Of a stretch of 64,000 nucleotides of DNA, positions 1 to 64,000 are shown piece by piece; within the stretch, counting starts at the first letter, position 1; every line of letters begins with the position of its first letter. Under the pieces are notes generated by a model. That model ran no database searches and had not been told where the DNA came from. It was given only the letters and a program-made list of their open reading frames with translations. Made by a program: the position numbers and the translations under genes. The DNA is from Chthoniobacterales bacterium (lineage in GTDB: Bacteria > Verrucomicrobiota > Verrucomicrobiia > Chthoniobacterales > DYNR01). The stretch lies in assembly GCA_026418675.1 (NCBI GenBank), contig JAOAAX010000007.1:44323-108322 (forward strand). Direction: 5' to 3'.

Positions 1-1907
1 CGGAGGGAATCTGCGCCGTAATCGCGGATAACTTCCTCGGGGTTCACGACGTTCCCACGGCTTTTGGCCATTTTCTGGCCGTCTGGGCCGAGGATGATGC
101 CTTGGTTAACGAGGCGCTGGAAGGGCTCGGGGGTGGAGACGTAGCCAAGGTCGTAAAGGACTTTATGCCAAAAGCGAGCATAGAGGAGGTGGAGGACAGC
201 GTGTTCGGTTCCGCCGACGTAGAGGTCCACACCGCCTGGTTTCCCGCCACCGAGCCAGTAGCGTTCGGCTTCTTGGCCAACGAAGCGGGAGTCGTTGTGT
301 GGATCGCAGAAACGCAAATAATACCAGCAGGAGCCAGCCCATTGCGGCATGGTATTGGTTTCGCGGGAGGCACGCTCACTGTAGCGCACCCATTCCTTGG
401 CTTTGGCGAGGGGCGGTTCGGGTGTGCCAGTGGGGCGAAAATCGTCGAGCTCAGGTGGGAGGACAGGTAGTTCGCTTTCAGGCAATGGACGATGGGATCC
501 GTTTTCCCAGATGATGGGAAAGGGCTCGCCCCAGTAGCGCTGACGGGAGAAAAGCCAATCGCGGAGTTTGTATTGGACAGCGGCACGGCCGAGGCCCTTT
601 TCTTCGAGCCAGCGGGTGATGGTGCGTTTAGCTTCGGCAGTGGAGAGGCCGTCGAGAAAAGAAGAATTGGTGTTGATTCCGTCGCCGGTGTAGCAGCCGG
701 TTGAGGGAGATCCATCGGGCTGCAGGACGACAATTTGGATGGGTAGGTTATGTTTTTTGGCGAACTCGTAGTCACGCTCGTCATGAGCGGGAACGGCCAT
801 GATGGCGCCTGTGCCGTATCCGTAAAGCACGTAGTCGGCGGTCCAGACAGGGATAGGTTGGCCGTTGACAGGATTAATGGCGTAGGTGCCGGTGAAGACG
901 CCTGTTTTTTCGCGATTGAGATCGGTGCGGTCGAGGTCGGACTTTGCCGCGACGGCTGCTTTGTAAGCGCGGATAGCTGGGAGCTGCTCTGGGGTTGCAA
1001 TGGCTTCGGTGAGGGGGTGTTCTGGGGCGAGGACGACGTAAGTTGCGCCAAAGAGGGTATCGGGACGTGTTGTAAAAACTTCAAAAGTGCCTTTGCCATG
1101 TTGAAGCTCGAATCGGACGTAAGCGCCTTCGCTGCGGCCGATCCAGTTGCGCTGGAGGAGCTTTATAGATTCTGGCCAATCTAACCCTTCAAGCTCGTTG
1201 AGGAGGCGTTCGGCATAAGCAGTGATGCGGAGCATCCATTGTCGCATGGGTCGGCGCTCGACGGGATGGCCGCCGACTTCGCTCCGGCCGTCTATGACTT
1301 CTTCGTTGGCAAGCACAGTGCCGAGTGCCGGACACCAATTGACTGGGACTTCGGCAACGTAGGCCAAGCGGACGGAATTTGGGTCGGGACCTTGATAGGT
1401 GGAGATAGGCTCGGCTTTGTTGGTTGCTGGGTTGAACCAGGAATTGTAGAGCTGGAGGAAGATCCACTGGGTCCAGCGGTAGTAGGAGGGGTCGGCAGTG
1501 GAGATTTCGCGCTGCCAGTCGTAGCTGAAGCCGAGCGCCTGGAGCTGTGAGCGGAAGCGAGCGATGTTCTGCGAAGTGGTGATGGCCGGGTGCTGGCCAG
1601 TTTTGATGGCGTATTGCTCGGCGGGGAGTCCGAAAGCATCCCACCCCATCGGGTGGAGGACATTGTAGCCGCGCATTCGGAGGAAGCGAGCAACGATGTC
1701 TGTGGCTGTGTAACCTTCGACATGGCCGACGTGGAGTCCCTGTCCGCTGGGATAGGGGAACATGTCGAGCACATAGCACTTGGGACGAGTCGGGTCGAAA
1801 CCAGGTTCGCCAGGGTTGGGAACGGAGAAAGTTTTTTGCTCGACCCAAAGTTTCTGCCAACGGGGTTCGTAATCCGAGAATGGGAATTGCTTTCGTTGCG
1901 TGAACAT
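1..1907 (-). CDS. leuS: Leucyl-tRNA synthetase, N-terminal part (runs off window)
   Basis: Charges tRNA-Leu with leucine in the cytoplasm. The ORF track shows only shadows here, but one minus-strand frame is open from an ATG (reading MFTQRKQF) to the window edge, about 635 codons. It carries the class I HIGH-type motif in [12 protein letters not shown], a CP1 editing region with the threonine-rich stretch [12 protein letters not shown], and the KMSKS loop as [10 protein letters not shown]. The C-terminal anticodon-binding domain lies outside the window. KMAKS in place of KMSKS is a tolerated variant. It follows xerC on the same strand after about 150 bases with no clear gene. No strong Shine-Dalgarno sequence precedes the ATG. 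Confidence 0.97.
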
Positions 1908-2055
1908 GACGGAGATGGGAACTTTGTGGAGAAATTGGGCGGGAATTTAGAGAAAGCGCAACAGAAATTTTGCAGTAAAGTGAATGGAGATGGCGGGGAG
2001 TGGGAAGCAGAGCAGGGCGGAGAGAAGGTTAGGTCGAAGGGAGAGGAGGCAAAAG

Positions 2056-2940
2056 TCAGGCGCGAGGGTGAGCTTTTTCGTAAACTTGGCGGATGCGTTC
2101 TGTGGATACGTGGGTGTAAATTTGGGTAGTGGAGAGGCTAGCATGGCCTAAGAGGGTTTGGACACCGCGGAGGTCGGCGCCGGAGTCGAGCATGTGGGTT
2201 GCAAAAGTGTGGCGGAGTTTGTGCGGACTGAGATTGGAAGGTAAATTTTGGAGAGCAGCATATTTTTTTAGCATGACCCAAACGGAGCGGCGAGAGAGGC
2301 GTTTGCGCTGTTTGTTGATGAAAAGAGGGCCTGAATTGATGTTTGCTGCCTGACGGTATTTTTGGATAGCGAGGTTAGCTTCTGGGCCGATCGGGCAAAT
2401 GCGCTGCTTACGGCCTTTGCCAAGGACGCGGACGGTCTCTGTGACGGGATCCACGTCCGTAACATCCAAGCCGACTAGCTCTGCGAGACGGATGCCTGAA
2501 GCATAGAGAAGCTCGATGATTGCGGCGTCGCGCAGAGGCATCCAGGAGGGAGCCTGCTTAGTTTTGGGTTGTGCTACGGGCGCCGAGAGAAGGGTTTCCA
2601 TCTGGCTAAGGGTGAGGAATGATGGCAACTTCTTCGGAATTTTGGGAAGCTGGATGGTGGCAATTGGGCTGGACTTCACAAGCCCGTGCCGAGTGGCATA
2701 GCGGTAAAGGGAGCGATAGGCAGCAAATTTGGAGCGAATGGTAGTTTTTTCTTGACCTTGTTTGGTGAGGTGGAAAAGGAAAGCGCGGAAGTCGTCCTCG
2801 GTTGCTGATTGGAAGGTGAGGTTAGGACGGAAAGAGAGGAATTCCTCGAGGGCGGAGCGATAGTTTCGCAAGGTGTAGGGCGAAGCGTTTCTGTCGCCCT
2901 CGAGGTAACGGAGGAATTGCCGGCAGAGAGAATCGTTCAC
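2056..2940 (-). CDS. xerC: Tyrosine recombinase XerC/XerD family
   Basis: A 294-residue site-specific recombinase of the Xer type, which resolves chromosome dimers at dif. It has an N-terminal SAM-like DNA-binding domain (about residues 1-90) and a C-terminal catalytic domain. All catalytic residues are visible: R151 in ASGIRLAELVG, K175 in LGKGRKQR, H240 and R243 in SPHKLRHTFATH, H266 in LGHASLSTTQ, and nucleophile Y275 in IYTHV. The start is GTG. Full length and linked to housekeeping genes, it is more likely the chromosomal Xer enzyme than a phage integrase. XerC and XerD cannot be separated by eye. No dif-like site is seen directly beside it. Confidence 0.9.
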   Translation of the reverse strand: MNDSLCRQFLRYLEGDRNASPYTLRNYRSALEEFLSFRPNLTFQSATEDDFRAFLFHLTKQGQEKTTIRSKFAAYRSLYRYATRHGLVKSSPIATIQLPKIPKKLPSFLTLSQMETLLSAPVAQPKTKQAPSWMPLRDAAIIELLYASGIRLAELVGLDVTDVDPVTETVRVLGKGRKQRICPIGPEANLAIQKYRQAANINSGPLFINKQRKRLSRRSVWVMLKKYAALQNLPSNLSPHKLRHTFATHMLDSGADLRGVQTLLGHASLSTTQIYTHVSTERIRQVYEKAHPRA

Positions 2941-2991
2941 GCCGTTGAAGCGGATGGAGGGAGGAGGAGCTGCGCGTAGGGGTGCGCAGGT

Positions 2992-4803
2992 TTACTGTTT
3001 GCCCATAGGCTCACCGAGGGGTGGTTGGAGCGTGTCCTCCACTTTGCCAGTTTTTTGAGTTTGTCGCTCGAAGCGGAGGATGGCGGAGCGGGTTTCGACT
3101 CCATCAGGGGAGGTGGCCACGATGGGTATTTCGTAGCGGTTGTTGGGGAAGATAAAATGATAGCGGAAGGTGCCATCGGGGTTGAGCTGAATGGGCCGGC
3201 CTGCGATAATGACCTGTGCACGTGGATCCGTGCCGCCATAAAAGATGACCTCCGCGTTGACATTCATGAAGAATTCGCGAGCGGAGGGAGGGACCTCCCA
3301 GCTTGCCAGGGCAGCACTGGAGATCGCACCCAGCTCTGAGCGTGCCCAACTGGAGAGAGTTTCGGATGTCCAGCTCGAGAGTGTTTCGGCGGACCAGCTT
3401 GAGAGTGTTTCCCGGAACCAACTGGACAGGGTTTCGACGTTCCAGCTTGAGAAGGTTTCGCGGAACCAGCTCGAGAGGACTTCCTGAGTCCAGCTTGATA
3501 TTGCTGCACGGCTCCAAGAGGCGATTTCGGCACCAAGCCAACTCGCGCCGATGGCTTGGCTCCAGCTTGCCAGGGATTGCCAGCTTGAGATTTCTGCGGC
3601 GCCCCAACTCGTTGGGAATTCGCCACGGGCTGCTGCAGCAGCGGTCCAACTGGAGCGTTCGGCAGGAGCCCAACTGGCAGCAAAGAGACTGAACCAGGAA
3701 GCGGCAGCTTGGGCGGCGGAAAATTCGCGCGCAAACTCGAGCGAGGAAAGGGCTGCAGAGGAAAGGGCTGCGGAGGATTCAGCCTGGGCTGCGATTTCAC
3801 CGGGACGTAGGCCCCAGCTTGCAAGCCACTCGCTCGCAGCGGCATGGCGGACCGCCTGCGACCAGCTCAGGAGGGATTCGGTCCAACTGCTCAGGACTTC
3901 CGAGCTGAGAGCCTGGGAGCTGAGGGTTTCGGAGCTGAGTGTCTGGAATTGGACAATGCCACTGAAGAGGCTGGACTCAGCTGCAGCCTTTTGGAAACGG
4001 GCAAGGAGCTCACTGGCGCTTTCGCTGGAGGCAACTTCGGCGAGGCGAGCAGTGATGGCTGAAGAGAGGGACGCAGATTCGAGGGAGCCAGAAAGCAGCG
4101 CAAGGAGGAGCTGGTCGCCGAGCAAAGCTTTGAGAAGCGCCATGGCTTGCTCGTTGGCTTGGAGACCGGGAATCGGCCCGCCGTTTTTTGCGGCAGCATG
4201 CCGGGCTTGAAGATCGGCGAGGTGGCGCATGAGCTCGGGATGGTGCCGCATGCGCGGAGGTAAGCTGGCAAGAATGGCCGAGAAAGCGGCATCCAAGGGC
4301 AAAGTGGCAAAGGAGAAGGAATCGTCGGGCGAAATTTCCGTCCGCGGCGTGGTGGCGGTTCCCGAAACTGCGAGGGAGTGCCATTTGCCTGAGCGGTAAT
4401 AGCCGATTTCGACTTGGTAGGTGCTGCCGGATTTGCTGACGGGAATATACCAGTTGCGGGCCTCAAACGGGACTTCAAACTCCAGTTCGGTTTGTTTTTG
4501 GTTTTGTTCGAGGCGGTAACAGCGGATGACAGCTGGGCCACCGGGGTGGGCGGTTACGTCCAAGTCCCAATAAGTGAAGAGGCGATGTGGGTCTTGAGCA
4601 ACGAGATAGACAGAAACTTCACCATACGTGCGGGGGAGCTCACCAATCTCTGCTCCTGGCTGTGAGACTGCCGGCACCTGAAGACCGGTCGGTATGGCAT
4701 ACTTGCCGATGAATTCCTCTTGTTCTGCACCTTCTAGAATAGGCTCCACACTGATTTGGAAGCCACCAGGCGCAGCCGATGTGTTTTGATTTTTTTCTCC
4801 CAT
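2992..4803 (-). CDS. DUF4912 protein with tandem SSW octapeptide repeats
   Basis: About 603 residues, function unknown. Residues about 40-160 form a DUF4912 domain (YGEVSVYLVAQDPHRLFTYW). A further beta-rich segment near the C-terminus (residues about 505-590, with RYHFIFPNNRYEIP) looks like a second half of the family fold. Between them lies a Ser/Trp/Ala-rich region whose core is an 8-residue repeat of the form ETLSSWxx. No signal peptide or membrane segment is seen, so a cytoplasmic location is likely. The ORF track starts at a TTG; I prefer the ATG seven codons later (MGEKNQNT), which has GGAG seven bases upstream. It sits between xerC and a phosphopantetheinyl transferase. Confidence 0.8.
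   Translation of the reverse strand: MGEKNQNTSAAPGGFQISVEPILEGAEQEEFIGKYAIPTGLQVPAVSQPGAEIGELPRTYGEVSVYLVAQDPHRLFTYWDLDVTAHPGGPAVIRCYRLEQNQKQTELEFEVPFEARNWYIPVSKSGSTYQVEIGYYRSGKWHSLAVSGTATTPRTEISPDDSFSFATLPLDAAFSAILASLPPRMRHHPELMRHLADLQARHAAAKNGGPIPGLQANEQAMALLKALLGDQLLLALLSGSLESASLSSAITARLAEVASSESASELLARFQKAAAESSLFSGIVQFQTLSSETLSSQALSSEVLSSWTESLLSWSQAVRHAAASEWLASWGLRPGEIAAQAESSAALSSAALSSLEFAREFSAAQAAASWFSLFAASWAPAERSSWTAAAAARGEFPTSWGAAEISSWQSLASWSQAIGASWLGAEIASWSRAAISSWTQEVLSSWFRETFSSWNVETLSSWFRETLSSWSAETLSSWTSETLSSWARSELGAISSAALASWEVPPSAREFFMNVNAEVIFYGGTDPRAQVIIAGRPIQLNPDGTFRYHFIFPNNRYEIPIVATSPDGVETRSAILRFERQTQKTGKVEDTLQPPLGEPMGKQ
3335..3960 (-). repeat. 24-bp coding repeat encoding (E-T-L-S-S-W-x-x)n
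   Basis: In-frame tandem repeat inside the DUF4912 gene. The best units lie at the 3' end of the block, where ETLSSWFR, ETFSSWNV, ETLSSWFR, ETLSSWSA, ETLSSWTS and ETLSSWAR follow one another without gaps. Towards the 5' side the units degenerate to Ala/Ser-rich variants that keep the SW pair at 8- to 15-residue spacing. The DNA repeats (agcttgagagtgtttc-like) are imperfect, which suggests selection on the peptide rather than very recent expansion. Confidence 0.85.
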
Positions 4804-4911
4804 AGTTTTTCTCCAATTCTCCAAAAGGGAAAGCTACAATTCAGAATTAATCTGCAAAGCTTTTTTTTCACAGGATACAGGAGGGTAAAATAATGGATGT
4901 TGGGGCCGAAA

Positions 4912-5499
4912 TTATGGGAAAGGAGAAAAGATGATTTGTTTATCGGGAAATAAAGATAAAGGGGAATAAGCGGCAAAACAGGCGAGGAAGTTGTTGTTGA
5001 GGAGTGCGTGTTGGAGGTGGATCGTTGTATTGTGGAGGAGTGCGGTAGGGGAGTTAGGATTGTCGAGAAGGATTTGGCAATTGCAGAGGCCGCCGTGGTA
5101 GATGCCATGACCGTCGAGTTTGAGGGCTGCTTCTTTGGCGGTCCAGAGGTAGAGGAAGCGGAGAGAGCGATCTGGAGGTGGTGCGGAGAAGAGCCACTTT
5201 TTTTCGGTTTCGAAGAACCAGCGGTTAGCGATTTTTTCGGCGGAGATTTTGCGTGAGGTAGGCTCAAGATCAGCACCGACTGGCTGAGCTGCGAATGCGG
5301 CGAGGGAGTAACCTAAGGAGGTGGAGACGTTAAAGTGATAGTTAGGAGCATTGAGGAAAATAGGTTTTCCGTTGGGGAGGCGGGTGATTTGGGCGTTGGG
5401 GTAACCGTTTTTTTGGGCTTCGCGGAGGCAGAGTGTCTGCCAGTCGTTGGATGGCCAGAGGAAGATTTCGACACGGAGTTTCTGAGGTGACGTGGTCAA
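4912..5499 (-). CDS. 4'-phosphopantetheinyl transferase, Sfp type
   Basis: Transfers the phosphopantetheine arm of coenzyme A to a serine of a carrier protein. The 195-residue length fits a compact Sfp/AcpT-like enzyme. Diagnostic motifs are the Mg-binding GADLEP and the later WTAKEAALKLDG, which corresponds to the WxxKEAxxK signature. No ATG is present in frame upstream of the motifs, and an in-frame TAA lies two codons before the chosen TTG, so the start is TTG. No carrier protein or synthase gene is nearby, so the substrate (fatty-acid ACP or a secondary-metabolite carrier) cannot be inferred from context. Confidence 0.85.
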   Translation of the reverse strand: MTTSPQKLRVEIFLWPSNDWQTLCLREAQKNGYPNAQITRLPNGKPIFLNAPNYHFNVSTSLGYSLAAFAAQPVGADLEPTSRKISAEKIANRWFFETEKKWLFSAPPPDRSLRFLYLWTAKEAALKLDGHGIYHGGLCNCQILLDNPNSPTALLHNTTIHLQHALLNNNFLACFAAYSPLSLFPDKQIIFSPFP

Positions 5500-5568
5500 G
5501 AATTAGGAAGGAGTTTCGGCTTTGGAAGGTTTTCCGTGGGGATGTTGTTTGCGGAGGAGTTTTTGGGA

Positions 5569-6333
5569 TTAGTTGAGGAGTGAAGGGGCGATAATAGCTG
5601 CTGCGGCAGCGGCAATGGTTTGCTGGAGGTGAGGGGGGGCGTCGCGGGAGATGTAAACGGTTGTTGCGGTTGGGGAGAGGTCGAGAGCACCGAGGATGCG
5701 GTAGCCATGACGAATTTGTAAGTAATGTCCATTCGGCGGTTGTGGGAAGGAGGAAAAGGAAGAGAAAGAGGAGACATGAACGATGCGCAGGGTTTGCCAG
5801 GAGTAGGAGATTTGCCCCCAATCGGTGGGAGAGGAACGACCACCGGGGACAAATTCAACGGAGCAGAGTTTGCCACCTGCCCAGAATTGGGCGCGTAGGC
5901 CCGGGCGAAGGTTTAACCAGCCCCGGCCGGTGACGTAATCGGGAGTTGGGTCGTAACAAAACGGATCATAGGAATCCCAGACAACTCCCTCCCATTGGCC
6001 GTAGAGGGAGCCGAGGTATCCATAAACGATAGTAGAGGGAAGGGTAGGGGATTCGAGGACAAACTGAAAGGAACGAGTTGAAAAGTTTTTTTGTGGCCAA
6101 GGAGTTTCGGAAGAGGAACTTAAGCCAGACGCGCGCCAAGGGCCAAAGGAGAAGGTTGTGATTGGTTTGGAGCGATTGAACTGAACTTGCCAAGCATCGA
6201 AATTTACGTCTTCGGCAGAATGGAGGGAGAATTGGATGAAGGTTTCGCAGCCATTCAACATAAAGAGGATAAAGATAGCGAAAAACGTGGGGAGAATTTT
6301 TGAGGGAGCAGGGGATGGAGGGGATTTTTTCAT
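5569..6333 (-). CDS. Hypothetical lipoprotein
   Basis: Function not recognised. The tracked ORF begins 35 codons further upstream inside ftsY, but the ATG giving MKKSPPSPAPSK followed by a hydrophobic stretch and the lipobox-like LNGC makes a convincing type II signal peptide, so I start there (about 254 residues). The mature part is rich in aromatic residues, serine and proline, with no known motif that I can see. The C-terminal part (GALDLSPTATTVYISRDAPP) recalls a short beta-sheet protein. It lies directly downstream of ftsY and may be co-transcribed with it. Outer-membrane or periplasmic attachment is inferred from the signal only. Confidence 0.6.
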   Translation of the reverse strand: MKKSPPSPAPSKILPTFFAIFILFMLNGCETFIQFSLHSAEDVNFDAWQVQFNRSKPITTFSFGPWRASGLSSSSETPWPQKNFSTRSFQFVLESPTLPSTIVYGYLGSLYGQWEGVVWDSYDPFCYDPTPDYVTGRGWLNLRPGLRAQFWAGGKLCSVEFVPGGRSSPTDWGQISYSWQTLRIVHVSSFSSFSSFPQPPNGHYLQIRHGYRILGALDLSPTATTVYISRDAPPHLQQTIAAAAAAIIAPSLLN

Positions 6334-6358
6334 AGGAGAAAAACATTTATTGGAGGGA

Positions 6359-7222
6359 CTAAGCAGGGGTAAGTTCGAGAAGGGAATTGGCGTAGTTTTC
6401 TGGGTCGAAAGGGTGGAGGGATTCGAGGTTTTCGCCATTTGCGATGAAGCGAGTGGGGATGCCGAGCTCGTGCCGGATGGCTGCGGCGGCGCCGCCTTTT
6501 CCGCTTCCGTCCATTTTTGTTAAGATGACGCCAGTTAGGCCAACAGCTTCGTGAAATTCCTTGGCTTGGGAGAGACAGTTGGAGCCAGTGGTAGCGTCAA
6601 CGACGATCCATTTTTCGTCCGGCAAGTCGGGGCCGTGTTTGGCGAGGGTTCGGGCGATTTTTGCGACTTCGCGCATGAGGTTTTGTCGGGTGTGGAGACG
6701 ACCTGCCGTATCGCATAGGAGGAAGTCAACGTCTCTGCTGCGAGCGGCTTGATAGGCATCGTAACAAAGGGCGGCAGGATCGGATTGGTATTGGCTGCGA
6801 ATAACGGGAACGCCAATTTTTTCGGCCCAGAGGGAGAGTTGCTCGATAGCAGCAGCGCGAAATGTATCGGCAGCGGCAAGGAGGACGGAGTGGCCAGCTT
6901 TTTTAAGGCGGTGAGCAAGTTTGGCAATGGTTGTGGTTTTGCCTGTGCCATTGACGCCGACGAAGAGGATGGTGCGTGGGCGGTCAGGATGGGGAGTGAG
7001 AGGGGGAGGGGAAGGATAGAAGAGGGAAACGATCTCTTCCCGAAGGAATTGGAGAGCGGATTGCTCGTCTCGGCAGCGGTTGGATTGTTTCAATTTGTTG
7101 ACAAACTGCTCAGAAAAGCGGACACCGAGGTCAGCAAGGATAAGGATTTCGAGGATTTCGTCCCAATCAAGGGAGTTGGAGCGTAATCGGGAAAAGAGTG
7201 ATTTGAGGATACCGAGAGGCAT
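6359..7222 (-). CDS. ftsY: Signal recognition particle receptor FtsY
   Basis: GTPase that docks the SRP-ribosome complex at the inner membrane for co-translational membrane-protein insertion. At 287 residues it is the short form: an N domain (about 1-75) and a G domain, without the acidic A domain of the E. coli protein. G motifs are clear: GVNGTGKTTT (P-loop), DTFRAAAIEQL, the DTAGRLHT switch, and TKMDGSGKGG. The family-typical DATTGQNA is DATTGSNC here. It lies in the run cimA-ribH-nusB-ftsY with 23 bases to nusB. No purine-rich ribosome binding site is visible before the ATG. Confidence 0.95.
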   Translation of the reverse strand: MPLGILKSLFSRLRSNSLDWDEILEILILADLGVRFSEQFVNKLKQSNRCRDEQSALQFLREEIVSLFYPSPPPLTPHPDRPRTILFVGVNGTGKTTTIAKLAHRLKKAGHSVLLAAADTFRAAAIEQLSLWAEKIGVPVIRSQYQSDPAALCYDAYQAARSRDVDFLLCDTAGRLHTRQNLMREVAKIARTLAKHGPDLPDEKWIVVDATTGSNCLSQAKEFHEAVGLTGVILTKMDGSGKGGAAAAIRHELGIPTRFIANGENLESLHPFDPENYANSLLELTPA

Positions 7223-7245
7223 TATTTACGGAGGTGAAGGGTGAA

Positions 7246-7719
7246 TCAGGAAGGGTGGGATTCGTCCGTAGGGATGAGGATATGGGAAGATGATTGTTCG
7301 GATGGGATTGTCTGGGAAACGATGCTTTTGCGGCAGCAGTCGAGGATGCCATTGACGAAACGGGCAGATTCGTTGGTTCCGTATTTTTTGGCGATTTCGA
7401 TGGCTTCGTTTATAGCGACCGCTGGAGGTATTTCCGGATTGGCCAGTAATTCGTAGATAGCGACACGTAGGATGTTGCGATCAACGGGAGCGATTCGGTT
7501 GAGTTGGTAATTGTGGCAGCAATTTTGGATGAGCGAATCAATTTTATCTTGGATTTTGACGACACCTTCGATGAGCTGTTTGCAGAAGGAACGAGCACTT
7601 GGGCTTGTATTGCGGATTTTGAAGAAAGCCTGGAGTGCGTCTGGATCGTCAGCACCGCCGAGGTCACGGAGGAAGAGGAATTGCATGGCGGATTCGCGGC
7701 CTTCGCGACGAGCACCCAT
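7246..7719 (-). CDS. nusB: Transcription antitermination factor NusB
   Basis: All-helical RNA-binding protein that, with NusE (ribosomal protein S10), joins the antitermination complex on rRNA boxA. The 157 residues begin with the family-typical MGARREGRESAMQFLF. The conserved C-terminal half is present: IAPVDRNILRVAIYEL, then PPAVAINEAIEIAKKYG and SARFVNGILD. A roughly 15-residue polar tail after the domain is extra. It starts nine bases after the ribH stop, so translation is probably coupled with lumazine synthase, the usual ribH-nusB pairing. Confidence 0.95.
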   Translation of the reverse strand: MGARREGRESAMQFLFLRDLGGADDPDALQAFFKIRNTSPSARSFCKQLIEGVVKIQDKIDSLIQNCCHNYQLNRIAPVDRNILRVAIYELLANPEIPPAVAINEAIEIAKKYGTNESARFVNGILDCCRKSIVSQTIPSEQSSSHILIPTDESHPS

Positions 7720-7728
7720 AAGTGGAGT

Positions 7729-8238
7729 TTATTCAGGCGTGATGGGTTTAATAGGAGTGCGTGGGGGGCGGATTTCCTCGAGAATACGGACGGAGTTGAC
7801 GGCTGCACGGGCGGCCTCGATTCCACGGTTGAATTGAGGATCGAGACAGCGGAGTTGAGCTTGTTGGGGATTGTCGAGGAGGAGGACTTCGTGAATTATG
7901 GGAGTTTTGTAATCGAGGGAAAGGCGCATAAGTGCGTCGGTGACGGCACGAGCTATGAGATCGGCATGAGCGGTTTCACCTCGTAAGATAACACCCAGAG
8001 CGATTAAGGCATCGAATTTTTCCCTTTCGAGGAGGGCTTGAGCGACGACGGGAATTTCGAAGGAGCCGGAAGCGAGCGCACGGACAATTTTTGCAGTTGG
8101 TTCGATGGCGTGGATTTCGTTGCTTGCAGCTTCGGCCATAGGGACGACGAATTCGTCGTTGTAGATGCTCTCGACGATGGCGTAGCGATGGGAAGTTTTT
8201 GAGCTGAGCCGCGGTCTTTCTGGGATTTGGGTTGCCAT
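7729..8238 (-). CDS. ribH: 6,7-dimethyl-8-ribityllumazine synthase
   Basis: Penultimate enzyme of riboflavin synthesis. It condenses 5-amino-6-ribitylaminouracil with 3,4-dihydroxy-2-butanone 4-phosphate in the cytoplasm and usually forms icosahedral or pentameric shells. Motifs are ASGSFEIPVVAQ, the phosphate loop ALGVILRGETAHADLIA, and HEVLLLDN with the active-site region. The 169 residues fit the family, with short extensions at each end. It lies between cimA and nusB on the same strand. No FMN riboswitch-like leader is seen in the 33-base gap to cimA, so it is probably transcribed from further upstream. Confidence 0.95.
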   Translation of the reverse strand: MATQIPERPRLSSKTSHRYAIVESIYNDEFVVPMAEAASNEIHAIEPTAKIVRALASGSFEIPVVAQALLEREKFDALIALGVILRGETAHADLIARAVTDALMRLSLDYKTPIIHEVLLLDNPQQAQLRCLDPQFNRGIEAARAAVNSVRILEEIRPPRTPIKPITPE

Positions 8239-8271
8239 TGCGGATAAAAGTATCCGGAAAAAGAGGAGGAA

Positions 8272-9840
8272 TTAATTATGGTTGGAGGAGCGGATGGCAG
8301 CCAATTCGAAGCTATCTACGAGGGCTTGCCAGCTTGCTTCGATGATGTTGTCGGAGACGCCGACAGTTCCCCAGTTGGATTTGCCATCGGAGCTGAGTAT
8401 ATGGACGCGTGTGCGTGCGGCGGTTCCCCGGCCGCTATCTACAATTCGGACTTTATAGTCTGTTAATTGGATGGAGTCAATCCAGTTGTAGAATGGTCGG
8501 AGGGCTTTGCGTAGGGCGGCATCGAGGGCGTTGACTGGACCGTCGCCCTCAGCGACGGTGTATTCGTTTTGGCCGTTTACAGAGAGTTTTACCGTGGCTT
8601 CACAAGTTGTGTCGGAACCGCGGCGCCAGAAGAAGCAATGGTATTCGCGGAGGTCGAAGAGGTGGATTTTCTGGCCAGCGGTTCTGCGGATGAGAAGCTC
8701 AAGGGAGCCATCGGCGGCTTCGAATTCGTAACCCTGATTTTCGAGTTCTTTTACCTCTTTGAGGATTTGCGCTACGACAGGGGAACCTTTTTCGAGGTTA
8801 AGGCCGAGTTGGGAGGCTTTAGCGAGGATGTTGCTTTGGCCGGACATGTCGGAGACGACGATGGTTTGGCGGTTTCCGACGAGGGAGGGGTCAATGTGTT
8901 CGTAAGTGCGGGCGAGTTTTTGGACTGCATGGACGTGGAGGCCTCCTTTATGGGTGAAGGCGGCGGAGCCGACGTAGGGTGCACGGATGTTGGGTTGGAG
9001 GTTAGCAATTTCGTCAACGAAGAGAGAGAGTTCGCGGAGGCGGGAGAGTTCGGGGATGCAAGGAATGTTGAGTTTAAGTTGGAGATTGGGGATGAGAGTG
9101 GTGAGGTTGCAATTGCCGACGCGTTCTCCATAGCCATTGATCGTTCCTTGGACTTGCGATGCGCCTGCTTGAATGGCAGCGAGGGCGTTGGCAACGCCGA
9201 GGCCTGAGTCATCGTGGGTGTGGATGCCAATAGGGATGGGGAATTTGCTGACGACTTCGTGGGTTGTTGAACGGATGAAATCGGGAAGGCTGCCGCCGTT
9301 TGTATCACAGAGGACGAGTGTGTCTGCACCTCCGTCATAAGCAGCTTGGAGAGTTTGTAGGGCATAGTCGGGAGATTCGCGGAAACTGTCGAAAAAATGC
9401 TCGGCGTCGTAGAAGACGATGCGGTCGTGAGATTTGAGGAATTCGATGGATTCACGGATCATGGCGAGGTTTTCCGCGGGGGAGACGCCGAGGACATCTG
9501 TTACATGGAGGAGCCAAGATTTGCCAACGATGGTGACGACTGGTGTCTCAGCTTCGAGGAGCATTTGGAGCTGGGGGTCTTTGTGCACACTGAGACCACC
9601 GCGACGAGTGCTGCCAAAGGCGGCAAGCTTGGCATGGCGGAAGGAGATGTTGCGTGCTTCTTTGAAGAAGGAGGCATCTCGAGGATTGGACCCTGGCCAT
9701 CCGCCCTCGATGAAGTGGATGCCGAATTCGTCAAGTTTTTGGGCGATGCGAATTTTATCGGCAACGCTGAAGGAAATGGCGGTTCCCTGTGTTCCGTCTC
9801 GGAGAGTGGTATCGTAGAGGGTGAGGGATGTTGGGGTCAT
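8272..9840 (-). CDS. cimA: (R)-citramalate synthase
   Basis: Condenses pyruvate and acetyl-CoA to citramalate, the first step of the threonine-independent route to isoleucine. The 522-residue length fits the CimA branch of the isopropylmalate-synthase family. The N-terminal TIM barrel opens with LYDTTLRDGTQG, and the metal-binding IGIHTHDDSGLGVANAL and GYGERVGNCNL follow. A GGLHVHAVQK segment marks the linker and a C-terminal LeuA-like regulatory domain follows (residues about 390-515), the usual site of isoleucine feedback inhibition. A 2-isopropylmalate or homocitrate synthase is the alternative, but the TQGTAISF-type opening and length favour citramalate synthase. It heads the ribH-nusB-ftsY run. 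Confidence 0.88.
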   Translation of the reverse strand: MTPTSLTLYDTTLRDGTQGTAISFSVADKIRIAQKLDEFGIHFIEGGWPGSNPRDASFFKEARNISFRHAKLAAFGSTRRGGLSVHKDPQLQMLLEAETPVVTIVGKSWLLHVTDVLGVSPAENLAMIRESIEFLKSHDRIVFYDAEHFFDSFRESPDYALQTLQAAYDGGADTLVLCDTNGGSLPDFIRSTTHEVVSKFPIPIGIHTHDDSGLGVANALAAIQAGASQVQGTINGYGERVGNCNLTTLIPNLQLKLNIPCIPELSRLRELSLFVDEIANLQPNIRAPYVGSAAFTHKGGLHVHAVQKLARTYEHIDPSLVGNRQTIVVSDMSGQSNILAKASQLGLNLEKGSPVVAQILKEVKELENQGYEFEAADGSLELLIRRTAGQKIHLFDLREYHCFFWRRGSDTTCEATVKLSVNGQNEYTVAEGDGPVNALDAALRKALRPFYNWIDSIQLTDYKVRIVDSGRGTAARTRVHILSSDGKSNWGTVGVSDNIIEASWQALVDSFELAAIRSSNHN

Positions 9841-9900
9841 TTAGGTTAGAAGTGAGCGAACCGTCTAACTAGGAACAAGCGGTGTAGGGAAAGATAGGGT

Positions 9901-10422
9901 TCAGTTATTCTTTTTCTCTTTTTCTTCCTTTTCGAGGAGTTCGAGGACGTCGCGGAAACGGTAGGCGTTGGATTCATCAGCTTGGATGAGCGCTTTGTGG
10001 GCGTCGAGGATATGGGAAGTATCGGGGCCGGAAGGGGGTTGGGTGAGCTGCTGCATGGGTTGGGAAGGTTCGGGGAGTTGCGGTGAGTTGGGGTCACCAA
10101 TTTTGCGGACAGTAAAGAGTTGATCGAGTCCAAGGTTATGGAGGAGGGAAGCGTTTCGATCGTTTGCGTGGATGACTTCGAGGGAGCAATGGCCGGATTT
10201 GTCGCGGAGAGTGAGCGCAATTCCTGTGATTGCGCCCATAAAAGTAGAATCCATAAGTTCGCATTGGGAGAGGTCAATGACGAACTTTCGTTGGCCGCGG
10301 TCTATCATGTCTTTGCAGTAACGTTTGAGGCCGGCGCTTGTTTGAAAGGTTCCGCGGCCAATGACACGAAGCCAAATAGCTCCGCCGAAGGAGCCTGCTA
10401 GAACTGCTGACTTGTCGTTCAA
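9901..10422 (-). CDS. STAS-domain protein, anti-anti-sigma-like
   Basis: Residues about 10-110 form a STAS domain of the SpoIIAA/RsbV type, with the phospho-acceptor region KFVIDLSQCELMDSTFMGAI; the serine of DST is the expected kinase target. Such proteins release sigma factors or other partners when dephosphorylated. The remaining 60 residues are a Pro/Gln-rich linker and an acidic-basic tail ending KEEKEKKNN. No anti-sigma kinase is adjacent, so the partner is unknown. The frame begins at TTG, and no better in-frame ATG precedes the domain. Confidence 0.75.
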   Translation of the reverse strand: MNDKSAVLAGSFGGAIWLRVIGRGTFQTSAGLKRYCKDMIDRGQRKFVIDLSQCELMDSTFMGAITGIALTLRDKSGHCSLEVIHANDRNASLLHNLGLDQLFTVRKIGDPNSPQLPEPSQPMQQLTQPPSGPDTSHILDAHKALIQADESNAYRFRDVLELLEKEEKEKKNN

Positions 10423-10510
10423 AGTGTTTGAAATAATTTGCGAGGTGGTGATTGTGTCAAATGAAAATTAACCGAAAGAAGATGTGGAAGGCCGAAAAGT
10501 GCGGAGTGGG

Positions 10511-11305
10511 TTAATTTTTTTGAGAGCGGCTCCATTGTTCGAGTATTTTTCTTTCCTCTGGAGAGAGGGATTGGAAACCAAAACGGAGAACTTTGTCAAG
10601 AATTAAGTTGATTTTGCGGGATTCAGGGGTAGGGGACCAGGTCGCGTCGAAGGCTTTTTGGAGGGGATTTTTTTTTGGTGTGAGGGGAGGGGAGAATGGA
10701 GAATAGGAGGAGAATTTTCGAAGGTAAGTGGCATAGAAGAAGCCGAATAGGGCGCCACCGAGGTGAGCAAAATGCCCTACATGAGGGTCGAGCCCAAGTA
10801 TGGGGAGGAGAATGGAGATGAGGAGGATGCCATAGCCAAGGTATTTGGATTTGATTTGAAGGGGGAGAACAAAAAAAATGAAAGCTGTGATGGGGAGGTT
10901 GGGTTCGAGGGTAGTAAAGGTGAGGAGAACGGAGCAGACACCCCCCGATGCGCCAATGAGGCTTCCCTCCGGAAAAAGCAAGACCTGGAGCAGTCCGCCA
11001 CAGATTCCCCCAATGAGGAAGATGAGGACGAGTTTTGTGGAGCCGATCCAGCTTTCGACGGCTGAGCCTGCGAACCATAGTGCGAACATGTTGACTATGA
11101 GATGAAGGAGGTTGCCGTGGAGGAAAATATGCGTAAGCAGTTGCCAGTAGTGGCCAGCGGAGAGGCCATCGCGGCTGAGGCCGAAGCTTGCTATAAGCCA
11201 TGCGTCGGCTAGCGGGCCGAGAGACCATTGGAAGAAAAAAATTGCAACGTTGAGAATGACAAGGATTTTTGTTGCGGGGGATTGAGTTTTAAGGGATTCC
11301 CGCAT
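10511..11305 (-). CDS. Rhomboid-family intramembrane serine protease
   Basis: Integral inner-membrane protease of 264 residues with about six hydrophobic helices. The catalytic pair is visible: S120 in GASGG and H181 in GHFAHLGGALFG. The loop-1 and helix-2 signature is present as WQLLTHIFLHGNLLHLIVNM. The cytoplasmic tail ends LSPEERKILEQW, a short conserved helical motif often found at the end of bacterial rhomboids. The substrate is unknown. It stands between the STAS gene and the broken purU, all on the minus strand. Confidence 0.9.
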   Translation of the reverse strand: MRESLKTQSPATKILVILNVAIFFFQWSLGPLADAWLIASFGLSRDGLSAGHYWQLLTHIFLHGNLLHLIVNMFALWFAGSAVESWIGSTKLVLIFLIGGICGGLLQVLLFPEGSLIGASGGVCSVLLTFTTLEPNLPITAFIFFVLPLQIKSKYLGYGILLISILLPILGLDPHVGHFAHLGGALFGFFYATYLRKFSSYSPFSPPLTPKKNPLQKAFDATWSPTPESRKINLILDKVLRFGFQSLSPEERKILEQWSRSQKN

Positions 11306-11368
11306 TGCTTTAGATTTAAGAGTTAGCTAAAAAGATGCCAAAGGTGGATCTTTTTAAGGTCACATCAA

Positions 11369-12224
11369 TCAAAGAAGTCCGATTTGTTTCCGTAATAAAG
11401 CCACTTGGAATCGAGGTGTGGGTGGGCCGCTTTTTGCGAAAAAAAATTTTAAAAGTTTTTCGAGATCGCGGCCGAGTTCAACAAATTCCTGGATACTGTG
11501 ACGGTGGTTAACGTGTGCAACCTCCTTGGCAATTATGGGGCCTTCGTCGAGGATTGTGGGCACATAGTGGGTAGTTGCACCAATCATTTTGACGCTTGGG
11601 GCGTAAGCTTGATGGTAGGGGCCGGGTCCCTTGAATGCGGGTAAGAAGCTGTGATGGATGTTGATAATAGGTATGCCTACCCAATCAAGAAAATTGGAGT
11701 TGAGTATGCGCATGTAACAAGCTAGGAGAGGAAGGTCGGCACGGCAGTTTTGGAGGATCGAAAGGTGCTTTTGCTCGACAGAACTGCGGTTTTCTGAAGT
11801 GAAGGGCAAATAGTGTTATGGGACGTCAAATAGTTCGGCAAATGGACGGAGAAATTCATGATTTGAAACAACACAGACTACATTGGCAGGGAACTCAACC
11901 GTAAAAGCGCGAAGTATGATGTCCTGGAAACAATGGGGTATGGCGGAAGCGAAAGTGGCGATTTTGGGTTTTGTTCCTGAAAAGGTAGTGTGGACACATG
12001 TGCCAAGCTCATTTTTGACAAACGCCTCGAAGGATTTTGAAACATCTTGTGGGTTAGAAGTTAAGCGTGGTGTCTACTCAATGCTCTGAAAAAAAGATGC
12101 CTTTAGATGCGTCGCGGTGTTGGTCAGCATATAGAACGTTTCCGCCATTTTGTGCGATCCTGCCAGCAGGAAAGGCGAAAAGGCCGGGGCTGTCTGGAAC
12201 ATGAAGGATGGTAATAAAGGTTAC
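11369..12224 (-). pseudogene. purU: Formyltetrahydrofolate deformylase, decayed
   Basis: PurU would hydrolyse 10-formyl-THF to formate and THF. The family is readable from end to end across two frames. The ACT domain reads ILHVPDSPGLFAF and NGGNVLYADQHRDASKGIFF; the linker reads KPKIATFASAIPHCFQD; the catalytic half has NVVCVVSNHEFLRPFAELFDVP, then PFTSENRS and INIHHSFLPAFKGPGPYHQAY. Lesions are a +1 shift in a run of seven T (minus strand, 12089-12095), a TAG at 12074-12076 and a TAA at 11816-11818. No usable start precedes the ACT domain, where an in-frame TAA lies just upstream. The tracked ORF covers only the catalytic part. Substitution-type stops argue against simple sequencing error. 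Confidence 0.85.
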
Positions 12225-12355
12225 TTATTCTCTATTGAGGACTTTTGTATCCAGAAGTAGGATAGCTTATAGAGGGAACCAACTAAGGTTGGCAGAAGGA
12301 AACAAGTTTTTGGATATAGTTCTGTATTTAGCTCAAAACGTGCAGTGGTGCGATT

Positions 12356-12886
12356 TTACTTTTTTTCGTTCCACTTGTGGACGAGGCCGGTCATAGTTCC
12401 GCCAAGTTCGTAAAGCTTTTCTTTGTTATGAATCATATCTTGACGACTATAACCGACAAATGAGTAATCTTTTTTGAGGAAGATGGCTTGTTCGGGGCAC
12501 ACTTCCTGACAAAGGCCGCAATAGATACAGCGGATCATATTGATTTCAAATTCCTTGGGGCGTTTTTCGACTTTGGCCCATGGGTCGTTTGAAGGGATTT
12601 CTTCCGGGATGATGCGGATGGCTCGTGGGGGGCAAATGAATTCACAGAGCTGGCAAGCGACACAGCGCTCACGGCCGTGTTCATCTTTGACTAACGCGGG
12701 AGCCCCGCGATAGTAATCGGGGAGATGGTTGTCCCAGCGTTCCTCGGGGTAGCGCATGGTGACTTTCTTTCTGCCCAACAAGGTGTCGAAGAAATGGCGA
12801 ACTGTAATGAGGAGCCCCCCGAGTATTGCGGGAAGATAAAGCATTTCGGCAAGCGTGAGTTTGGGGCGTTGGATGACTTTGGCCAT
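12356..12886 (-). CDS. nuoI: NADH-quinone oxidoreductase subunit I
   Basis: Complex I ferredoxin-like subunit carrying clusters N6a and N6b in the arm that links peripheral and membrane parts. The 176 residues contain the two expected 4Fe-4S motifs, CVACQLCEFICP and CIYCGLCQEVCP, each with four cysteines. The N-terminal segment has the amphipathic helix and the MRYPEERW stretch typical of NuoI. It follows nuoH by 18 bases. Downstream, where nuoJ is expected, only the purU remnant is found. Confidence 0.95.
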   Translation of the reverse strand: MAKVIQRPKLTLAEMLYLPAILGGLLITVRHFFDTLLGRKKVTMRYPEERWDNHLPDYYRGAPALVKDEHGRERCVACQLCEFICPPRAIRIIPEEIPSNDPWAKVEKRPKEFEINMIRCIYCGLCQEVCPEQAIFLKKDYSFVGYSRQDMIHNKEKLYELGGTMTGLVHKWNEKK

Positions 12887-12904
12887 GGGATTGGGGAAGT
12901 TTAT

Positions 12905-14116
12905 TTACTTTACGTTAGGGAAGAAAGCGAGGATTGCAGCGACGAGAATGATATTTAGTAGGGCGAGCTCAAAAAATACATACCAGCCGAGCTTCATCAA
13001 CTGATCGAAACGGAAACGAGGAACGGTCCAGCGAACCCATATCATGAAAAGCAGGACGAGGATAACCTTTGCGAAAAAAACGCCGATGTTAATGAGCCCC
13101 CAAAGTGTGCTTGCTAACCAGGGTGGGATAAAAGGGAGGCCAAGGAAGGATGTGGCGGAGCCATCTGGAATGAGAGGGAGGCTCCATCCTCCGAGGTAAA
13201 GGGTAACGAGCACTCCAGCGGCTGCAATCATGGCGGCATATTCGCCAAGGAAAAAGAGAGCAAAACCCATAGAGGAGTATTCGGTGTGATAACCACCGAC
13301 AAGTTCCTGTTCTGCTTCTGGGAGATCGAAGGGGGCGCGATTTGTTTCAGCAAAAATAGAGACGAGAAAAACAAGGAAAGAAAGGAAAAGAGGAATCCAT
13401 AAAAGGAGGCGTTCTAGTGAAAAGCCAGAAGCGAATGTTTGGATGAGATGTTCTAAGGGGTTGGCCAGGAAGGAATGGAGATTGAATCCTTTTGGCCAAA
13501 AGGGGGCAATTAACCAGCCATTGTGAACTTGCCACCGAACAATTTCCTGAAGGTTTAAGGTGCCTACGACTAGGAATACGGGAACAACGGACAAGCCAAG
13601 AGAAAGCTCATAGGAAATCATCTGGGAGCTGGAACGAATTCCGCCCAGGAAAGGATATTTTGAGTTTGAAGCCCACCCTGCTAAAACAATTCCATAGACG
13701 CCAAGTGATGAAATTGCAAAGGCCCAGAGGATTCCAATGTCTAGATCAGCAATGACCATAGGGACACCAAAAAGCTGACTGCCGAACGGGATTACGGCGA
13801 GCACCAGGATGGGCGGGATCATTGCAATGAGTGGAGCGAGAAGGTAGTAAAACTTTTTGACGTAATTGGGGACGAAGTTTTCTTTCAGAAGAAGTTTGAT
13901 TGCGTCGGCAATTGGCTGGAGAAGTCCTTCAGGGCCGACACGGTTTGGTCCTAGCCTGTCCTGGATGAATGCGCTAACACGGCGTTCAGCATAAACGGTG
14001 TAAGAGACGAGACCGAGCACGATTGCAAGGAGGACGATAATTTTAGCTAGGGTTGTCCAAATAATCCAAACGTGTGGGTGATGGAAGAATTGAAGAAAGG
14101 CAGAGGGTTCAAGCAT
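12905..14116 (-). CDS. nuoH: NADH-quinone oxidoreductase subunit H
   Basis: Membrane subunit at the base of the complex I quinone channel. The 403 residues have about eight or nine transmembrane segments and the conserved loops ERRVSAFIQDRLGPNRVGPEGLLQP and ETNRAPFDLPEAEQELVGGYHTEYSSM, both part of the quinone site. Length is somewhat above that of E. coli NuoH, with an extended loop near residues 180-230. It is the central gene of a nuoG-nuoH-nuoI block. Confidence 0.96.
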   Translation of the reverse strand: MLEPSAFLQFFHHPHVWIIWTTLAKIIVLLAIVLGLVSYTVYAERRVSAFIQDRLGPNRVGPEGLLQPIADAIKLLLKENFVPNYVKKFYYLLAPLIAMIPPILVLAVIPFGSQLFGVPMVIADLDIGILWAFAISSLGVYGIVLAGWASNSKYPFLGGIRSSSQMISYELSLGLSVVPVFLVVGTLNLQEIVRWQVHNGWLIAPFWPKGFNLHSFLANPLEHLIQTFASGFSLERLLLWIPLFLSFLVFLVSIFAETNRAPFDLPEAEQELVGGYHTEYSSMGFALFFLGEYAAMIAAAGVLVTLYLGGWSLPLIPDGSATSFLGLPFIPPWLASTLWGLINIGVFFAKVILVLLFMIWVRWTVPRFRFDQLMKLGWYVFFELALLNIILVAAILAFFPNVK

Positions 14117-14179
14117 CGTCTGGGAAATATTAGAGAGTAGTGTTTGTGTTAGTTTTTTCGGAGGAGCGCGTTTTTGGAA

Positions 14180-15937
14180 TTATGGAGATTTGTTGCCGTT
14201 TTGCGGCATTTTTGGAGGGATGGGAGCTGGAGCAGAGTGGGGAGGGGGGCCTTTGTGTTCGAGCCACGGCAAATCTAACTGAAAGCCCAAGTCGCCGATT
14301 TTTCCGAAATTCAAACCTGCTAATGGGGGTAGTTTTGCTGCCATTAGTTTCCAGAGTTCTTCAAATGTTCGTGGTGTGGTGGTGGAAGGGGAATTAAGTG
14401 AAAAAAGCAAGTCGCGGTAAATTTCCCAATCGTCACGAGCATTGCCGGGGGGAGATATTGCCTTGTTCAGACGTTGGAGACGCCCGTAGAGGTTAATCAT
14501 GGATCCGCGTTTCTCTGCGAAACCACATGCGGGAAGGACAATAGTAGCAGCAGCAGTTGACCGATTAGGCAAGATGTCAAGAACTATGAGAAAGTTAAGT
14601 TTTTGGAGTTCTTGATCTGTTAGACCTATTTTCGTGGGGTCTTCGCCTAGACTTAAAAGACCTGATACGGAGCCGTTACGGATTGCAGTGACGATTTTTT
14701 CGAGCTGGGCACCAGGAGGATTAGCGGCGACACCGGTTAAACGAGCGCCATTAGTGTTTGGATTGCCATCTGGAGCGATGAGGAAGCCGTCACCACTTTG
14801 AGGACGGGGCAAAATATCGTGTTGTTGGATGCCAAGAAGTTCGATGATTAGTTTGATGAGGAAAAGCTCCTCCAGAGTGGAGCGAGCAGAAGCAAGAATA
14901 GCAATTTTTGAGGAAGGGTGTGAGGAGAGAAGATGGGAAGCTTCAGAAATTGCTGACTTCCATGTTGTATCCAATCCGTTGACTTTTGGAGACTTCAAGC
15001 GATCCTCCCGCATTAAATAATGGAAGTTGAGTCGGTGAGAATCAGGCATCCAACAAGAGTTAACAAAGTCATTTTCTCTTGGAGTGATGCGGTAGATGGT
15101 ATTTTCGCGGGAACCGATTAAGATGTTGCAGCCTGTTCCACAATTAACATCGATCGATTTCGTTTCTTTAAGGAACCAAACCCGCATTTTGAAACGGAAA
15201 TCCTTTGAAGTGAGGGCGCCGACAGGACAGATGTCAACCGTATTGAGAGAGTAATTGTTGTCCAACCTCTTTCCTGGATAAACCGTAAGTGTGGTATAGC
15301 TGCCGCGTTTTACGAAACCGAGGACGTCCTCTTTTGCAATTTCTTGCATGAAGCGGATGCAGCGTGAACAGAGGATGCAGCGTTCGTCATCGAGAATGAT
15401 GTGCCTACCGATGTCAACTTGCTTAGGTTTTTTTACTTTTTCCTCCAAAAAACGAGATTCTCCTTTGCCGAACTCAACACTGAATTCTTGAAGGCGACAT
15501 TCACCGGCCTGGTCACAAATGGGACAATCCAGAGGATGGTTGATCAGAAGGAATTCCATCACAGCATTTCTGCACTCGCGAACAAGGGGGGAGTCAGTTC
15601 GGACGGCGAGGCCTTCGCTGATTTCCGTTGCACAGGAAATAGCAGGTCGAGGATTCCAGGCGATAAGTGGGTGTCCCTCGGAATCAAGCAAGGGCTTGCG
15701 ATCTGGCCCCAACTTAGGGGTTCCAATTTCAACGAGGCACATCCGGCAGTTGCCGGGAGAGCTTAGCTTAGGATGATAGCAGTAGTGGGGAATAAACTTG
15801 CCAGCTTTTTTGCAAGCTTCTATAAGGCGAGTCCCCTTGGGAAATTGCATCCATTGCCCATCGATTTGAATGTTAATTAAAGGAATTTCAGTTGTAGGAG
15901 AGGAAGCAAGGGCAGCACTCGGAGCAATGGCACTCAT
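14180..15937 (-). CDS. nuoG: NADH-quinone oxidoreductase subunit G (short form)
   Basis: Largest peripheral subunit of complex I, carrying several Fe-S clusters. Seen in order: a 2Fe-2S ferredoxin domain (CYHPKLSSPGNCRMC), the HxxxC-type motif HPLDCPICDQAGEC, a 4Fe-4S pair in DERCILCSRCIRF with DICPVGALT, and a molybdopterin-oxidoreductase-like domain (about residues 230-540). At 585 residues it is shorter than the roughly 700-900 residue NuoG proteins, so the C-terminal part is reduced, as in several bacterial lineages. The N-terminal 15 residues are an Ala/Ser-rich extension. It is the first gene of the nuoGHI block; nuoA-F are not upstream. Confidence 0.94.
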   Translation of the reverse strand: MSAIAPSAALASSPTTEIPLINIQIDGQWMQFPKGTRLIEACKKAGKFIPHYCYHPKLSSPGNCRMCLVEIGTPKLGPDRKPLLDSEGHPLIAWNPRPAISCATEISEGLAVRTDSPLVRECRNAVMEFLLINHPLDCPICDQAGECRLQEFSVEFGKGESRFLEEKVKKPKQVDIGRHIILDDERCILCSRCIRFMQEIAKEDVLGFVKRGSYTTLTVYPGKRLDNNYSLNTVDICPVGALTSKDFRFKMRVWFLKETKSIDVNCGTGCNILIGSRENTIYRITPRENDFVNSCWMPDSHRLNFHYLMREDRLKSPKVNGLDTTWKSAISEASHLLSSHPSSKIAILASARSTLEELFLIKLIIELLGIQQHDILPRPQSGDGFLIAPDGNPNTNGARLTGVAANPPGAQLEKIVTAIRNGSVSGLLSLGEDPTKIGLTDQELQKLNFLIVLDILPNRSTAAATIVLPACGFAEKRGSMINLYGRLQRLNKAISPPGNARDDWEIYRDLLFSLNSPSTTTPRTFEELWKLMAAKLPPLAGLNFGKIGDLGFQLDLPWLEHKGPPPHSAPAPIPPKMPQNGNKSP

Positions 15938-16106
15938 TCAAATTTAAGAAAATGATTTTTTCCTATAGTAAGTTCGCTTTAGTTACTTTTTCGATGCGTT
16001 TTTTTCATGGCCTGGTAGCCCTTGGCAAGGGAAAAAATAAACGTAATTGGTTAGGATGACCTTGGGGCTAGGGTTTTTGAGGATAAGAAAATCCTTTTAA
16101 GGGAAG

Positions 16107-16373
16107 TTAAGTTTCTTCGCCAAATGAAGATTCTACGAGGCGTTTAAGGCTTTCGAGGGCGAGTTGAGCGTCGGGACCTTCGGCAGTTAAGGAAAGATGT
16201 GAGCCTTTTCCTGCTGCAAGCATCATGAGTCCCATGATACTCTTACCGCTTACTTTTTCACCGTCTTTTTCGACCCAAATGTCCGATTGGAACCGACTTG
16301 CAGTTTTTACGAACATAGCTGCAGGCCGTGCATGCAGCCCGTTGCGGTTTTGGATTGTGACTTCAATTCTCAC
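16107..16373 (-). CDS. ptsH: Phosphocarrier protein HPr
   Basis: Small phosphotransfer protein of 88 residues. The phospho-histidine is in NGLHARPAA, and the regulatory-serine region reads SGKSIMGLMMLAAGKGS, so both the EI-dependent site and an HPr-kinase target are present. No enzyme I or sugar permease is adjacent. In bacteria with few PTS permeases such an HPr often has a regulatory role, which would be an inference here. The start is GTG. It is divergent from ftsB. Confidence 0.95.
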   Translation of the reverse strand: MRIEVTIQNRNGLHARPAAMFVKTASRFQSDIWVEKDGEKVSGKSIMGLMMLAAGKGSHLSLTAEGPDAQLALESLKRLVESSFGEET

Positions 16374-16460
16374 AGTTTAAAATAAGTCGGCTTAACAAAT
16401 CAAATGCTCCATTTTTTCCAATGAGTTTTGGATTTCAACAATTTTTTTAACTAAGGTGAG

Positions 16461-16466
16461 TATAAT
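16461..16466 (+). promoter_or_regulatory. Candidate -10 box upstream of ftsB-prfB
   Basis: A perfect TATAAT lies about 49 bases before the ftsB ATG, in the divergent ptsH/ftsB gap. No good TTGACA-like hexamer is found 16-18 bases upstream (ACAATT at the best spacing), so this is a suggestion only. Confidence 0.3.
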
Positions 16467-16514
16467 AGCTCCTGTAGTGAATCTTCCTCCCTGTAATTTT
16501 CTCAAAGCACTTGT

Positions 16515-16895
16515 ATGACAGAAATGGAAATGGAAAGAACCAAGCTTCGTTCATTTCAACGAGCTGAGCAGCGGAGTTCGATTTGGCCGTTTCTCAACCG
16601 TATTTTGTTGATGCTTATACTAATGGTTTCTGGTGCTTTAGTTTATTTAATGTATTATCCTGAAAATGCTCGTTTGGAAGACCTACGCAACAAGGTTCAA
16701 AAACTGCGAGAGCAAGAAAAGCAAGTGGAACTGGAAAACCGACTATTACAGCGCGAAATTCATCTTCTTCAGACAGACCCTGAATACTTGGAGCTAATAG
16801 CTCGCGATAAGCTTGATCTGATGAAGCCGGGAGAAACCATTTTTCGACTTGACAGTCGGCCGGATTCATCATCCTCTTTCTACCCCGTTCGATGA
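16515..16895 (+). CDS. ftsB: Septum formation initiator, FtsB/DivIC family
   Basis: Bitopic inner-membrane division protein. The 126 residues show a basic N-terminus, one transmembrane helix (ILLMLILMVSGALVYLMYY, about residues 30-48), then a coiled coil with heptad leucines (LRNKVQKLREQEKQVELENR) and the family-typical C-terminal ELIARDKLDLMKPGETIF. It would assemble with FtsL and FtsQ at the septum. Its stop codon overlaps the prfB start (ATGA), so translation of the two is probably coupled. This is an unusual neighbour for ftsB, which often follows eno. Confidence 0.88.
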   Translation: MTEMEMERTKLRSFQRAEQRSSIWPFLNRILLMLILMVSGALVYLMYYPENARLEDLRNKVQKLREQEKQVELENRLLQREIHLLQTDPEYLELIARDKLDLMKPGETIFRLDSRPDSSSSFYPVR

Positions 16896-18029
16896 CGTCT
16901 CAATCAGAAAATTCTCCCTCCGAGTTGGCTTCTCGCTTGAGCCAGCTTCGGAGGTTTCTTTGACTATCCGACACTTCGAGCTCGTTACGATTATCTCCAA
17001 AGCTTAATGGGATCTTCCACATTTTGGGAGAACAAGGAATCTGCACAACAAATTATAGCTGAAGCTACGTCTCTGCGAAGCAAAATTGACCCCTTTGAGG
17101 AGCTTGAGCGCAAACTTGCAGACCTAACTGTTCTGGGACAACTTGCTGAGGAAGAGACAGATCCTTCGACTCGAGAAATTGCACTTGCCGAGGTCGCAGC
17201 CGAAACGAATCAGCTAGCGCAGGAGTTAAGCCAACTAGAATTACGCCTCCTTCTTTCAGGTGAATTTGACGCAAATCCCTGTTATTTAACGATTCATGCT
17301 GGAGCTGGAGGCACGGAGTCCTGCGATTGGGCTCAAATGCTTTTGCGCATGTATCAGCGTTGGATTGAGCGAACGGGGCGCAAATTCGAACTTCTCGACA
17401 TTCTTGAAGGAGAGGAGGCGGGAATAAAGTCAGTAACTTTGAGAGTTTCAGGGAATTACGCATACGGTTATCTTCAGTGTGAACGGGGTGTTCATCGGCT
17501 TGTCCGTATCTCACCGTTTGATGCGAACAAGCGCCGCCATACATCATTTGCAAGTGTTGATGTTATACCTGAAGTGGAAGACGCACCTATTGAAATTAAT
17601 GAATCTGATCTCAAGGTTGACACTTTTCGTTCTGGTGGACGCGGTGGGCAAAATGTAAACAAAGTCGAGACTGCAGTGCGAATTACTCATCTACCCACGG
17701 GTATTGTTGTAGCTTGTCAAAACGAGCGCAGCCAAAGCCAAAACCGTGCTCGTGCCCTAGCTCTGCTCAAGGCAAAACTTTATCAACTTGAGGCTGACCG
17801 CAAACGTGCGGAGGCAGAGCGCCTCTATGGCGAAAAAGGAGACATTGCCTGGGGTAACCAGATCCGATCCTATGTTTTTCAACCATATCAGCTTGTGAAG
17901 GACTTGAGGACAGGTGTCCAATCTACTAATATCCAAGCAGTTATGGATGGAGAAATAGATGCCTTTATTGAAGGGAAACTGCGTGGACTTACATACAAAA
18001 AAGGAGCTACAGAACAAGAGGACGACTAA
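16892..18029 (+). CDS. prfB: Peptide chain release factor 2 (programmed +1 frameshift)
   Basis: Terminates translation at UGA and UAA. The track shows only the second part; the true start is the ATG overlapping the ftsB stop. Twenty-three codons ([19 protein letters not shown]..) lead to an in-frame TGA. A +1 shift at CTT-TGA-C continues as [19 protein letters not shown], joining the tracked frame. Downstream are the RF2 codon-recognition tripeptide SPF in [10 protein letters not shown] and the peptidyl-tRNA hydrolysis loop [14 protein letters not shown] with GGQ. Total length near 378 residues fits RF2. Expression is expected to be autoregulated: low RF2 slows reading of UGA and raises frameshifting. 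Confidence 0.96.
16949..16964 (+). promoter_or_regulatory. prfB: RF2 autoregulatory frameshift site
   Basis: The sequence cggaggtttctttgac matches the established prfB recoding element: an internal Shine-Dalgarno-like GGAGG, a three-base spacer (TTT), the slippery CTT codon and TGA followed by C. SD spacing to CTT is the same as in E. coli. Confidence 0.93.
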
Positions 18030-18062
18030 GATTTTTTCTTCATTATTTAAATTTATTCAAGA

Positions 18063-20399
18063 ATGTTTAATCGAACAACCTCAGAACCCCTCCAGTTTTC
18101 CCTCCAATTTCTTTCTAAGAACGGATGGAAAATCATTTCTCTTGATCCTCCAGGCGCTAACCTTCATGTGCATGCTCCACCAGTTGGCCCTTTACTGGAA
18201 CTTAGTCTCGAAAAGGAAGTTTCTCCAACATTGGTTCATTTTCCCGAGCTGCGACTGTCACCACTCAATACAAAGGAGAAGTGTAATGCGCGAATTGTTT
18301 TTTCTGGGAACAAGGTTCTTTTAAAAAGAGCGGATTTTGACCTGAATGTTTATCTGCGAGGGGTTCAGTTAGTTGAAAGTTGCAAGCTCAATCATGGAGA
18401 TGTGTTTCATCTTGAAGATTTTCCGGTTGTTTTTCGTGCTTTGCCTTCAACGGCTCCACCTATAATGCCCCCGATTTTCTATAATGGTAGAAGAGTGGCT
18501 GTTGTTCCACTTTTGAAAAAGCGATTACATGTTGGATCTACGAATCAGTGTGAGATACTCTCGCTACGTTCGCCAATTCATGGTTGTTTGGTTCGATTTG
18601 CTCGTGATCGTCATAGAGCTCCCTTTGTTTTTAATATTCTGCCTGGATCTGGAGCCCTCGTAAATGGGCAATCCTTTCGCGAGCATCGTCTTCAACCTGG
18701 GGATCAAGTTAAAGTAGCGGGAGAGACTTTTACTTTTGATGGGCTTAATATCCTCATCCATTCCAGTTTTCCGCAACCTCTTGAGACTAGGGATATTTTT
18801 TTGGAAAGCAATGGCGTTCCAATACTTGGTCCGCTTAATTTGCAACTTTATCCAGGGGAATTTGTTGGGCTATTTAGTCCACCTGCGGCTGGCAAAACCC
18901 TCCTATTACGGTGCTTAGGTGGGGAGATTACGCCATCAAGTGGTGAAGTTCGTATAGGTTCAATTCCCCTATCATCAATTCTTTCCAAACATCCTTATTT
19001 AATCGGCCGTGCTTCTATACGGAATCTTCCAGAGCAAGCCATAACTGTTCAGGAAGCTTTTCTTTTCCATCTTCGGATTCGACAGCCGTCTCACCTTCGC
19101 TTACCGCAACTTATTGAACAAGCAGAAAAAATTTCTAAAGAACTGCAAATTGACCACCTTCTCAGGCGAAGAATTGTTGAGTTATCGGCGACGGAACGGC
19201 GTTTAGTAGCAATTGCTATAGAGATTGCAAGCAAACCAATTTACTTACTTGTTGATGAGCCCTCGGCGATTCTATCACCTGAGCAGGAGTCAAAATTATT
19301 GATGTGCCTCCGGAAGTTTGCAGATGAAGGAAGCGGCGTTCTCTACGCAAGCAATCGCCCCGAGGCAATGGAAATTTGCGATCGGATTCTACTGTTAGCA
19401 GACAAAGATATTGTTTTTAGTGGACCTTATGAAGTTGCTTTGCACAATGCAGGCGTAAATTCTCCAGCCGAATTGCTTGATTTCCTCTCATCTACTGAAT
19501 CTTTTCCAGCTAATTCGTCTCATAGGCATGAGCAAATTCCAACTTTGTTAGAAAAAAAGCCTGTAGTTTACCCCAACAAACAACGCTTCATTTTTGCCAA
19601 ACTGTTTAATTGGGATTGCTTACCGCAACTTAAGAGCATAAAAAGTCTGATCATTCTACCACTGTTGCTTGGTTTTTTGAGCTCACACCTCTTTGCAAAC
19701 GAAGTAATAGCCGAAAATTTTTTGGCATCTCTAAGCCTGGCAAGTGTTTTTTTTGCATATTTTTCTACCTGTGGAATTTTTGCTTCAATTTATACCTATC
19801 GCCGATGGCGAATGTTAGGCATTAAACGCTTAACGATCTTTTTCAGTAAGTTGTTATCGTCTTATTTGGTATCATTAACTCAGACTATTATTTTTGCTGT
19901 AGGTTGTTCTTATGAAATCGTGAATAAACTAAATTTGAATATAGTTCAGTATTTTGGTTTTTTACAAAATTTGCATGTTTTTTTTACAATTACTTTTTTG
20001 ATTTTAATTACTTCATCTATAGCAATTTGCGCTATTTCGTTTACGCGTAATACTCAGCAGGTTTTTTTAGTTGGTATGCTTTGGATAGGATTGCTAACAT
20101 TAGGATACTTCCAACCTAATTTTGCAGGTAAAAAATTGATATTTAATTTAACTGACACACTGCCGAGTTTTTATTCTAAAAGAATTTTAGAGAAAAGCGG
20201 AGTAATCACTAAAATTCAATTTGAGGATAACGAAAAATTTACTAAGGATAGAAACGATGAATTATACAATTCAATTCTATCAAAAGAAATAGAAATATCT
20301 TACTTGAATCTTATAATTTGGTTTATAATAGCTGTTTTTGCCGCTAATTTTTCATTGCGTGGTTTAGAAAAACCACCACTTTTAAAAGACGCTGTTTAG
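18063..20399 (+). CDS. Single-chain FHA / ABC ATPase / permease protein, degenerate motifs
   Basis: A 778-residue protein with three parts. Residues about 150-225 look like an FHA phosphothreonine-binding domain (HVGSTNQCEI, then ALVNGQ and LQPGDQVKV); the preceding 140 residues may be a second, weaker one. Residues about 245-460 are an ABC ATPase: the Walker A region ends AAGKT (K278) but lacks two glycines, Walker B is intact as LLVDEPS (D398, E399), and the LSGGQ signature is replaced by LSATERR. Residues about 520-770 hold about six hydrophobic helices of the ABC-2 type. This layout is that of ABCG-like half transporters with FHA domains. Substrate unknown; activity is doubtful given the motif changes. 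It faces the metallophosphoesterase gene tail to tail, 17 bases apart. Confidence 0.75.
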   Translation: MFNRTTSEPLQFSLQFLSKNGWKIISLDPPGANLHVHAPPVGPLLELSLEKEVSPTLVHFPELRLSPLNTKEKCNARIVFSGNKVLLKRADFDLNVYLRGVQLVESCKLNHGDVFHLEDFPVVFRALPSTAPPIMPPIFYNGRRVAVVPLLKKRLHVGSTNQCEILSLRSPIHGCLVRFARDRHRAPFVFNILPGSGALVNGQSFREHRLQPGDQVKVAGETFTFDGLNILIHSSFPQPLETRDIFLESNGVPILGPLNLQLYPGEFVGLFSPPAAGKTLLLRCLGGEITPSSGEVRIGSIPLSSILSKHPYLIGRASIRNLPEQAITVQEAFLFHLRIRQPSHLRLPQLIEQAEKISKELQIDHLLRRRIVELSATERRLVAIAIEIASKPIYLLVDEPSAILSPEQESKLLMCLRKFADEGSGVLYASNRPEAMEICDRILLLADKDIVFSGPYEVALHNAGVNSPAELLDFLSSTESFPANSSHRHEQIPTLLEKKPVVYPNKQRFIFAKLFNWDCLPQLKSIKSLIILPLLLGFLSSHLFANEVIAENFLASLSLASVFFAYFSTCGIFASIYTYRRWRMLGIKRLTIFFSKLLSSYLVSLTQTIIFAVGCSYEIVNKLNLNIVQYFGFLQNLHVFFTITFLILITSSIAICAISFTRNTQQVFLVGMLWIGLLTLGYFQPNFAGKKLIFNLTDTLPSFYSKRILEKSGVITKIQFEDNEKFTKDRNDELYNSILSKEIEISYLNLIIWFIIAVFAANFSLRGLEKPPLLKDAV

Positions 20400-20416
20400 C
20401 ATTTTCTTAGCGATCT

Positions 20417-21142
20417 TTATTTTCCATAAGCGAGTCTTTCTGCTAGTTTTGCGGGTAAGCCTGCGGCGAGAATTGCTTCTTGTGTGCTATTCAAATCATA
20501 GGTTACGCGGCGCAATTTCACTACATTTTCTTGGGTGTCGTAAATACAGTAAGCGGCCCGCCAATTCCCATCGCGCGGTTGCCCTACACTGCCTACATTA
20601 ATGAGATATTTTTTTCCAGGTTCAATAGAGATTTCCGTAAATGTGGGCAGTGCCTGGATGGTGCTATCACGAACGTAGACGCGTGGTGAGTGGGTATGCC
20701 CAATGAAACAAAGGGTTGTGTGTTGATAGCTAAAACTTCCGGCAGCATCAAGAGCATTGAAAATATATCCCCACTTGTGCGGAGTATCTAATGTAGCGTG
20801 GACGATCGTGAAATCACGCACTTGTCGCTGTAAACGTAAATTTCGCAGCCAGTTTTTATCATCCTCACTCAAGCATTCACGACTATATTGGATTGCTTCC
20901 TCAGCTAACTCATTAAAACCCTCGCCGCTACTGAGCATGGAAGCCAATTCATCGTGGTTGCCTTTGACTACTGGACAATCTAGCTCTCTAATTTTCGCTA
21001 CACACTCGGCAGGAAAAGCATTATAGCCAACAATGTCTCCCAAGCAAACATAATGGGAGCAATTATTTTCCCGAGAATCGGCCAAAACAGCTTCCAGTGC
21101 ATGTAAATTAGAATGAACATCACTGAAAATTGCAAAACGCAT
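20417..21142 (-). CDS. Calcineurin-like metallophosphoesterase, YfcE/MJ0936 type
   Basis: A 241-residue cytoplasmic phosphoesterase. The metal-binding blocks are all visible: FSDVHSNLHALEAV, CLGDIVGYNAFP, VKGNHDEL, then HATL and FIGHTHSPRVY, with a C-terminal VGSVGQPRDGNWRAAY. The DVHxN/GDxxG/GNHD/GHTH set predicts a two-metal phosphodiesterase or phosphomonoesterase; the substrate cannot be told. It is the last of a compact minus-strand group with the TPR protein and the ABC-2 permease, 19 bases after the TPR gene. Confidence 0.85.
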   Translation of the reverse strand: MRFAIFSDVHSNLHALEAVLADSRENNCSHYVCLGDIVGYNAFPAECVAKIRELDCPVVKGNHDELASMLSSGEGFNELAEEAIQYSRECLSEDDKNWLRNLRLQRQVRDFTIVHATLDTPHKWGYIFNALDAAGSFSYQHTTLCFIGHTHSPRVYVRDSTIQALPTFTEISIEPGKKYLINVGSVGQPRDGNWRAAYCIYDTQENVVKLRRVTYDLNSTQEAILAAGLPAKLAERLAYGK

Positions 21143-21161
21143 GGCGGTTGAAGAAAAGCAA

Positions 21162-21926
21162 CTATTCGTGTTTTGAGTCTTTTATTAAACGACTTTTTAC
21201 AGGAATGCAAAGTTTCTCTTCAAGTTCTATGAGGATACGTTTTGCAGTTGGAGTCTGATTTTTCGGTGATTTTTCGAAGATTTCTCGTAAGTAATTATAC
21301 GCTTCTTTTTCTCGGCCAGGGCATTTGGCTAATTCATAAGCTGCAATACGGGGGAGATAAGAAGGGGCATCCGCACGCTTTGCTCCTTCGAGAAAAGCTT
21401 CTGCTGCTGCGCAATGATCACCATATTTGTCGCGAAGAAGGACCCCTAATCGTTCATATAATGCAGCACGATCTGGATTATTTTGGATGCCGCGTTCTAA
21501 ATAATCACGACCGATATTCCAGTATTGCCGTTCAGCACGAATTCGAAGAGCTTCACCCGGCTGTGTTGGATCGTTTCTTGCAGCAGTTGCAGCATTCCAA
21601 GCCATGTGCCATGCTGCCATATCCCAATAGGGGATTGATCGCGGCTGCAAGGTAGTAACAGCCTGTAGAAGAGCATTCATCCGTCCCCATTCCGTCCGTT
21701 CCCATGCATATTGAACTTCAACCCACAATAAAGCTGCGACGAGCGAACGAAAACCTCCGAGCGCTGCGAGAAATCCCATTTGTCCGAGTTGCTCACGAAG
21801 TGCAGGTGTAAAGTTGGCACCTTGAAAAAAATGTTTTCTCTGAAGAGCTTCCAATTGAATTTCCCAAGGCAGACGAAAAAAACCAAAAACAAAGAGTATT
21901 AGTAAAATTGAAATAAATTGTTTCAC
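21162..21926 (-). CDS. Membrane-anchored TPR-like protein
   Basis: 254 residues, function unknown. An N-terminal hydrophobic segment (ISILLILFVFGFF) is probably an anchor or uncleaved signal. The rest is helical with TPR-like spacing (LLQAVTTLQPRSIPYWDMAAWHMAW, then YLERGIQNNPDRAALYERLG and AAEAFLEGAKRADAPSY). The GTG start overlaps the stop of the upstream ABC-2 permease gene (GTGA), so the two are probably translated together and may act in one complex. Confidence 0.7.
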   Translation of the reverse strand: MKQFISILLILFVFGFFRLPWEIQLEALQRKHFFQGANFTPALREQLGQMGFLAALGGFRSLVAALLWVEVQYAWERTEWGRMNALLQAVTTLQPRSIPYWDMAAWHMAWNAATAARNDPTQPGEALRIRAERQYWNIGRDYLERGIQNNPDRAALYERLGVLLRDKYGDHCAAAEAFLEGAKRADAPSYLPRIAAYELAKCPGREKEAYNYLREIFEKSPKNQTPTAKRILIELEEKLCIPVKSRLIKDSKHE

Positions 21927-22810
21927 AATTCTCTACCCGAGAATAGATAAGCTGCAAGTGCAGAATAGGTCATAATGTATGCACAACCCAGTAAAGTCGT
22001 TTTCCAAAACACTTCTGGGGGAATAGTTGTCCCAGCGACGACCGCATCTGTAAGATTAAGTGCTTGCAAATCAGGAAAAAGCAAAGCTACAAGAGCGAGC
22101 ACCCCTTGCACCCACCAATCTTGAGTTTCCTGTTCAATCCAATAGTTTCTCGCTATTGCCTGCAAATGGCCGATAAAATAAACAGCAGTTGAAGTAATCA
22201 TTCCGTAAATTGCTGATGTTGAGAAGCTTGAAATTAGCAGTGTCACTGCTGCGATTACTGCAGATTTTAAAAAAATAATTATAGTTGCTAGGACGAGGTC
22301 CTTGTTAAAGGCGGCAGATTGGATTTGCTTAAGAGCATCCTCTAATTCTCCGCTAGAAGCACTACCTAATTCTGCAATTGTTTGAGAAATTACAGCTTGT
22401 TGACGGTAGAATAAAACGGCAGCAAAAAGGACAAACATGATTAAAATGGAAATAGCAAGAAGCAAAAATATCCCCATCAATTTACCAAACAAATATTCAT
22501 AGCGATGAACGGGCTTCGAGAGGATGGTGTAGATTGTTCGATCTTCGATGTCTTTTGGAATAAGTGAAGCTGTGCCGAAAATAGCAAGCATAGCGCTGAA
22601 AACACTCATTGCCCCGAGGCTTATGTCTTTCAACATCTGAAATTCTTCGGCGAAAGACAACCGTGCCAAAAAGGCTGAATTTCCAATTACGATGAGGGAA
22701 AAAATTAACAAAAAAGCAAAAGCCTTCATTCTGGCTAATTCTGTCAGAGTAGCTTGAGCGATTGCCCAAATCCTAAAAGGGAAACCTAATTGAATAGGCA
22801 GTCGAAGCAT
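21923..22810 (-). CDS. ABC-2 type transporter permease
   Basis: 295 residues with six predicted membrane helices and the family-typical SLIPKDIEDRTIYTILSKPV after helix 2, followed by RYEYLFGKLMGI. This is the ABC-2/GldF-like export permease fold, with a roughly 45-residue polar loop between helices 3 and 4. No ATP-binding subunit is next to it; the only ABC ATPase in the window is the degenerate FHA fusion on the other strand. It overlaps the TPR gene by four bases and lies 38 bases after the O-GlcNAc-transferase-like gene. Confidence 0.8.
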   Translation of the reverse strand: MLRLPIQLGFPFRIWAIAQATLTELARMKAFAFLLIFSLIVIGNSAFLARLSFAEEFQMLKDISLGAMSVFSAMLAIFGTASLIPKDIEDRTIYTILSKPVHRYEYLFGKLMGIFLLLAISILIMFVLFAAVLFYRQQAVISQTIAELGSASSGELEDALKQIQSAAFNKDLVLATIIIFLKSAVIAAVTLLISSFSTSAIYGMITSTAVYFIGHLQAIARNYWIEQETQDWWVQGVLALVALLFPDLQALNLTDAVVAGTTIPPEVFWKTTLLGCAYIMTYSALAAYLFSGREL

Positions 22811-22848
22811 CCTGAGCGGAAGCAGTTAGCTCAAATCGTTAGGAATAT

Positions 22849-24822
22849 TTAAGTTGTTTGTTCGGTGCACCACTGAACCCAAAGCTTTCGGACTGCGTTG
22901 CAGAAGTCTGAGGCGTATGCTTGCTTATTGCATAAGCGACTTTCAGCTATTTCCTTGCGCAAATTACTGCGCAAATGTATGCGCAGATTGCGGTTTTTAG
23001 CTAATTCGACAGCTTTTTGGATATACTCATCTTCGTTTTGGGCTGCCCACTCTGGGTGTCCAACTGCTGACAATAGCGACAGACCTACCCGCGAGCTGTG
23101 ACGATCGCCCACAAGAGTTACGACGGGCACACCCATCCAAAGGGCTTCACAAGTTGTTGTCGTGCCATTGTAAGGAAAGGTATCTAAAGCGACGTCAACC
23201 TCTGAATACATTCGAAGATGATCTGGCAGATTATCCACGAATTCACGAAGTTCAACACGGCTCAATTCTATTCCAGAGTTTTTTATCTTTTTTGTGACTT
23301 CTTCTCTGACTGTGGGATCACTAAAATTGATGCTTTTGAGCAAGAGTCTGGACTCTGGGAAATTTTCTAAAATTTGTTTCCACACATTTAGAACTTTTCG
23401 GTTAACCTTCAAAAAGTTATTAAAGGAACCAAAGGTTAATGGAGTATTTAATTGTGGCATTTGCGGTTCAGGAGCATCTACCAGTGGATCATAGCACCAA
23501 GCACATGGAGAGAATCGAACTAATTGCTCTGTAGCAAATTTTTCTGATCCAGGGGGGTCGGTAATTTCGTCAACGAAACGATACTTTATTGAAGATAAAC
23601 CGGTCGTATTTGGGTATCCCAGAAAAGTTGCTTGGATAGGAGCAGGAAGTTCCCCAAATAAACTTAACCTATTGTTGGCAAAATGTCCTGTAAGGTCGAA
23701 AAGAATGTCTATGCTATCTTTCTTAATTTGTTGTGCTGCTTCTTCATCGGGTGTTTGTGAAATGTTGACCCACTTTGAAGAACAAAGCTTAAATTCATCG
23801 CTTGTCGAATCTTCTCTTTCACCGCAAAAGTAGAGATATACGCTAAATTGCCGCTTGTCTAATAATTGCAATAGAGGAAGTAAGAAATAGGCTACGGAAT
23901 GACGCCGGAAGTAGGCTGAAACAAAACCGATATGTAATTTCTTATCCGGATTAGGTTCGTTTTCCCAAGTCGACATTCCGAAGGAAAACAGCGATTTACC
24001 ATACCTGACATGAGAATTGAAAATTTCCTCCCTACTTTTTTCAGGTAAATAGTTAAGAATACAACAGAGGGAGCTCATTTCTTGTTGGCGCCAGAAAAAG
24101 CCGCTTGTCACTTCCTGAATGTATTCATAGGCTTCTTCAAGGCGATAGAGGCGAGTTAAAGCCAAAAACTTTGCCGCTTTGAAATTAGGATTATCGTGCG
24201 AAATATCTAAGGCTTTTTGTATTGCTTGGAGTCCTTCGGCGATTTTACCCGGCTGTTCAATAAGGCACAAACCAAGATTATTCCAAGCTTCAGGCATATC
24301 AGGGTCGAGTTCTGTCGAAATTCGGAAGTGTTCCTCAGCGGCAGTAACTCCTTTTGATCGGAATAAAGCCTCTCCAAGATGAAGGTGGTATCTTGCTTCG
24401 TAGGGCTTCAATTCGATGGCTTTTTTAAAGCTGTGGACGGCATCATCGAACATTGTTAGATATAATTGACAACGCCCAAGGTTTTCCCAGGCTTCTGGAT
24501 ATTGAGGTAATGTTTTTAACGCTCTACGCAGGAGTGGTTCAGCATCAGCAAACCGTCCACGGTCTGCATACGCCATTCCTAGGAATAGCCTGCATGGGTC
24601 ACTAAACGGGTTTATGCGTTTTGCTTGTTCTAGTAATTGGATACTAAAATCTAGATGGCCTCCCCGTTGGAAAGCCATTGCTCCCGAAAGAAACCAAGGA
24701 TCGAATTCTCGTGGACAAGCTTCTCGCACTTGCTTGTAAATTGCCTCCGCTTTGTCAAACTCGTTAGCCTTATGGTATTCGAGTGCTCTCTCCAAGAGTT
24801 CTTTTTTTTCTTCAGGGCTCAT
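22849..24822 (-). CDS. TPR / O-GlcNAc-transferase-like (SPINDLY, GT41) protein
   Basis: A 657-residue soluble glycosyltransferase-like protein. Residues about 1-240 hold six or so TPRs (for example YPEAWENLGRCQLYLTMFDD and MPEAWNNLGLCL). Residues about 290-650 match the GT41 catalytic region: IGFVSAYFRRHSVAYF with the candidate general-base region, FGSFNNFLKVN, and the nucleotide-sugar binding block VALDTFPYNGTTTTCEALWMGVPVVTLVGDRHSSRVG. The family transfers GlcNAc, fucose or other sugars to Ser/Thr of proteins; bacterial members often glycosylate surface or secreted proteins. Acceptor unknown. It is intact although the adjacent kinase and Sel1 genes are broken. Confidence 0.88.
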   Translation of the reverse strand: MSPEEKKELLERALEYHKANEFDKAEAIYKQVREACPREFDPWFLSGAMAFQRGGHLDFSIQLLEQAKRINPFSDPCRLFLGMAYADRGRFADAEPLLRRALKTLPQYPEAWENLGRCQLYLTMFDDAVHSFKKAIELKPYEARYHLHLGEALFRSKGVTAAEEHFRISTELDPDMPEAWNNLGLCLIEQPGKIAEGLQAIQKALDISHDNPNFKAAKFLALTRLYRLEEAYEYIQEVTSGFFWRQQEMSSLCCILNYLPEKSREEIFNSHVRYGKSLFSFGMSTWENEPNPDKKLHIGFVSAYFRRHSVAYFLLPLLQLLDKRQFSVYLYFCGEREDSTSDEFKLCSSKWVNISQTPDEEAAQQIKKDSIDILFDLTGHFANNRLSLFGELPAPIQATFLGYPNTTGLSSIKYRFVDEITDPPGSEKFATEQLVRFSPCAWCYDPLVDAPEPQMPQLNTPLTFGSFNNFLKVNRKVLNVWKQILENFPESRLLLKSINFSDPTVREEVTKKIKNSGIELSRVELREFVDNLPDHLRMYSEVDVALDTFPYNGTTTTCEALWMGVPVVTLVGDRHSSRVGLSLLSAVGHPEWAAQNEDEYIQKAVELAKNRNLRIHLRSNLRKEIAESRLCNKQAYASDFCNAVRKLWVQWCTEQTT

Positions 24823-24857
24823 ATGAGGGGTAATCTAATTTTTTTATTAAGGAATAA

Positions 24858-26954
24858 CTATTCATCGGTAATTTTCCAACCACGTTTTTTGCAGATTTCA
24901 TTTGCTGCTAGGTTACCAGCACGGGTGGCTTTGATAAACCATTGTTTAGCCTCATCTGGACGATTAGCAAGATTGGGGTCCTCGAGCGAATGAGCGTAGA
25001 AGAACATGCAAGTGGGGTTTCCTTTTTTTGCACCATCTTTCCATAATTCAATCGCCTTAAGGGGGTAGGCAGAAGTGCCCTCCCCGAGAATAAACATAAT
25101 GCCTAAGTTCCCTTGAGCGTCGAGATCACCTAGTTCAGCAGCTTTCTGAAAGAGCTTAAAAGCTCGTTGGGGGCGGGACGTGAGACTCCTATGCCCCGGC
25201 GAACCAAATCTCCAAGCAAGTCCATAGCGTTGGTATCTCCGAAATTGGAAGCAACTTCGAGCAATTCGACTGCTCGTATTGTATTTTTAGGCACGCCGAG
25301 GCCGCGAAGGTAACAGTCAGCAAGGAGAGTCGTAGCTGGAATATGCCCTAAGTTAGCTGCGCGTTCATACCATTGAGCAGCCGCTACGGTATCCCGCTCG
25401 GGCACTCCTAAACCCGTCGAGAGCATCTGTGCTACTTGGAACATAGCTTCGGTGTTCCCTTTGTCAGCAGCAGACTGGAAGTAACGGAATGAAGTTGTTG
25501 GTTCGCTTTTTTTAAATTTTTCCCCAGCAAGAACATGGCTAAATTTGAGCCAATTTCAGCGCCTTTTTCCAATGTGCTACGGATTCGGGGAAATTCGGAA
25601 AAAATACTTTCGCTCTTTTGTTCTGAGTCAATACGTGCACAGATACGTTCAAAACCATTGAGAACTTGCACATCGTTGGGATTTTCTTCAGCTAGTTCCG
25701 CATACGCCTTAAGTGCTAAAGAGACATTTTGGTTTTCCTTCCAATTCCCGCGCTAGGGCTAAACGTTGAGTATAAGTTGGCTCGTTTGAAGCAGAAGTTT
25801 GGGATTGTTGAGTTACTGGCGATGGTGGGGTATCTAGGGTTTCTTTTGGTTCGGTCTTTGGAACTAGAGTCTGCTGAGCTTCCTTTTCTTTTTGATTTTG
25901 ATCGGTAGTTTTTGGAAGAAAGTTGAAAACAGAAATGAACGCTAAAATTCCCAATGCGGGTAATACAATTACCAAAGAAAGCAATGGTATCTTCATTTTA
26001 CGGACGTCTGCCGAATGCGTATTTTCTAAAGCGGGACGGTCTTCTGGCTGTTGAGAACTGATTTCTGTTGGAAGGGAAGCAGCATTTTGAGTTGTTGGTG
26101 TTAATTGAGTTACAGAACCGGGTTTAATTGCACTCGAATCAAACGACGATTTTTGAATTAATTCGTTTGTAAATGATAAGCATTTAGGATAATAATTTCA
26201 AATAAGGCAATTTTTAAGATATCATTTGCCTCTTTTGATAGTTTACCTAAAGGTTTCCATTTTGCCTTTGAACGAGCATCTTGATTATTTCCGCCCAAGA
26301 TTAAATAAACAAAAAGAGCAAAAGCCCCTACTGTTTTTTCTATAGATCCATTCGATGCTAAGGGTGAAAACATCGGTCCAAAGACATTCGTCAGCGTGGT
26401 GTTACTGTCGAGATTTCTCCAATCTGCTAAGCAAACCGGGTTAAGTCGAACTTCTAATCCAGATACGTTCAGCAAAATCGATGTCGGGGGGAAACGCGGA
26501 CTGAGCAGCACTTGTTGAAAAGGTATCCGTGAAATGTGAAGGCCTTGTTCAGCCAAACTATCAATAGCTTGAGCCAGAGGAGGTAAGATTAGCAGAACGT
26601 CGGGACTTGAAGAAATTGACGTTTTTTATCACTTCGCTAAGGGGGATGCCATCAACCGCTTCCAGAACGAGAGCAGGAGGTTGCCAATGGGTAACGAATT
26701 CGATAACCTGACGGCAATTCTTTACATTTACCCGTTCCAACTTTCTCAGGAAATCGGTCATTTCTGATAACCAATTCCCATCCAAAAAGAGGATTTCCAC
26801 CTGTTGCTCGTTATTTTTTTCAATTCCCAAAAAAAAACCGACACTCCTGTTGTTTTTCTAATTCTTCAAACAACACATAACGTCCAAGCCACAAGTTTGA
26901 GCTAGCTGCATCTTCATCTTTAAGAGCTAAGCTCTGACCTTGTGGTATGTTCAT
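24858..26954 (-). pseudogene. Pseudokinase / transmembrane / Sel1-repeat protein, frameshifted
   Basis: Six track fragments join into one gene of about 695 codons starting MNIPQGQSLALKDE. Part 1 resembles a protein-kinase fold without catalytic motifs (LGRYVLFEELEKQ, then PPALVLEAVDGIPLSEVIK and LAQAIDSLAEQGLHI). A membrane helix follows (PLLSLVIVLPALGILAFISV), then a Pro/Gln/Thr linker and Sel1 repeats (AAQWYERAANLGHIPATTLLADCYLRG, GDTNAMDLLGDL). Frame changes occur at a run of nine T near 26829, six A near 26625, near 26165-26240, four A near 25742, seven A near 25512 and five C near 25170. Nearly all sit at homopolymers, so error cannot be excluded, but surrounding genes are clean. Confidence 0.7.
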
Positions 26955-26960
26955 TTCACT

Positions 26961-27810
26961 TTAAATATTCTCGATGCAAGATGTAATTTCTTGATATAAG
27001 ATCGAAGCATCTCTCGGCCGCTGATTTGGCTGTTTTTGTAATAGTTTCCCTACCAGTTCGATGACACACTTTGGAAGGTGTTGAATTTTATCTAGTGGGG
27101 GTGGTTTGTTTAGGTGCTGGTCAATGACTTGAGCCATTGCCCCCTCGAAAGGAACTCTCCCTGTCAACATGCAGAACAACGTTGCACCTAAAGAGTAAAA
27201 ATCTGAACGTCCGTCGAGTCCCATATCATTTAATTGTTCGGGACTAGCGAAATGGGGTGTCCCGACGAAGCCACTCTGCGTTAAAGTTAGAGAACCCACC
27301 CCGGCAAAAGGCTTCTCGGGTTTGGCTAAACCGAAATCAATTAGCTTTACTTGAAAACCTGGGGGTTCATCACTGGGAACAAGCATGACGTTGGAAGGTT
27401 TAATGTCGCGATGGATAATTCCTTTGTTGGGAATGGCCTTGAGTGCTGAAGCGATTTGCTTAGTTATTTTTGAAGTGCGAGCAAAACATCCAATCGTTCA
27501 TAGCGTTGGATACGGGCTTCAAGGGTTTCGCCCTCAATTAATTCCATCGCATAAAAAGGCATTCCATCGACGAACCCCAAGTGATAGATTGTTGCGATGT
27601 TGGGATGCTTCAAGCTCGCGTTCCAAGGCTTTTGTGGACAGCTTTGTAAGTTACTCCCATAGCCCCTCTTCCCAGCTCAACTGGTTTTCCTTCTTCCATT
27701 ACGACGAAATACATGTCGAATTCAAAAGAGAGGGGTGAATTTTCAACAGATGAGAAATTCTTTTCGGGAACGACTAAACCCTCGGAAAAAGTTGAATTCG
27801 GATTATTCAT
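26961..27810 (-). pseudogene. Hanks-type Ser/Thr protein kinase, decayed
   Basis: A PknB-like kinase in pieces. Readable are the glycine loop (VELGRGAMGVTYKAV), LKHPNIATIYHLGFVDGMPF, the catalytic loop HRDIKPSNVML, DFGLAKPEKPF, GTPHFASPEQ, and the C-lobe RSDFYSLGATLFCMLTGRVPF. Two lesions are visible. A deletion with frame change between VHKSLGT and LKHPN removes the beta-3 strand with the invariant lysine and most of helix C (roughly 30-40 residues). A -1 shift in a run of five A near 27465 separates the N-lobe from the catalytic loop. Loss of the lysine region cannot come from a one-base sequencing error. The pseudokinase gene starts six bases after its stop. Confidence 0.82.
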
Positions 27811-28570
27811 CCTACTCTCAGTCCCACTAAGTTCAACTTGTCGAGATTCATGAACGAGGGATCGACGGATCGGTATTTTGATAACTTGTGGTTTTCAATC
27901 TTCGGGTACTTTTCTCGAGATATAAGCTAAAACAAGCCTGGGAAAAATAAACGTTTTTTTGTCGTTTTTAAGGGTTAAAAAGCAAGTTGGGGACAAATAG
28001 GATATTCTTTTACAAGGTTTTAATCGCTTTTTACTCCATTTGCAGTTCAATCGGCATCTTTGGGAAACTTGGGAAGCTAATTACAATTGCTCTTAATTCT
28101 TGGAAAATGAATGCACTAGGATTGGAATCAAAGTCAAAATTCCCAATCATGCAAACAGTTTCAATTTTAAACCATTTCTACCACAAGATGCAAATAACGG
28201 CTTTTATTCATTCTGAAGTTGAAATTTCTCAGCAAAATTCTCCGAAAGATAAGTTTTGACCGAATCTCTAAAACGACTGATTCTAAAAGAAAGAAGTTAG
28301 AAAATAGCTAAATTCTGGTGCTTTTTTATTTGATAGCGTGGCTAGCGAAGCAATAACTTGGGAAGAGTATAGTCTTTTGAGAGTATTGAGAATTGTTGTT
28401 GCAAAAAATTGATTCAAATCTCAAGTAGTTCTGTTTTTGCCGTATGCTATTAAAGAGCAGAGAGCAATGCCGCCTTGAATCAAATTTGCAAACTTTTTCT
28501 AGAAATTAGCAGAATGTTATCTGTTTAAGTTTAATAGAAAAAGTATCCAAATTGTTAAATTAACTTTTTT
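27811..28570. other. AT-rich intergenic stretch, no gene seen
   Basis: About 760 bases between the broken kinase and the epimerase. The only track entry (90 codons, plus strand) has low-complexity Ile/Phe/Ser/Lys content and no recognisable motif, so I do not call it. No tRNA, clear hairpin terminator or repeat was seen. It probably holds the upstream region of the kinase genes and possibly eroded sequence. Confidence 0.6.
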
Positions 28571-29638
28571 TCAAACCATAAGCTCCTGCCTGCCAAGACG
28601 TTCCATCCAAGCTTCAGCAATTTGGCGAATAGTTTCCTCGAGGGAAATGCTAATATTCCAATTTGGATAATGTGTTCTTATTTTTTTTAAATTACTGTAA
28701 TAGCAAATGTGATCGCCTATACGGTTTTCCGAAACGTAACTGTATTGCTGTTCTTTCCCTGTAAATTTTTTTGTTATTTCAAAAGCTTCCAATATTGAGC
28801 AGGAATTAGCTTTGCCTCCTCCGATGTTATAAACCTCTCCTTGCCGCGGTGACTGGATGAATTCCCAAATAAATCTTGAAACATCCTCACTGTGGATGTT
28901 ATCGCGAACTTGTTTACCTTTATATCCAAAAATCCGATATTCCTTGCCTTCTACATTGCATTTAACAAGGTAGCTAAGGAAACCATGGAGTTCGACACCT
29001 GCGTGGTTAGGTCCAGTTAAACACCCTCCGCGCAAACAACATGTAGGCATGCCAAAGTAGCGACCGTATTCCTGAACTATGATATCCGCTGCTACTTTTG
29101 AAGCACCAAAGAGAGAATGTTTAGACTGATCAATTGGGAAATCTTCTGCAATTCCCTCTTGATAAGTAGGATCTGCGAATTCCCAACGGGTTTCCAACTC
29201 AATTAAAGGAAGTGTGTTTGGCCTGTCGCCATAAACTTTGTTTGTGGACATGTGGACAAAAGGTGAATCTGGGCAAAAACGGCGGGCAGCTTCGAGCAAA
29301 TTCAAGGTTCCAGTCGCATTTGTGTCAAAATCATCAAACGGTATTGAAGCAGCACGATCGTGAGAAGGTTGGGCAGCTGAATGGACAATTGCGTCGGGTT
29401 TGACTTCGGCAACAAGCCGCAAAATGCCATCGCGGTTACGAATATCTATCTCGTGGTGCGAAAAACCTGGGATGAGTTCTTGTAATCGGCGTTGATTCCA
29501 TCGTGTGTCACCTTGTGGGCCAAAAAAAACTGCACGTTGGTTGTTATCAATTCCGTGAATCTCCCACCCTTTGTCGGCAAAAAAGAGACATACTTCAGAA
29601 CCAATAAGACCAGAGGATCCAGTTACTAGTATTTTCAT
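28571..29638 (-). CDS. NAD-dependent sugar-nucleotide epimerase, CDP-paratose 2-epimerase-like
   Basis: A 355-residue extended short-chain dehydrogenase. The NAD-binding [14 protein letters not shown] is at the N-terminus. The block [18 protein letters not shown] and ETRWEF resembles the CDP-paratose/tyvelose 2-epimerase group. The expected YxxxK catalytic motif reads [11 protein letters not shown], with Phe in the tyrosine position and Lys kept. The substrate-side loop [20 protein letters not shown] follows. It should act on a nucleotide sugar for cell-surface polysaccharide. Upstream of it on the minus strand are an HAD phosphatase and thiE; no other sugar-pathway gene is adjacent. Confidence 0.8.
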
Positions 29639-29698
29639 TTTACAGCATTACAGGGCAATGAAGTAGAAACCGCAGGAAAACAGGAGTTGGTTAAGAAC

Positions 29699-30490
29699 TT
29701 ATTGAAGGAATTTCCAAATCCCCTCTGCTGTCCCAGCACCAAATTTTTTTGATGAGATGAATCCAAATGGGGCATGTAATGCAACCTTAGCTCGAACTTC
29801 TGGCACAGAATTTGAGGGACATACAAGGTAACCGGCATATGTTGGATCAAGCATTTGGAGGTCGTTATGATTATCTCCAGCAGCAAGGATTGAAGTTGAA
29901 GCAATACCAATTTCTTGAGCGACGCGTAAAAGAGTTGATCCCTTGTGATAATCACAATGGCAAAAACGAAGATAAACGGAATTTCGTTGAAATGAAAGAA
30001 GCGGAAAGCTCTGGCGCAAAGTCAATAAAAAATCGACTAATAAGTCCATTGATGATTCAGAATCAGCGACTACACCTTCGATTCGGCCATCAGGTTCCCA
30101 AAGTTGGATTTGTGGATGAATAGCTGCCCACTTACGAACTTCCTCGAAAGCTTCTGAGTAAATTTGATAAAGCTCTTCGTGACGGAGGTCGCATGTTTGA
30201 TTCCAATCTCTAAGTGGTTCCCAAGAAGCAGCTTCAGAAGAATTTTTTCCATTTCTTTGGAAAATGTGCCGTTCATTCACAACAAGGAAATCAGGTGAGA
30301 AAGGCGCTTCGAGTTGTGAGATCCCTTCGATGGCATGTTGCAAGGAGCGGCCCGTGTTGATGAGCCAAAGTGCTCCATTTTCGCGAATGGCTTGAAGTGC
30401 AGCGGACAATTCAGGAATGCAACGTCCCTTATCCTCAATTGAGGTTAGGGTTCCATCAAAGTCTGTGCAGAGTAAAGCAATTCGCCCCAT
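29699..30490 (-). CDS. HAD-superfamily hydrolase, Cof/sucrose-phosphatase-like (IIB)
   Basis: 263 residues with HAD motif I DFDGTLTS (nucleophile Asp and the +2 Asp), motif II near LINTGRSL, and motif IV GDNHNDLQML. The long insertion between motifs II and III is the class IIB cap, as in sucrose- or mannosyl-3-phosphoglycerate phosphatases. The likely reaction is dephosphorylation of a sugar or polyol phosphate; the substrate is not identifiable. It lies between thiE and the epimerase, five bases after the thiE stop. Confidence 0.82.
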   Translation of the reverse strand: MGRIALLCTDFDGTLTSIEDKGRCIPELSAALQAIRENGALWLINTGRSLQHAIEGISQLEAPFSPDFLVVNERHIFQRNGKNSSEAASWEPLRDWNQTCDLRHEELYQIYSEAFEEVRKWAAIHPQIQLWEPDGRIEGVVADSESSMDLLVDFLLTLRQSFPLLSFQRNSVYLRFCHCDYHKGSTLLRVAQEIGIASTSILAAGDNHNDLQMLDPTYAGYLVCPSNSVPEVRAKVALHAPFGFISSKKFGAGTAEGIWKFLQ

Positions 30491-30495
30491 TTGAG

Positions 30496-31143
30496 TTAAG
30501 CGTTTGAGGAGGAGAATTTCTTAAGGCAATCTCTTGCGTAAATTTGCGGGTCGGTTGAGCAGAGAAGAGCCGATACAATTACGACACGGGTTGCACCAGC
30601 TAATATGACATCGTCTAAATTGTCTAAACGGATACCTCCTATACAAAAGAGGGGTATTTCAGCGGCTTCGGATAATTTGGAAATATAGGCGATGTTTGTT
30701 AGGCCTACAGGTGTATAATCTGGTTTGGTTGCTGTTGCAAAAATTGGCCCGTAGGCGATGTAATCGGGCTTTTCCGAAAGAGCATTCTTGGCTTGTTCAA
30801 CGCTGTGGGTTGATTTGCCGACAATACCTTTACTGATTTCTCTGGCTTGCGAAACGGGTAAATCGTCTTGCCCGACGTGAACACCGTCCGCTCCAACCTC
30901 GGCTGCTAGATCAGGGTAATCATTAAGAATAAGAGGAACCCCAGCCTTTTTGCAAATTGGCAAAACTAACCTTGCTACACGTGCAATTCTCTCCAGGGGC
31001 CACTCCTTAGCTCGAATTTGCATAACTGAAATTCCGCCTGCAATTAACTTATTCGCCATAGGCACAAATCCCTCCTCGGCGAGATATGAGGCATCTAGGA
31101 TTGCATAGAGTTTGGCGCTACGAAGCGGAAATGCCCTGATCAT
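30496..31143 (-). CDS. thiE: Thiamine-phosphate synthase
   Basis: Joins HMP pyrophosphate and thiazole phosphate to thiamine phosphate. The 215-residue TIM barrel carries VMQIRAKEW, NDYPDLAAEVGADGVHVGQDDLP, and the phosphate-binding GPIFATATKPDYTPVGL; the C-terminal GGIRLDNLDDVILAGA also fits. No other thi gene and no TPP riboswitch-like leader is seen. It overlaps the SprT-like gene by 26 bases, suggesting transcription in the block cysE-sprT-thiE. Confidence 0.92.
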   Translation of the reverse strand: MIRAFPLRSAKLYAILDASYLAEEGFVPMANKLIAGGISVMQIRAKEWPLERIARVARLVLPICKKAGVPLILNDYPDLAAEVGADGVHVGQDDLPVSQAREISKGIVGKSTHSVEQAKNALSEKPDYIAYGPIFATATKPDYTPVGLTNIAYISKLSEAAEIPLFCIGGIRLDNLDDVILAGATRVVIVSALLCSTDPQIYARDCLKKFSSSNA

Positions 31144-31690
31144 ACGAGTTTTTATGGGAAAAATCTGGTTGAGTTACAAAAACTAACTGGAATTTATCTG
31201 CAAATTTGCCATTGTTAAATTTTCGACAACAATCTCCACAAGCTATTTTAACACCCGGCCGGATACGGCGAACACGTCGTATAATTTTTTTGCAGTTCGG
31301 GCATTCATAAAAATACCTTCGTATCAGTTTTCTTTTAGGAAGTGGCAGATTATGACACCGGGGTTCGTTTGGGATACCCAAATCGCTGCAAGCTTTTTTC
31401 CATTCAATCCCATGTGGGTCTATCCGACGTTTCTTTGCACGCAAGTAAGCGATGAGATGAGCGAGTTCGTGGCGAAGTGTTCGATTAACTTCGTGGAACC
31501 CGGCGTTGGCTAAATGGGGATTTAGGACGATCGTAAGTTTGGCAGGATACGCAACACCAGCGTTTGAGCGCATTCGAAAGTTCCAATAGACGCGAACTTT
31601 TCCCGCAATTTCATTATGTCCGGCGCGAAGAGCTAAATCTGATGCTACAGCTTCCAATAATTCATCGCGATGGTAAGCACTCAGATTCAT
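31118..31690 (-). CDS. SprT-like zinc metalloprotein
   Basis: 190 residues. The zinc-metallopeptidase motif HELAH is in LRHELAHLIAYL, with a downstream HGIEWKKACSDLG. A C-terminal zinc ribbon is formed by YECPNCKK and IACGDCCRKF. This is the SprT/Spartan-like arrangement. Eukaryotic Spartan cleaves DNA-protein crosslinks; the bacterial role is poorly defined, so no process is claimed. The ATG overlaps the cysE stop (ATGA) and the 3' end overlaps thiE. Confidence 0.82.
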   Translation of the reverse strand: MNLSAYHRDELLEAVASDLALRAGHNEIAGKVRVYWNFRMRSNAGVAYPAKLTIVLNPHLANAGFHEVNRTLRHELAHLIAYLRAKKRRIDPHGIEWKKACSDLGIPNEPRCHNLPLPKRKLIRRYFYECPNCKKIIRRVRRIRPGVKIACGDCCRKFNNGKFADKFQLVFVTQPDFSHKNSYDQGISAS

Positions 31691-32568
31691 TTTTTAGGGA
31701 CAATTTTGACTTGTTTTTCTTCGAGGAACACAAGAGATCGCGGAGGAACACTTTGCATGAGAAAAACATTCGCTCCTATTGTAGAGCCTTCTCCAATTAC
31801 AGTTTCTCCACCAAGGATTGTGGAGTTGGGATGGATGGTAACATTGTTTTCAACGTTAGGGTGACGCTTGCCTCCTTTAACAATTTTTCCTGATGCATCG
31901 CGGGGGAAGCTCCGTGCTCCGAGTGTAACACCGTGATAGAGCTTAACCCAGTTCCCAATTACACATGTTTCTCCAATGACAACTCCGGTCCCATGATCGA
32001 TAAAAAAGTGCGAGCCAATTTGTGCTCCAGGGTGAATATCTATTCCAGTTCGTGCATGTGCCCACTCAGTCATAATTCGTGGGACCAAGGGAACCTGATG
32101 TTTATAAAGAATGTGCGCCATCCTCTGTATTGCCACAGCTTCAAGTGAAGGATAGGCAAGGATAATTTCCTCAAAGTTTTTAGCCGCAGGATCGCCTTCG
32201 TAAGCAGCTACAATATCGGTGCTCAGGAGTTCACGAATTCGGGGCAAATCTAGTAGAAAAGATTCTAATATCTTTTTTGAAATAATATTCGCCTCTTTAA
32301 GATAGGATGTTTGTAAGCTCCTTTGAATCTGTTCTTCGAGGCGTCTTGCTAATGAGGAAATCCGCAATCGGGTTAGCGCGGGGAGCTCATCGTCGGATAT
32401 TGGGGTTTCGTCATGAAAACCTGGAAAAAGGATTTGGAGCAAGTCTTCGCAAATTGTTGCGATAGCACGTTTGGAGGGTAAATTTGCGCTTTCCCCTCGA
32501 TTAAGCCCTCCATGCTGGTTATAGGATTCTAACAGAGCTTGTGTTGATTGTGATATTAGGTTTTCCAT
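31687..32568 (-). CDS. cysE: Serine O-acetyltransferase, EpsC type
   Basis: Acetylates L-serine with acetyl-CoA, the first committed step of cysteine synthesis. The 293 residues have an N-terminal helical domain (to about 160) and a left-handed beta-helix with hexapeptide repeats: GIDIHPGAQIGSHFFIDHG, VVIGETCVIGNWVKLYHGVTLG, then RHPNVENNVTIHPNSTILGG. The N-terminal extension fits the longer EpsC-like serine acetyltransferases. The usual C-terminal Ile for CysK docking is not present (the chain ends VKIVPKK). It overlaps the SprT-like gene; no cysK is seen. Confidence 0.92.
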   Translation of the reverse strand: MENLISQSTQALLESYNQHGGLNRGESANLPSKRAIATICEDLLQILFPGFHDETPISDDELPALTRLRISSLARRLEEQIQRSLQTSYLKEANIISKKILESFLLDLPRIRELLSTDIVAAYEGDPAAKNFEEIILAYPSLEAVAIQRMAHILYKHQVPLVPRIMTEWAHARTGIDIHPGAQIGSHFFIDHGTGVVIGETCVIGNWVKLYHGVTLGARSFPRDASGKIVKGGKRHPNVENNVTIHPNSTILGGETVIGEGSTIGANVFLMQSVPPRSLVFLEEKQVKIVPKK

Positions 32569-32622
32569 TCCCTGTGAGATTTCTTTTTGGATAACGAAGT
32601 AAAAATTTCTGGGGTAGTTCTT

Positions 32623-33249
32623 TTAAACTTGCTTGATGTTACTCAAGGCTCGGTTTGCAATCCGGGCAGATATAGCGACGGCTAGCAACGTTGCAATCAA
32701 GCCTAATGCTGAAATAGAAATAGACATTGGAGAAAAACATCCTAATTCAAGATTAGCCCTTACTACTGTCCCAAATATAGAACCTGCGTATGTGTAAACA
32801 GCACTAAGAGGAACATAACCAAGCAAAGTTGCTAAAGAGAACTGAGTTAAAGGGATTTTTGTAAGACCTGCTGCATAGCTAATTAAGCTGTGAGGAAAAA
32901 CAGGTGAAAATCTGCTGAAGAGAATGACTTTCCACCCCTCTCGTCTAATCGCTTGGTCAAAAGACAAAAATCGCGGTTTTATAATAAGAAACCTCCCAAT
33001 AAAGCCGCGTAACAAAAAACGGGCTGTGAGGAAATTCGCTAATGCACCAAAGGTAGAAAAGAAAGTAACTAAAAATGTGCCACACCAGAAACCGTAAATT
33101 GCTCCGACGCTTAAAGTTAATAGGGAAGCAGGAAGCAAAAAAAGGCTTGATATCGTGTAAAGAATCAGAAAGCAACCTAAACCCATCCAACCACTGTTTT
33201 TTGCTGCCTCAAATACGAGATTTGACCATTTTGACCACAATTCAATCAC
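32623..33249 (-). CDS. TVP38/DedA-family membrane protein
   Basis: 208 residues with five or so hydrophobic helices. The family core is present: FLLPASLLTLSVGAIYG and later FSRFSPVFPHSLISYAAGLTKI, matching the SNARE-associated/TVP38 motif with its conserved R-x-x-P. Relatives act in lipid scrambling and membrane homeostasis; no specific function is claimed. The GTG start overlaps the tatC stop (GTGA), implying translational coupling with tatC. Confidence 0.85.
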   Translation of the reverse strand: MIELWSKWSNLVFEAAKNSGWMGLGCFLILYTISSLFLLPASLLTLSVGAIYGFWCGTFLVTFFSTFGALANFLTARFLLRGFIGRFLIIKPRFLSFDQAIRREGWKVILFSRFSPVFPHSLISYAAGLTKIPLTQFSLATLLGYVPLSAVYTYAGSIFGTVVRANLELGCFSPMSISISALGLIATLLAVAISARIANRALSNIKQV

Positions 33250-34022
33250 ACAATATCCGTTCTCCTTTGCTGATTTAATAAGCTAGCAATTAAGATTGAT
33301 CCTTCGTAGAGCAAATACATGGGTCCCCCCATTAGAAACAGGGTAAGGATGTCTTGTGTTGGTGTTAGGATGGCGGCGAATATAAAAATCAATAGAAGAG
33401 CAAAGGCTCTTGCGCGGCGTAGGCGTTCAATGCTGAGTAAACCGATCTTTACTAAAGCAAAAACAACGACGGGAAGTTCGAACGCCAAACCAAAGGCAAT
33501 AATGAATTGTGTGGCAAAAGAATAATATTCCCGGACAGTCCACGAAGGTTGCCAATTCATTCGCTTTGCATCTTCAAAAAAAAATCCTAGTGCTGCAGGT
33601 AAAACAATAAAATAAGCAAAAATAACGCCAATTAAAAAAAGGCAAAATCCACCAACAGAGGCAGGGAGAAGAATGCCGCGTTCCGTTTGAGTCAATCCAG
33701 GAATAATGAATTGAGCTATAAAATACAATAGTAATGGAAAAGCCAGCACAACCCCAGAATAAAAGGCAATCTCTAATGAGATCATCATAGAGTCAGCAAC
33801 ACCAAGTGATTGGAGATTTTTTGCATGCTCAGGTGTGACAGACTCAAGCGGTTTTTGGATTATAGTTGCTATCTCTTCGCGCAACAAAAAGCAAATGCCC
33901 ATGGCTATGCCAAGTGCAACTAGGCAACGCAAAAGAGTCGAACGCAAATCTTCAAGGTGTTCAAAGAATGGCTTGGGTTCGTCTTCAATTTCTCGAAACT
34001 CAAATAGTTTTCTCCACCACAT
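33246..34022 (-). CDS. tatC: Sec-independent translocase TatC
   Basis: Core receptor of the twin-arginine export system in the inner membrane. The 258 residues have six transmembrane helices. The N-terminal signature is FFEHLEDLRSTLLRCLVALG. The conserved FYSGVVLAFPLLLYFIAQFI and FGLAFELPVVVFALVKIGL segments are present. No tatA or tatB gene is adjacent. It starts on the minus strand, divergent from trpE with about 240 bases between. TVP38 follows with a four-base overlap. Confidence 0.95.
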   Translation of the reverse strand: MWWRKLFEFREIEDEPKPFFEHLEDLRSTLLRCLVALGIAMGICFLLREEIATIIQKPLESVTPEHAKNLQSLGVADSMMISLEIAFYSGVVLAFPLLLYFIAQFIIPGLTQTERGILLPASVGGFCLFLIGVIFAYFIVLPAALGFFFEDAKRMNWQPSWTVREYYSFATQFIIAFGLAFELPVVVFALVKIGLLSIERLRRARAFALLLIFIFAAILTPTQDILTLFLMGGPMYLLYEGSILIASLLNQQRRTDIV

Positions 34023-34264
34023 ACTTTCTAAGATGAATCATCCGAAAATGTTTCAGGCTAGAACCCTCCTTAGAGCTTTCAAATTAGTAAGTTAGAATAT
34101 TCGGGTAAATACTCGTTCGAATACACCAAAATCAAAAACTGCAAAATTAAGGAACATTTGAATCTTGAATAAGAATTTTTTGCCTGCACGGCTTCAGCAT
34201 CTTCTTTTTTAAAACTACCCATTTTAGGTTTCCTTTAGAGAACAAGTTTTTATCAACTAAAAAA

Positions 34265-35767
34265 ATGAATTTTGATTTTTATCCAAGCTTTGCAGAGTTT
34301 CAAAAAGAACGAAAAAATGGATTTATCTCTCCAGTATGGGTGGATGCAGTAGCTGATTCTATTACCCCCATATCTGCCTTCCAACAGCTTGGTTTTAATA
34401 AAAGCCCTTCGTTTCTCTTGGAGTCTGCTGAATGGAATGATCATGTAGGTCGCTACTCATTTGTTGGTTACGGCTCAAGACTTATTTTCCGAGGGAGCGG
34501 AAACTTGGTAAAAGTTACCTTCAATAAAACGACCTATGAGTCTTATGTTGAGGACAACCCCTTCGATGAATTCCGACGCATTTTTCTGCGTTATAAAGCG
34601 AGAAACTTTGAAGAGTTGCCTGGGTGTTGGGGAGGAGCAGTAGGTTACCTGTCTTTTGATGCTATTCGGTGGTTTGAACCAACTGTAACGCCGCCACCAC
34701 CGGATGATTTATACATTCCTGATTGCTTCTTCGTGATTCCAGAGATTGTTGTTATTTTCGATCATCGGCGACGTCGTCTGAGAGTAGTTTTTTCTGTTTT
34801 TCCGGAGGATGGACATGATGAAGAGTCCTATCGCTTAGCACGTGAAAAAATTTCAGAATGTCTCACGCTTCTTAGCAGGCCTATAGCGTTTCCTCTTCTT
34901 GAGGCTGCTCTACATGGTGAAGAAGTCCCTTTATCAAGCAACACTTCTCAAGAGGAATTCCTAGAAATGGTGACGCGGGCGAAGGAATTCATAAGAGCTG
35001 GAGACATATTTCAAGTTGTATTGTCGCAAAGATTTTCTGCGCCTTTTAACGGTGACGCCATTGAGCTTTACCGAGCTCTCCGCTTCATAAATCCATCACC
35101 CTATATGTTCTGCATTCGCTGTGGAGAAGGAATAGACCTGGTGGGATGCTCACCGGAGATGAACGTTCGGTTAACTAATCATCTGATTGAAATCCGTCCT
35201 ATAGCTGGCACCCGCCGTCGTGGAAATTCTCCAGAAGAGGATAGTGAGCTTGCCGCGGAGTTGTTGGCAGACCCTAAAGAACGAGCTGAGCACGTTATGC
35301 TAGTTGATCTTGCCCGAAATGATATCGGACGGATAGCACACTTTGGATCAGTTCGTGTGCAAAACTTCATGACAATAGAGAAATACAGTCACGTGATGCA
35401 TATCGTTTCCCATGTTTCTGGAATTTTAGCACCAGGAAAAGATGCTTTCGATGTCTTCAAAGCTACCTTTCCGGCAGGAACGGTGAGTGGTGCGCCGAAA
35501 GTAAGGGCAATGCAAATCCTTAATTCATTGGAGAAAAATCGACGCGGAGTTTATTCCGGTGCTGTGGGTTATTTTCGTTTCGATGGAGATTGTGATTCTT
35601 GTATCGCTCTTCGAACAATATTGTTAAAAAATGGCATCGCCTATGTTCAAGCTGGGGCAGGCGTTGTTGCTGATTCTACACCCGTGGGAGAGTTCAATGA
35701 AACCGTTAATAAAGCCCGCGCGTCACTTCGAGCTGTAGCTCTCGCTTCATCACTCGTTAGAAAATAG
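34265..35767 (+). CDS. trpE: Anthranilate synthase component I
   Basis: Makes anthranilate from chorismate and ammonia, the first step of tryptophan synthesis. The 500-residue protein contains the chorismate-binding fold with [12 protein letters not shown], the block [25 protein letters not shown], and [12 protein letters not shown]. An N-terminal LLES segment ([19 protein letters not shown]) resembles the tryptophan feedback site. The 15-base gap to trpG implies co-transcription. No leader peptide with Trp codons or T-box element was recognised upstream. Aminodeoxychorismate synthase (PabB) is the alternative, but the motif set favours TrpE. Confidence 0.92.
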
Positions 35768-35781
35768 TTGGAAGGAGAAAA

Positions 35782-36387
35782 ATGTTGCTAATTATAGATA
35801 ACTACGATTCGTTTACATACAATCTTGTCCAATATTTTGGCGAGCTGGGTGTGCCGCAAATAGAGGTTTTCCGAAATGACCAGATTACAATCGAACAAAT
35901 TGCCCGACTCAACCCGACATACATTTGTATTTCGCCGGGGCCTTGCACTCCTACGGAAGCAGGGATTAGTCGCGATGTAATTCAGCAATTCGGAGAAAAA
36001 GTCCCAATTTTGGGAGTTTGTCTTGGCCATCAATGTATCGGTGAAGTTTACGGAGGAGAGGTTGTTAGAGCTGAACGCCTTATGCACGGGAAAACGTCAA
36101 AAATTTATCACAGCGGCGATAGGTTATTCGCTGACATTCCCAGTCCTTTTGAGGCTACTCGTTACCACTCTCTCATTGTCCGCCGAGAAAATTTACCAGC
36201 CTGTCTCCAAATTATTGCTGAAACGGAAATCGGAGAAATCATGGCAATACGACACCGCTGTTACCCTGTTTACGGAGTTCAGTTTCACCCTGAATCTATC
36301 CTCACAGAACATGGACACAAAATATTGGATAACTTTATCCAGATTAGTCTAAATGCAGCAAACCAAAAAACAAAAGAAGAATTCTAA
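35782..36387 (+). CDS. trpG: Anthranilate synthase component II, glutamine amidotransferase
   Basis: Supplies ammonia from glutamine to TrpE (and in many bacteria also to PabB). The 201 residues start [20 protein letters not shown] and carry nucleophile Cys80 in [16 protein letters not shown], with the His-Glu pair in [14 protein letters not shown] good ribosome binding site, AAGGAG, lies seven bases before the ATG. The 3' end overlaps holA by 35 bases. No trpD, C, F, B or A follows, so the pathway genes are dispersed in this genome. Confidence 0.95.
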
Positions 36388-37474
36388 TGTTTTCATAATT
36401 ATTGGCTCAGACACATCTGCAGTTCGTGAAAAAGCCTCTGAGTTAGTCAATGGATTAAATCCAAACAACGATCCTTTAAAAGTAGAGACGATAACAGCCG
36501 ACAGAGAAACAATTGATGAAATTTGCCAGTCGTTGCAATCCGCAATTGGAAGTTTACTCACAATCTCCTTCTGGGAACGTATGGTTTGGTTAAAAAATGC
36601 TGAGTTCCTCTCAGATTCAGTTGTGGTCAAATCTCCAGCAATTTCTCCACTTCTTGAGAAACTAATTTCTGTTCTTCGAGCAGGATTGCCAGCAGGTTGT
36701 AAGTTTCTTCTTAGTGCACCTGGTGCGGATAAGCGTTTAGCTGAAGTCAAGGAACTCTTAAATTTAGGAGAAGTTATAGAATGCAATAAACCCAACTTTG
36801 GTTGGGAAGCCTCTGAAGACGATATAATTCAGTGGATTATTCAAGAAGCTGACAAATTTGGGATCCAACTGGATGATGAAGCGGCCGAAACTTTGTATGC
36901 ACGCATTGGAACTGATCCAGCTCAACTTAAAATTGAATTAGAAAAATTGTCTCTTTGCGATAAAGATAAACAGAATTTAACGGCGGAAGTGATACGCCAG
37001 GTAGTGCCGCCTTCTCGGCAAAGTGGGATTTTTGATCTTAGCAATGCAATTCTTAAGCGTGATTTATCACTTGCACTCAGTATAACAGATCAGCTCTTGT
37101 CTCAGAAAGAATCGCCACTTGGATTGCTCCTTGCTGCAATAACTCCTACTTTCCGAAATTTACTTTTAGTGAAGTCGCTAATGATTAAGCACAGATTGCC
37201 TCCTCCTCAAAAAGCATTTTTCTTTTCAAAGACATTGGAGAAATTGCCTTCGGAGGAGATAGATCACCTTCCTCGCAAAAAGGATGGAACTTTAAATGCT
37301 TATCCTTTAGGTCTTGCAGCAATAGCGGCAGAAAAATACTCTCTCAATGAGCTGAAATCCGCTTACCTTCAATGCAGAAATGCGAATTTGAAATTATTAA
37401 CTACCGGCCAAAATCCTGAAATGGTTTTAACAAATCTTTTGGCTCAGACGATTACCCCAAGCCAGAAAAGCTAA
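36353..37474 (+). CDS. holA: DNA polymerase III delta subunit
   Basis: Clamp-loader subunit that opens the sliding clamp. The 373 residues have the HolA layout: an N-terminal domain with [19 protein letters not shown], the [19 protein letters not shown] strand-helix unit, then [13 protein letters not shown], and a C-terminal helical collar ([36 protein letters not shown]). There is no Walker motif, as expected for delta. The ATG lies inside trpG, so the two are probably translationally coupled. Confidence 0.88.
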
Positions 37475-37655
37475 AATCTCACCCTTTTCAAGCTCAAGAA
37501 TAAAGATTATTTATCATTTCGATCCTTTGATTAGAGTCTGTTTTGTTTCTAGTTAATTTTACAAAGGTGAGTGGTGCGGCATTTTTTGCATCTTAACTGC
37601 TTTAAAAAAAGCCCAGAAGGATGTCGCTGGATAAAGGAAAATTTTTTTTATGAAA

Positions 37656-38057
37656 TTACACTTTGTAAATTGTGCTTGCACGGATACCCTCTTTGCGTAA
37701 TCCAGGAACCATTTCTAAGGCTCTCCGAGTTAATGTCTCTGTTTCGTTTGTTACAGATAAAATTTCAGAAATTTTTGCGCCATCGGGTTTTGTCGCTAGG
37801 AAACTGCGTATTTTTTCTGCTAATGCTTCAAGTTGCTCTTTCGTTAAGCGCCGTCGCTGTTTGCCTCTACCTTGCTTAGGTGTGTAGGCTTTTCCAACCA
37901 GCTCCTTATATTGTTTCTTGAGAGATTCCAGTTCCTGATGCAATTTTTCAATCTCTTGTTCCAACTCAGCAATTGCTTGATTGCGGAGTTCTTGTTTTTT
38001 CTGGTTGTATTCATTATCCAATGCTTTCAATTGATCTAAAGCAGGATTCGCACTCAT
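37656..38057 (-). CDS. Small coiled-coil protein with basic C-terminal region
   Basis: About 133 residues from the preferred ATG (MSANPALDQLKALD); a GTG nine codons upstream is possible. Residues about 10-60 are a charged coiled coil (AIAELEQEIEKLHQELESLKKQYKELVG). A basic linker KQGRGKQRRRLTKEQL and a small helix-turn-helix or winged-helix-like segment (ISEILSVTNETETLTRRAL) follow. The plan of an oligomerising coiled coil plus a basic C-terminal domain resembles H-NS/MvaT-type nucleoid proteins in outline only; no motif such as the AT-hook-like QGR of H-NS is certain, although QGRGKQR is similar. It stands alone before an AT-rich gap. Confidence 0.65.
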   Translation of the reverse strand: MSANPALDQLKALDNEYNQKKQELRNQAIAELEQEIEKLHQELESLKKQYKELVGKAYTPKQGRGKQRRRLTKEQLEALAEKIRSFLATKPDGAKISEILSVTNETETLTRRALEMVPGLRKEGIRASTIYKV

Positions 38058-38785
38058 TTTTTTCTGTGAATTGTTTTTAATCACATTGATTTTACCACAA
38101 AATTAAATTAGTGCAACAAAAATTTTCTTTATTTTAAAGGAATTAAGAATCTTTTACTGTGTCCAATTTTACGCCAATTTTCTAAGTAAATTCATACTTT
38201 CTCTTTATTGTGATACATTGGAAAATTTCCACACGATAATTTGAATAACCGAAAAACGAAAAAGGAAATGCGTGTTTTTTTCTACAACAAAAATATGTTG
38301 CTTGTTCTAGTAAATATGAATTGATTGAACTTTGAACATCTTCTCAGAAGATTTACTTTCTCATGGAGCATTCCTCACAAAAAGTCCTTAAACAACTTTT
38401 TTGAAAAAAATTTTTTCCTAAAACGGCTTTTAGCCTTTCGTGAATGAAATAGAAATTCAATTAAGCTTCTGTTTAGAGACGTTTAGAAAAAACGAGCAGC
38501 ATATAAAATATCTTCGTTCCTAGAATTTCGATTGGCACTTTAGGCGTTTTAATTTGTTCTCCTAAGGGCAGAATTTGTATCTGATTTTTTCTATTTTTTT
38601 GAAACGTTACTTCCCAATATTATTAGCCGGCCCTAGGCAAAAATTAGCAAAATAATTCTGCGGTCCAATAATTGTATTTGTAATTATAAAAGACAGCTAT
38701 CCTCCAAATTCTTACTATTTCTTATTTATATTCAATATCTTAAAACAAATCTACGAATAAACAAAAGAGGTCCACTATTTATTCA
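38058..38785. other. AT-rich gap, no gene seen
   Basis: About 730 bases with no credible reading frame, rich in A and T tracts. It contains the inverted repeat ataatt-n8-aattat around 38668-38687. Strand composition changes sign close to this gap. No tRNA, CRISPR or insertion sequence was seen. It would serve as the promoter region of the coiled-coil gene and the downstream region of the glycosyltransferase. Confidence 0.6.
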
Positions 38786-39967
38786 TTACAATCCATAATT
38801 TCGGATGACTTCTTCGTATATCTTAAAAAGTTTCTTAAAAACTCCGTTCCACGAATAGTGTGCTCGAACAGTTTCTGCTGCCTTCTCTCCATTCAGAGCT
38901 AATTGCCCCGAATTAACCATATTCAAAATCGCCCTGGCCAGAGCATCAGGCGAGTTTTCCTCGGCCCACCCCTTCTGTCCTGAAAAAATGATTCTATCCA
39001 TATAACTGCCTTTGATTCCAACTACAGGAGTTCCGCATGCCTGACTTTCCAAGGCAACTAAACCAAAAGTTTCATTGATGCTTGGGTGAACAAAGAGGTC
39101 TGCTGCACGATAAATTTCTGCTAATTCATGAGCATCCGAACAATACGACTTCCATGAAACATTTTGCTTATTTTCTTGGAGCCGCTTAAGTGCTGAGCGC
39201 AACATACCATCTCCTACTGTTAGCAAATGAAATTTTCCCGGGCTTCGTTCTTCCAATGTCTCAAATGCCTTGATTAACGTTCGGACATTCTTCTCGGGAG
39301 CTAGTCGGCCGACATATAGCAAAACCGTTGCTTGGCTGGAGATTCCAAATTCTTTGCGGATTCGTTCAGAAGCTTTGCTTCTGTCGCCTGGATAGAAAAT
39401 GTTCGTATCTACTCCTAGGTCTATATTTGTCGCGTTTTCAACTCCCCATTCCTCCAATAAACTTGCCAGTGCAGGGCTGGGAACAATAGTTTTCTCAAAA
39501 TGATTATATAAATTCCGCACATACCGACGAGAAATCTCCTCCGTTATGTGCAGAGCAATTTGCCCGAAATACTTCGCAACAGAGCGCAAATAGGCCTCTG
39601 CAAAATGGGAATGGTAGAAACCCACAACAGGAATACCAAGAGAGCGTCCCGAGATTACGGCTTTCCATGCCATCTGGTAAGGATCGCCTGACTCAATAAT
39701 GGAGGGCCGTTCTAATTCAAAAATTTCCTCAACTCTCGTCAAATCCAGCAAAATCCGATAGCGGGAAGTTCTTGAGACCAGCGGAGATCGAATCGTGTAG
39801 ACCCTCGAATTTTTATCGCGTTTTACTTCGGTTCGCTCGCCAGGGATTATGAGGATATGCTCATCCCCAGGGCGGTTCTGTCGCATATAAATAACTTTCT
39901 GCTCCAAATAACGTTTAACTCCTCCGCTTACGGGGGAGTAAAACTGCGTAAGATCGCAAACTTTCAC
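38786..39967 (-). CDS. GT4-family glycosyltransferase
   Basis: 393 residues with the GT-B fold. The N-terminal half opens VCDLTQFYSPVSGGVKRYLEQ. The C-terminal half has VLLYVGRLAPEKNVRTLIKA, LFVHPSINETFGLVALESQACGTPVVG with the EX7E-type pair that binds the nucleotide-sugar diphosphate, and a C-terminal helix. The likely product is a glycolipid or polysaccharide linkage; acceptor unknown. The GTG start overlaps the nadE stop (GTGA). Confidence 0.88.
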   Translation of the reverse strand: MKVCDLTQFYSPVSGGVKRYLEQKVIYMRQNRPGDEHILIIPGERTEVKRDKNSRVYTIRSPLVSRTSRYRILLDLTRVEEIFELERPSIIESGDPYQMAWKAVISGRSLGIPVVGFYHSHFAEAYLRSVAKYFGQIALHITEEISRRYVRNLYNHFEKTIVPSPALASLLEEWGVENATNIDLGVDTNIFYPGDRSKASERIRKEFGISSQATVLLYVGRLAPEKNVRTLIKAFETLEERSPGKFHLLTVGDGMLRSALKRLQENKQNVSWKSYCSDAHELAEIYRAADLFVHPSINETFGLVALESQACGTPVVGIKGSYMDRIIFSGQKGWAEENSPDALARAILNMVNSGQLALNGEKAAETVRAHYSWNGVFKKLFKIYEEVIRNYGL

Positions 39968-41895
39968 AAACGCGGTTCGGCTGTTGGCGGCAAGTCGCTT
40001 GGCATACGCCAGTCGCCACGTTGAGAAAGGGAAACCGTCCCAACCTTGGGCCCGTCCGGAGAAGCATTTCTCTTAAATTGTGAATTTCGAAACCGCTCAA
40101 AAAATTTTCCAACCCACTCACTTAACTGTGTTGGTTCGTAGAAACTCTCAAAGGCAATTTCTGCTAGACGCAATACCTTGTCGGGGGCTGCACCTCGCCG
40201 TAACCAATGGTAGAGAATAAAGTCATGAACAACATATGGCCCAATTAGATCTTCTGTTCTCTGACTTATTTCTCCGTTTTTCTTCAATGGCAGCAATTCT
40301 GGGCTTATTGGCGTCTCACAAACGTCTCTAAGAATATTTGCCATTTCTCCTCCAAAGAGTTCCTCCGCACTCCACCGAACTAGATGACGAACAAGGGATT
40401 TCGGAACGCCAGCATTAACGTGATACATACTGATTTGATCTCCATTGTAGGTGCACCAGCCAAGCGCAATTTCTGACAAATCGCCTGTGCCAACCACGAT
40501 GCCTCCCTCCTTGTTTGCCAAACCCATCAATATTTGCATTCTTTCACGAGCCTGCGCATTTTCATAAACAACATCAAATTGATGATCAACGTATCCAATA
40601 TCTTGCAAATGCTGACTAATTGATGAGTGTATTGGAATTTCTCTAAATTCCACGCCTAGCAATTTTGCTAAATTTCGGGCATTGTTAAGTGTTCGCTCGG
40701 AAGTGCCGGGACCCGGCATTGTAACTGCAAGAACATGCTGATGTTTCAAACCTAACATCTCGCAGGAACGAACACTTACCAGCAGTGCAAGCGTCGAGTC
40801 CAGCCCACCAGAAACTCCAACCACAGGCCTTGCATTGCCTGTATGTGCTAACCTCCGTGCTAAGCCGAAACTTTGTATAGAGAAAACTTCCCTACAATGG
40901 GCGTTTAACTTTTCAGCTCTTTCGGGAACAAAAGGCTCTCGCGAATAAGCCCGTTGAAGTTTTCCCTTTATTTTCACGTTTTTAGGGAAAGGAATGCCAA
41001 CAATTCTCCACTCTTTTCTCCGTTCCGTTTGGGTAAAAGAGGGATGATTTCTCCGCTCGTGTTCAATAAAACCGATGTCAACATCCGCAATAATTGATTG
41101 TTCTTTCAGCGCGAACCTATCTGATTCAGCAAGAAGAGCTCCATTCTCAGCTATCATTGCATGCCCACCGAAAACAAGGTCTGCGCTCGATTCTCCCCAG
41201 CCGGCTGAAGTAAGGACATAAACACAAATCGCTCTTGCTGATTGCCCTTCAACTAATTTGCGGCGGTATTCTGCTTTACCCAATGTTTCCGGGCTTGCTG
41301 ATAAATTACAGATTAGGTTGGCGCCACCGGCTGCCATTCGGCTACTTGGAGGTTCAACAGCCCACAAATCCTCACAAATTTCGACGCCCAAAATTACTTC
41401 TGCACCGGCACCTTCGATGCTGAACAATAAATCTGATCCAAAAGGAATATCCTCACCCTTAATTTTGACATTTTCATCTTTAATTCCTAAGCCCGGAGCA
41501 AACCACCTCAATTCATAAAATTCACCTCGGGCCGGTAAGAAGGATTTTGGAACAATTCCCCAAACCTTCCCACGGAAGCATACGGCCGCACAGTTATAAA
41601 CCCTTCCGTTCCAAGTGACAGGCAGCCCTACAATTTTGACCATCGTCAAATCTCTTGTCGTTCTGACAAATTCCCAAAGAGACTCAACAGCAGTGTTTAA
41701 TAGCGATTGCTGAAGGAACAAATCGCCACAGCTATACCCAGTTAAACTCAGTTCCGGATACACTGCCAGTGCAACGCCCTTTTCGGCGAGTTCGATCGCA
41801 GAGAGAGCAATAATACGTGCATTCTCGTGCGGGCTCGCCAAAACCACCTCTGGAATTACTGCTGCAATCCGACAAAAACTATCCGCATCAGTCAT
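39964..41895 (-). CDS. nadE: Glutamine-dependent NAD+ synthetase
   Basis: Last step of NAD synthesis, amidating nicotinate adenine dinucleotide with ammonia from glutamine. The 643 residues carry an N-terminal nitrilase-type glutaminase domain (YPELSLTGYSCGDL with the catalytic Glu, PARGEFYELRWF with Lys nearby, and nucleophile Cys in LGVEICEDLW) and a C-terminal synthetase domain with the PP-loop GVSGGLDSTLALL. VVGTGDLSEIALGWCTYNGDQISMYHVNAGVPKS is fully conserved. Start ATG; it is translationally coupled to the glycosyltransferase downstream. Confidence 0.96.
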   Translation of the reverse strand: MTDADSFCRIAAVIPEVVLASPHENARIIALSAIELAEKGVALAVYPELSLTGYSCGDLFLQQSLLNTAVESLWEFVRTTRDLTMVKIVGLPVTWNGRVYNCAAVCFRGKVWGIVPKSFLPARGEFYELRWFAPGLGIKDENVKIKGEDIPFGSDLLFSIEGAGAEVILGVEICEDLWAVEPPSSRMAAGGANLICNLSASPETLGKAEYRRKLVEGQSARAICVYVLTSAGWGESSADLVFGGHAMIAENGALLAESDRFALKEQSIIADVDIGFIEHERRNHPSFTQTERRKEWRIVGIPFPKNVKIKGKLQRAYSREPFVPERAEKLNAHCREVFSIQSFGLARRLAHTGNARPVVGVSGGLDSTLALLVSVRSCEMLGLKHQHVLAVTMPGPGTSERTLNNARNLAKLLGVEFREIPIHSSISQHLQDIGYVDHQFDVVYENAQARERMQILMGLANKEGGIVVGTGDLSEIALGWCTYNGDQISMYHVNAGVPKSLVRHLVRWSAEELFGGEMANILRDVCETPISPELLPLKKNGEISQRTEDLIGPYVVHDFILYHWLRRGAAPDKVLRLAEIAFESFYEPTQLSEWVGKFFERFRNSQFKRNASPDGPKVGTVSLSQRGDWRMPSDLPPTAEPRL

Positions 41896-42016
41896 CCCAT
41901 CCGATTGCAGCCGAATTTTCCCTTGTCATCAAGTGTTCCGCTAATCCGAGTTTTACTCCCTCGCTCATATACGAATATTTCTTTCTTTTATCAAATCTAC
42001 TCGACGTCATGAGCCG

Positions 42017-42832
42017 ATGAAACTTTTCCTGCACGTCTGTGCTTACGTTTTAATCCTTTACTCCACTCTTGTCCTTTATCTCACCCTTTTCCAGCGCAGG
42101 TTCATATACTACCCAGAGAAAAGTCCTAAAAACCTTCTCATACAAAGGGCTGGCACTCTTGGGTTAAAGCCGTGGTATTACTCTGGAAACCTAATTGGTT
42201 GGCATAAACCTGCAGAAAATCCTCCATCAGCTAGAGTCCTCATCTGTGGAGGTAATGCTGGTAGTGCAATCAATCGCTTCCACTTAACTACGATTCTTGA
42301 AAAGGCATCCGATCAAAAATTAGACACATATATCCTTGAATACCCTGGTTATGGTTCAAGACCAGGCCAGCCTAATGAAAAAACCCTGACTTCTGCCGCA
42401 CTCGAAGCAGCCATTTTAATCCGTGAAATATCGCCGCCTTTACCTTTAATTCTGGTCGGAGAGTCACTGGGAACAGGCGTCGTTTGCTCTGTAGCACAAA
42501 AACTTACCCCTCCTCCTTCAGGCCTTCTTCTCATAACACCTTTTGATAACTTAGTTTCCGCCGCAAAAATCCACTATCCTTTCTTGCCTGTTGGTTTTTT
42601 GCTGCAAGATAAGTATAAATCTGATGAAGCTATCAAAAATTTCAGAGGCAGGATCGCCATTCTACTAGCCTCTGAAGACACGATCACCCCTCCTCATCTC
42701 GGACGCAAATTGGCCTCGGCAACTCAGGCTCCCACCTTCGTCGTTGAAATACCTAATACCGGCCATAATGATATTCTCCAGAATACGCCACCAGAAATTA
42801 TGGATAAAATTATCGAATTTCTTTTCCAATAG
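42017..42832 (+). CDS. Membrane-anchored alpha/beta hydrolase
   Basis: 271 residues. One N-terminal membrane helix (LHVCAYVLILYSTLVLYLTL) precedes an alpha/beta-hydrolase domain of the BEM46/ABHD17 type. The oxyanion-side YPGYGSRPGQPNEKT and the nucleophile elbow VGESLGTGV are present. The acid lies in ASEDTITPPHLGRKL and the histidine in IPNTGHNDIL. Substrate unknown. It begins the plus-strand run that leads to the giant exported proteins. Confidence 0.82.
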   Translation: MKLFLHVCAYVLILYSTLVLYLTLFQRRFIYYPEKSPKNLLIQRAGTLGLKPWYYSGNLIGWHKPAENPPSARVLICGGNAGSAINRFHLTTILEKASDQKLDTYILEYPGYGSRPGQPNEKTLTSAALEAAILIREISPPLPLILVGESLGTGVVCSVAQKLTPPPSGLLLITPFDNLVSAAKIHYPFLPVGFLLQDKYKSDEAIKNFRGRIAILLASEDTITPPHLGRKLASATQAPTFVVEIPNTGHNDILQNTPPEIMDKIIEFLFQ

Positions 42833-42994
42833 GGGAAGCCTCACCCGAGAAGTTATTTTGCAACATTTTAATCCTCTTTATTCATTTATCCGCACAAATC
42901 TCTGCTATGGTTTTTTTCTTTCTCCGCTCCGTTTCCAACAATAGAATATCAACAATTATGTCGTTAATTAATTAATCTCCCGCAATGTTTAACT

Positions 42995-44038
42995 ATGGCC
43001 AAAAAAGTCGCAATAATAACATACCATCATGTCGTTAACTATGGTGCTGTTCTTCAGGCTTATGCCCTAAACAGGTTTTTACGGAAGGTAGGGGGTTTTT
43101 CTGTGGAAACCATAGATTACCGTCCACCAAAAGCTATCGAAGCTTACAACAAAGCTCTTTTTGAGAATAATCCGCTTGAAAAAAACAATCGTGCACGTGC
43201 AGAAAAAATCGAGTTCTTTGTTAGAAATTACATCCCTCTCACTGACAAATCTTTTTCCTCTCAGGATCAACTCTTAGAAATCGGTTCTTTCGTTTACGAC
43301 TCTTTTATTACTGGTAGTGATGAAGTTTGGAATATCCACGGCTTCCGCGGTTTCGATACCTCCTACTTCCTTGGGTTTGTCCAATTTGGTCATCGCTACT
43401 CTTATGCTGCATCTTTCGGATTTACGGAATCTACAGGTCAATACCGCGCTCAGATAAGTTCCCTCTTGGAAAAATTCGATGCCATAAGTGTTCGCGACAA
43501 CCATTCCCTCCATATTATCCAGGAGGAGCTTGGTTTGCGGTGCGTGAAAGTTCTTGATCCAACTCTCCTCCTAAAAAATTACGATGAAATTATCCAAATT
43601 CCTCCGGAGCGTGGTTTCATCTTTGTTTACTCAAACTGTTCACCAGAGGAAGCTGATTATATTCGCAGATTTGCGAAATACCTTAACAAGCCCATTATTG
43701 CTGCGGCTTACCCCTTAGAAGGGGCAGAGAATAGGCTCGAGCTTTCACCCGGTGAATGGCTCGGCCATTTCGCTGCCGCAGATTATGTTTTTAATGGCTT
43801 CTTTCACGGTGTAGCTATGTCTCTTTTCTTCCAAAAGCCTTTCACTGCTTTTGCCAAACCTGACAAAATAAAAAAGGTTGGAGATTTGCTTGCCGACGTT
43901 GGATTAGCCGACCGTATAGTCACCGATCCATCACCTAATTCCTCACTCCCATCTCCAGATGTAGATTTTAAAAACGCAATTCTTACTCTCGAGCGCCTCA
44001 ACGAAGAATCACGTGCTTTCCTGCTCGAAAACCTCTAA
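42995..44038 (+). CDS. Polysaccharide pyruvyl transferase family protein
   Basis: 347 residues of the PS_pyruv_trans fold. Features are the N-terminal TYHHVVNYGAVLQAYAL, ITGSDEVWNIHGFRGFD, SYAASFGF, and ISVRDNHSLHIIQEELGLRC, then LDPTLLL and the C-terminal FNGFFHGVAMSLFFQKPF. Family members add pyruvate ketals to surface polysaccharides. It overlaps the next gene by one base (TAATG), so both are probably made together and act on the same glycan. Confidence 0.85.
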   Translation: MAKKVAIITYHHVVNYGAVLQAYALNRFLRKVGGFSVETIDYRPPKAIEAYNKALFENNPLEKNNRARAEKIEFFVRNYIPLTDKSFSSQDQLLEIGSFVYDSFITGSDEVWNIHGFRGFDTSYFLGFVQFGHRYSYAASFGFTESTGQYRAQISSLLEKFDAISVRDNHSLHIIQEELGLRCVKVLDPTLLLKNYDEIIQIPPERGFIFVYSNCSPEEADYIRRFAKYLNKPIIAAAYPLEGAENRLELSPGEWLGHFAAADYVFNGFFHGVAMSLFFQKPFTAFAKPDKIKKVGDLLADVGLADRIVTDPSPNSSLPSPDVDFKNAILTLERLNEESRAFLLENL

Positions 44039-46206
44039 TGAAATTTCACCCCTCTCTTTTGGCGGAACCTGAAATACTGATTGTCCAGCCATCTGGACAT
44101 AAAACAGAGCTTTGGTCTCCCGCCAACCCCAGGCTTCCAGAAGATTGGGTCGCCTTTCTCGAGCAACAAGCAGATTCCATTCGCGGAGTTTATCGCTTTA
44201 CTGGCTCCTACGGAGCTCCTGAGGTTACTTGTGGAATCCGTTGGGTTGCTGAAGACTGGTCAAAAGAAAACTACGTTTTTTTTCCTGCGGCTGTTTATAA
44301 CGGAAACCGCTTTCGCTCTGTTCGTGTTCCCTATTCACCTCGCTATCCAGAAGAATATGTCAAAGGCACGGCTTCTCCACAGCTTATAACAGACATTCCA
44401 AGATTAGGAGAAGGTTCGCCGCGTATCCAGCTCAAATCAGGCGACCTTGCTTTCCCTGCTTTCGGTTGGTTTAGTGCCATCACGCAATCAGCTTGGTTTG
44501 CCTGGGCTCCAAACCCTGAGGCTGCTCACGATTGGCTCTGGGAAGTTGAGGAACTCGACAATCGAATTGCTTTCCGTGTCCAAGTCCCCGGTGTCCGTCA
44601 GTCCCCAGTTTATCGTTTGCCCATGATGCAACGTCCTACGCCCGACCGCGGATGGCGCCCCGTCGGCGGCGAAGGTAGAGAAATAGAAGTAAAAACAAAG
44701 TTTTGGACTTGTAAGTCTTTATCCGAATTTTTTGATGAAGTTTTCTCTCTGCGTGAAAATTTGCGACCCGGCGTTCCAGTGGAGCCGCAAGTTCCCTTCT
44801 CTCAGGCTTTTACTTTTATTGAAGAGCACTACAACCGTGATTCATGGAGGGAAAATCTTCGCCTCTACGCCACGGAGTGCAATCCCCAGGCCTATTTCCC
44901 TTTTTCCACAGGTTGGTGTGGGGGGATGATCGCTACTTATCCCCTCCTCGCGCTGGGCTCAGATACTACCCGTCAACGTGCTGGTATAACCTTAGAAACT
45001 TTTCTTAACCATGCTCCTGCTCCTAATGGATTCTTTTACGGTAAATGCACAGCAGAGGGGAAGTGGACCCCCGATTTCTCAAATGATAAATCCCCTTATA
45101 CCCGCAACTGGACCCTCATCCGCCGACAGGGTGATGCACTCCTCTATTTATTAAAAACGGCTTCTTTGCTCGAGCACCTTTATCCTAACCAGCCTCTTCC
45201 GCATCGGCTGCTTCCCATTCTTCGCCGCACAGCCGATTCCTTTGTGCGCCTTTGGCGGAATTATGGTCAATTCGGTCAGTTTATTGACCAGGACTCCGCT
45301 AAGATTTTTGTGGGTGGTTCCACCTCTGGTGCAATTGTCCCCGCGGCACTCGTTGCTGCTTGGAAACGTTTTCATGAGCCCTCCTACCTCAACGTTGCCG
45401 AAGAAGCAGCAACGCTTTTTGCACGCGAATTCCTCGCACGAGGATACACCAACGGCGGACCAGGCGATGCGCTCCAAAACCCCGACAGCGAATCTGCTGC
45501 CGCACTTCTTGAATCTTACGCCGCTCTTCATTCCGCAACCAACGACAGAGAGTGGCTCAATCTCGCCAAGCAAACTGCAGCTCTCCTGTCCACTTGGGTC
45601 ATGCCTTACAATTTCCTCTTTCCATCAAATTCCGAGTTTGGAAGGCTCAAAATTCAGACGCTTGGCTCCGTTTTTGCTAATACGCAGAACAAGCATGCAG
45701 CCCCGGGCATTTGCACCCATTCAGGTTCTGCTTTGCTTTACCTTTGGCAATGCACTGGCGACAGACGCCTGCTCAACCTTGCGCTCGACATTGCACGTTT
45801 CCTTCCCCAGTGCCTTTCACGCCCCGACCGTCCAATCCATGCACAAGACGGACGTCCCCTCCCATCGGGGTGGATCAACGAGCGGGTGAATACGAGTGAT
45901 TGGGATGAAAATCTTGGCGGAGTCTTCTATGGTTCCTGCTGGTGTGAGGTTTCTCTCCTCCTTACGGCACTGGAATTTCCTGGAATCCTCATCATCCCAG
46001 ATACCCGTGAAATTGTCCTCTTCGACCACGTTCTTGCCGAGTGGAAAAACAATACAGAATTACATATCCACAATCCAACAAATTACCCTGCACGAGTTCG
46101 AATTCTCTCGGACCCTTCTCTGCTTTTGAAAGAATTTTGGTTCCTCAACTCACCCAGCATCGAAATTCAGCCTCGAGAGTCGTTAAACTTTCCTGTTTTC
46201 TCTTAA
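44038..46206 (+). CDS. Probable six-hairpin glycosidase-like protein, function unknown
   Basis: 722 residues without signal peptide or membrane helix. Residues about 260-620 show alternating helices with a roughly 50-residue period (LRLYATECNPQAYFPF, RRQGDALLYLLKTASLLEHL, VAAWKRFHEPSYLNVAEEAATLFAREFL, ALLESYAALHSATNDREWLNLAKQ, GSALLYLWQCTGDRRLLNLALDIA). This is the pattern of (alpha/alpha)6 barrels found in glycoside hydrolases and polysaccharide lyases. N- and C-terminal parts are beta-rich. No specific family could be named. Context with a pyruvyl transferase suggests a carbohydrate substrate. Confidence 0.6.
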   Translation: MKFHPSLLAEPEILIVQPSGHKTELWSPANPRLPEDWVAFLEQQADSIRGVYRFTGSYGAPEVTCGIRWVAEDWSKENYVFFPAAVYNGNRFRSVRVPYSPRYPEEYVKGTASPQLITDIPRLGEGSPRIQLKSGDLAFPAFGWFSAITQSAWFAWAPNPEAAHDWLWEVEELDNRIAFRVQVPGVRQSPVYRLPMMQRPTPDRGWRPVGGEGREIEVKTKFWTCKSLSEFFDEVFSLRENLRPGVPVEPQVPFSQAFTFIEEHYNRDSWRENLRLYATECNPQAYFPFSTGWCGGMIATYPLLALGSDTTRQRAGITLETFLNHAPAPNGFFYGKCTAEGKWTPDFSNDKSPYTRNWTLIRRQGDALLYLLKTASLLEHLYPNQPLPHRLLPILRRTADSFVRLWRNYGQFGQFIDQDSAKIFVGGSTSGAIVPAALVAAWKRFHEPSYLNVAEEAATLFAREFLARGYTNGGPGDALQNPDSESAAALLESYAALHSATNDREWLNLAKQTAALLSTWVMPYNFLFPSNSEFGRLKIQTLGSVFANTQNKHAAPGICTHSGSALLYLWQCTGDRRLLNLALDIARFLPQCLSRPDRPIHAQDGRPLPSGWINERVNTSDWDENLGGVFYGSCWCEVSLLLTALEFPGILIIPDTREIVLFDHVLAEWKNNTELHIHNPTNYPARVRILSDPSLLLKEFWFLNSPSIEIQPRESLNFPVFS

Positions 46207-46269
46207 TTCTTCTTGATTCACCTGTTTTTTTGATGTAAAATTTTCGTAATTTTTTATCTCCATTAAATA

Positions 46270-49200
46270 ATGAAAAAGTTCCCCCGTGTTTTGCTAGTGC
46301 TTTGTGTTCTAATAGTTGCGAGCCTCACAGCACTCATTATCCTTCTCAGAGACGACCAAAAAGCTGAAAAACCCAGTCAGCCTTCCTCTCCTCCTAATTT
46401 GGTATCGACTCCGGCCCCTCCCGGAACTCAACCTATAAGCAATGCTCAATCCAATAATCCGCCGTCAGCTCCTCAACTCCCCTCCTCACCTCCTGTTCAG
46501 CAGCCACACCACGTTTTTCAATCTCCCCTTCAAACCCCATCGCACTCTCTGCCACAAAAAAGTTCGCCAACAACTACTGCAAGTACTCGGTATCCTGTAA
46601 ATCTTCCCCCCGTTGTTCCTGTTCCACAAGGCGAATTATCAACCATTCGGTTTCCCGAACGTTGGCAGGGCGGTAGGATTCTTGCAGCAGGCCGGGAAAA
46701 TGGAACGGGCCGCCGAATTTTAATCATTCAGCCAGACAGTCTTCCTTATCCCGTTCGCATTGTTGAAAAAGATCCCAATGTAAACAAAACCTCTGACCCA
46801 AGACGAAGTGACCTCGCCGCTTTGGATCATGAATTAGTAGCGGACCGCCTCATCGTCAACCTTGGTCCCAATGCCACCGATGCCGATGCCGAACGCGTCG
46901 CCGCTCTCCTCGGCGCCACGGTCGAACGCCGCCTCAATTCCCTCGGCGCCTTCCGCCTCCGTCTCCCGCGCGTCGAATTCGACGGCGTCCCCAAAGCCCT
47001 CGCTTTGCTCGAACAAAAAGGGATTTCCGCCGACCCTGATTACATCGTCTGGGCCAGTTCCACTCCCAACGACCCCCTCTACACCGATGGCACCCTCTGG
47101 GGTATGCACAACACCGGCCAGAATGGCGGCACTCCCGATGCCGATATTGATGCTCCTGAAGGGTGGGCCGTTCGCACATCCGCTCCGGATGTGGTTGTCG
47201 GCGTCATTGACACAGGTGTCCGCTACACCCACGAGGACCTCGTCTCTAACATGTGGGTCAACCCTGGCGAATCCGGCACCGATTCCCTCGGTCGCGATAA
47301 ACGCACCAATGGGGTGGACGACGACGGCAACGGCTTCGTGGACGATGTCCACGGCATCAACGCAGTTACCGGTTCCGGAAATCCCATGGACGACAATGGC
47401 CATGGCACTCACTGTGCCGGCACCATTGCGGGGCGCGGCAATAACGGCCTCGGGGTGGTAGGTGTGGCCTGGCAGGCCAAAATCATGGCGCTCAAATTCC
47501 TGGGAGGTGCGGGCGGCGGCGCCCTCTCCGACGCCATCACTTGTATTCAATATGCCATTGCCAAAGGTGCGCACCTGACTTCCAACTCCTGGGGCGGCGG
47601 TGACTACAACTCCGCCCTTGTTGACGCCATCATTGCCGCTCGCAACGCTAATCAACCCTTCATCGTTGCTGCTGGAAATAACTCCCGCAACAACGACATG
47701 GAGCCAACTTACCCTGCCAGCTACACGATCGAAAACATCGTCGCAGTGGCTTCGATGAACCGCCTCGAAACTCTCTCCAGCTTTTCCAACTACGGCTTTG
47801 CCACTGTCCACGTCGCAGCTCCCGGTAGCGGCATCACCTCCGCTTATTCTAACTCCGACAGCGAATACAAGCTCCTCAACGGCACCAGCATGGCCTGCCC
47901 CCATGTTTCGGGCATCGCTGCCCTCCTCCGTGCCCAATTTCCCTCCGATAACTACCGCCAAATCATCCACCGCATCCTCCGCTCCGTCGATGTCCATTCC
48001 TCCTACACAGGCAAAGTCCTCACCAACGGCCGCGTCAATCTCCACAAAGCCCTCACCACAACCAAAAACACTCCGCCCAATGACGATTTCGCCGAACCGC
48101 TCTTCGTTCCAGGTCCCGAAAACGCCCTCATCACTTACAACATCGGTGCCACAGCCGAATCGGGTGAACCCAACCATGCGAGCGTCGCACCTCAGAAAAC
48201 CCTTTGGTTCACCTACACGGCTTCTTCCAATGGCCCTGTTGTCATCAACACCTCTGGCAGTGATTTCGACACTGTCCTAGCTGTCTATACAGGCAACTCT
48301 CTCGGCAGCCTCACGCTCATCGCTCAAAACGACAACGAAAACTCCAGCACCACTTCCAGCAAAGTCATCTTCAATGCTACTGCCGGCACCACCTACCGCG
48401 TCGCTGTCGGCTCCAAAACCGGCGCCGAAGGCAGTCTCATCTTAGTATTTTCTTATCCACCGCCCAATGACAACTTCGCCAACGCAACTAGCCTCAGTGG
48501 CGACTCCGTCATCCGCGATGGTTCCAACTACAACGCCAGCAAAGAGGCTGGAGAGCCCAACCACGCTGGCCATCCTGGCGGCGCAAGTGTCTGGTTCTCT
48601 TGGACTGTTCCACAAACCGCCACCTATACCATCAGCACAGTTGGCGGCACGTTTTTTGACTCCCTCCTCGCTGTCTATACCGGCAACAACCTGACGAGTC
48701 TCACCCACGTCGCCTCCAACGATAACTACGGCGATTTCGCTTCCAGCCGTGTCACCATCAACGCTACAGCAGGCACCACATACCGTATCGCCATAGATGC
48801 CAAAGACGGCGTCGGCGGCACCTACAAACTCACCATCGGCCGGCCACCCACAAACGACAATTTTGCAGATGCAATCCCCATCACCGGCACACCGCCTCTC
48901 ACTATTACCGGCCGCAATTTCGGTGCCACGATCGAGCCAGGCGAACCCAACCACTCCACCCGCGAAGGCATCCCCTCCGCCAATTCCGTTTGGTGGAAAT
49001 GGACGCCCGCTCAATCCGGCACTTACCAAATCACCCTCGAGCATTCCAACTTCGACACCGTCCTCGCCGTTTATACGGGCAATGCTGTCAATAACCTGAC
49101 TCTCGAAGCCGCCAACGACGACTTCATCGGCTGGGCAAGCCTCCTCAGCTTCACCGCGCGCGCCGGCGTTACCTACTACATCGCTGTGGATGGCTACTCC

Positions 49201-52200
49201 GGTGCCTCCGGCAACATTGACATGAAAATCCTCCCGCCCCCTGTCGCTCTAACCAATGACTACTACGCCGACCGCATCCGCCTCTACGGCGCTCAAATTA
49301 GCGTGGACGCCAGCAACGTCGGTGCAGAGCACGAATACCCAGCCGAAGACATCACGAAAATTTCAACCATCAATCCTGGGGAGCAAGAAATCTACGAAAA
49401 CCGAACCGTCTGGTGGGAGTGGACTGCACCGGCCAATGGCAACGTCACCATTGACACCCTCTACAGCAGCTTCGACACCGTTCTCTTCGTCTGCACAGGC
49501 AACGCTCTCAACAACCCCACCCCTGTGACGTGGAATGACGACATCGGAACGGAAAACGGCGTCTATGTCCGCCAGTCCCGCGTCACTTTCAATGCCGTCC
49601 GCGACACCCGTTACCAAATCATGGTCATGGGCCGCACATGGACCACTTTTGGCTCCATCCGCCTCAACATTAACCAACCCCTTTCCAACCAACCGCCGGT
49701 TATCCATTCCGCTTCCCTATCCCCAGCCAATGCCACCTTCAGCGACCAAGCCGTCAGCGTTGCCAACATCGTCGCCACGGACCCCGAAAACAACACCATC
49801 TCCTACACCTACCAGTGGCAATCCTCCACCGATGGCGGCCTCACTTGGACCAACGCTGCGAATCAAACCTCAGCCACCCTCACTCCCGACGACGCCAACT
49901 CCGGCCGCCTCTGGCGCTGCGTCCTCACCCCACGCGACCCTACCACCACTGGCGAACCTTACACCACCGGCTTCATCGCGCTTGACCGACGCCCCCCAAC
50001 CATAGCAGCCCTCGGGCAACCCTTCTCCTATCAAAGCGGCCTTGTCATTCCCTCCCAGGCAAACCCTGGCAACCGCAAGGTCCTTCTCAACGAAATCAGC
50101 CAGGGCAGCAACCCTGCACAGCCCGCGGAGTGGTTCGAGTTCCTGGTCCTTCGTCCGCGTGATCTCCGCCGGCATTATTTCATGACCTCCTCCGGCGGTT
50201 ACATTGTCCTTACCGGTCATTCCCTATGGCAAAACGTCCCTGCAGGCACCCTCGTCGTGATCTACAACGCCGCCAATCGCGACCCCATCCTCCCACCCGA
50301 CGATTTCGACCCAGCCGATGGCCGACTCGTCATCCCCAGCAATAGCACACTCTACATCCGTCAGGATTCTACGAATCCTTCCGGTTGGTTCCATTCTCAG
50401 AACGAAACCGTCGGCGGCTTGGATCTCGACGACGCCATACGCATCTCCGACAACCGCTGGAATACGAACGACACCGACCCACCTTCGCCTGGCAGCCTCC
50501 TCGATGGCATCCACTGGGGCTATTTCGCCAACGGCGTCACAGCAGATACCCCCCAAGTTTATCAAATCGAAGGCCTCCCCGCTGGCCAAGCTCTGGTCTT
50601 CACCTCCAACGACCCAGCTTTCGCAGAAAACGGTGCTGCTTGGACCAAATTCGCTGCAACTGCTGCCAACGCAACCCCTGGCGAGCCCAACAACCTCGAC
50701 CAGCGCGATTGGATTAACGCCCTCCGCGAGCCAACTCCCCGTTGGCGCGTTGCCGATACCAGCGAACCTCTCCCACCCGGCCTGACCTTAAACGCAACCA
50801 CAGGGCTGCTCTCCGGCACGCCCTCCGGAAACGTAAGCCTCACCCGCAACCTCGTCCTCGAGCGCTACAGCTCCACCCAAAACGTCCGCCGTGCCTTTAC
50901 TCTCCGCGTCGTTGCACCCGGTGTGTCCTCTGCCACGGTTTATGAGCCGTTCAGCTACCCGCTCAACCAGAGCCTCGTCAACGCCAGCGCCAATGCTACA
51001 GGCCTCACAGGCACCTGGAATGGCTCCCTCCAGGCCAACGTCACTGGCACAAGCCTCGCCCCGAGCGGGATCAGCTTTGCCGGTGCCCGCTTCAATACAA
51101 CTGCCTCCGGCACCTCCGATCTTTATGTTCCTTTCACCACCGCTGCGCGCCAAACCCTCAATCCCCCTGCCAACGGCTCACGCACCATTTGGATGTCTTT
51201 CACCGTCCGCCTCCCGGCCACAGGAGGGCAGCCCGGCGTGCACCTCGCGCGTGACGCCTCCACACCGATTGCTGGCGTGCGCGTCAGCGACTCCTCCGCA
51301 CGCTTCTGGGTTTGTAGAAATGCCGCTGTAACAGGTGACGGCACCGCGAGCCCCAATAACTCCATCGTTTCCAATACCGATTATTTCGTCCTCGCTCGCT
51401 TTGTGGTCACTAACAATTCCGGAAATGTGTCCGACGGTTGGGGCGGTAACGGCACCATCGCTGCCGATGCATGGGTTTACCCTGCCTCTGCACCTCCCTC
51501 TAATGCCCCCACAGGCACCGGCACCGCCTCCTTCTCCGCACGCACCGACGGCACCGGCACACGCTATATCAACGGCCTCCTCATCCGCGGCTCCAGCGCC
51601 ACTGCAGGCATGCAGGTGGATGAAATCCGCATCGCTACAACCTTCGAGCAAGTTGCACGCGATCCGGTGGACGGCGCCCCTGGTTCCCTTACCGCCACTG
51701 CTATTAGCGGAACGGCCATTCAGCTCAACTGGGTTGACTATGCCAACAACGAAACTGGTTTCCGGGTAGAAGTCAGCACCGACGGCAATTCTTGGAGCCC
51801 CCTGGCCACTCTCGCTTCCAACTCCACCTCTTATCTCCACACGGGACTCCCCAACGGGGCCACACGCTACTACCGTGTTTGTGCGATCAATCCAACTGGC
51901 GACAGTGGCTTTGCTGGCCCAGCCTTTGCCACCACATGGACCGCTCTCCAATCTTGGCGCCACACCCACTTCGGCACTACGGAAAATACCGGCAACGCAG
52001 CCGATTCCGCAGACCCCGACGCCGACGGTATCCCCAACCTCATCGAGCATGCCCTTGGCGGCACTCCTACAAGCCCCGCTTCGCGGCCTCAGCCCACCGT
52101 CGGCACAACCACCGTTAGCGGCCAGCGGCGCCTTACGCTTACCTTCACCCCGCAGGTCCTCAGCGGATTGACCTACATCGTGCAAGCCAGCAACGACCTC

Positions 52201-52332
52201 TCCAATTGGTCCACCCAGACCGACGTCACCTCCAGCCTCACGGCAGGCCAACCCTACACCTTCACCGACTCCGCCGACCTCGCCACCACCCCACGCCGCT
52301 TCCTCCGCCTCCTCATTCGAACTTCAAATTAA
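46270..52332 (+). CDS. Giant exported subtilase with PPC repeats, lamin-tail, FN3 and shared C-terminal module
   Basis: 2020 residues. An N-terminal hydrophobic helix (VLLVLCVLIVASLTALIILL) acts as signal or anchor and is followed by a Pro/Ser/Gln-rich spacer to about 120. A subtilase propeptide and S8 catalytic domain come next (about 190-600), with D314 in GVIDTGVRY, H378 in NGHGTHCAGT and S540 in NGTSMACPHVSG. Four pre-peptidase-C-like repeats span about 600-1130. Later parts are an Ig-like segment, a lamin-tail-like domain (KVLLNEISQGSNPAQPAEWFEF), a beta-sandwich, and an FN3 domain (LTATAISGTAIQLNWVDYANN). It ends with the DADGIPNLIEHALGG module shared by the next three proteins. The likely role is an extracellular or surface protease. 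First of four tightly spaced giant genes. Confidence 0.9.
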   Translation: MKKFPRVLLVLCVLIVASLTALIILLRDDQKAEKPSQPSSPPNLVSTPAPPGTQPISNAQSNNPPSAPQLPSSPPVQQPHHVFQSPLQTPSHSLPQKSSPTTTASTRYPVNLPPVVPVPQGELSTIRFPERWQGGRILAAGRENGTGRRILIIQPDSLPYPVRIVEKDPNVNKTSDPRRSDLAALDHELVADRLIVNLGPNATDADAERVAALLGATVERRLNSLGAFRLRLPRVEFDGVPKALALLEQKGISADPDYIVWASSTPNDPLYTDGTLWGMHNTGQNGGTPDADIDAPEGWAVRTSAPDVVVGVIDTGVRYTHEDLVSNMWVNPGESGTDSLGRDKRTNGVDDDGNGFVDDVHGINAVTGSGNPMDDNGHGTHCAGTIAGRGNNGLGVVGVAWQAKIMALKFLGGAGGGALSDAITCIQYAIAKGAHLTSNSWGGGDYNSALVDAIIAARNANQPFIVAAGNNSRNNDMEPTYPASYTIENIVAVASMNRLETLSSFSNYGFATVHVAAPGSGITSAYSNSDSEYKLLNGTSMACPHVSGIAALLRAQFPSDNYRQIIHRILRSVDVHSSYTGKVLTNGRVNLHKALTTTKNTPPNDDFAEPLFVPGPENALITYNIGATAESGEPNHASVAPQKTLWFTYTASSNGPVVINTSGSDFDTVLAVYTGNSLGSLTLIAQNDNENSSTTSSKVIFNATAGTTYRVAVGSKTGAEGSLILVFSYPPPNDNFANATSLSGDSVIRDGSNYNASKEAGEPNHAGHPGGASVWFSWTVPQTATYTISTVGGTFFDSLLAVYTGNNLTSLTHVASNDNYGDFASSRVTINATAGTTYRIAIDAKDGVGGTYKLTIGRPPTNDNFADAIPITGTPPLTITGRNFGATIEPGEPNHSTREGIPSANSVWWKWTPAQSGTYQITLEHSNFDTVLAVYTGNAVNNLTLEAANDDFIGWASLLSFTARAGVTYYIAVDGYSGASGNIDMKILPPPVALTNDYYADRIRLYGAQISVDASNVGAEHEYPAEDITKISTINPGEQEIYENRTVWWEWTAPANGNVTIDTLYSSFDTVLFVCTGNALNNPTPVTWNDDIGTENGVYVRQSRVTFNAVRDTRYQIMVMGRTWTTFGSIRLNINQPLSNQPPVIHSASLSPANATFSDQAVSVANIVATDPENNTISYTYQWQSSTDGGLTWTNAANQTSATLTPDDANSGRLWRCVLTPRDPTTTGEPYTTGFIALDRRPPTIAALGQPFSYQSGLVIPSQANPGNRKVLLNEISQGSNPAQPAEWFEFLVLRPRDLRRHYFMTSSGGYIVLTGHSLWQNVPAGTLVVIYNAANRDPILPPDDFDPADGRLVIPSNSTLYIRQDSTNPSGWFHSQNETVGGLDLDDAIRISDNRWNTNDTDPPSPGSLLDGIHWGYFANGVTADTPQVYQIEGLPAGQALVFTSNDPAFAENGAAWTKFAATAANATPGEPNNLDQRDWINALREPTPRWRVADTSEPLPPGLTLNATTGLLSGTPSGNVSLTRNLVLERYSSTQNVRRAFTLRVVAPGVSSATVYEPFSYPLNQSLVNASANATGLTGTWNGSLQANVTGTSLAPSGISFAGARFNTTASGTSDLYVPFTTAARQTLNPPANGSRTIWMSFTVRLPATGGQPGVHLARDASTPIAGVRVSDSSARFWVCRNAAVTGDGTASPNNSIVSNTDYFVLARFVVTNNSGNVSDGWGGNGTIAADAWVYPASAPPSNAPTGTGTASFSARTDGTGTRYINGLLIRGSSATAGMQVDEIRIATTFEQVARDPVDGAPGSLTATAISGTAIQLNWVDYANNETGFRVEVSTDGNSWSPLATLASNSTSYLHTGLPNGATRYYRVCAINPTGDSGFAGPAFATTWTALQSWRHTHFGTTENTGNAADSADPDADGIPNLIEHALGGTPTSPASRPQPTVGTTTVSGQRRLTLTFTPQVLSGLTYIVQASNDLSNWSTQTDVTSSLTAGQPYTFTDSADLATTPRRFLRLLIRTSN
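48070..49680 (+). repeat. Four tandem pre-peptidase C-terminal (PPC-like) domain repeats
   Basis: Within the subtilase gene, four units of about 390 bases each begin PPNDDFAE, PPNDNFAN, PTNDNFAD and LTNDYYAD. Each contains an aromatic strand (such as LWFTYT or VWWKWT), FDTVLAVYTGN and a closing TAGTTYRVAV-type strand. Such beta domains often target or mature extracellular proteases. Confidence 0.85.
51940..52332 (+). repeat. Shared C-terminal module, copy 1
   Basis: Encodes TALQSWRHTHFG, the acidic loop DPDADGIPNLIEHALGG (thrombospondin-3-like, probably calcium-binding) and a beta segment ending TPRRFLRLLIRTSN. This is the most divergent copy (EHALGGTPTSPASRP). Confidence 0.9.
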
Positions 52333-52347
52333 CCTTCAACAAAAATT

Positions 52348-55300
52348 ATGCGCCCCCCTTCTTATAGGTTCCTTCTACTCTTTTTTGTTCTTACAGTGAG
52401 CGCTGCGTTCCCGCCTCTCGCCCGGGCGCAGTATTACACGTTCACGACGAATGTTTCGATCAGTTGGAACTCTGGCTTCATGTCTGACGGCACAGATAAC
52501 GGGGCGATCTATGTCCCCGAGCACGTGACAGAGCCCAAAGGCGTCATCTTTTTCTGGAATGGCGATGGCGAAGACCGCCGTTACATGACGACAGTCGGTT
52601 GGTTTCAGCAAATCGCCCGTGCCATGGACTATGCCATCATCGCCCTGCAAAGCGTTTACACCAAAGGCTACCACATCCTCGCCACACAGAATACCGTCAC
52701 TTGGACGCTTGAAAATGCTGCCATTGCCAGCAATCGCCCCGTCCTCCGCAATGCTCCCGTTTACGCAATGGGGCACTCCCGTGGTGGGATCGTCAGTATC
52801 CGCTGTGCGAAACACATCCCATGGCGCATCCTCGCTTACGCCGCTAGCAAGGGCTACGATTGGGACTACGACAATCCTGATAGTCCTGCCGATCCTCCTT
52901 TCCCACCCAATTATCAGCTCGTGCCCGGCTTCTGGATGCCAGGGGAGACAGATTCTAACACAATAGTCAATCCTTTCAAAGTCCAACAATCCTTCCAAAC
53001 TCTCTGGCGCAACATCGGTGCGCTGGCCGCCTATGCCGTAGATTACAACGTTAGCCACGAGGACATGAGCGGGCAATACCACGACTTTGCTGCCCTTCTT
53101 CTTCGAGAAGCCCATGCCCTGCGCCATCCCGGCACTCCCCCCTCCAGCACTCCAGGTGATTGGCTCCAGCTCGGCAACCTCACCTTCTCCAGTGGCTGGT
53201 TAGCGGAGCGTGCATTCTTTAACAATTCCACGAGTGACATCAATTCGCAGTGCACACAAACCGTCCGCCCCACATGGCCACAAATTGCCCCCGTAGCAAA
53301 CTTTACTGGCAACGCCAGCATCGCTTCTTGGCTGCCCAATGAACTCATGGCACGTGTTTACCGTGCCCACACCTCAACCCAGCCTACCTACGTCAACCGC
53401 CTTGAGGTTCCCCGCCAAAACCCCCTCCAAATCGAAACCCCTGCCCGCTTCCAGCGCTTCCGCACTACCGACCCCGTTTTCATTTCCGTGGATCCGCGCG
53501 AGTGGGCCGATTCCACCACCATCACCAAGATGGAGTTCTACCTCAACACCACCAAGCTCGGCGAACGCACCGATGGCAACTGGACGTGGGATGCCGGCAC
53601 CATCTCCACCCCTGGCATCCACGCCGTGATCGTCGAAGCCGAAGGAGCCGACGGCACCCGCTATGCCGCTTACACGGCCATTTTGGTCTTCGACCCCCTC
53701 TCCAGCGGGAATCTGACGAATACATGGACAGGCAACGCAAGCAGTAACAACATCCAAGCCGGCGAAAATTGGAGCGCAGGAAATTCAACTTGGCAGTCCA
53801 TCACAAGTGGCAACATCACGGTCCTTGATACTCGCCAACTCTTTGTTCTCAATGGAGCGAGCCGGAATAACCAAGCAACCCTCAGCACCGGCAGTGCTTC
53901 TAACGATCCCGCCATCTTGGGCTTTCGCTTCCTCAGCGCCAATGGCACAAACCCATTCACTATCTCGGGCTGGCGCAGAATTTATCTGGGAGCAATGGGT
54001 ATCGTAAACTTGGATAACGACCAGCAAGTCTTTAATAACGCGGAGCTATTCCTCAATGGCAGTCAAATCTGGGATGCTTCTGCAGGTAATCTCCTCATCG
54101 GTAATGGCACCTTGAACAAAATCCGCTTCGGTTCAAGGCAGTCCTCTCTACCTCGTTTCATCCCAGAAGGAAGCACCCTCACCATTACCGGCTCCGCTAA
54201 CACTACCATCAATGCACCCATTGACGGCAACGGCGCACTCATCAAAGATGGTTCAGGTATACTTATAATCAATTCTAATTGCTCAAATTGGACGGACTCA
54301 GACCAGCCTTGGTCGCCTTCCTCTTTTCACGAGACCCTTTGTGTTATGAGAGGCACATTGCGACTCGGATCAAACGCTGTATTGAATCCCCGCACACGTC
54401 TCTTGATTGCCAATCATCCCAATGCAACTCTCGAAGCCGATGGCCTCAAACTGACATTCGCAACCCTCCAAGGCGGAGGTTCAATTCATCTAGGAACAGG
54501 TGGCAACCTTACTATTACTCACGACTTCGTTCGCAATTCCTCGAATAATTCCACGATCTGGTTTTACCCAATTGCTTTCAACTATCGCGGATCCATTCAT
54601 GGAGGGTCCCCTAACAACACAACCCTCTTCATCCAGCCAGGTCCTAACAACCTTAACACCTACCGTCTAGGAGGCAATAGCACATTCGCGGGACAAGTGC
54701 AGCTTAGTAGTGGCAACCTCATCATTAGCCACACTAGTGCTCTAGGCGCCAGCGGCACTGGCAACGAAACCTTTCTTCCGAGTGGGTCAGTCCTATTCCT
54801 ACTCGGCAACGGGATGAACATTCCGGAAACGCTCAGCCACAATGCGGCCAACACGGTGGCACTGATTAACCAGCGCGGCAACAACACGTGGAGCGGGCCG
54901 ATCCATTTTTCGACGCGATCTGGCAGCCCCACGGTTCAAATCCACAACAACGGAACGAACTCAACCCTTACTCTCTCTGGGGGAATAAGCGGCAACGCCA
55001 CGGCAGGCAATTCTACGTTTGTGCAACTGCAGCCGAACGGTATCGGCAGCGGGATTCATGTTACGGGCGGACTGCAGAATGGCACGGCTGGCGGGAATCT
55101 GCGTGTGGTGGTGGCGCCGAATGCGACGGGGAGCTGGGTGCGGATGAGCGGAGTGAGCAATTACACTGGCGCCACGCAGCATGTGCGCAACACGCTGCTC
55201 ATTGGGTCGGATGTGCCAGCAAGCGGCGATGGGGCGCTGGGGAACTCGGCCGGCGGCACCATTTTCCTTGGCCGCTCGGGCCACACCGTGGCTACGGACA

Positions 55301-56376
55301 ACATTGTGTTTCTCACCGACGGCCCTGTAACCATTGGGCGCACGCTTCAAGTCAACAATGTCAACACGGGTGGCAACATTACGGTTGGGGGCAACAGCGG
55401 GCATGTGTCGAACTACACGGGTAGCATCACGATCAACGAAACGCGCACGCAGATTGCGCTCACCTCTGCTTCGGGCGGCAATGTGGTCATCAGCGGGCAG
55501 ATCAGCGGGGGAGCGAGCAACATGACGCTTACCAAAACGGGCCCGGGCACCCTTACCTTGGCTCGCGCTGGAGGCAACACCTACAATGGCTCGACGACGG
55601 TTGCCCAAGGCACGCTGCTTGTCACCAACACCTCTGGCACGGCCACGGGCAACGGCTCGGTGACGGTGCAGAACAACGCGCGGCTTGGAGGCACGGGCAC
55701 GATAGCCGGGGCAGTGACGATGCAGAGCGGCGCACGGTTGGTGTTTGACCTGACGACCAACGCCAGCGTGCACGACCGGTTGGACATTAGCGGCACGCTG
55801 ACGCTCAACAACACGGCGATTGACCTGACCAGCACGAACAACGGGATAGCAGCGGGGAACTACACGCTGGTGCAGGCGGGGAGCATCACCGGCAGCCCTG
55901 GCAGTGTGGTCGTGCCGAGTGGGTGGAATGGGACGGCGAGTGTGGTGGGAGGGAACCAACTGCGGGTGCAGATTCAGCAAGCGCTGACAGCGCTGGAGCA
56001 GTGGCGGCAGACGCACTTTGGCTCGCCTGCGAATAGTGGCGACGGGGCAGATACTGCCGACCCGGACGCCGACGGCATCCCCAACCTCATTGAATACGCG
56101 CTGGGAGGCAACCCGACGAGTGCGGCCTCTCGCCCACAGCCTACCGTTGGCACCGCTGTTGTGAGCGGCCAGCAACGGCTCACGCTGACCTTTACGCCGC
56201 AAGTTGTCAGCGGTCTGACCTACCTCGTCCAAGCCAGCAACGACCTCTCCGACTGGTCCACCCAAACCGACGTCACCTCCAGCCTCACCGTCGGCCAACC
56301 CTACACCTTCACCGACTCCGCCGACCTCGCCACCACCCCACGCCGCTTCCTCCGCTTGCGAGTCACTTCAAACTAA
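52348..56376 (+). CDS. Exported GxSxG hydrolase fused to autotransporter-type beta-strand repeats
   Basis: 1342 residues. A cleavable signal peptide (LLLFFVLTVSAAFPPLARAQ) leads to an alpha/beta-hydrolase-like domain (about 25-280): GVIFFWNGDGEDRRYM, the nucleophile elbow MGHSRGGI with S144, and a possible His in NVSHEDMSGQYHDF. An Ig-like domain follows (about 370-450), then about 700 residues of Asn/Gly/Thr-rich beta repeats with the passenger-type motif LTKTGPGTLTLARAGGN. The chain ends in the shared C-terminal module. There is no autotransporter beta-barrel, so secretion must use another route. It starts 15 bases after the subtilase stop. Confidence 0.8.
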   Translation: MRPPSYRFLLLFFVLTVSAAFPPLARAQYYTFTTNVSISWNSGFMSDGTDNGAIYVPEHVTEPKGVIFFWNGDGEDRRYMTTVGWFQQIARAMDYAIIALQSVYTKGYHILATQNTVTWTLENAAIASNRPVLRNAPVYAMGHSRGGIVSIRCAKHIPWRILAYAASKGYDWDYDNPDSPADPPFPPNYQLVPGFWMPGETDSNTIVNPFKVQQSFQTLWRNIGALAAYAVDYNVSHEDMSGQYHDFAALLLREAHALRHPGTPPSSTPGDWLQLGNLTFSSGWLAERAFFNNSTSDINSQCTQTVRPTWPQIAPVANFTGNASIASWLPNELMARVYRAHTSTQPTYVNRLEVPRQNPLQIETPARFQRFRTTDPVFISVDPREWADSTTITKMEFYLNTTKLGERTDGNWTWDAGTISTPGIHAVIVEAEGADGTRYAAYTAILVFDPLSSGNLTNTWTGNASSNNIQAGENWSAGNSTWQSITSGNITVLDTRQLFVLNGASRNNQATLSTGSASNDPAILGFRFLSANGTNPFTISGWRRIYLGAMGIVNLDNDQQVFNNAELFLNGSQIWDASAGNLLIGNGTLNKIRFGSRQSSLPRFIPEGSTLTITGSANTTINAPIDGNGALIKDGSGILIINSNCSNWTDSDQPWSPSSFHETLCVMRGTLRLGSNAVLNPRTRLLIANHPNATLEADGLKLTFATLQGGGSIHLGTGGNLTITHDFVRNSSNNSTIWFYPIAFNYRGSIHGGSPNNTTLFIQPGPNNLNTYRLGGNSTFAGQVQLSSGNLIISHTSALGASGTGNETFLPSGSVLFLLGNGMNIPETLSHNAANTVALINQRGNNTWSGPIHFSTRSGSPTVQIHNNGTNSTLTLSGGISGNATAGNSTFVQLQPNGIGSGIHVTGGLQNGTAGGNLRVVVAPNATGSWVRMSGVSNYTGATQHVRNTLLIGSDVPASGDGALGNSAGGTIFLGRSGHTVATDNIVFLTDGPVTIGRTLQVNNVNTGGNITVGGNSGHVSNYTGSITINETRTQIALTSASGGNVVISGQISGGASNMTLTKTGPGTLTLARAGGNTYNGSTTVAQGTLLVTNTSGTATGNGSVTVQNNARLGGTGTIAGAVTMQSGARLVFDLTTNASVHDRLDISGTLTLNNTAIDLTSTNNGIAAGNYTLVQAGSITGSPGSVVVPSGWNGTASVVGGNQLRVQIQQALTALEQWRQTHFGSPANSGDGADTADPDADGIPNLIEYALGGNPTSAASRPQPTVGTAVVSGQQRLTLTFTPQVVSGLTYLVQASNDLSDWSTQTDVTSSLTVGQPYTFTDSADLATTPRRFLRLRVTSN
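55989..56376 (+). repeat. Shared C-terminal module, copy 2
   Basis: Encodes ALEQWRQTHFG to RRFLRLRVTSN. It shares about 50 and about 70 base runs of identity with copy 4, including all of ctcaccgtcggccaaccc and what follows to the end of the domain. Confidence 0.9.
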
Positions 56377-56392
56377 CTATATTTTTCAATCA

Positions 56393-59365
56393 GTGAAAAA
56401 ACTCCTCGTTTCTCTATCCATCGTCTGGGCAACCAAAGCCCTGGCGGCAAATTTTACTGCCACGCTAATCCCTTATGGAACAGGCGAAGGGGACTACGGC
56501 ACCAATGGCGTAAATCAAACTTCGGGGGTCATACCAAATCCCCTCCAAGGGGACTACCGTTGGGGGTGGCACGATACCTCAGGGAATTACGATAATGGTT
56601 GGTTCCCTCAAGTAGGTTTGCCTTCAGGCAGAGTTTATTACGACGATTACAAACGCTTCGTTTGGCGAGCACTAGAACGCGAACCAGGCAACTACACCGC
56701 CGGAATAAACCTCATCAATTGGCACTTACAACAAGCCCAGCAGCGCGGCCGTCGCTTTTCCTTTCGCGTCATGATCTTAAGTGAATACGAAGGAGATGTG
56801 GATGGCGATGGACAAACCGATGGCCTTACCGGTGTGCCAAACTACATTGCCAACAACTCCTCCCTCGGCCGCCGCTTCTCCTCCACAAAAGCGGAATGCG
56901 AGAACATTTTCATTCCCTATTGGAATCAACCTTACTTCCTCGATCGGGTCGAGGCCCTCTTAAATGCCCTCGGCTCCGCTTTCAACGGGGATCCACGCCT
57001 CGCTTTTATTGACATCGGCATTTATGGCCATTGGGCCGAGTGGCACATGAGCGGTATGGGGCTTTCTTCTATTCCTCCAGAAATAAACGCTACCGTTGCA
57101 ACTCGGCAGCGCCTCATTGATATTTACAACGCCGCATTCCCCAACACACGCATTCTCATGCTCCCCGACATTGATGGCGATTACCCCGATCGCAGCGGAG
57201 CAGGCTTCGCTTATGCCATGCAAAACTACCCTCGAATGGGTGTCCGTAAAGACAACCTCTCCAACGCCTGGTTCGAGCAGGAAGTTGGCGATTGGTTCCC
57301 CATCATCCGCGACAATTTCCAAAACCGTTGGCGCACAACTCCTTTCGTAACTGAATTTTTCGGCGGCGAAAACGAAAGTGCCCTTCAACTTGCTGAATCG
57401 CAGGTCATTCGCTATAACGTCAGCATGGTTGCCACCAACCAATGGCACAATAGTCCCCAGCGTATCGAAATCGGGAAAGCCGCCGGTCATCGATTCCAAC
57501 TCCATAATGCCACTTGGCCCGATAGTGTCCAAGCAGGCTATGCCTTCACGATTAACTCGACATGGTCAAACATCGGAGTCGCTCCAGCTTATGAAAACTG
57601 GGCTCCAACGTGGGAATTATACTCCAGCAATGGGACACGCGTTTGGGCCGCTCGTTCCCGCCTCGATCTCCAGCGCTTCCTTCCAACTACCGTAAACCCT
57701 GACGATGACGTTAACACAACCGATACAAACAATCCCATCGTTATCTCCGATACTCTCGCTGTCCCCGCAAACTTAACAGCCGGCAACTACAGCCTACGCC
57801 TCCGTATCCCATTCATCCTCAGCAACGGTTCTGAGCATCCCTATCTCCTGCCCCTCGCCATCGCTATCCGCGGCCGCGATTCCCAAGGCCGTTACACGCT
57901 CGGCAACCTTTCCATTACGACTCCTACTACCCCAGCTCCCGCTCTAACACTCTCCGGTCCCTCTGTCCTCTACAGTGGAATCTCCGCTAATTTTACCGCC
58001 AATGTCACGAGCAATTCCACCATTAGCCAAGTCCAACTTTTGGCCGATGGGAATGTCGTAGGAACAGACACCACTTCCCCTTACACCTTCTCTTGGACCC
58101 CAAATGCCACAGTCGGAGTTGTAACTTTCGTCGCGAGAGCAACAGATTCTGAAAACCGCACAGGCGCTTCCCAACCCCTGAGCTACGAAGTCCGCTTAGC
58201 TCCCAACAACGCACCCAATGTAACATTGACTATTACTCCAGCTTCCGGTCCTTACATCTCCCCTGTCAATATTACCCTCACAGCCAATGCAACCGATCCC
58301 GATGGCGATTCCATCTCTCGGGTCGAATTTTACCGCGGCACAACTCTCCTTGCAAACGATACTTCCCCACCTTACTCCACCAATACAACCCTCACCGCCG
58401 GCACCTACACCCTCCTCGCCCGTGCCTACGACAGCCGTGGTAAATTCGGTTCCGCTACACAAGACATAACCGTCCAAAATCCCCCAAAACAACCCTATGG
58501 TGGAACCCCACGCAATATCCTCTCTATAATCCAGCTCGAGGATTACGACGAAGGAGGACAAGGTGTGAGTTGGCACGATACAAGCCCCACCAACGAAGGC
58601 GGAGCATATCGCAACGATAGTGTGGACATTCAAAACACCGGGGATACAGGAGGAGGTTATCACCTTGGCTGGGTTAACAACGGAGAATGGCTCGAATACA
58701 CTGTCTCTGTTCCCCAAACAAATACTTACCGCCTCCATATCCGTTACGCAGCCGCAAACGAAGGAGGAAACGCCACCATCTCCCTATCCGTAGATGGTCA
58801 GCCAGCTTGGACAAACCAAACCCTACCCCCCACCGGCCGATGGAGTTGGGATTTCGAAAATTGGACCACGTGGAATAGCACCCAAACCGTCCGCCTCGCA
58901 AAAGGCACACGTGTCCTTCGCTTGTCCTTCGGAAACGGTATGGCAAATTACAATTGGATGACCTTCTCCGCAACTGGTCCCCAGGTTTATGCCGACTGGG
59001 CCGAAGATCAAGGCCTCTCTGGATCCAGCGCAAACGCCACATCTGACCCCGACGCCGACGGCATCCCCAACCTCATCGAATATGCCCTCGGCGGAAACGC
59101 AACGAGTCCCGGGTCGCGCCCACAGCCCACTGTCGGCGCAACCACCGTCAGCGGCCAGCAACGCCTCACGCTCACCTTTACCCCGCAAGTAATCAACGGT
59201 TTGAGCTACTTCGTGCAAGCCAGCAACGATCTCTCCGACTGGTCCACCCAAACCAACGTCACCTCCAGCCTCACCGTCGGCCAACCTTACACCTTCACCG
59301 ACACCGCCGACCTCTCCACCACCCCACGCCGCTTCCTCCGCCTCCGTATCCAGAACAACCAATGA
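56393..59365 (+). CDS. Exported glycoside-hydrolase-like protein with Ig-like and CBM6-like domains
   Basis: 990 residues from a GTG start. A signal peptide (LLVSLSIVWATKALA) leads to a roughly 450-residue domain resembling the DUF4832/beta-galactosidase-like group (RFVWRALEREPGNY, then IDIGIYGHWAEWHMSG and FVTEFFGGENE), probably a TIM barrel with acidic catalytic candidates; the assignment is tentative. Two Ig-like domains follow (SGISANFTANVT and VNITLTANATDPDGDSISRVEFY). A CBM6-like module comes next (IQLEDYDEGGQGVSWHD, YHLGWVNNGEWLEYTV), then the shared C-terminal module. It starts 16 bases after the preceding stop. The expected role is binding and possibly cleaving extracellular polysaccharide. 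Confidence 0.72.
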   Translation: MKKLLVSLSIVWATKALAANFTATLIPYGTGEGDYGTNGVNQTSGVIPNPLQGDYRWGWHDTSGNYDNGWFPQVGLPSGRVYYDDYKRFVWRALEREPGNYTAGINLINWHLQQAQQRGRRFSFRVMILSEYEGDVDGDGQTDGLTGVPNYIANNSSLGRRFSSTKAECENIFIPYWNQPYFLDRVEALLNALGSAFNGDPRLAFIDIGIYGHWAEWHMSGMGLSSIPPEINATVATRQRLIDIYNAAFPNTRILMLPDIDGDYPDRSGAGFAYAMQNYPRMGVRKDNLSNAWFEQEVGDWFPIIRDNFQNRWRTTPFVTEFFGGENESALQLAESQVIRYNVSMVATNQWHNSPQRIEIGKAAGHRFQLHNATWPDSVQAGYAFTINSTWSNIGVAPAYENWAPTWELYSSNGTRVWAARSRLDLQRFLPTTVNPDDDVNTTDTNNPIVISDTLAVPANLTAGNYSLRLRIPFILSNGSEHPYLLPLAIAIRGRDSQGRYTLGNLSITTPTTPAPALTLSGPSVLYSGISANFTANVTSNSTISQVQLLADGNVVGTDTTSPYTFSWTPNATVGVVTFVARATDSENRTGASQPLSYEVRLAPNNAPNVTLTITPASGPYISPVNITLTANATDPDGDSISRVEFYRGTTLLANDTSPPYSTNTTLTAGTYTLLARAYDSRGKFGSATQDITVQNPPKQPYGGTPRNILSIIQLEDYDEGGQGVSWHDTSPTNEGGAYRNDSVDIQNTGDTGGGYHLGWVNNGEWLEYTVSVPQTNTYRLHIRYAAANEGGNATISLSVDGQPAWTNQTLPPTGRWSWDFENWTTWNSTQTVRLAKGTRVLRLSFGNGMANYNWMTFSATGPQVYADWAEDQGLSGSSANATSDPDADGIPNLIEYALGGNATSPGSRPQPTVGATTVSGQQRLTLTFTPQVINGLSYFVQASNDLSDWSTQTNVTSSLTVGQPYTFTDTADLSTTPRRFLRLRIQNNQ
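58981..59365 (+). repeat. Shared C-terminal module, copy 3
   Basis: Encodes VYADWAEDQG, then DPDADGIPNLIEYALGG and the closing RRFLRLRIQNNQ. The DNA is nearly the same as copies 2 and 4 in the last 150 bases. Confidence 0.9.
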
Positions 59366-62300
59366 TAATATCTATGAAAGTCGTAGGCACTCGTGGCTTC
59401 TCTCATCAACTTACGACTTTCTCAGACCTTAATAACTTCTTCAAATCTATCGCTAAATTGGTCGTTGGCGGTATTTTTTTCTACGCTGTTCCCGGCTTCG
59501 CCTCAGAATGGTTCGTCGCCCCCACTGGCAATGACACCACAGGTAATGGAAGCTTCTCCGCTCCCTTCCAAACCATCGCAAAAGCCATGGCCACAGCCTC
59601 CCCTGGCCATACGATTACCCTCCGGGCGGGAATCTATCGCGAAATGGTCACCTTCAACAAAAGCGTCACCCTCCGCGCCTACCGCCCCTCGACTTCCCAA
59701 CCCGCAGAAGAAGCCATCATTTCTGCCCTTGAGCCAATCACCGGCTGGCAGCTGGATTCAGGCAGCATTTACAAAGCCCCAATGAATTGGGAGCTTGTCT
59801 CAGACACAGATGCTGATAACGACAAACGCCCCTTCATCCAACACCAGGTATTTTTCGTCAACAACGGCACTTACCAACCCTTGGTCCAAGCTCGTTGGCC
59901 CAATATTCCCTACACCATCGCCACAAGTTACACTTACAACGACGTCGCCCGCATGGAATTCGCCAGCGGCAAAGTTGGCACCCCCAATTACATCAACGCA
60001 ACCGTCGCTTGGTTCACAAACGACGAGTCCCACATCCCCATGCCAACTGCCATTCGGAATCTGCTCCCTGGCTCACTCATCACCTACCAGCCGGCTACGA
60101 TGTATTTCTCGCGCACAAACCGTATCCCTGCCAACCCCGCCGAAGCCTTCGCAAATCGCAACGGAAATTTCACAGACGAAATCACAATTTTCGCAGAACG
60201 TCTCAAATCCGATAACCCAAACAGCACCAACCCTTTCAATGGCGATTACGACTACCCCAACGCCGGTTGCAGCTACCACGTGTGGGGAAAAAAGGAATAC
60301 CTCGATGCACCCGGCGAGTGGTTCCGCGAACCCACAGGCACAGGTGACAACGGCACCCTCTACGTCTGGATGCCAGATGGCGCTGCCCCGGGCAACCGCA
60401 TCGAAGCCAAACGCCGCATGCAAACCATCGTCATCGGCAACATGGGGGAAGCCGAGAACCTCTCCAACTCCACACTCGATGGCATCGTGCTCGAGGATTT
60501 GGTTTTTCTCGGCGGAGGAATTTCCGTCAGCCGCAACAGCGACAACCTCACCGTCCGCCGTTGCCGCTTCCTCTTCACTTCCCACCTCGAAGATCAGCGC
60601 TTCAATTACACCGCCCGTTGGAACCGCCGCTCCCTCCTCCTCGCTTCCCGTAATAACCTCGTCGAAGATTGCGATTTCCTCGATTCAGAAAACGCCATCG
60701 AGATCAACGGCCGCAATAACCAAATCCGCAACTGCGTATTCCTCAGAATCGGCGCCAACAGTAATTCCCCTGCCATCCAAGCCACTTTTGTGGATAGCAT
60801 TAACAATGACGGCTCTCCAGCCCAGCGCAACCGCGTCGAACGCTGCACGTTCTCCCTCATCGGCCTCACCGCCATCCAGCTCCACCGCGGTATGGACACC
60901 TTCTTCAACGACGTCAGCGGAACCCACCGCCGCGGCAACGACGTCGGAGCAATCAGCGCCTTCCCAAATACCGACCTCCTCGGCATAGAGGTGGGTTACA
61001 ACTGGGTGCACGACAGCTTCCCTATCCCAAAAGATACCACAAACGGCAAAGTCTTCTACGGCTCCCATGGAATTTACACCGACCGCGGCGTCCGCAATGC
61101 AACCTTTTACAGAAACGTCGTTTGGGGCATGACCGGCCCTGCCATCGCGATGCTCCGAACCGGCAACGGCACCGGCAATAGCGGCCGAATTGTTGACCAC
61201 AATACTGCCACTGGAGAAATTTCCTTCGAAAGCAATACCGACACCATCACCTTCCGCAATAACCTCCAAAATAATACCCTCTTCCCCACCACCAACGTTG
61301 TCCTCACAACCAATCTCCGCGTAAGTAACAAAGGCGCCGGTTGGGTGGACGCCGCCAACAACACTTACACCCTCCGCCCCGACAGCATGGCCATTGATAC
61401 CGGCACCATTCTCGGCAATGCCGCCTATCAGCAATACACCGGCTCTGCCCCCGACGCCGGTGCCTACGAATTCGGCATTGCCTGGGAATTCGAGCCCGGC
61501 GCAACCCTCATCAATGGCACCCTCCCTTCCCCCTCCTCCATCACCATCTCCCCCTCTGCCGACCGCCAAACTGCCACTGCAACCCTCACCGTCTTCCAAC
61601 CCCCGCGCAAGCTCCCCCCCAATTCGCAAGCCCGCTTGGGTTCCAATGCTCCCTCCTCCGCACTTCGCCAAACGGTCCTCGGATCCAATGGTTCCTTAGT
61701 CATTACTTTTGAAAACCTCCCCCTTGGCAACCTCACAGGCTCCCAACCTTTCCAAATTTCCCTCAATGGCGGCTCTTCCTGGCACACGCTGGCCAATGTT
61801 TCCATACCCCCGCCAAACACCGTCAACCTCTCCCTCCCAGCCCAAAACCCCCTCGCAAACTCCACTATCACCATTCCACGCTCCTCCCTCCCCTTTGCTA
61901 GCCCCATACGCTACCAACGAACCGTCACGGTCAGCAACCCCTCCGGTCAGCGGCTCGATTTTTACCCCGTCCTCGTTACCTTTAACGGCTCTGCATGGCA
62001 TTCCGCGGGACAACTCCGCGCCGATGCCGCCGATCTCCGTGCCTCCCTCCCTGACGGCACACCCCTCCCCCTGTGGCTCGAAAGCGGCGCAAACACCTCC
62101 TCAACCCGAGTCTGGGTCCTCCTGCCCCAAATCCCCACCTCCGGCGCCAATTTCCTCCTCACCTCTGGCGATTTCGGCCTCTCCTCCGCAAGCAATGGCA
62201 CGGCCGTTTTCCACTTCTACGATGGCTTTGATAATGGCCAGCGCAGACCAGAATGGGTCGGCAATTCCACCCAGACCGATGCCCACGGCAATACCGCCAA

Positions 62301-63432
62301 CATCACCGTCCAGGACGGCCAATTGGTCATTTCCGGCAACATCGCAAACAACATCGACTACGGCGTCATGTTCGGCGTGAACCTTCCAACCCAAGACCCC
62401 AATTTCTACCCCCCCTCCACCCACATCCTCGAAAGCCGCGTCCAAGTCTTCCGCTCCGGTGGCAATGCCCCACCAACCTCCAACGTCTGGAAAGCCCTCG
62501 TCGGCGGCGACACCGCCTACGCCGCCATCAACAGCGGCCAAATCGCCTTCTACACAACCACATGGAACAACCTCGCTCCCACATTCATAACCGGTGGCAA
62601 TTCCGTCACCACCGGCTATGCCGTCGACCCTTCCGATGGCGGCCCCACTGGCTCCCTCTGGGTCTTTGAAAATTCCCAACTCAGAGCCACCCGCACAAAT
62701 CTCGATTTCGTCAGCGTCTGGAATACTCCCACAGGCCGCGGAAATTGGCGCTTCAATCCCCAGGCCCTTGGAACCTTCGAAATGCGTGTTGACGACGTCC
62801 GAGTCCGTCCCTGGGTTCTCAACGAGCCAACCACTTCCATTTCCTCTCCCACCACCCTCAACGCAACCACCCCCGCCGCACAACTCCTCTCACAAAATCT
62901 CACCGTCACTTGGTCCCCAACAGGCGATTTGCAAGTCCATATCCCCCCGCTCAATAGACCTTACTCACCGCAGGAATCCATCCAAATCTGGCACAACGGG
63001 CTTCTTGTCGCCAACTTCCAGTTCTCATGGAACACCGGCTCCTCCCCACTCGAACAATGGCGCTATAATAATTGGCAGACCATCGCCAACTCCGGCAACA
63101 GCGCCGACTCCGCTGACCCTGATGCCGATGGCATCCCCAACCTCATCGAATACGCGCTGGGAGGCAACCCGACGAGTGCGGCCTCTCGCCCACAGCCCAC
63201 CGTCGGCACCGCTCTTGTGAGCGGCCAGAAGCGCCTCACGCTCACCTTCACCCCGCAAGTCGTCAGCGGCCTGACCTACCTCGTCCAAGCCAGCAACGAT
63301 CTCTCCGACTGGTCCACCCAAACCAACGTCACCTCCAGTCTCACCGTCGGCCAACCCTACACCTTCACCGACTCCGCCGACCTCGCCACCACCCCACGCC
63401 GCTTCCTCCGCCTACGGATTCTAGCAAATTAA
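59362..63432 (+). CDS. Exported right-handed beta-helix / DUF2341 protein
   Basis: 1356 residues from the overlapping ATG (ATGATAATA) or 1352 from the ATG four codons later (MKVVGTRGF). A hydrophobic segment near residues 33-48 (LVVGGIFFYAVPGFAS) acts as signal. The N-terminal region opens EWFVAPTGNDTTGNGSF and FQTIAKAMA, typical of DUF1565 parallel beta-helix proteins, and helix coils extend to about residue 700 (NSDNLTVRRCRF, RNNLVEDCDFLDSENAIEI). A DUF2341 domain (about 855-960, FYPVLVTFNGSAW) and a LamG-like beta-sandwich follow, then the shared C-terminal module. Beta-helix proteins of this sort bind or lyse polysaccharides. It is the fourth of the giant genes, overlapping the third by four bases. 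Confidence 0.82.
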   Translation: MIISMKVVGTRGFSHQLTTFSDLNNFFKSIAKLVVGGIFFYAVPGFASEWFVAPTGNDTTGNGSFSAPFQTIAKAMATASPGHTITLRAGIYREMVTFNKSVTLRAYRPSTSQPAEEAIISALEPITGWQLDSGSIYKAPMNWELVSDTDADNDKRPFIQHQVFFVNNGTYQPLVQARWPNIPYTIATSYTYNDVARMEFASGKVGTPNYINATVAWFTNDESHIPMPTAIRNLLPGSLITYQPATMYFSRTNRIPANPAEAFANRNGNFTDEITIFAERLKSDNPNSTNPFNGDYDYPNAGCSYHVWGKKEYLDAPGEWFREPTGTGDNGTLYVWMPDGAAPGNRIEAKRRMQTIVIGNMGEAENLSNSTLDGIVLEDLVFLGGGISVSRNSDNLTVRRCRFLFTSHLEDQRFNYTARWNRRSLLLASRNNLVEDCDFLDSENAIEINGRNNQIRNCVFLRIGANSNSPAIQATFVDSINNDGSPAQRNRVERCTFSLIGLTAIQLHRGMDTFFNDVSGTHRRGNDVGAISAFPNTDLLGIEVGYNWVHDSFPIPKDTTNGKVFYGSHGIYTDRGVRNATFYRNVVWGMTGPAIAMLRTGNGTGNSGRIVDHNTATGEISFESNTDTITFRNNLQNNTLFPTTNVVLTTNLRVSNKGAGWVDAANNTYTLRPDSMAIDTGTILGNAAYQQYTGSAPDAGAYEFGIAWEFEPGATLINGTLPSPSSITISPSADRQTATATLTVFQPPRKLPPNSQARLGSNAPSSALRQTVLGSNGSLVITFENLPLGNLTGSQPFQISLNGGSSWHTLANVSIPPPNTVNLSLPAQNPLANSTITIPRSSLPFASPIRYQRTVTVSNPSGQRLDFYPVLVTFNGSAWHSAGQLRADAADLRASLPDGTPLPLWLESGANTSSTRVWVLLPQIPTSGANFLLTSGDFGLSSASNGTAVFHFYDGFDNGQRRPEWVGNSTQTDAHGNTANITVQDGQLVISGNIANNIDYGVMFGVNLPTQDPNFYPPSTHILESRVQVFRSGGNAPPTSNVWKALVGGDTAYAAINSGQIAFYTTTWNNLAPTFITGGNSVTTGYAVDPSDGGPTGSLWVFENSQLRATRTNLDFVSVWNTPTGRGNWRFNPQALGTFEMRVDDVRVRPWVLNEPTTSISSPTTLNATTPAAQLLSQNLTVTWSPTGDLQVHIPPLNRPYSPQESIQIWHNGLLVANFQFSWNTGSSPLEQWRYNNWQTIANSGNSADSADPDADGIPNLIEYALGGNPTSAASRPQPTVGTALVSGQKRLTLTFTPQVVSGLTYLVQASNDLSDWSTQTNVTSSLTVGQPYTFTDSADLATTPRRFLRLRILAN
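63046..63432 (+). repeat. Shared C-terminal module, copy 4
   Basis: Encodes PLEQWRYNNWQ to RRFLRLRILAN. EYALGGNPTSAASRPQPTVG is identical in peptide to copy 2, and the DNA is identical over the same stretch except for a few third positions. Confidence 0.9.
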
Positions 63433-64000
63433 TCCCGCGCAAAAACACACACAGGAAGTTCGCAGGAATCACCTTGCCTCCTAAAAAATTCCTTCTGAAG
63501 TTGATGAGCTTACTTCTTCCGGAAAGCTCAAGTTCCATCCTTCCATGCATAGACAGCCGGACCGCCTTCTTTTCTAAATTCGAACACCCAAAACCCATTA
63601 AAACCGTTCGGTTACTCTGCGCATCAAATTCCACTTGAATCGCAAACGGCCCATTAAACCCCTCCTTGTAAGCCCGCAAAGCGGGCTTCATCTTCTCCCG
63701 TAACCGCTCATCTTTTGACGGCTAGGGCACACCTCAATTCTCCTTTCTTACCCTTAGATTCATTGGACAGTGGGAAAAAGGAACTTTCTTTTAAATTTAC
63801 GCCCTCACACTCCCTCCTGCTGTAGGAGTTTATGGAAAATTATTTCAGTGTCACAAATTAGCGGCCCGCGAACAGATTTCGCACCGTTTGCAGATGGATT
63901 GGGGAATCGAAGAGAGCGCGGCGGGAAATTCTAGCCCAGCCAGAACTTTGCTGCAAACGCGCTCTTTCCCGGCCTTGCAAGTTGTCGGCGGATATTCCCT
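63433..64000. other. Region after the giant-gene operon, no confident gene
   Basis: A 108-codon minus-strand frame (MKPALRAYKEGF) overlaps the fourth giant gene and has no known motif; its ATG lies beside a hairpin and its final part is antisense to conserved codons, so it is not called. At the right edge two minus-strand frames are open to the border; one reads SADNLQGRERARLQQSSGW and ends at a TAA near 63858. It could be the C-terminus of a gene outside the window, but support is weak. Inverted word pairs occur around 63885-63965. Confidence 0.4.
63670..63688. repeat. Perfect 8-bp hairpin
   Basis: AAGCCCGC-AAA-GCGGGCTT lies about 240 bases after the last giant gene. No T-run follows on either strand, so a role as an intrinsic terminator for the operon is possible but not shown. 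Confidence 0.45.

Follow-up and report, generated by a model that had tools for sequence, protein, structure and literature searches.

Eight-residue units are a feature of ice-nucleation-type proteins, whose octapeptide or 16-residue repeats form beta solenoids. In the plant starch-binding proteins LESV and ESV1, rows of tryptophans have been proposed to bind glucan helices, and the Trp-rich region is predicted to form an extended antiparallel beta sheet with many acidic residues and with aromatic and acidic strips (PMC10219597). Glycogen can make up 36% of the dry weight of a verrucomicrobial methanotroph, a member of Methylacidiphilum (PMC3460235). Homologous DUF4912 proteins are encoded beside GH57 genes in Methylacidiphilaceae-type and other Verrucomicrobiota; they share both DUF4912 and the C-terminal Ig-like domain with the window protein, and several have a similar C-terminal tail. 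DUF4912 has so far been no more than a name: our full-text literature search for it returned nothing on function, only a single unrelated paper on cotton transcriptomics, and the literature on octapeptide and tryptophan repeats consisted mostly of prion and aggregation papers. The array described here has no Pfam or NCBIfam entry and marks a repeat-bearing version of that family. That the repeat has no described function, as the original prediction had it, agrees with the papers and profile libraries searched, in which none was found.

The protein is encoded in a window of 64,000 nucleotides, the whole stretch of DNA analysed, from a bacterium of the order Chthoniobacterales. The features of the locus are as follows.

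2995..4803, minus strand: coding sequence of the DUF4912/SSW-repeat protein, 603 aa (open reading frame listing and homologue alignment; ATG at 4803, stop at 2992-2994)
4327..4626, minus strand: DUF4912 (PF16258), an FN3-like beta sandwich (Pfam E=4.8e-18; AlphaFold2 pLDDT about 90; Foldseek)
4027..4296, minus strand: helical domain conserved across the short and long forms (AlphaFold2 helices, pLDDT about 50-76; alignment)
3580..3948, minus strand: looser N-terminal part of the SSW array, with LSSxx pentads and irregular ASW/SSW (motif spacing)
3340..3579, minus strand: strict octapeptide block of ten units, Trp exactly every 8 residues (motif spacing)
3283..3339, minus strand: tail end of the array, containing its final ASW (motif spacing)
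3070..3279, minus strand: C-terminal Ig-like domain (FFMxVNAEVIFYGGT..), weakly Glucodextran_B-like in homologues (AlphaFold2; alignment)
2995..3069, minus strand: conserved C-terminal tail (GxVxxTxQPxLxxPMG; alignment)
2056..2940, minus strand: downstream tyrosine-recombinase (XerC/D-like) gene (neighbour clustering; family named by eye from the sequence)

The gene is present as a single copy in its genome, and the ATG start was preferred over a TTG at 4824. From its N-terminus the protein comprises a low-confidence segment, DUF4912, the helical domain, the array of about 220 aa, the Ig-like domain and the conserved tail, in keeping with the predicted soluble protein in which a regular repeat joins two beta domains. 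Membership of DUF4912 is clear from a PF16258 match of 66 bits against a gathering cut-off of 29.4 bits. A Foldseek search of the full AlphaFold2 model against the PDB returned FN3-type domains (E about 1e-4), matches that inform on the predicted fold and not on function. The Ig-like domain is modelled from a 20-sequence alignment with a pLDDT of about 70-83 over most of its length. No known carbohydrate-binding module in Pfam was found above threshold, Glucodextran_B (PF09136) alone appearing below its cut-off in the C-terminal domain of homologues (E=0.003 in L014). Inspection of the window protein by eye revealed neither a secretion nor a membrane signal, and we infer that it is cytosolic. 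The XerC/D-like gene, 51 bp away on the same strand, is a kept neighbour in 25 of the 57 loci compared, window included; a functional link was considered and the adjacency judged positional, so that this gene is probably a neighbour by position only. Immediately upstream lies a 4'-phosphopantetheinyl transferase superfamily gene (4912-5499, minus strand; PF01648, E=3.9e-15).

The array spans approximately aa 286-507 (3283-3948), close to the predicted 3335-3960, and its strict octads cover aa 409-488. Pairs of Trp residues separated by eight positions number 12, against 1.15 expected, and 2000 shuffles that preserved composition never gave more than 6; pairs at lags 16 and 24 are also significant. 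There are 19 [STAL]SW motifs, with a successive spacing of exactly 8 in 12 of 18 cases, and ten consecutive strict octads have motif starts running from aa 412 to 484. The predicted octapeptide SSW repeat is therefore real, and it is indeed looser towards the N-terminal side, where a five-residue LSSxx pattern (TLSSE TLSSQ ALSSE VLSSW) accompanies irregular ASW and SSW motifs. ETLSSWxx, proposed as the unit, fits only the last few units; the general form is x-x-[L/A/I]-[S/A]-S-W-x-x. Where aligned residues of the octads are identical, their codons differ in 97 of 169 comparisons (57%), so what is maintained is the protein sequence of the repeat, which does not stem from recent DNA duplication.

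A DUF4912 homologue is found in 169 of the 213 genomes of the order, so the protein is not confined to one genome, whereas such confinement would have spoken against the original prediction; named homologue loci include members of Chthoniobacter, Terrimicrobiaceae and Methylacidimicrobium. The closest relative, the only other genome of the same family (G001, in 530 contigs), has no detectable homologue, even by profile search. In the short versions, from Chthoniobacteraceae, one SSLFSGxGASWSxQPF module stands between the helical and Ig-like domains. On a quick tree of the flanking domains, long arrays, taken as those with at least seven S[WF] motifs, are scattered over three to four separate positions or more (8 minimum state changes). 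The arrays expanded separately in different clades, most likely from one such module. The window protein sits on a long branch, making its exact place on this tree unsure.

The prevailing period is 8 in the window and in families f6 and f10. The f4 arrays of genus 12 combine W-x3-W with a period of about 17, f8 arrays have periods of 28 (11+17) and 12, and other f8 members show a five-residue leucine pattern in 14-residue units. Common to most clades are a Ser content of 24-29% and a Ser before the Trp; Asp is essentially absent, Cys absent, and Tyr and Lys near zero. The prediction of a Trp every eight residues thus holds in the window's own clade, f6 and f10 included, but not as a general rule: homologues of other clades lack the 8-residue periodicity, which speaks against the prediction for those clades, and the Trp count falls to just 4-6 in some arrays of f8. 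In two f8 proteins (L063, L011) Leu recurs at five-residue intervals (AGLSS AELLT ALSS), reminiscent of pentapeptide repeats; the Pfam pentapeptide profile did not match the LSSxx-rich arrays of L063 and L005, and L063 gave a weak GLTT match below cut-off (E=0.004). A DUF1153 match over cut-off in the array of L006 contained no significant single stretch and was taken as chance. The f11 proteins keep DUF4912 and lack Trp arrays, so the basic function does not require the array. Homologues from four g28 species (L019, L020, L026, L027) consistently end in ..SSWSASQN, retaining the array with no recognisable C-terminal Ig-like domain, and for this reason the array must be more than a linker.

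DUF4912 was also detected in the B. subtilis, Synechococcus and Thermotoga genomes that served as controls. Among Verrucomicrobiota outside the order, a GH57 gene lies directly downstream of the DUF4912 gene, on the same strand, in 10 of 11 loci from several families, and in the named set of Methylacidiphilaceae-type loci the two adjoin in the same orientation in 5 of 5. The proteins encoded there have a short or differently composed linker, in contrast to the long octapeptide array of the window. In genus g6 the two genes are divergent and separated by about 1 kb, where hisF lies in most of the loci drawn, and two reduced genomes of 0.9 Mb, each one contig (G209, G211), keep both about 6 kb apart with no strong match to a GT5 synthase. 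The window's genome carries its GH57 gene on another contig (C52), not adjacent to the DUF4912 gene, and no glycogen genes were recognised among the neighbours of GH57. Its product has a BE_C domain (E=1.5e-34); its best NCBIfam matches are to 1,4-alpha-glucan branching protein, far below the cut-offs of those models, and its nearest solved structure is 2b5d, which we take to be Thermotoga AmyC. AmyC is reported as a glycogen-branching enzyme (PMC6616209). Since the DUF4912 and GH57 genes are unlinked in the array-rich clades, window included, the GH57 link there rests on homology.

Both genes occur in 155 of the 213 genomes and neither in 26, a co-occurrence that mostly reflects one event, the loss in family f12; with this family left out it is not significant (p=0.14). 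None of the f12 genomes (G187-G208) has a DUF4912 homologue, a GH57 branching enzyme or a strong GT5 match, as if glycogen metabolism had been lost. Several array-bearing f7 genomes also have no strong match to GT5 glycogen synthase, and the presence of GT5 does not cleanly track the array. The gene neighbourhood suggests that the DUF4912 protein of this soil bacterium probably helps to handle glycogen, and it is from the GH57 link that we infer a shared function; the proposed ligand is glucan.

Array dN/dS was 0.01-0.22 in 10 of 12 pairs of related species, with one further pair at 0.48 and one with saturated dS; these ratios are rough because several pairs have a dS that approaches or exceeds 1, and three of the 12 pairs share species, so that not all are independent. 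The folded domains of the same proteins gave 0.03-0.16, comparable to the arrays in most pairs, and of 165 aligned Trp sites in the arrays 162 are unchanged. Unit number does vary among close relatives: L014 differs by one octad from L016 and L017, to which it is 94-97% identical. Whole-unit indels of 8 in L022/L023 and of 28 and 14 in L043/L063 were also found, alongside indels of 1, 2, 3, 4 and 25 that are not whole units. The arrays are under strong purifying selection and are not junk.

Among the explanations for such an array, a functionless low-complexity tract expanded by slippage would account for unit numbers that differ among close relatives and for arrays that arose more than once. 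However, it is contradicted by dN/dS far below 1 and near-invariant Trp, and the codons of identical residues are diversified; we give it almost no credence. Because low dN/dS and kept Trp go together with whole-unit indels and with g28 arrays that have no C-terminal domain, we reject neutral drift and consider it unlikely that the array only spaces the domains. The structures entertained in the original prediction, a beta solenoid or amyloid-like scaffold and a membrane-surface helix, fare little better. The octapeptide period of the window's clade would suit a beta coil, the ice-nucleation type included, but no strands appear in two low-confidence AlphaFold2 runs, the octad arrays have no 160-180 degree peak in their hydrophobic spectrum, and the array has no relative and no beta-solenoid match in Pfam, NCBIfam or the PDB. 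A PDB sequence search with the family profile likewise returned nothing significant, and plasmids gave no match. The array thus shares eight-residue units with ice-nucleation-type proteins but differs from them in lacking predicted beta structure or a Pfam match and in its glucan-linked gene context. The membrane helix is opposed by charge, the window array being net negative (23 Glu, 10 Arg, 1 Lys, no Asp). We consider this whole group of structures very improbable. Hydrophobic periodicity is instead helix-like, at 85-110 degrees, in the window, f4g12, f8a, f6 and f10 arrays (the helical domain, as positive control, gave 100 degrees). AlphaFold2 models the array alone as helical (mean pLDDT 49, with 68-80 only over about 40 residues at the regular end) and, from the 20-homologue alignment, as mostly helical and mostly below 50. 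A stiff alpha-helical rod setting the distance between the two ends would fit this periodicity, the better-modelled regular end and the unit-wise indels, yet we find it rather unlikely: model confidence is low in the remainder of the array, a period of 8 amounts to 90 degrees and gives no true helix face, the hydrophobic peak of the f8b and f8c arrays falls at 140-150 degrees, and some g28 homologues have no C-terminal domain to space.

A condensing or phase-separating scaffold, also part of the original prediction, is possible. Here a sticker-and-spacer or helical assembly array would condense or polymerise the protein with no glucan binding of its own, in line with its extreme composition and with a spacing that varies by clade, as expected if the number of sites outweighs their register. 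We rate this a minority prospect, as very low dN/dS at non-Trp positions as well, together with whole-unit indels, goes beyond the usual needs of stickers and spacers. The repeated short motif and the GH57 adjacency outside the array-rich clades could reflect a multivalent platform on which a putative protein partner would dock, for instance glycogen synthase or the GH57 branching enzyme; the genes adjoin most consistently in clades with a short array or none, and this seems to us improbable. The reading we prefer, tentatively and at less than an even chance, is that the window protein is a non-catalytic accessory of glycogen branching, with a multivalent array possibly binding glucan chains. 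The two beta-sandwich ends and the helical domain would be an old conserved core, and the array a repeat domain grown from one SSLFSGxGASWSxQPF module and then held by purifying selection. Its many closely spaced S-[S/A]-W sites may jointly bind a repetitive ligand, most plausibly the alpha-glucan chains of a growing particle, and the protein could thereby organise or tether glycogen and its branching enzyme. This glucan-branching role is supported by the GH57 adjacency outside the order and in Methylacidiphilaceae-type loci, the nearness of the two genes in g6 and the reduced genomes, the GH57 enzyme of the window's genome, the joint absence in f12, the array dN/dS, the retention of Trp, the whole-unit indels, the g28 arrays that have no Ig domain and the Trp rows proposed for LESV/ESV1. 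It is weakened by the separation of the two genes in array-rich clades, by a co-occurrence driven by f12, by f11, which has no Trp array, by the few-Trp f8 arrays, by the lack of an above-threshold CBM match and by the several array-bearing f7 genomes with no strong GT5 match.

With LESV and ESV1 the window protein has in common that it is non-catalytic and that its Trp residues are regularly placed; we use this as a working analogy and claim no homology. Their Trp-rich region is a predicted acidic beta sheet, whereas the window array is Ser-rich, helix-leaning and free of Asp, and the low-confidence AlphaFold2 helices include none of the strands of an antiparallel sheet. That the arrays form a bacterial Trp-array class binding and ordering alpha-glucan chains during branching, an independent counterpart of LESV/ESV1 repeatedly expanded from one SSLFSGxGASW module, is by this analogy conceivable but doubtful. 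If the arrays do bind glucan, protein-assisted organisation of a storage polysaccharide would extend beyond plants. The tie of DUF4912 to GH57 branching enzymes, absent from the original prediction, gives a directly testable function, and the arrays are a good example of a low-complexity repeat whose period shifts from lineage to lineage (8, about 17, 28, 12, 14) under purifying selection.

Elsewhere in the window, on the plus strand at 46270-63432, four very large adjacent genes (2020, 1342, 990 and 1356 aa) match subtilase with a PPC domain, PATR repeat, Big_7, CBM6/CBM35-like and DUF2341 families; by these matches the run looks like a cluster of secreted or autotransported surface proteins.
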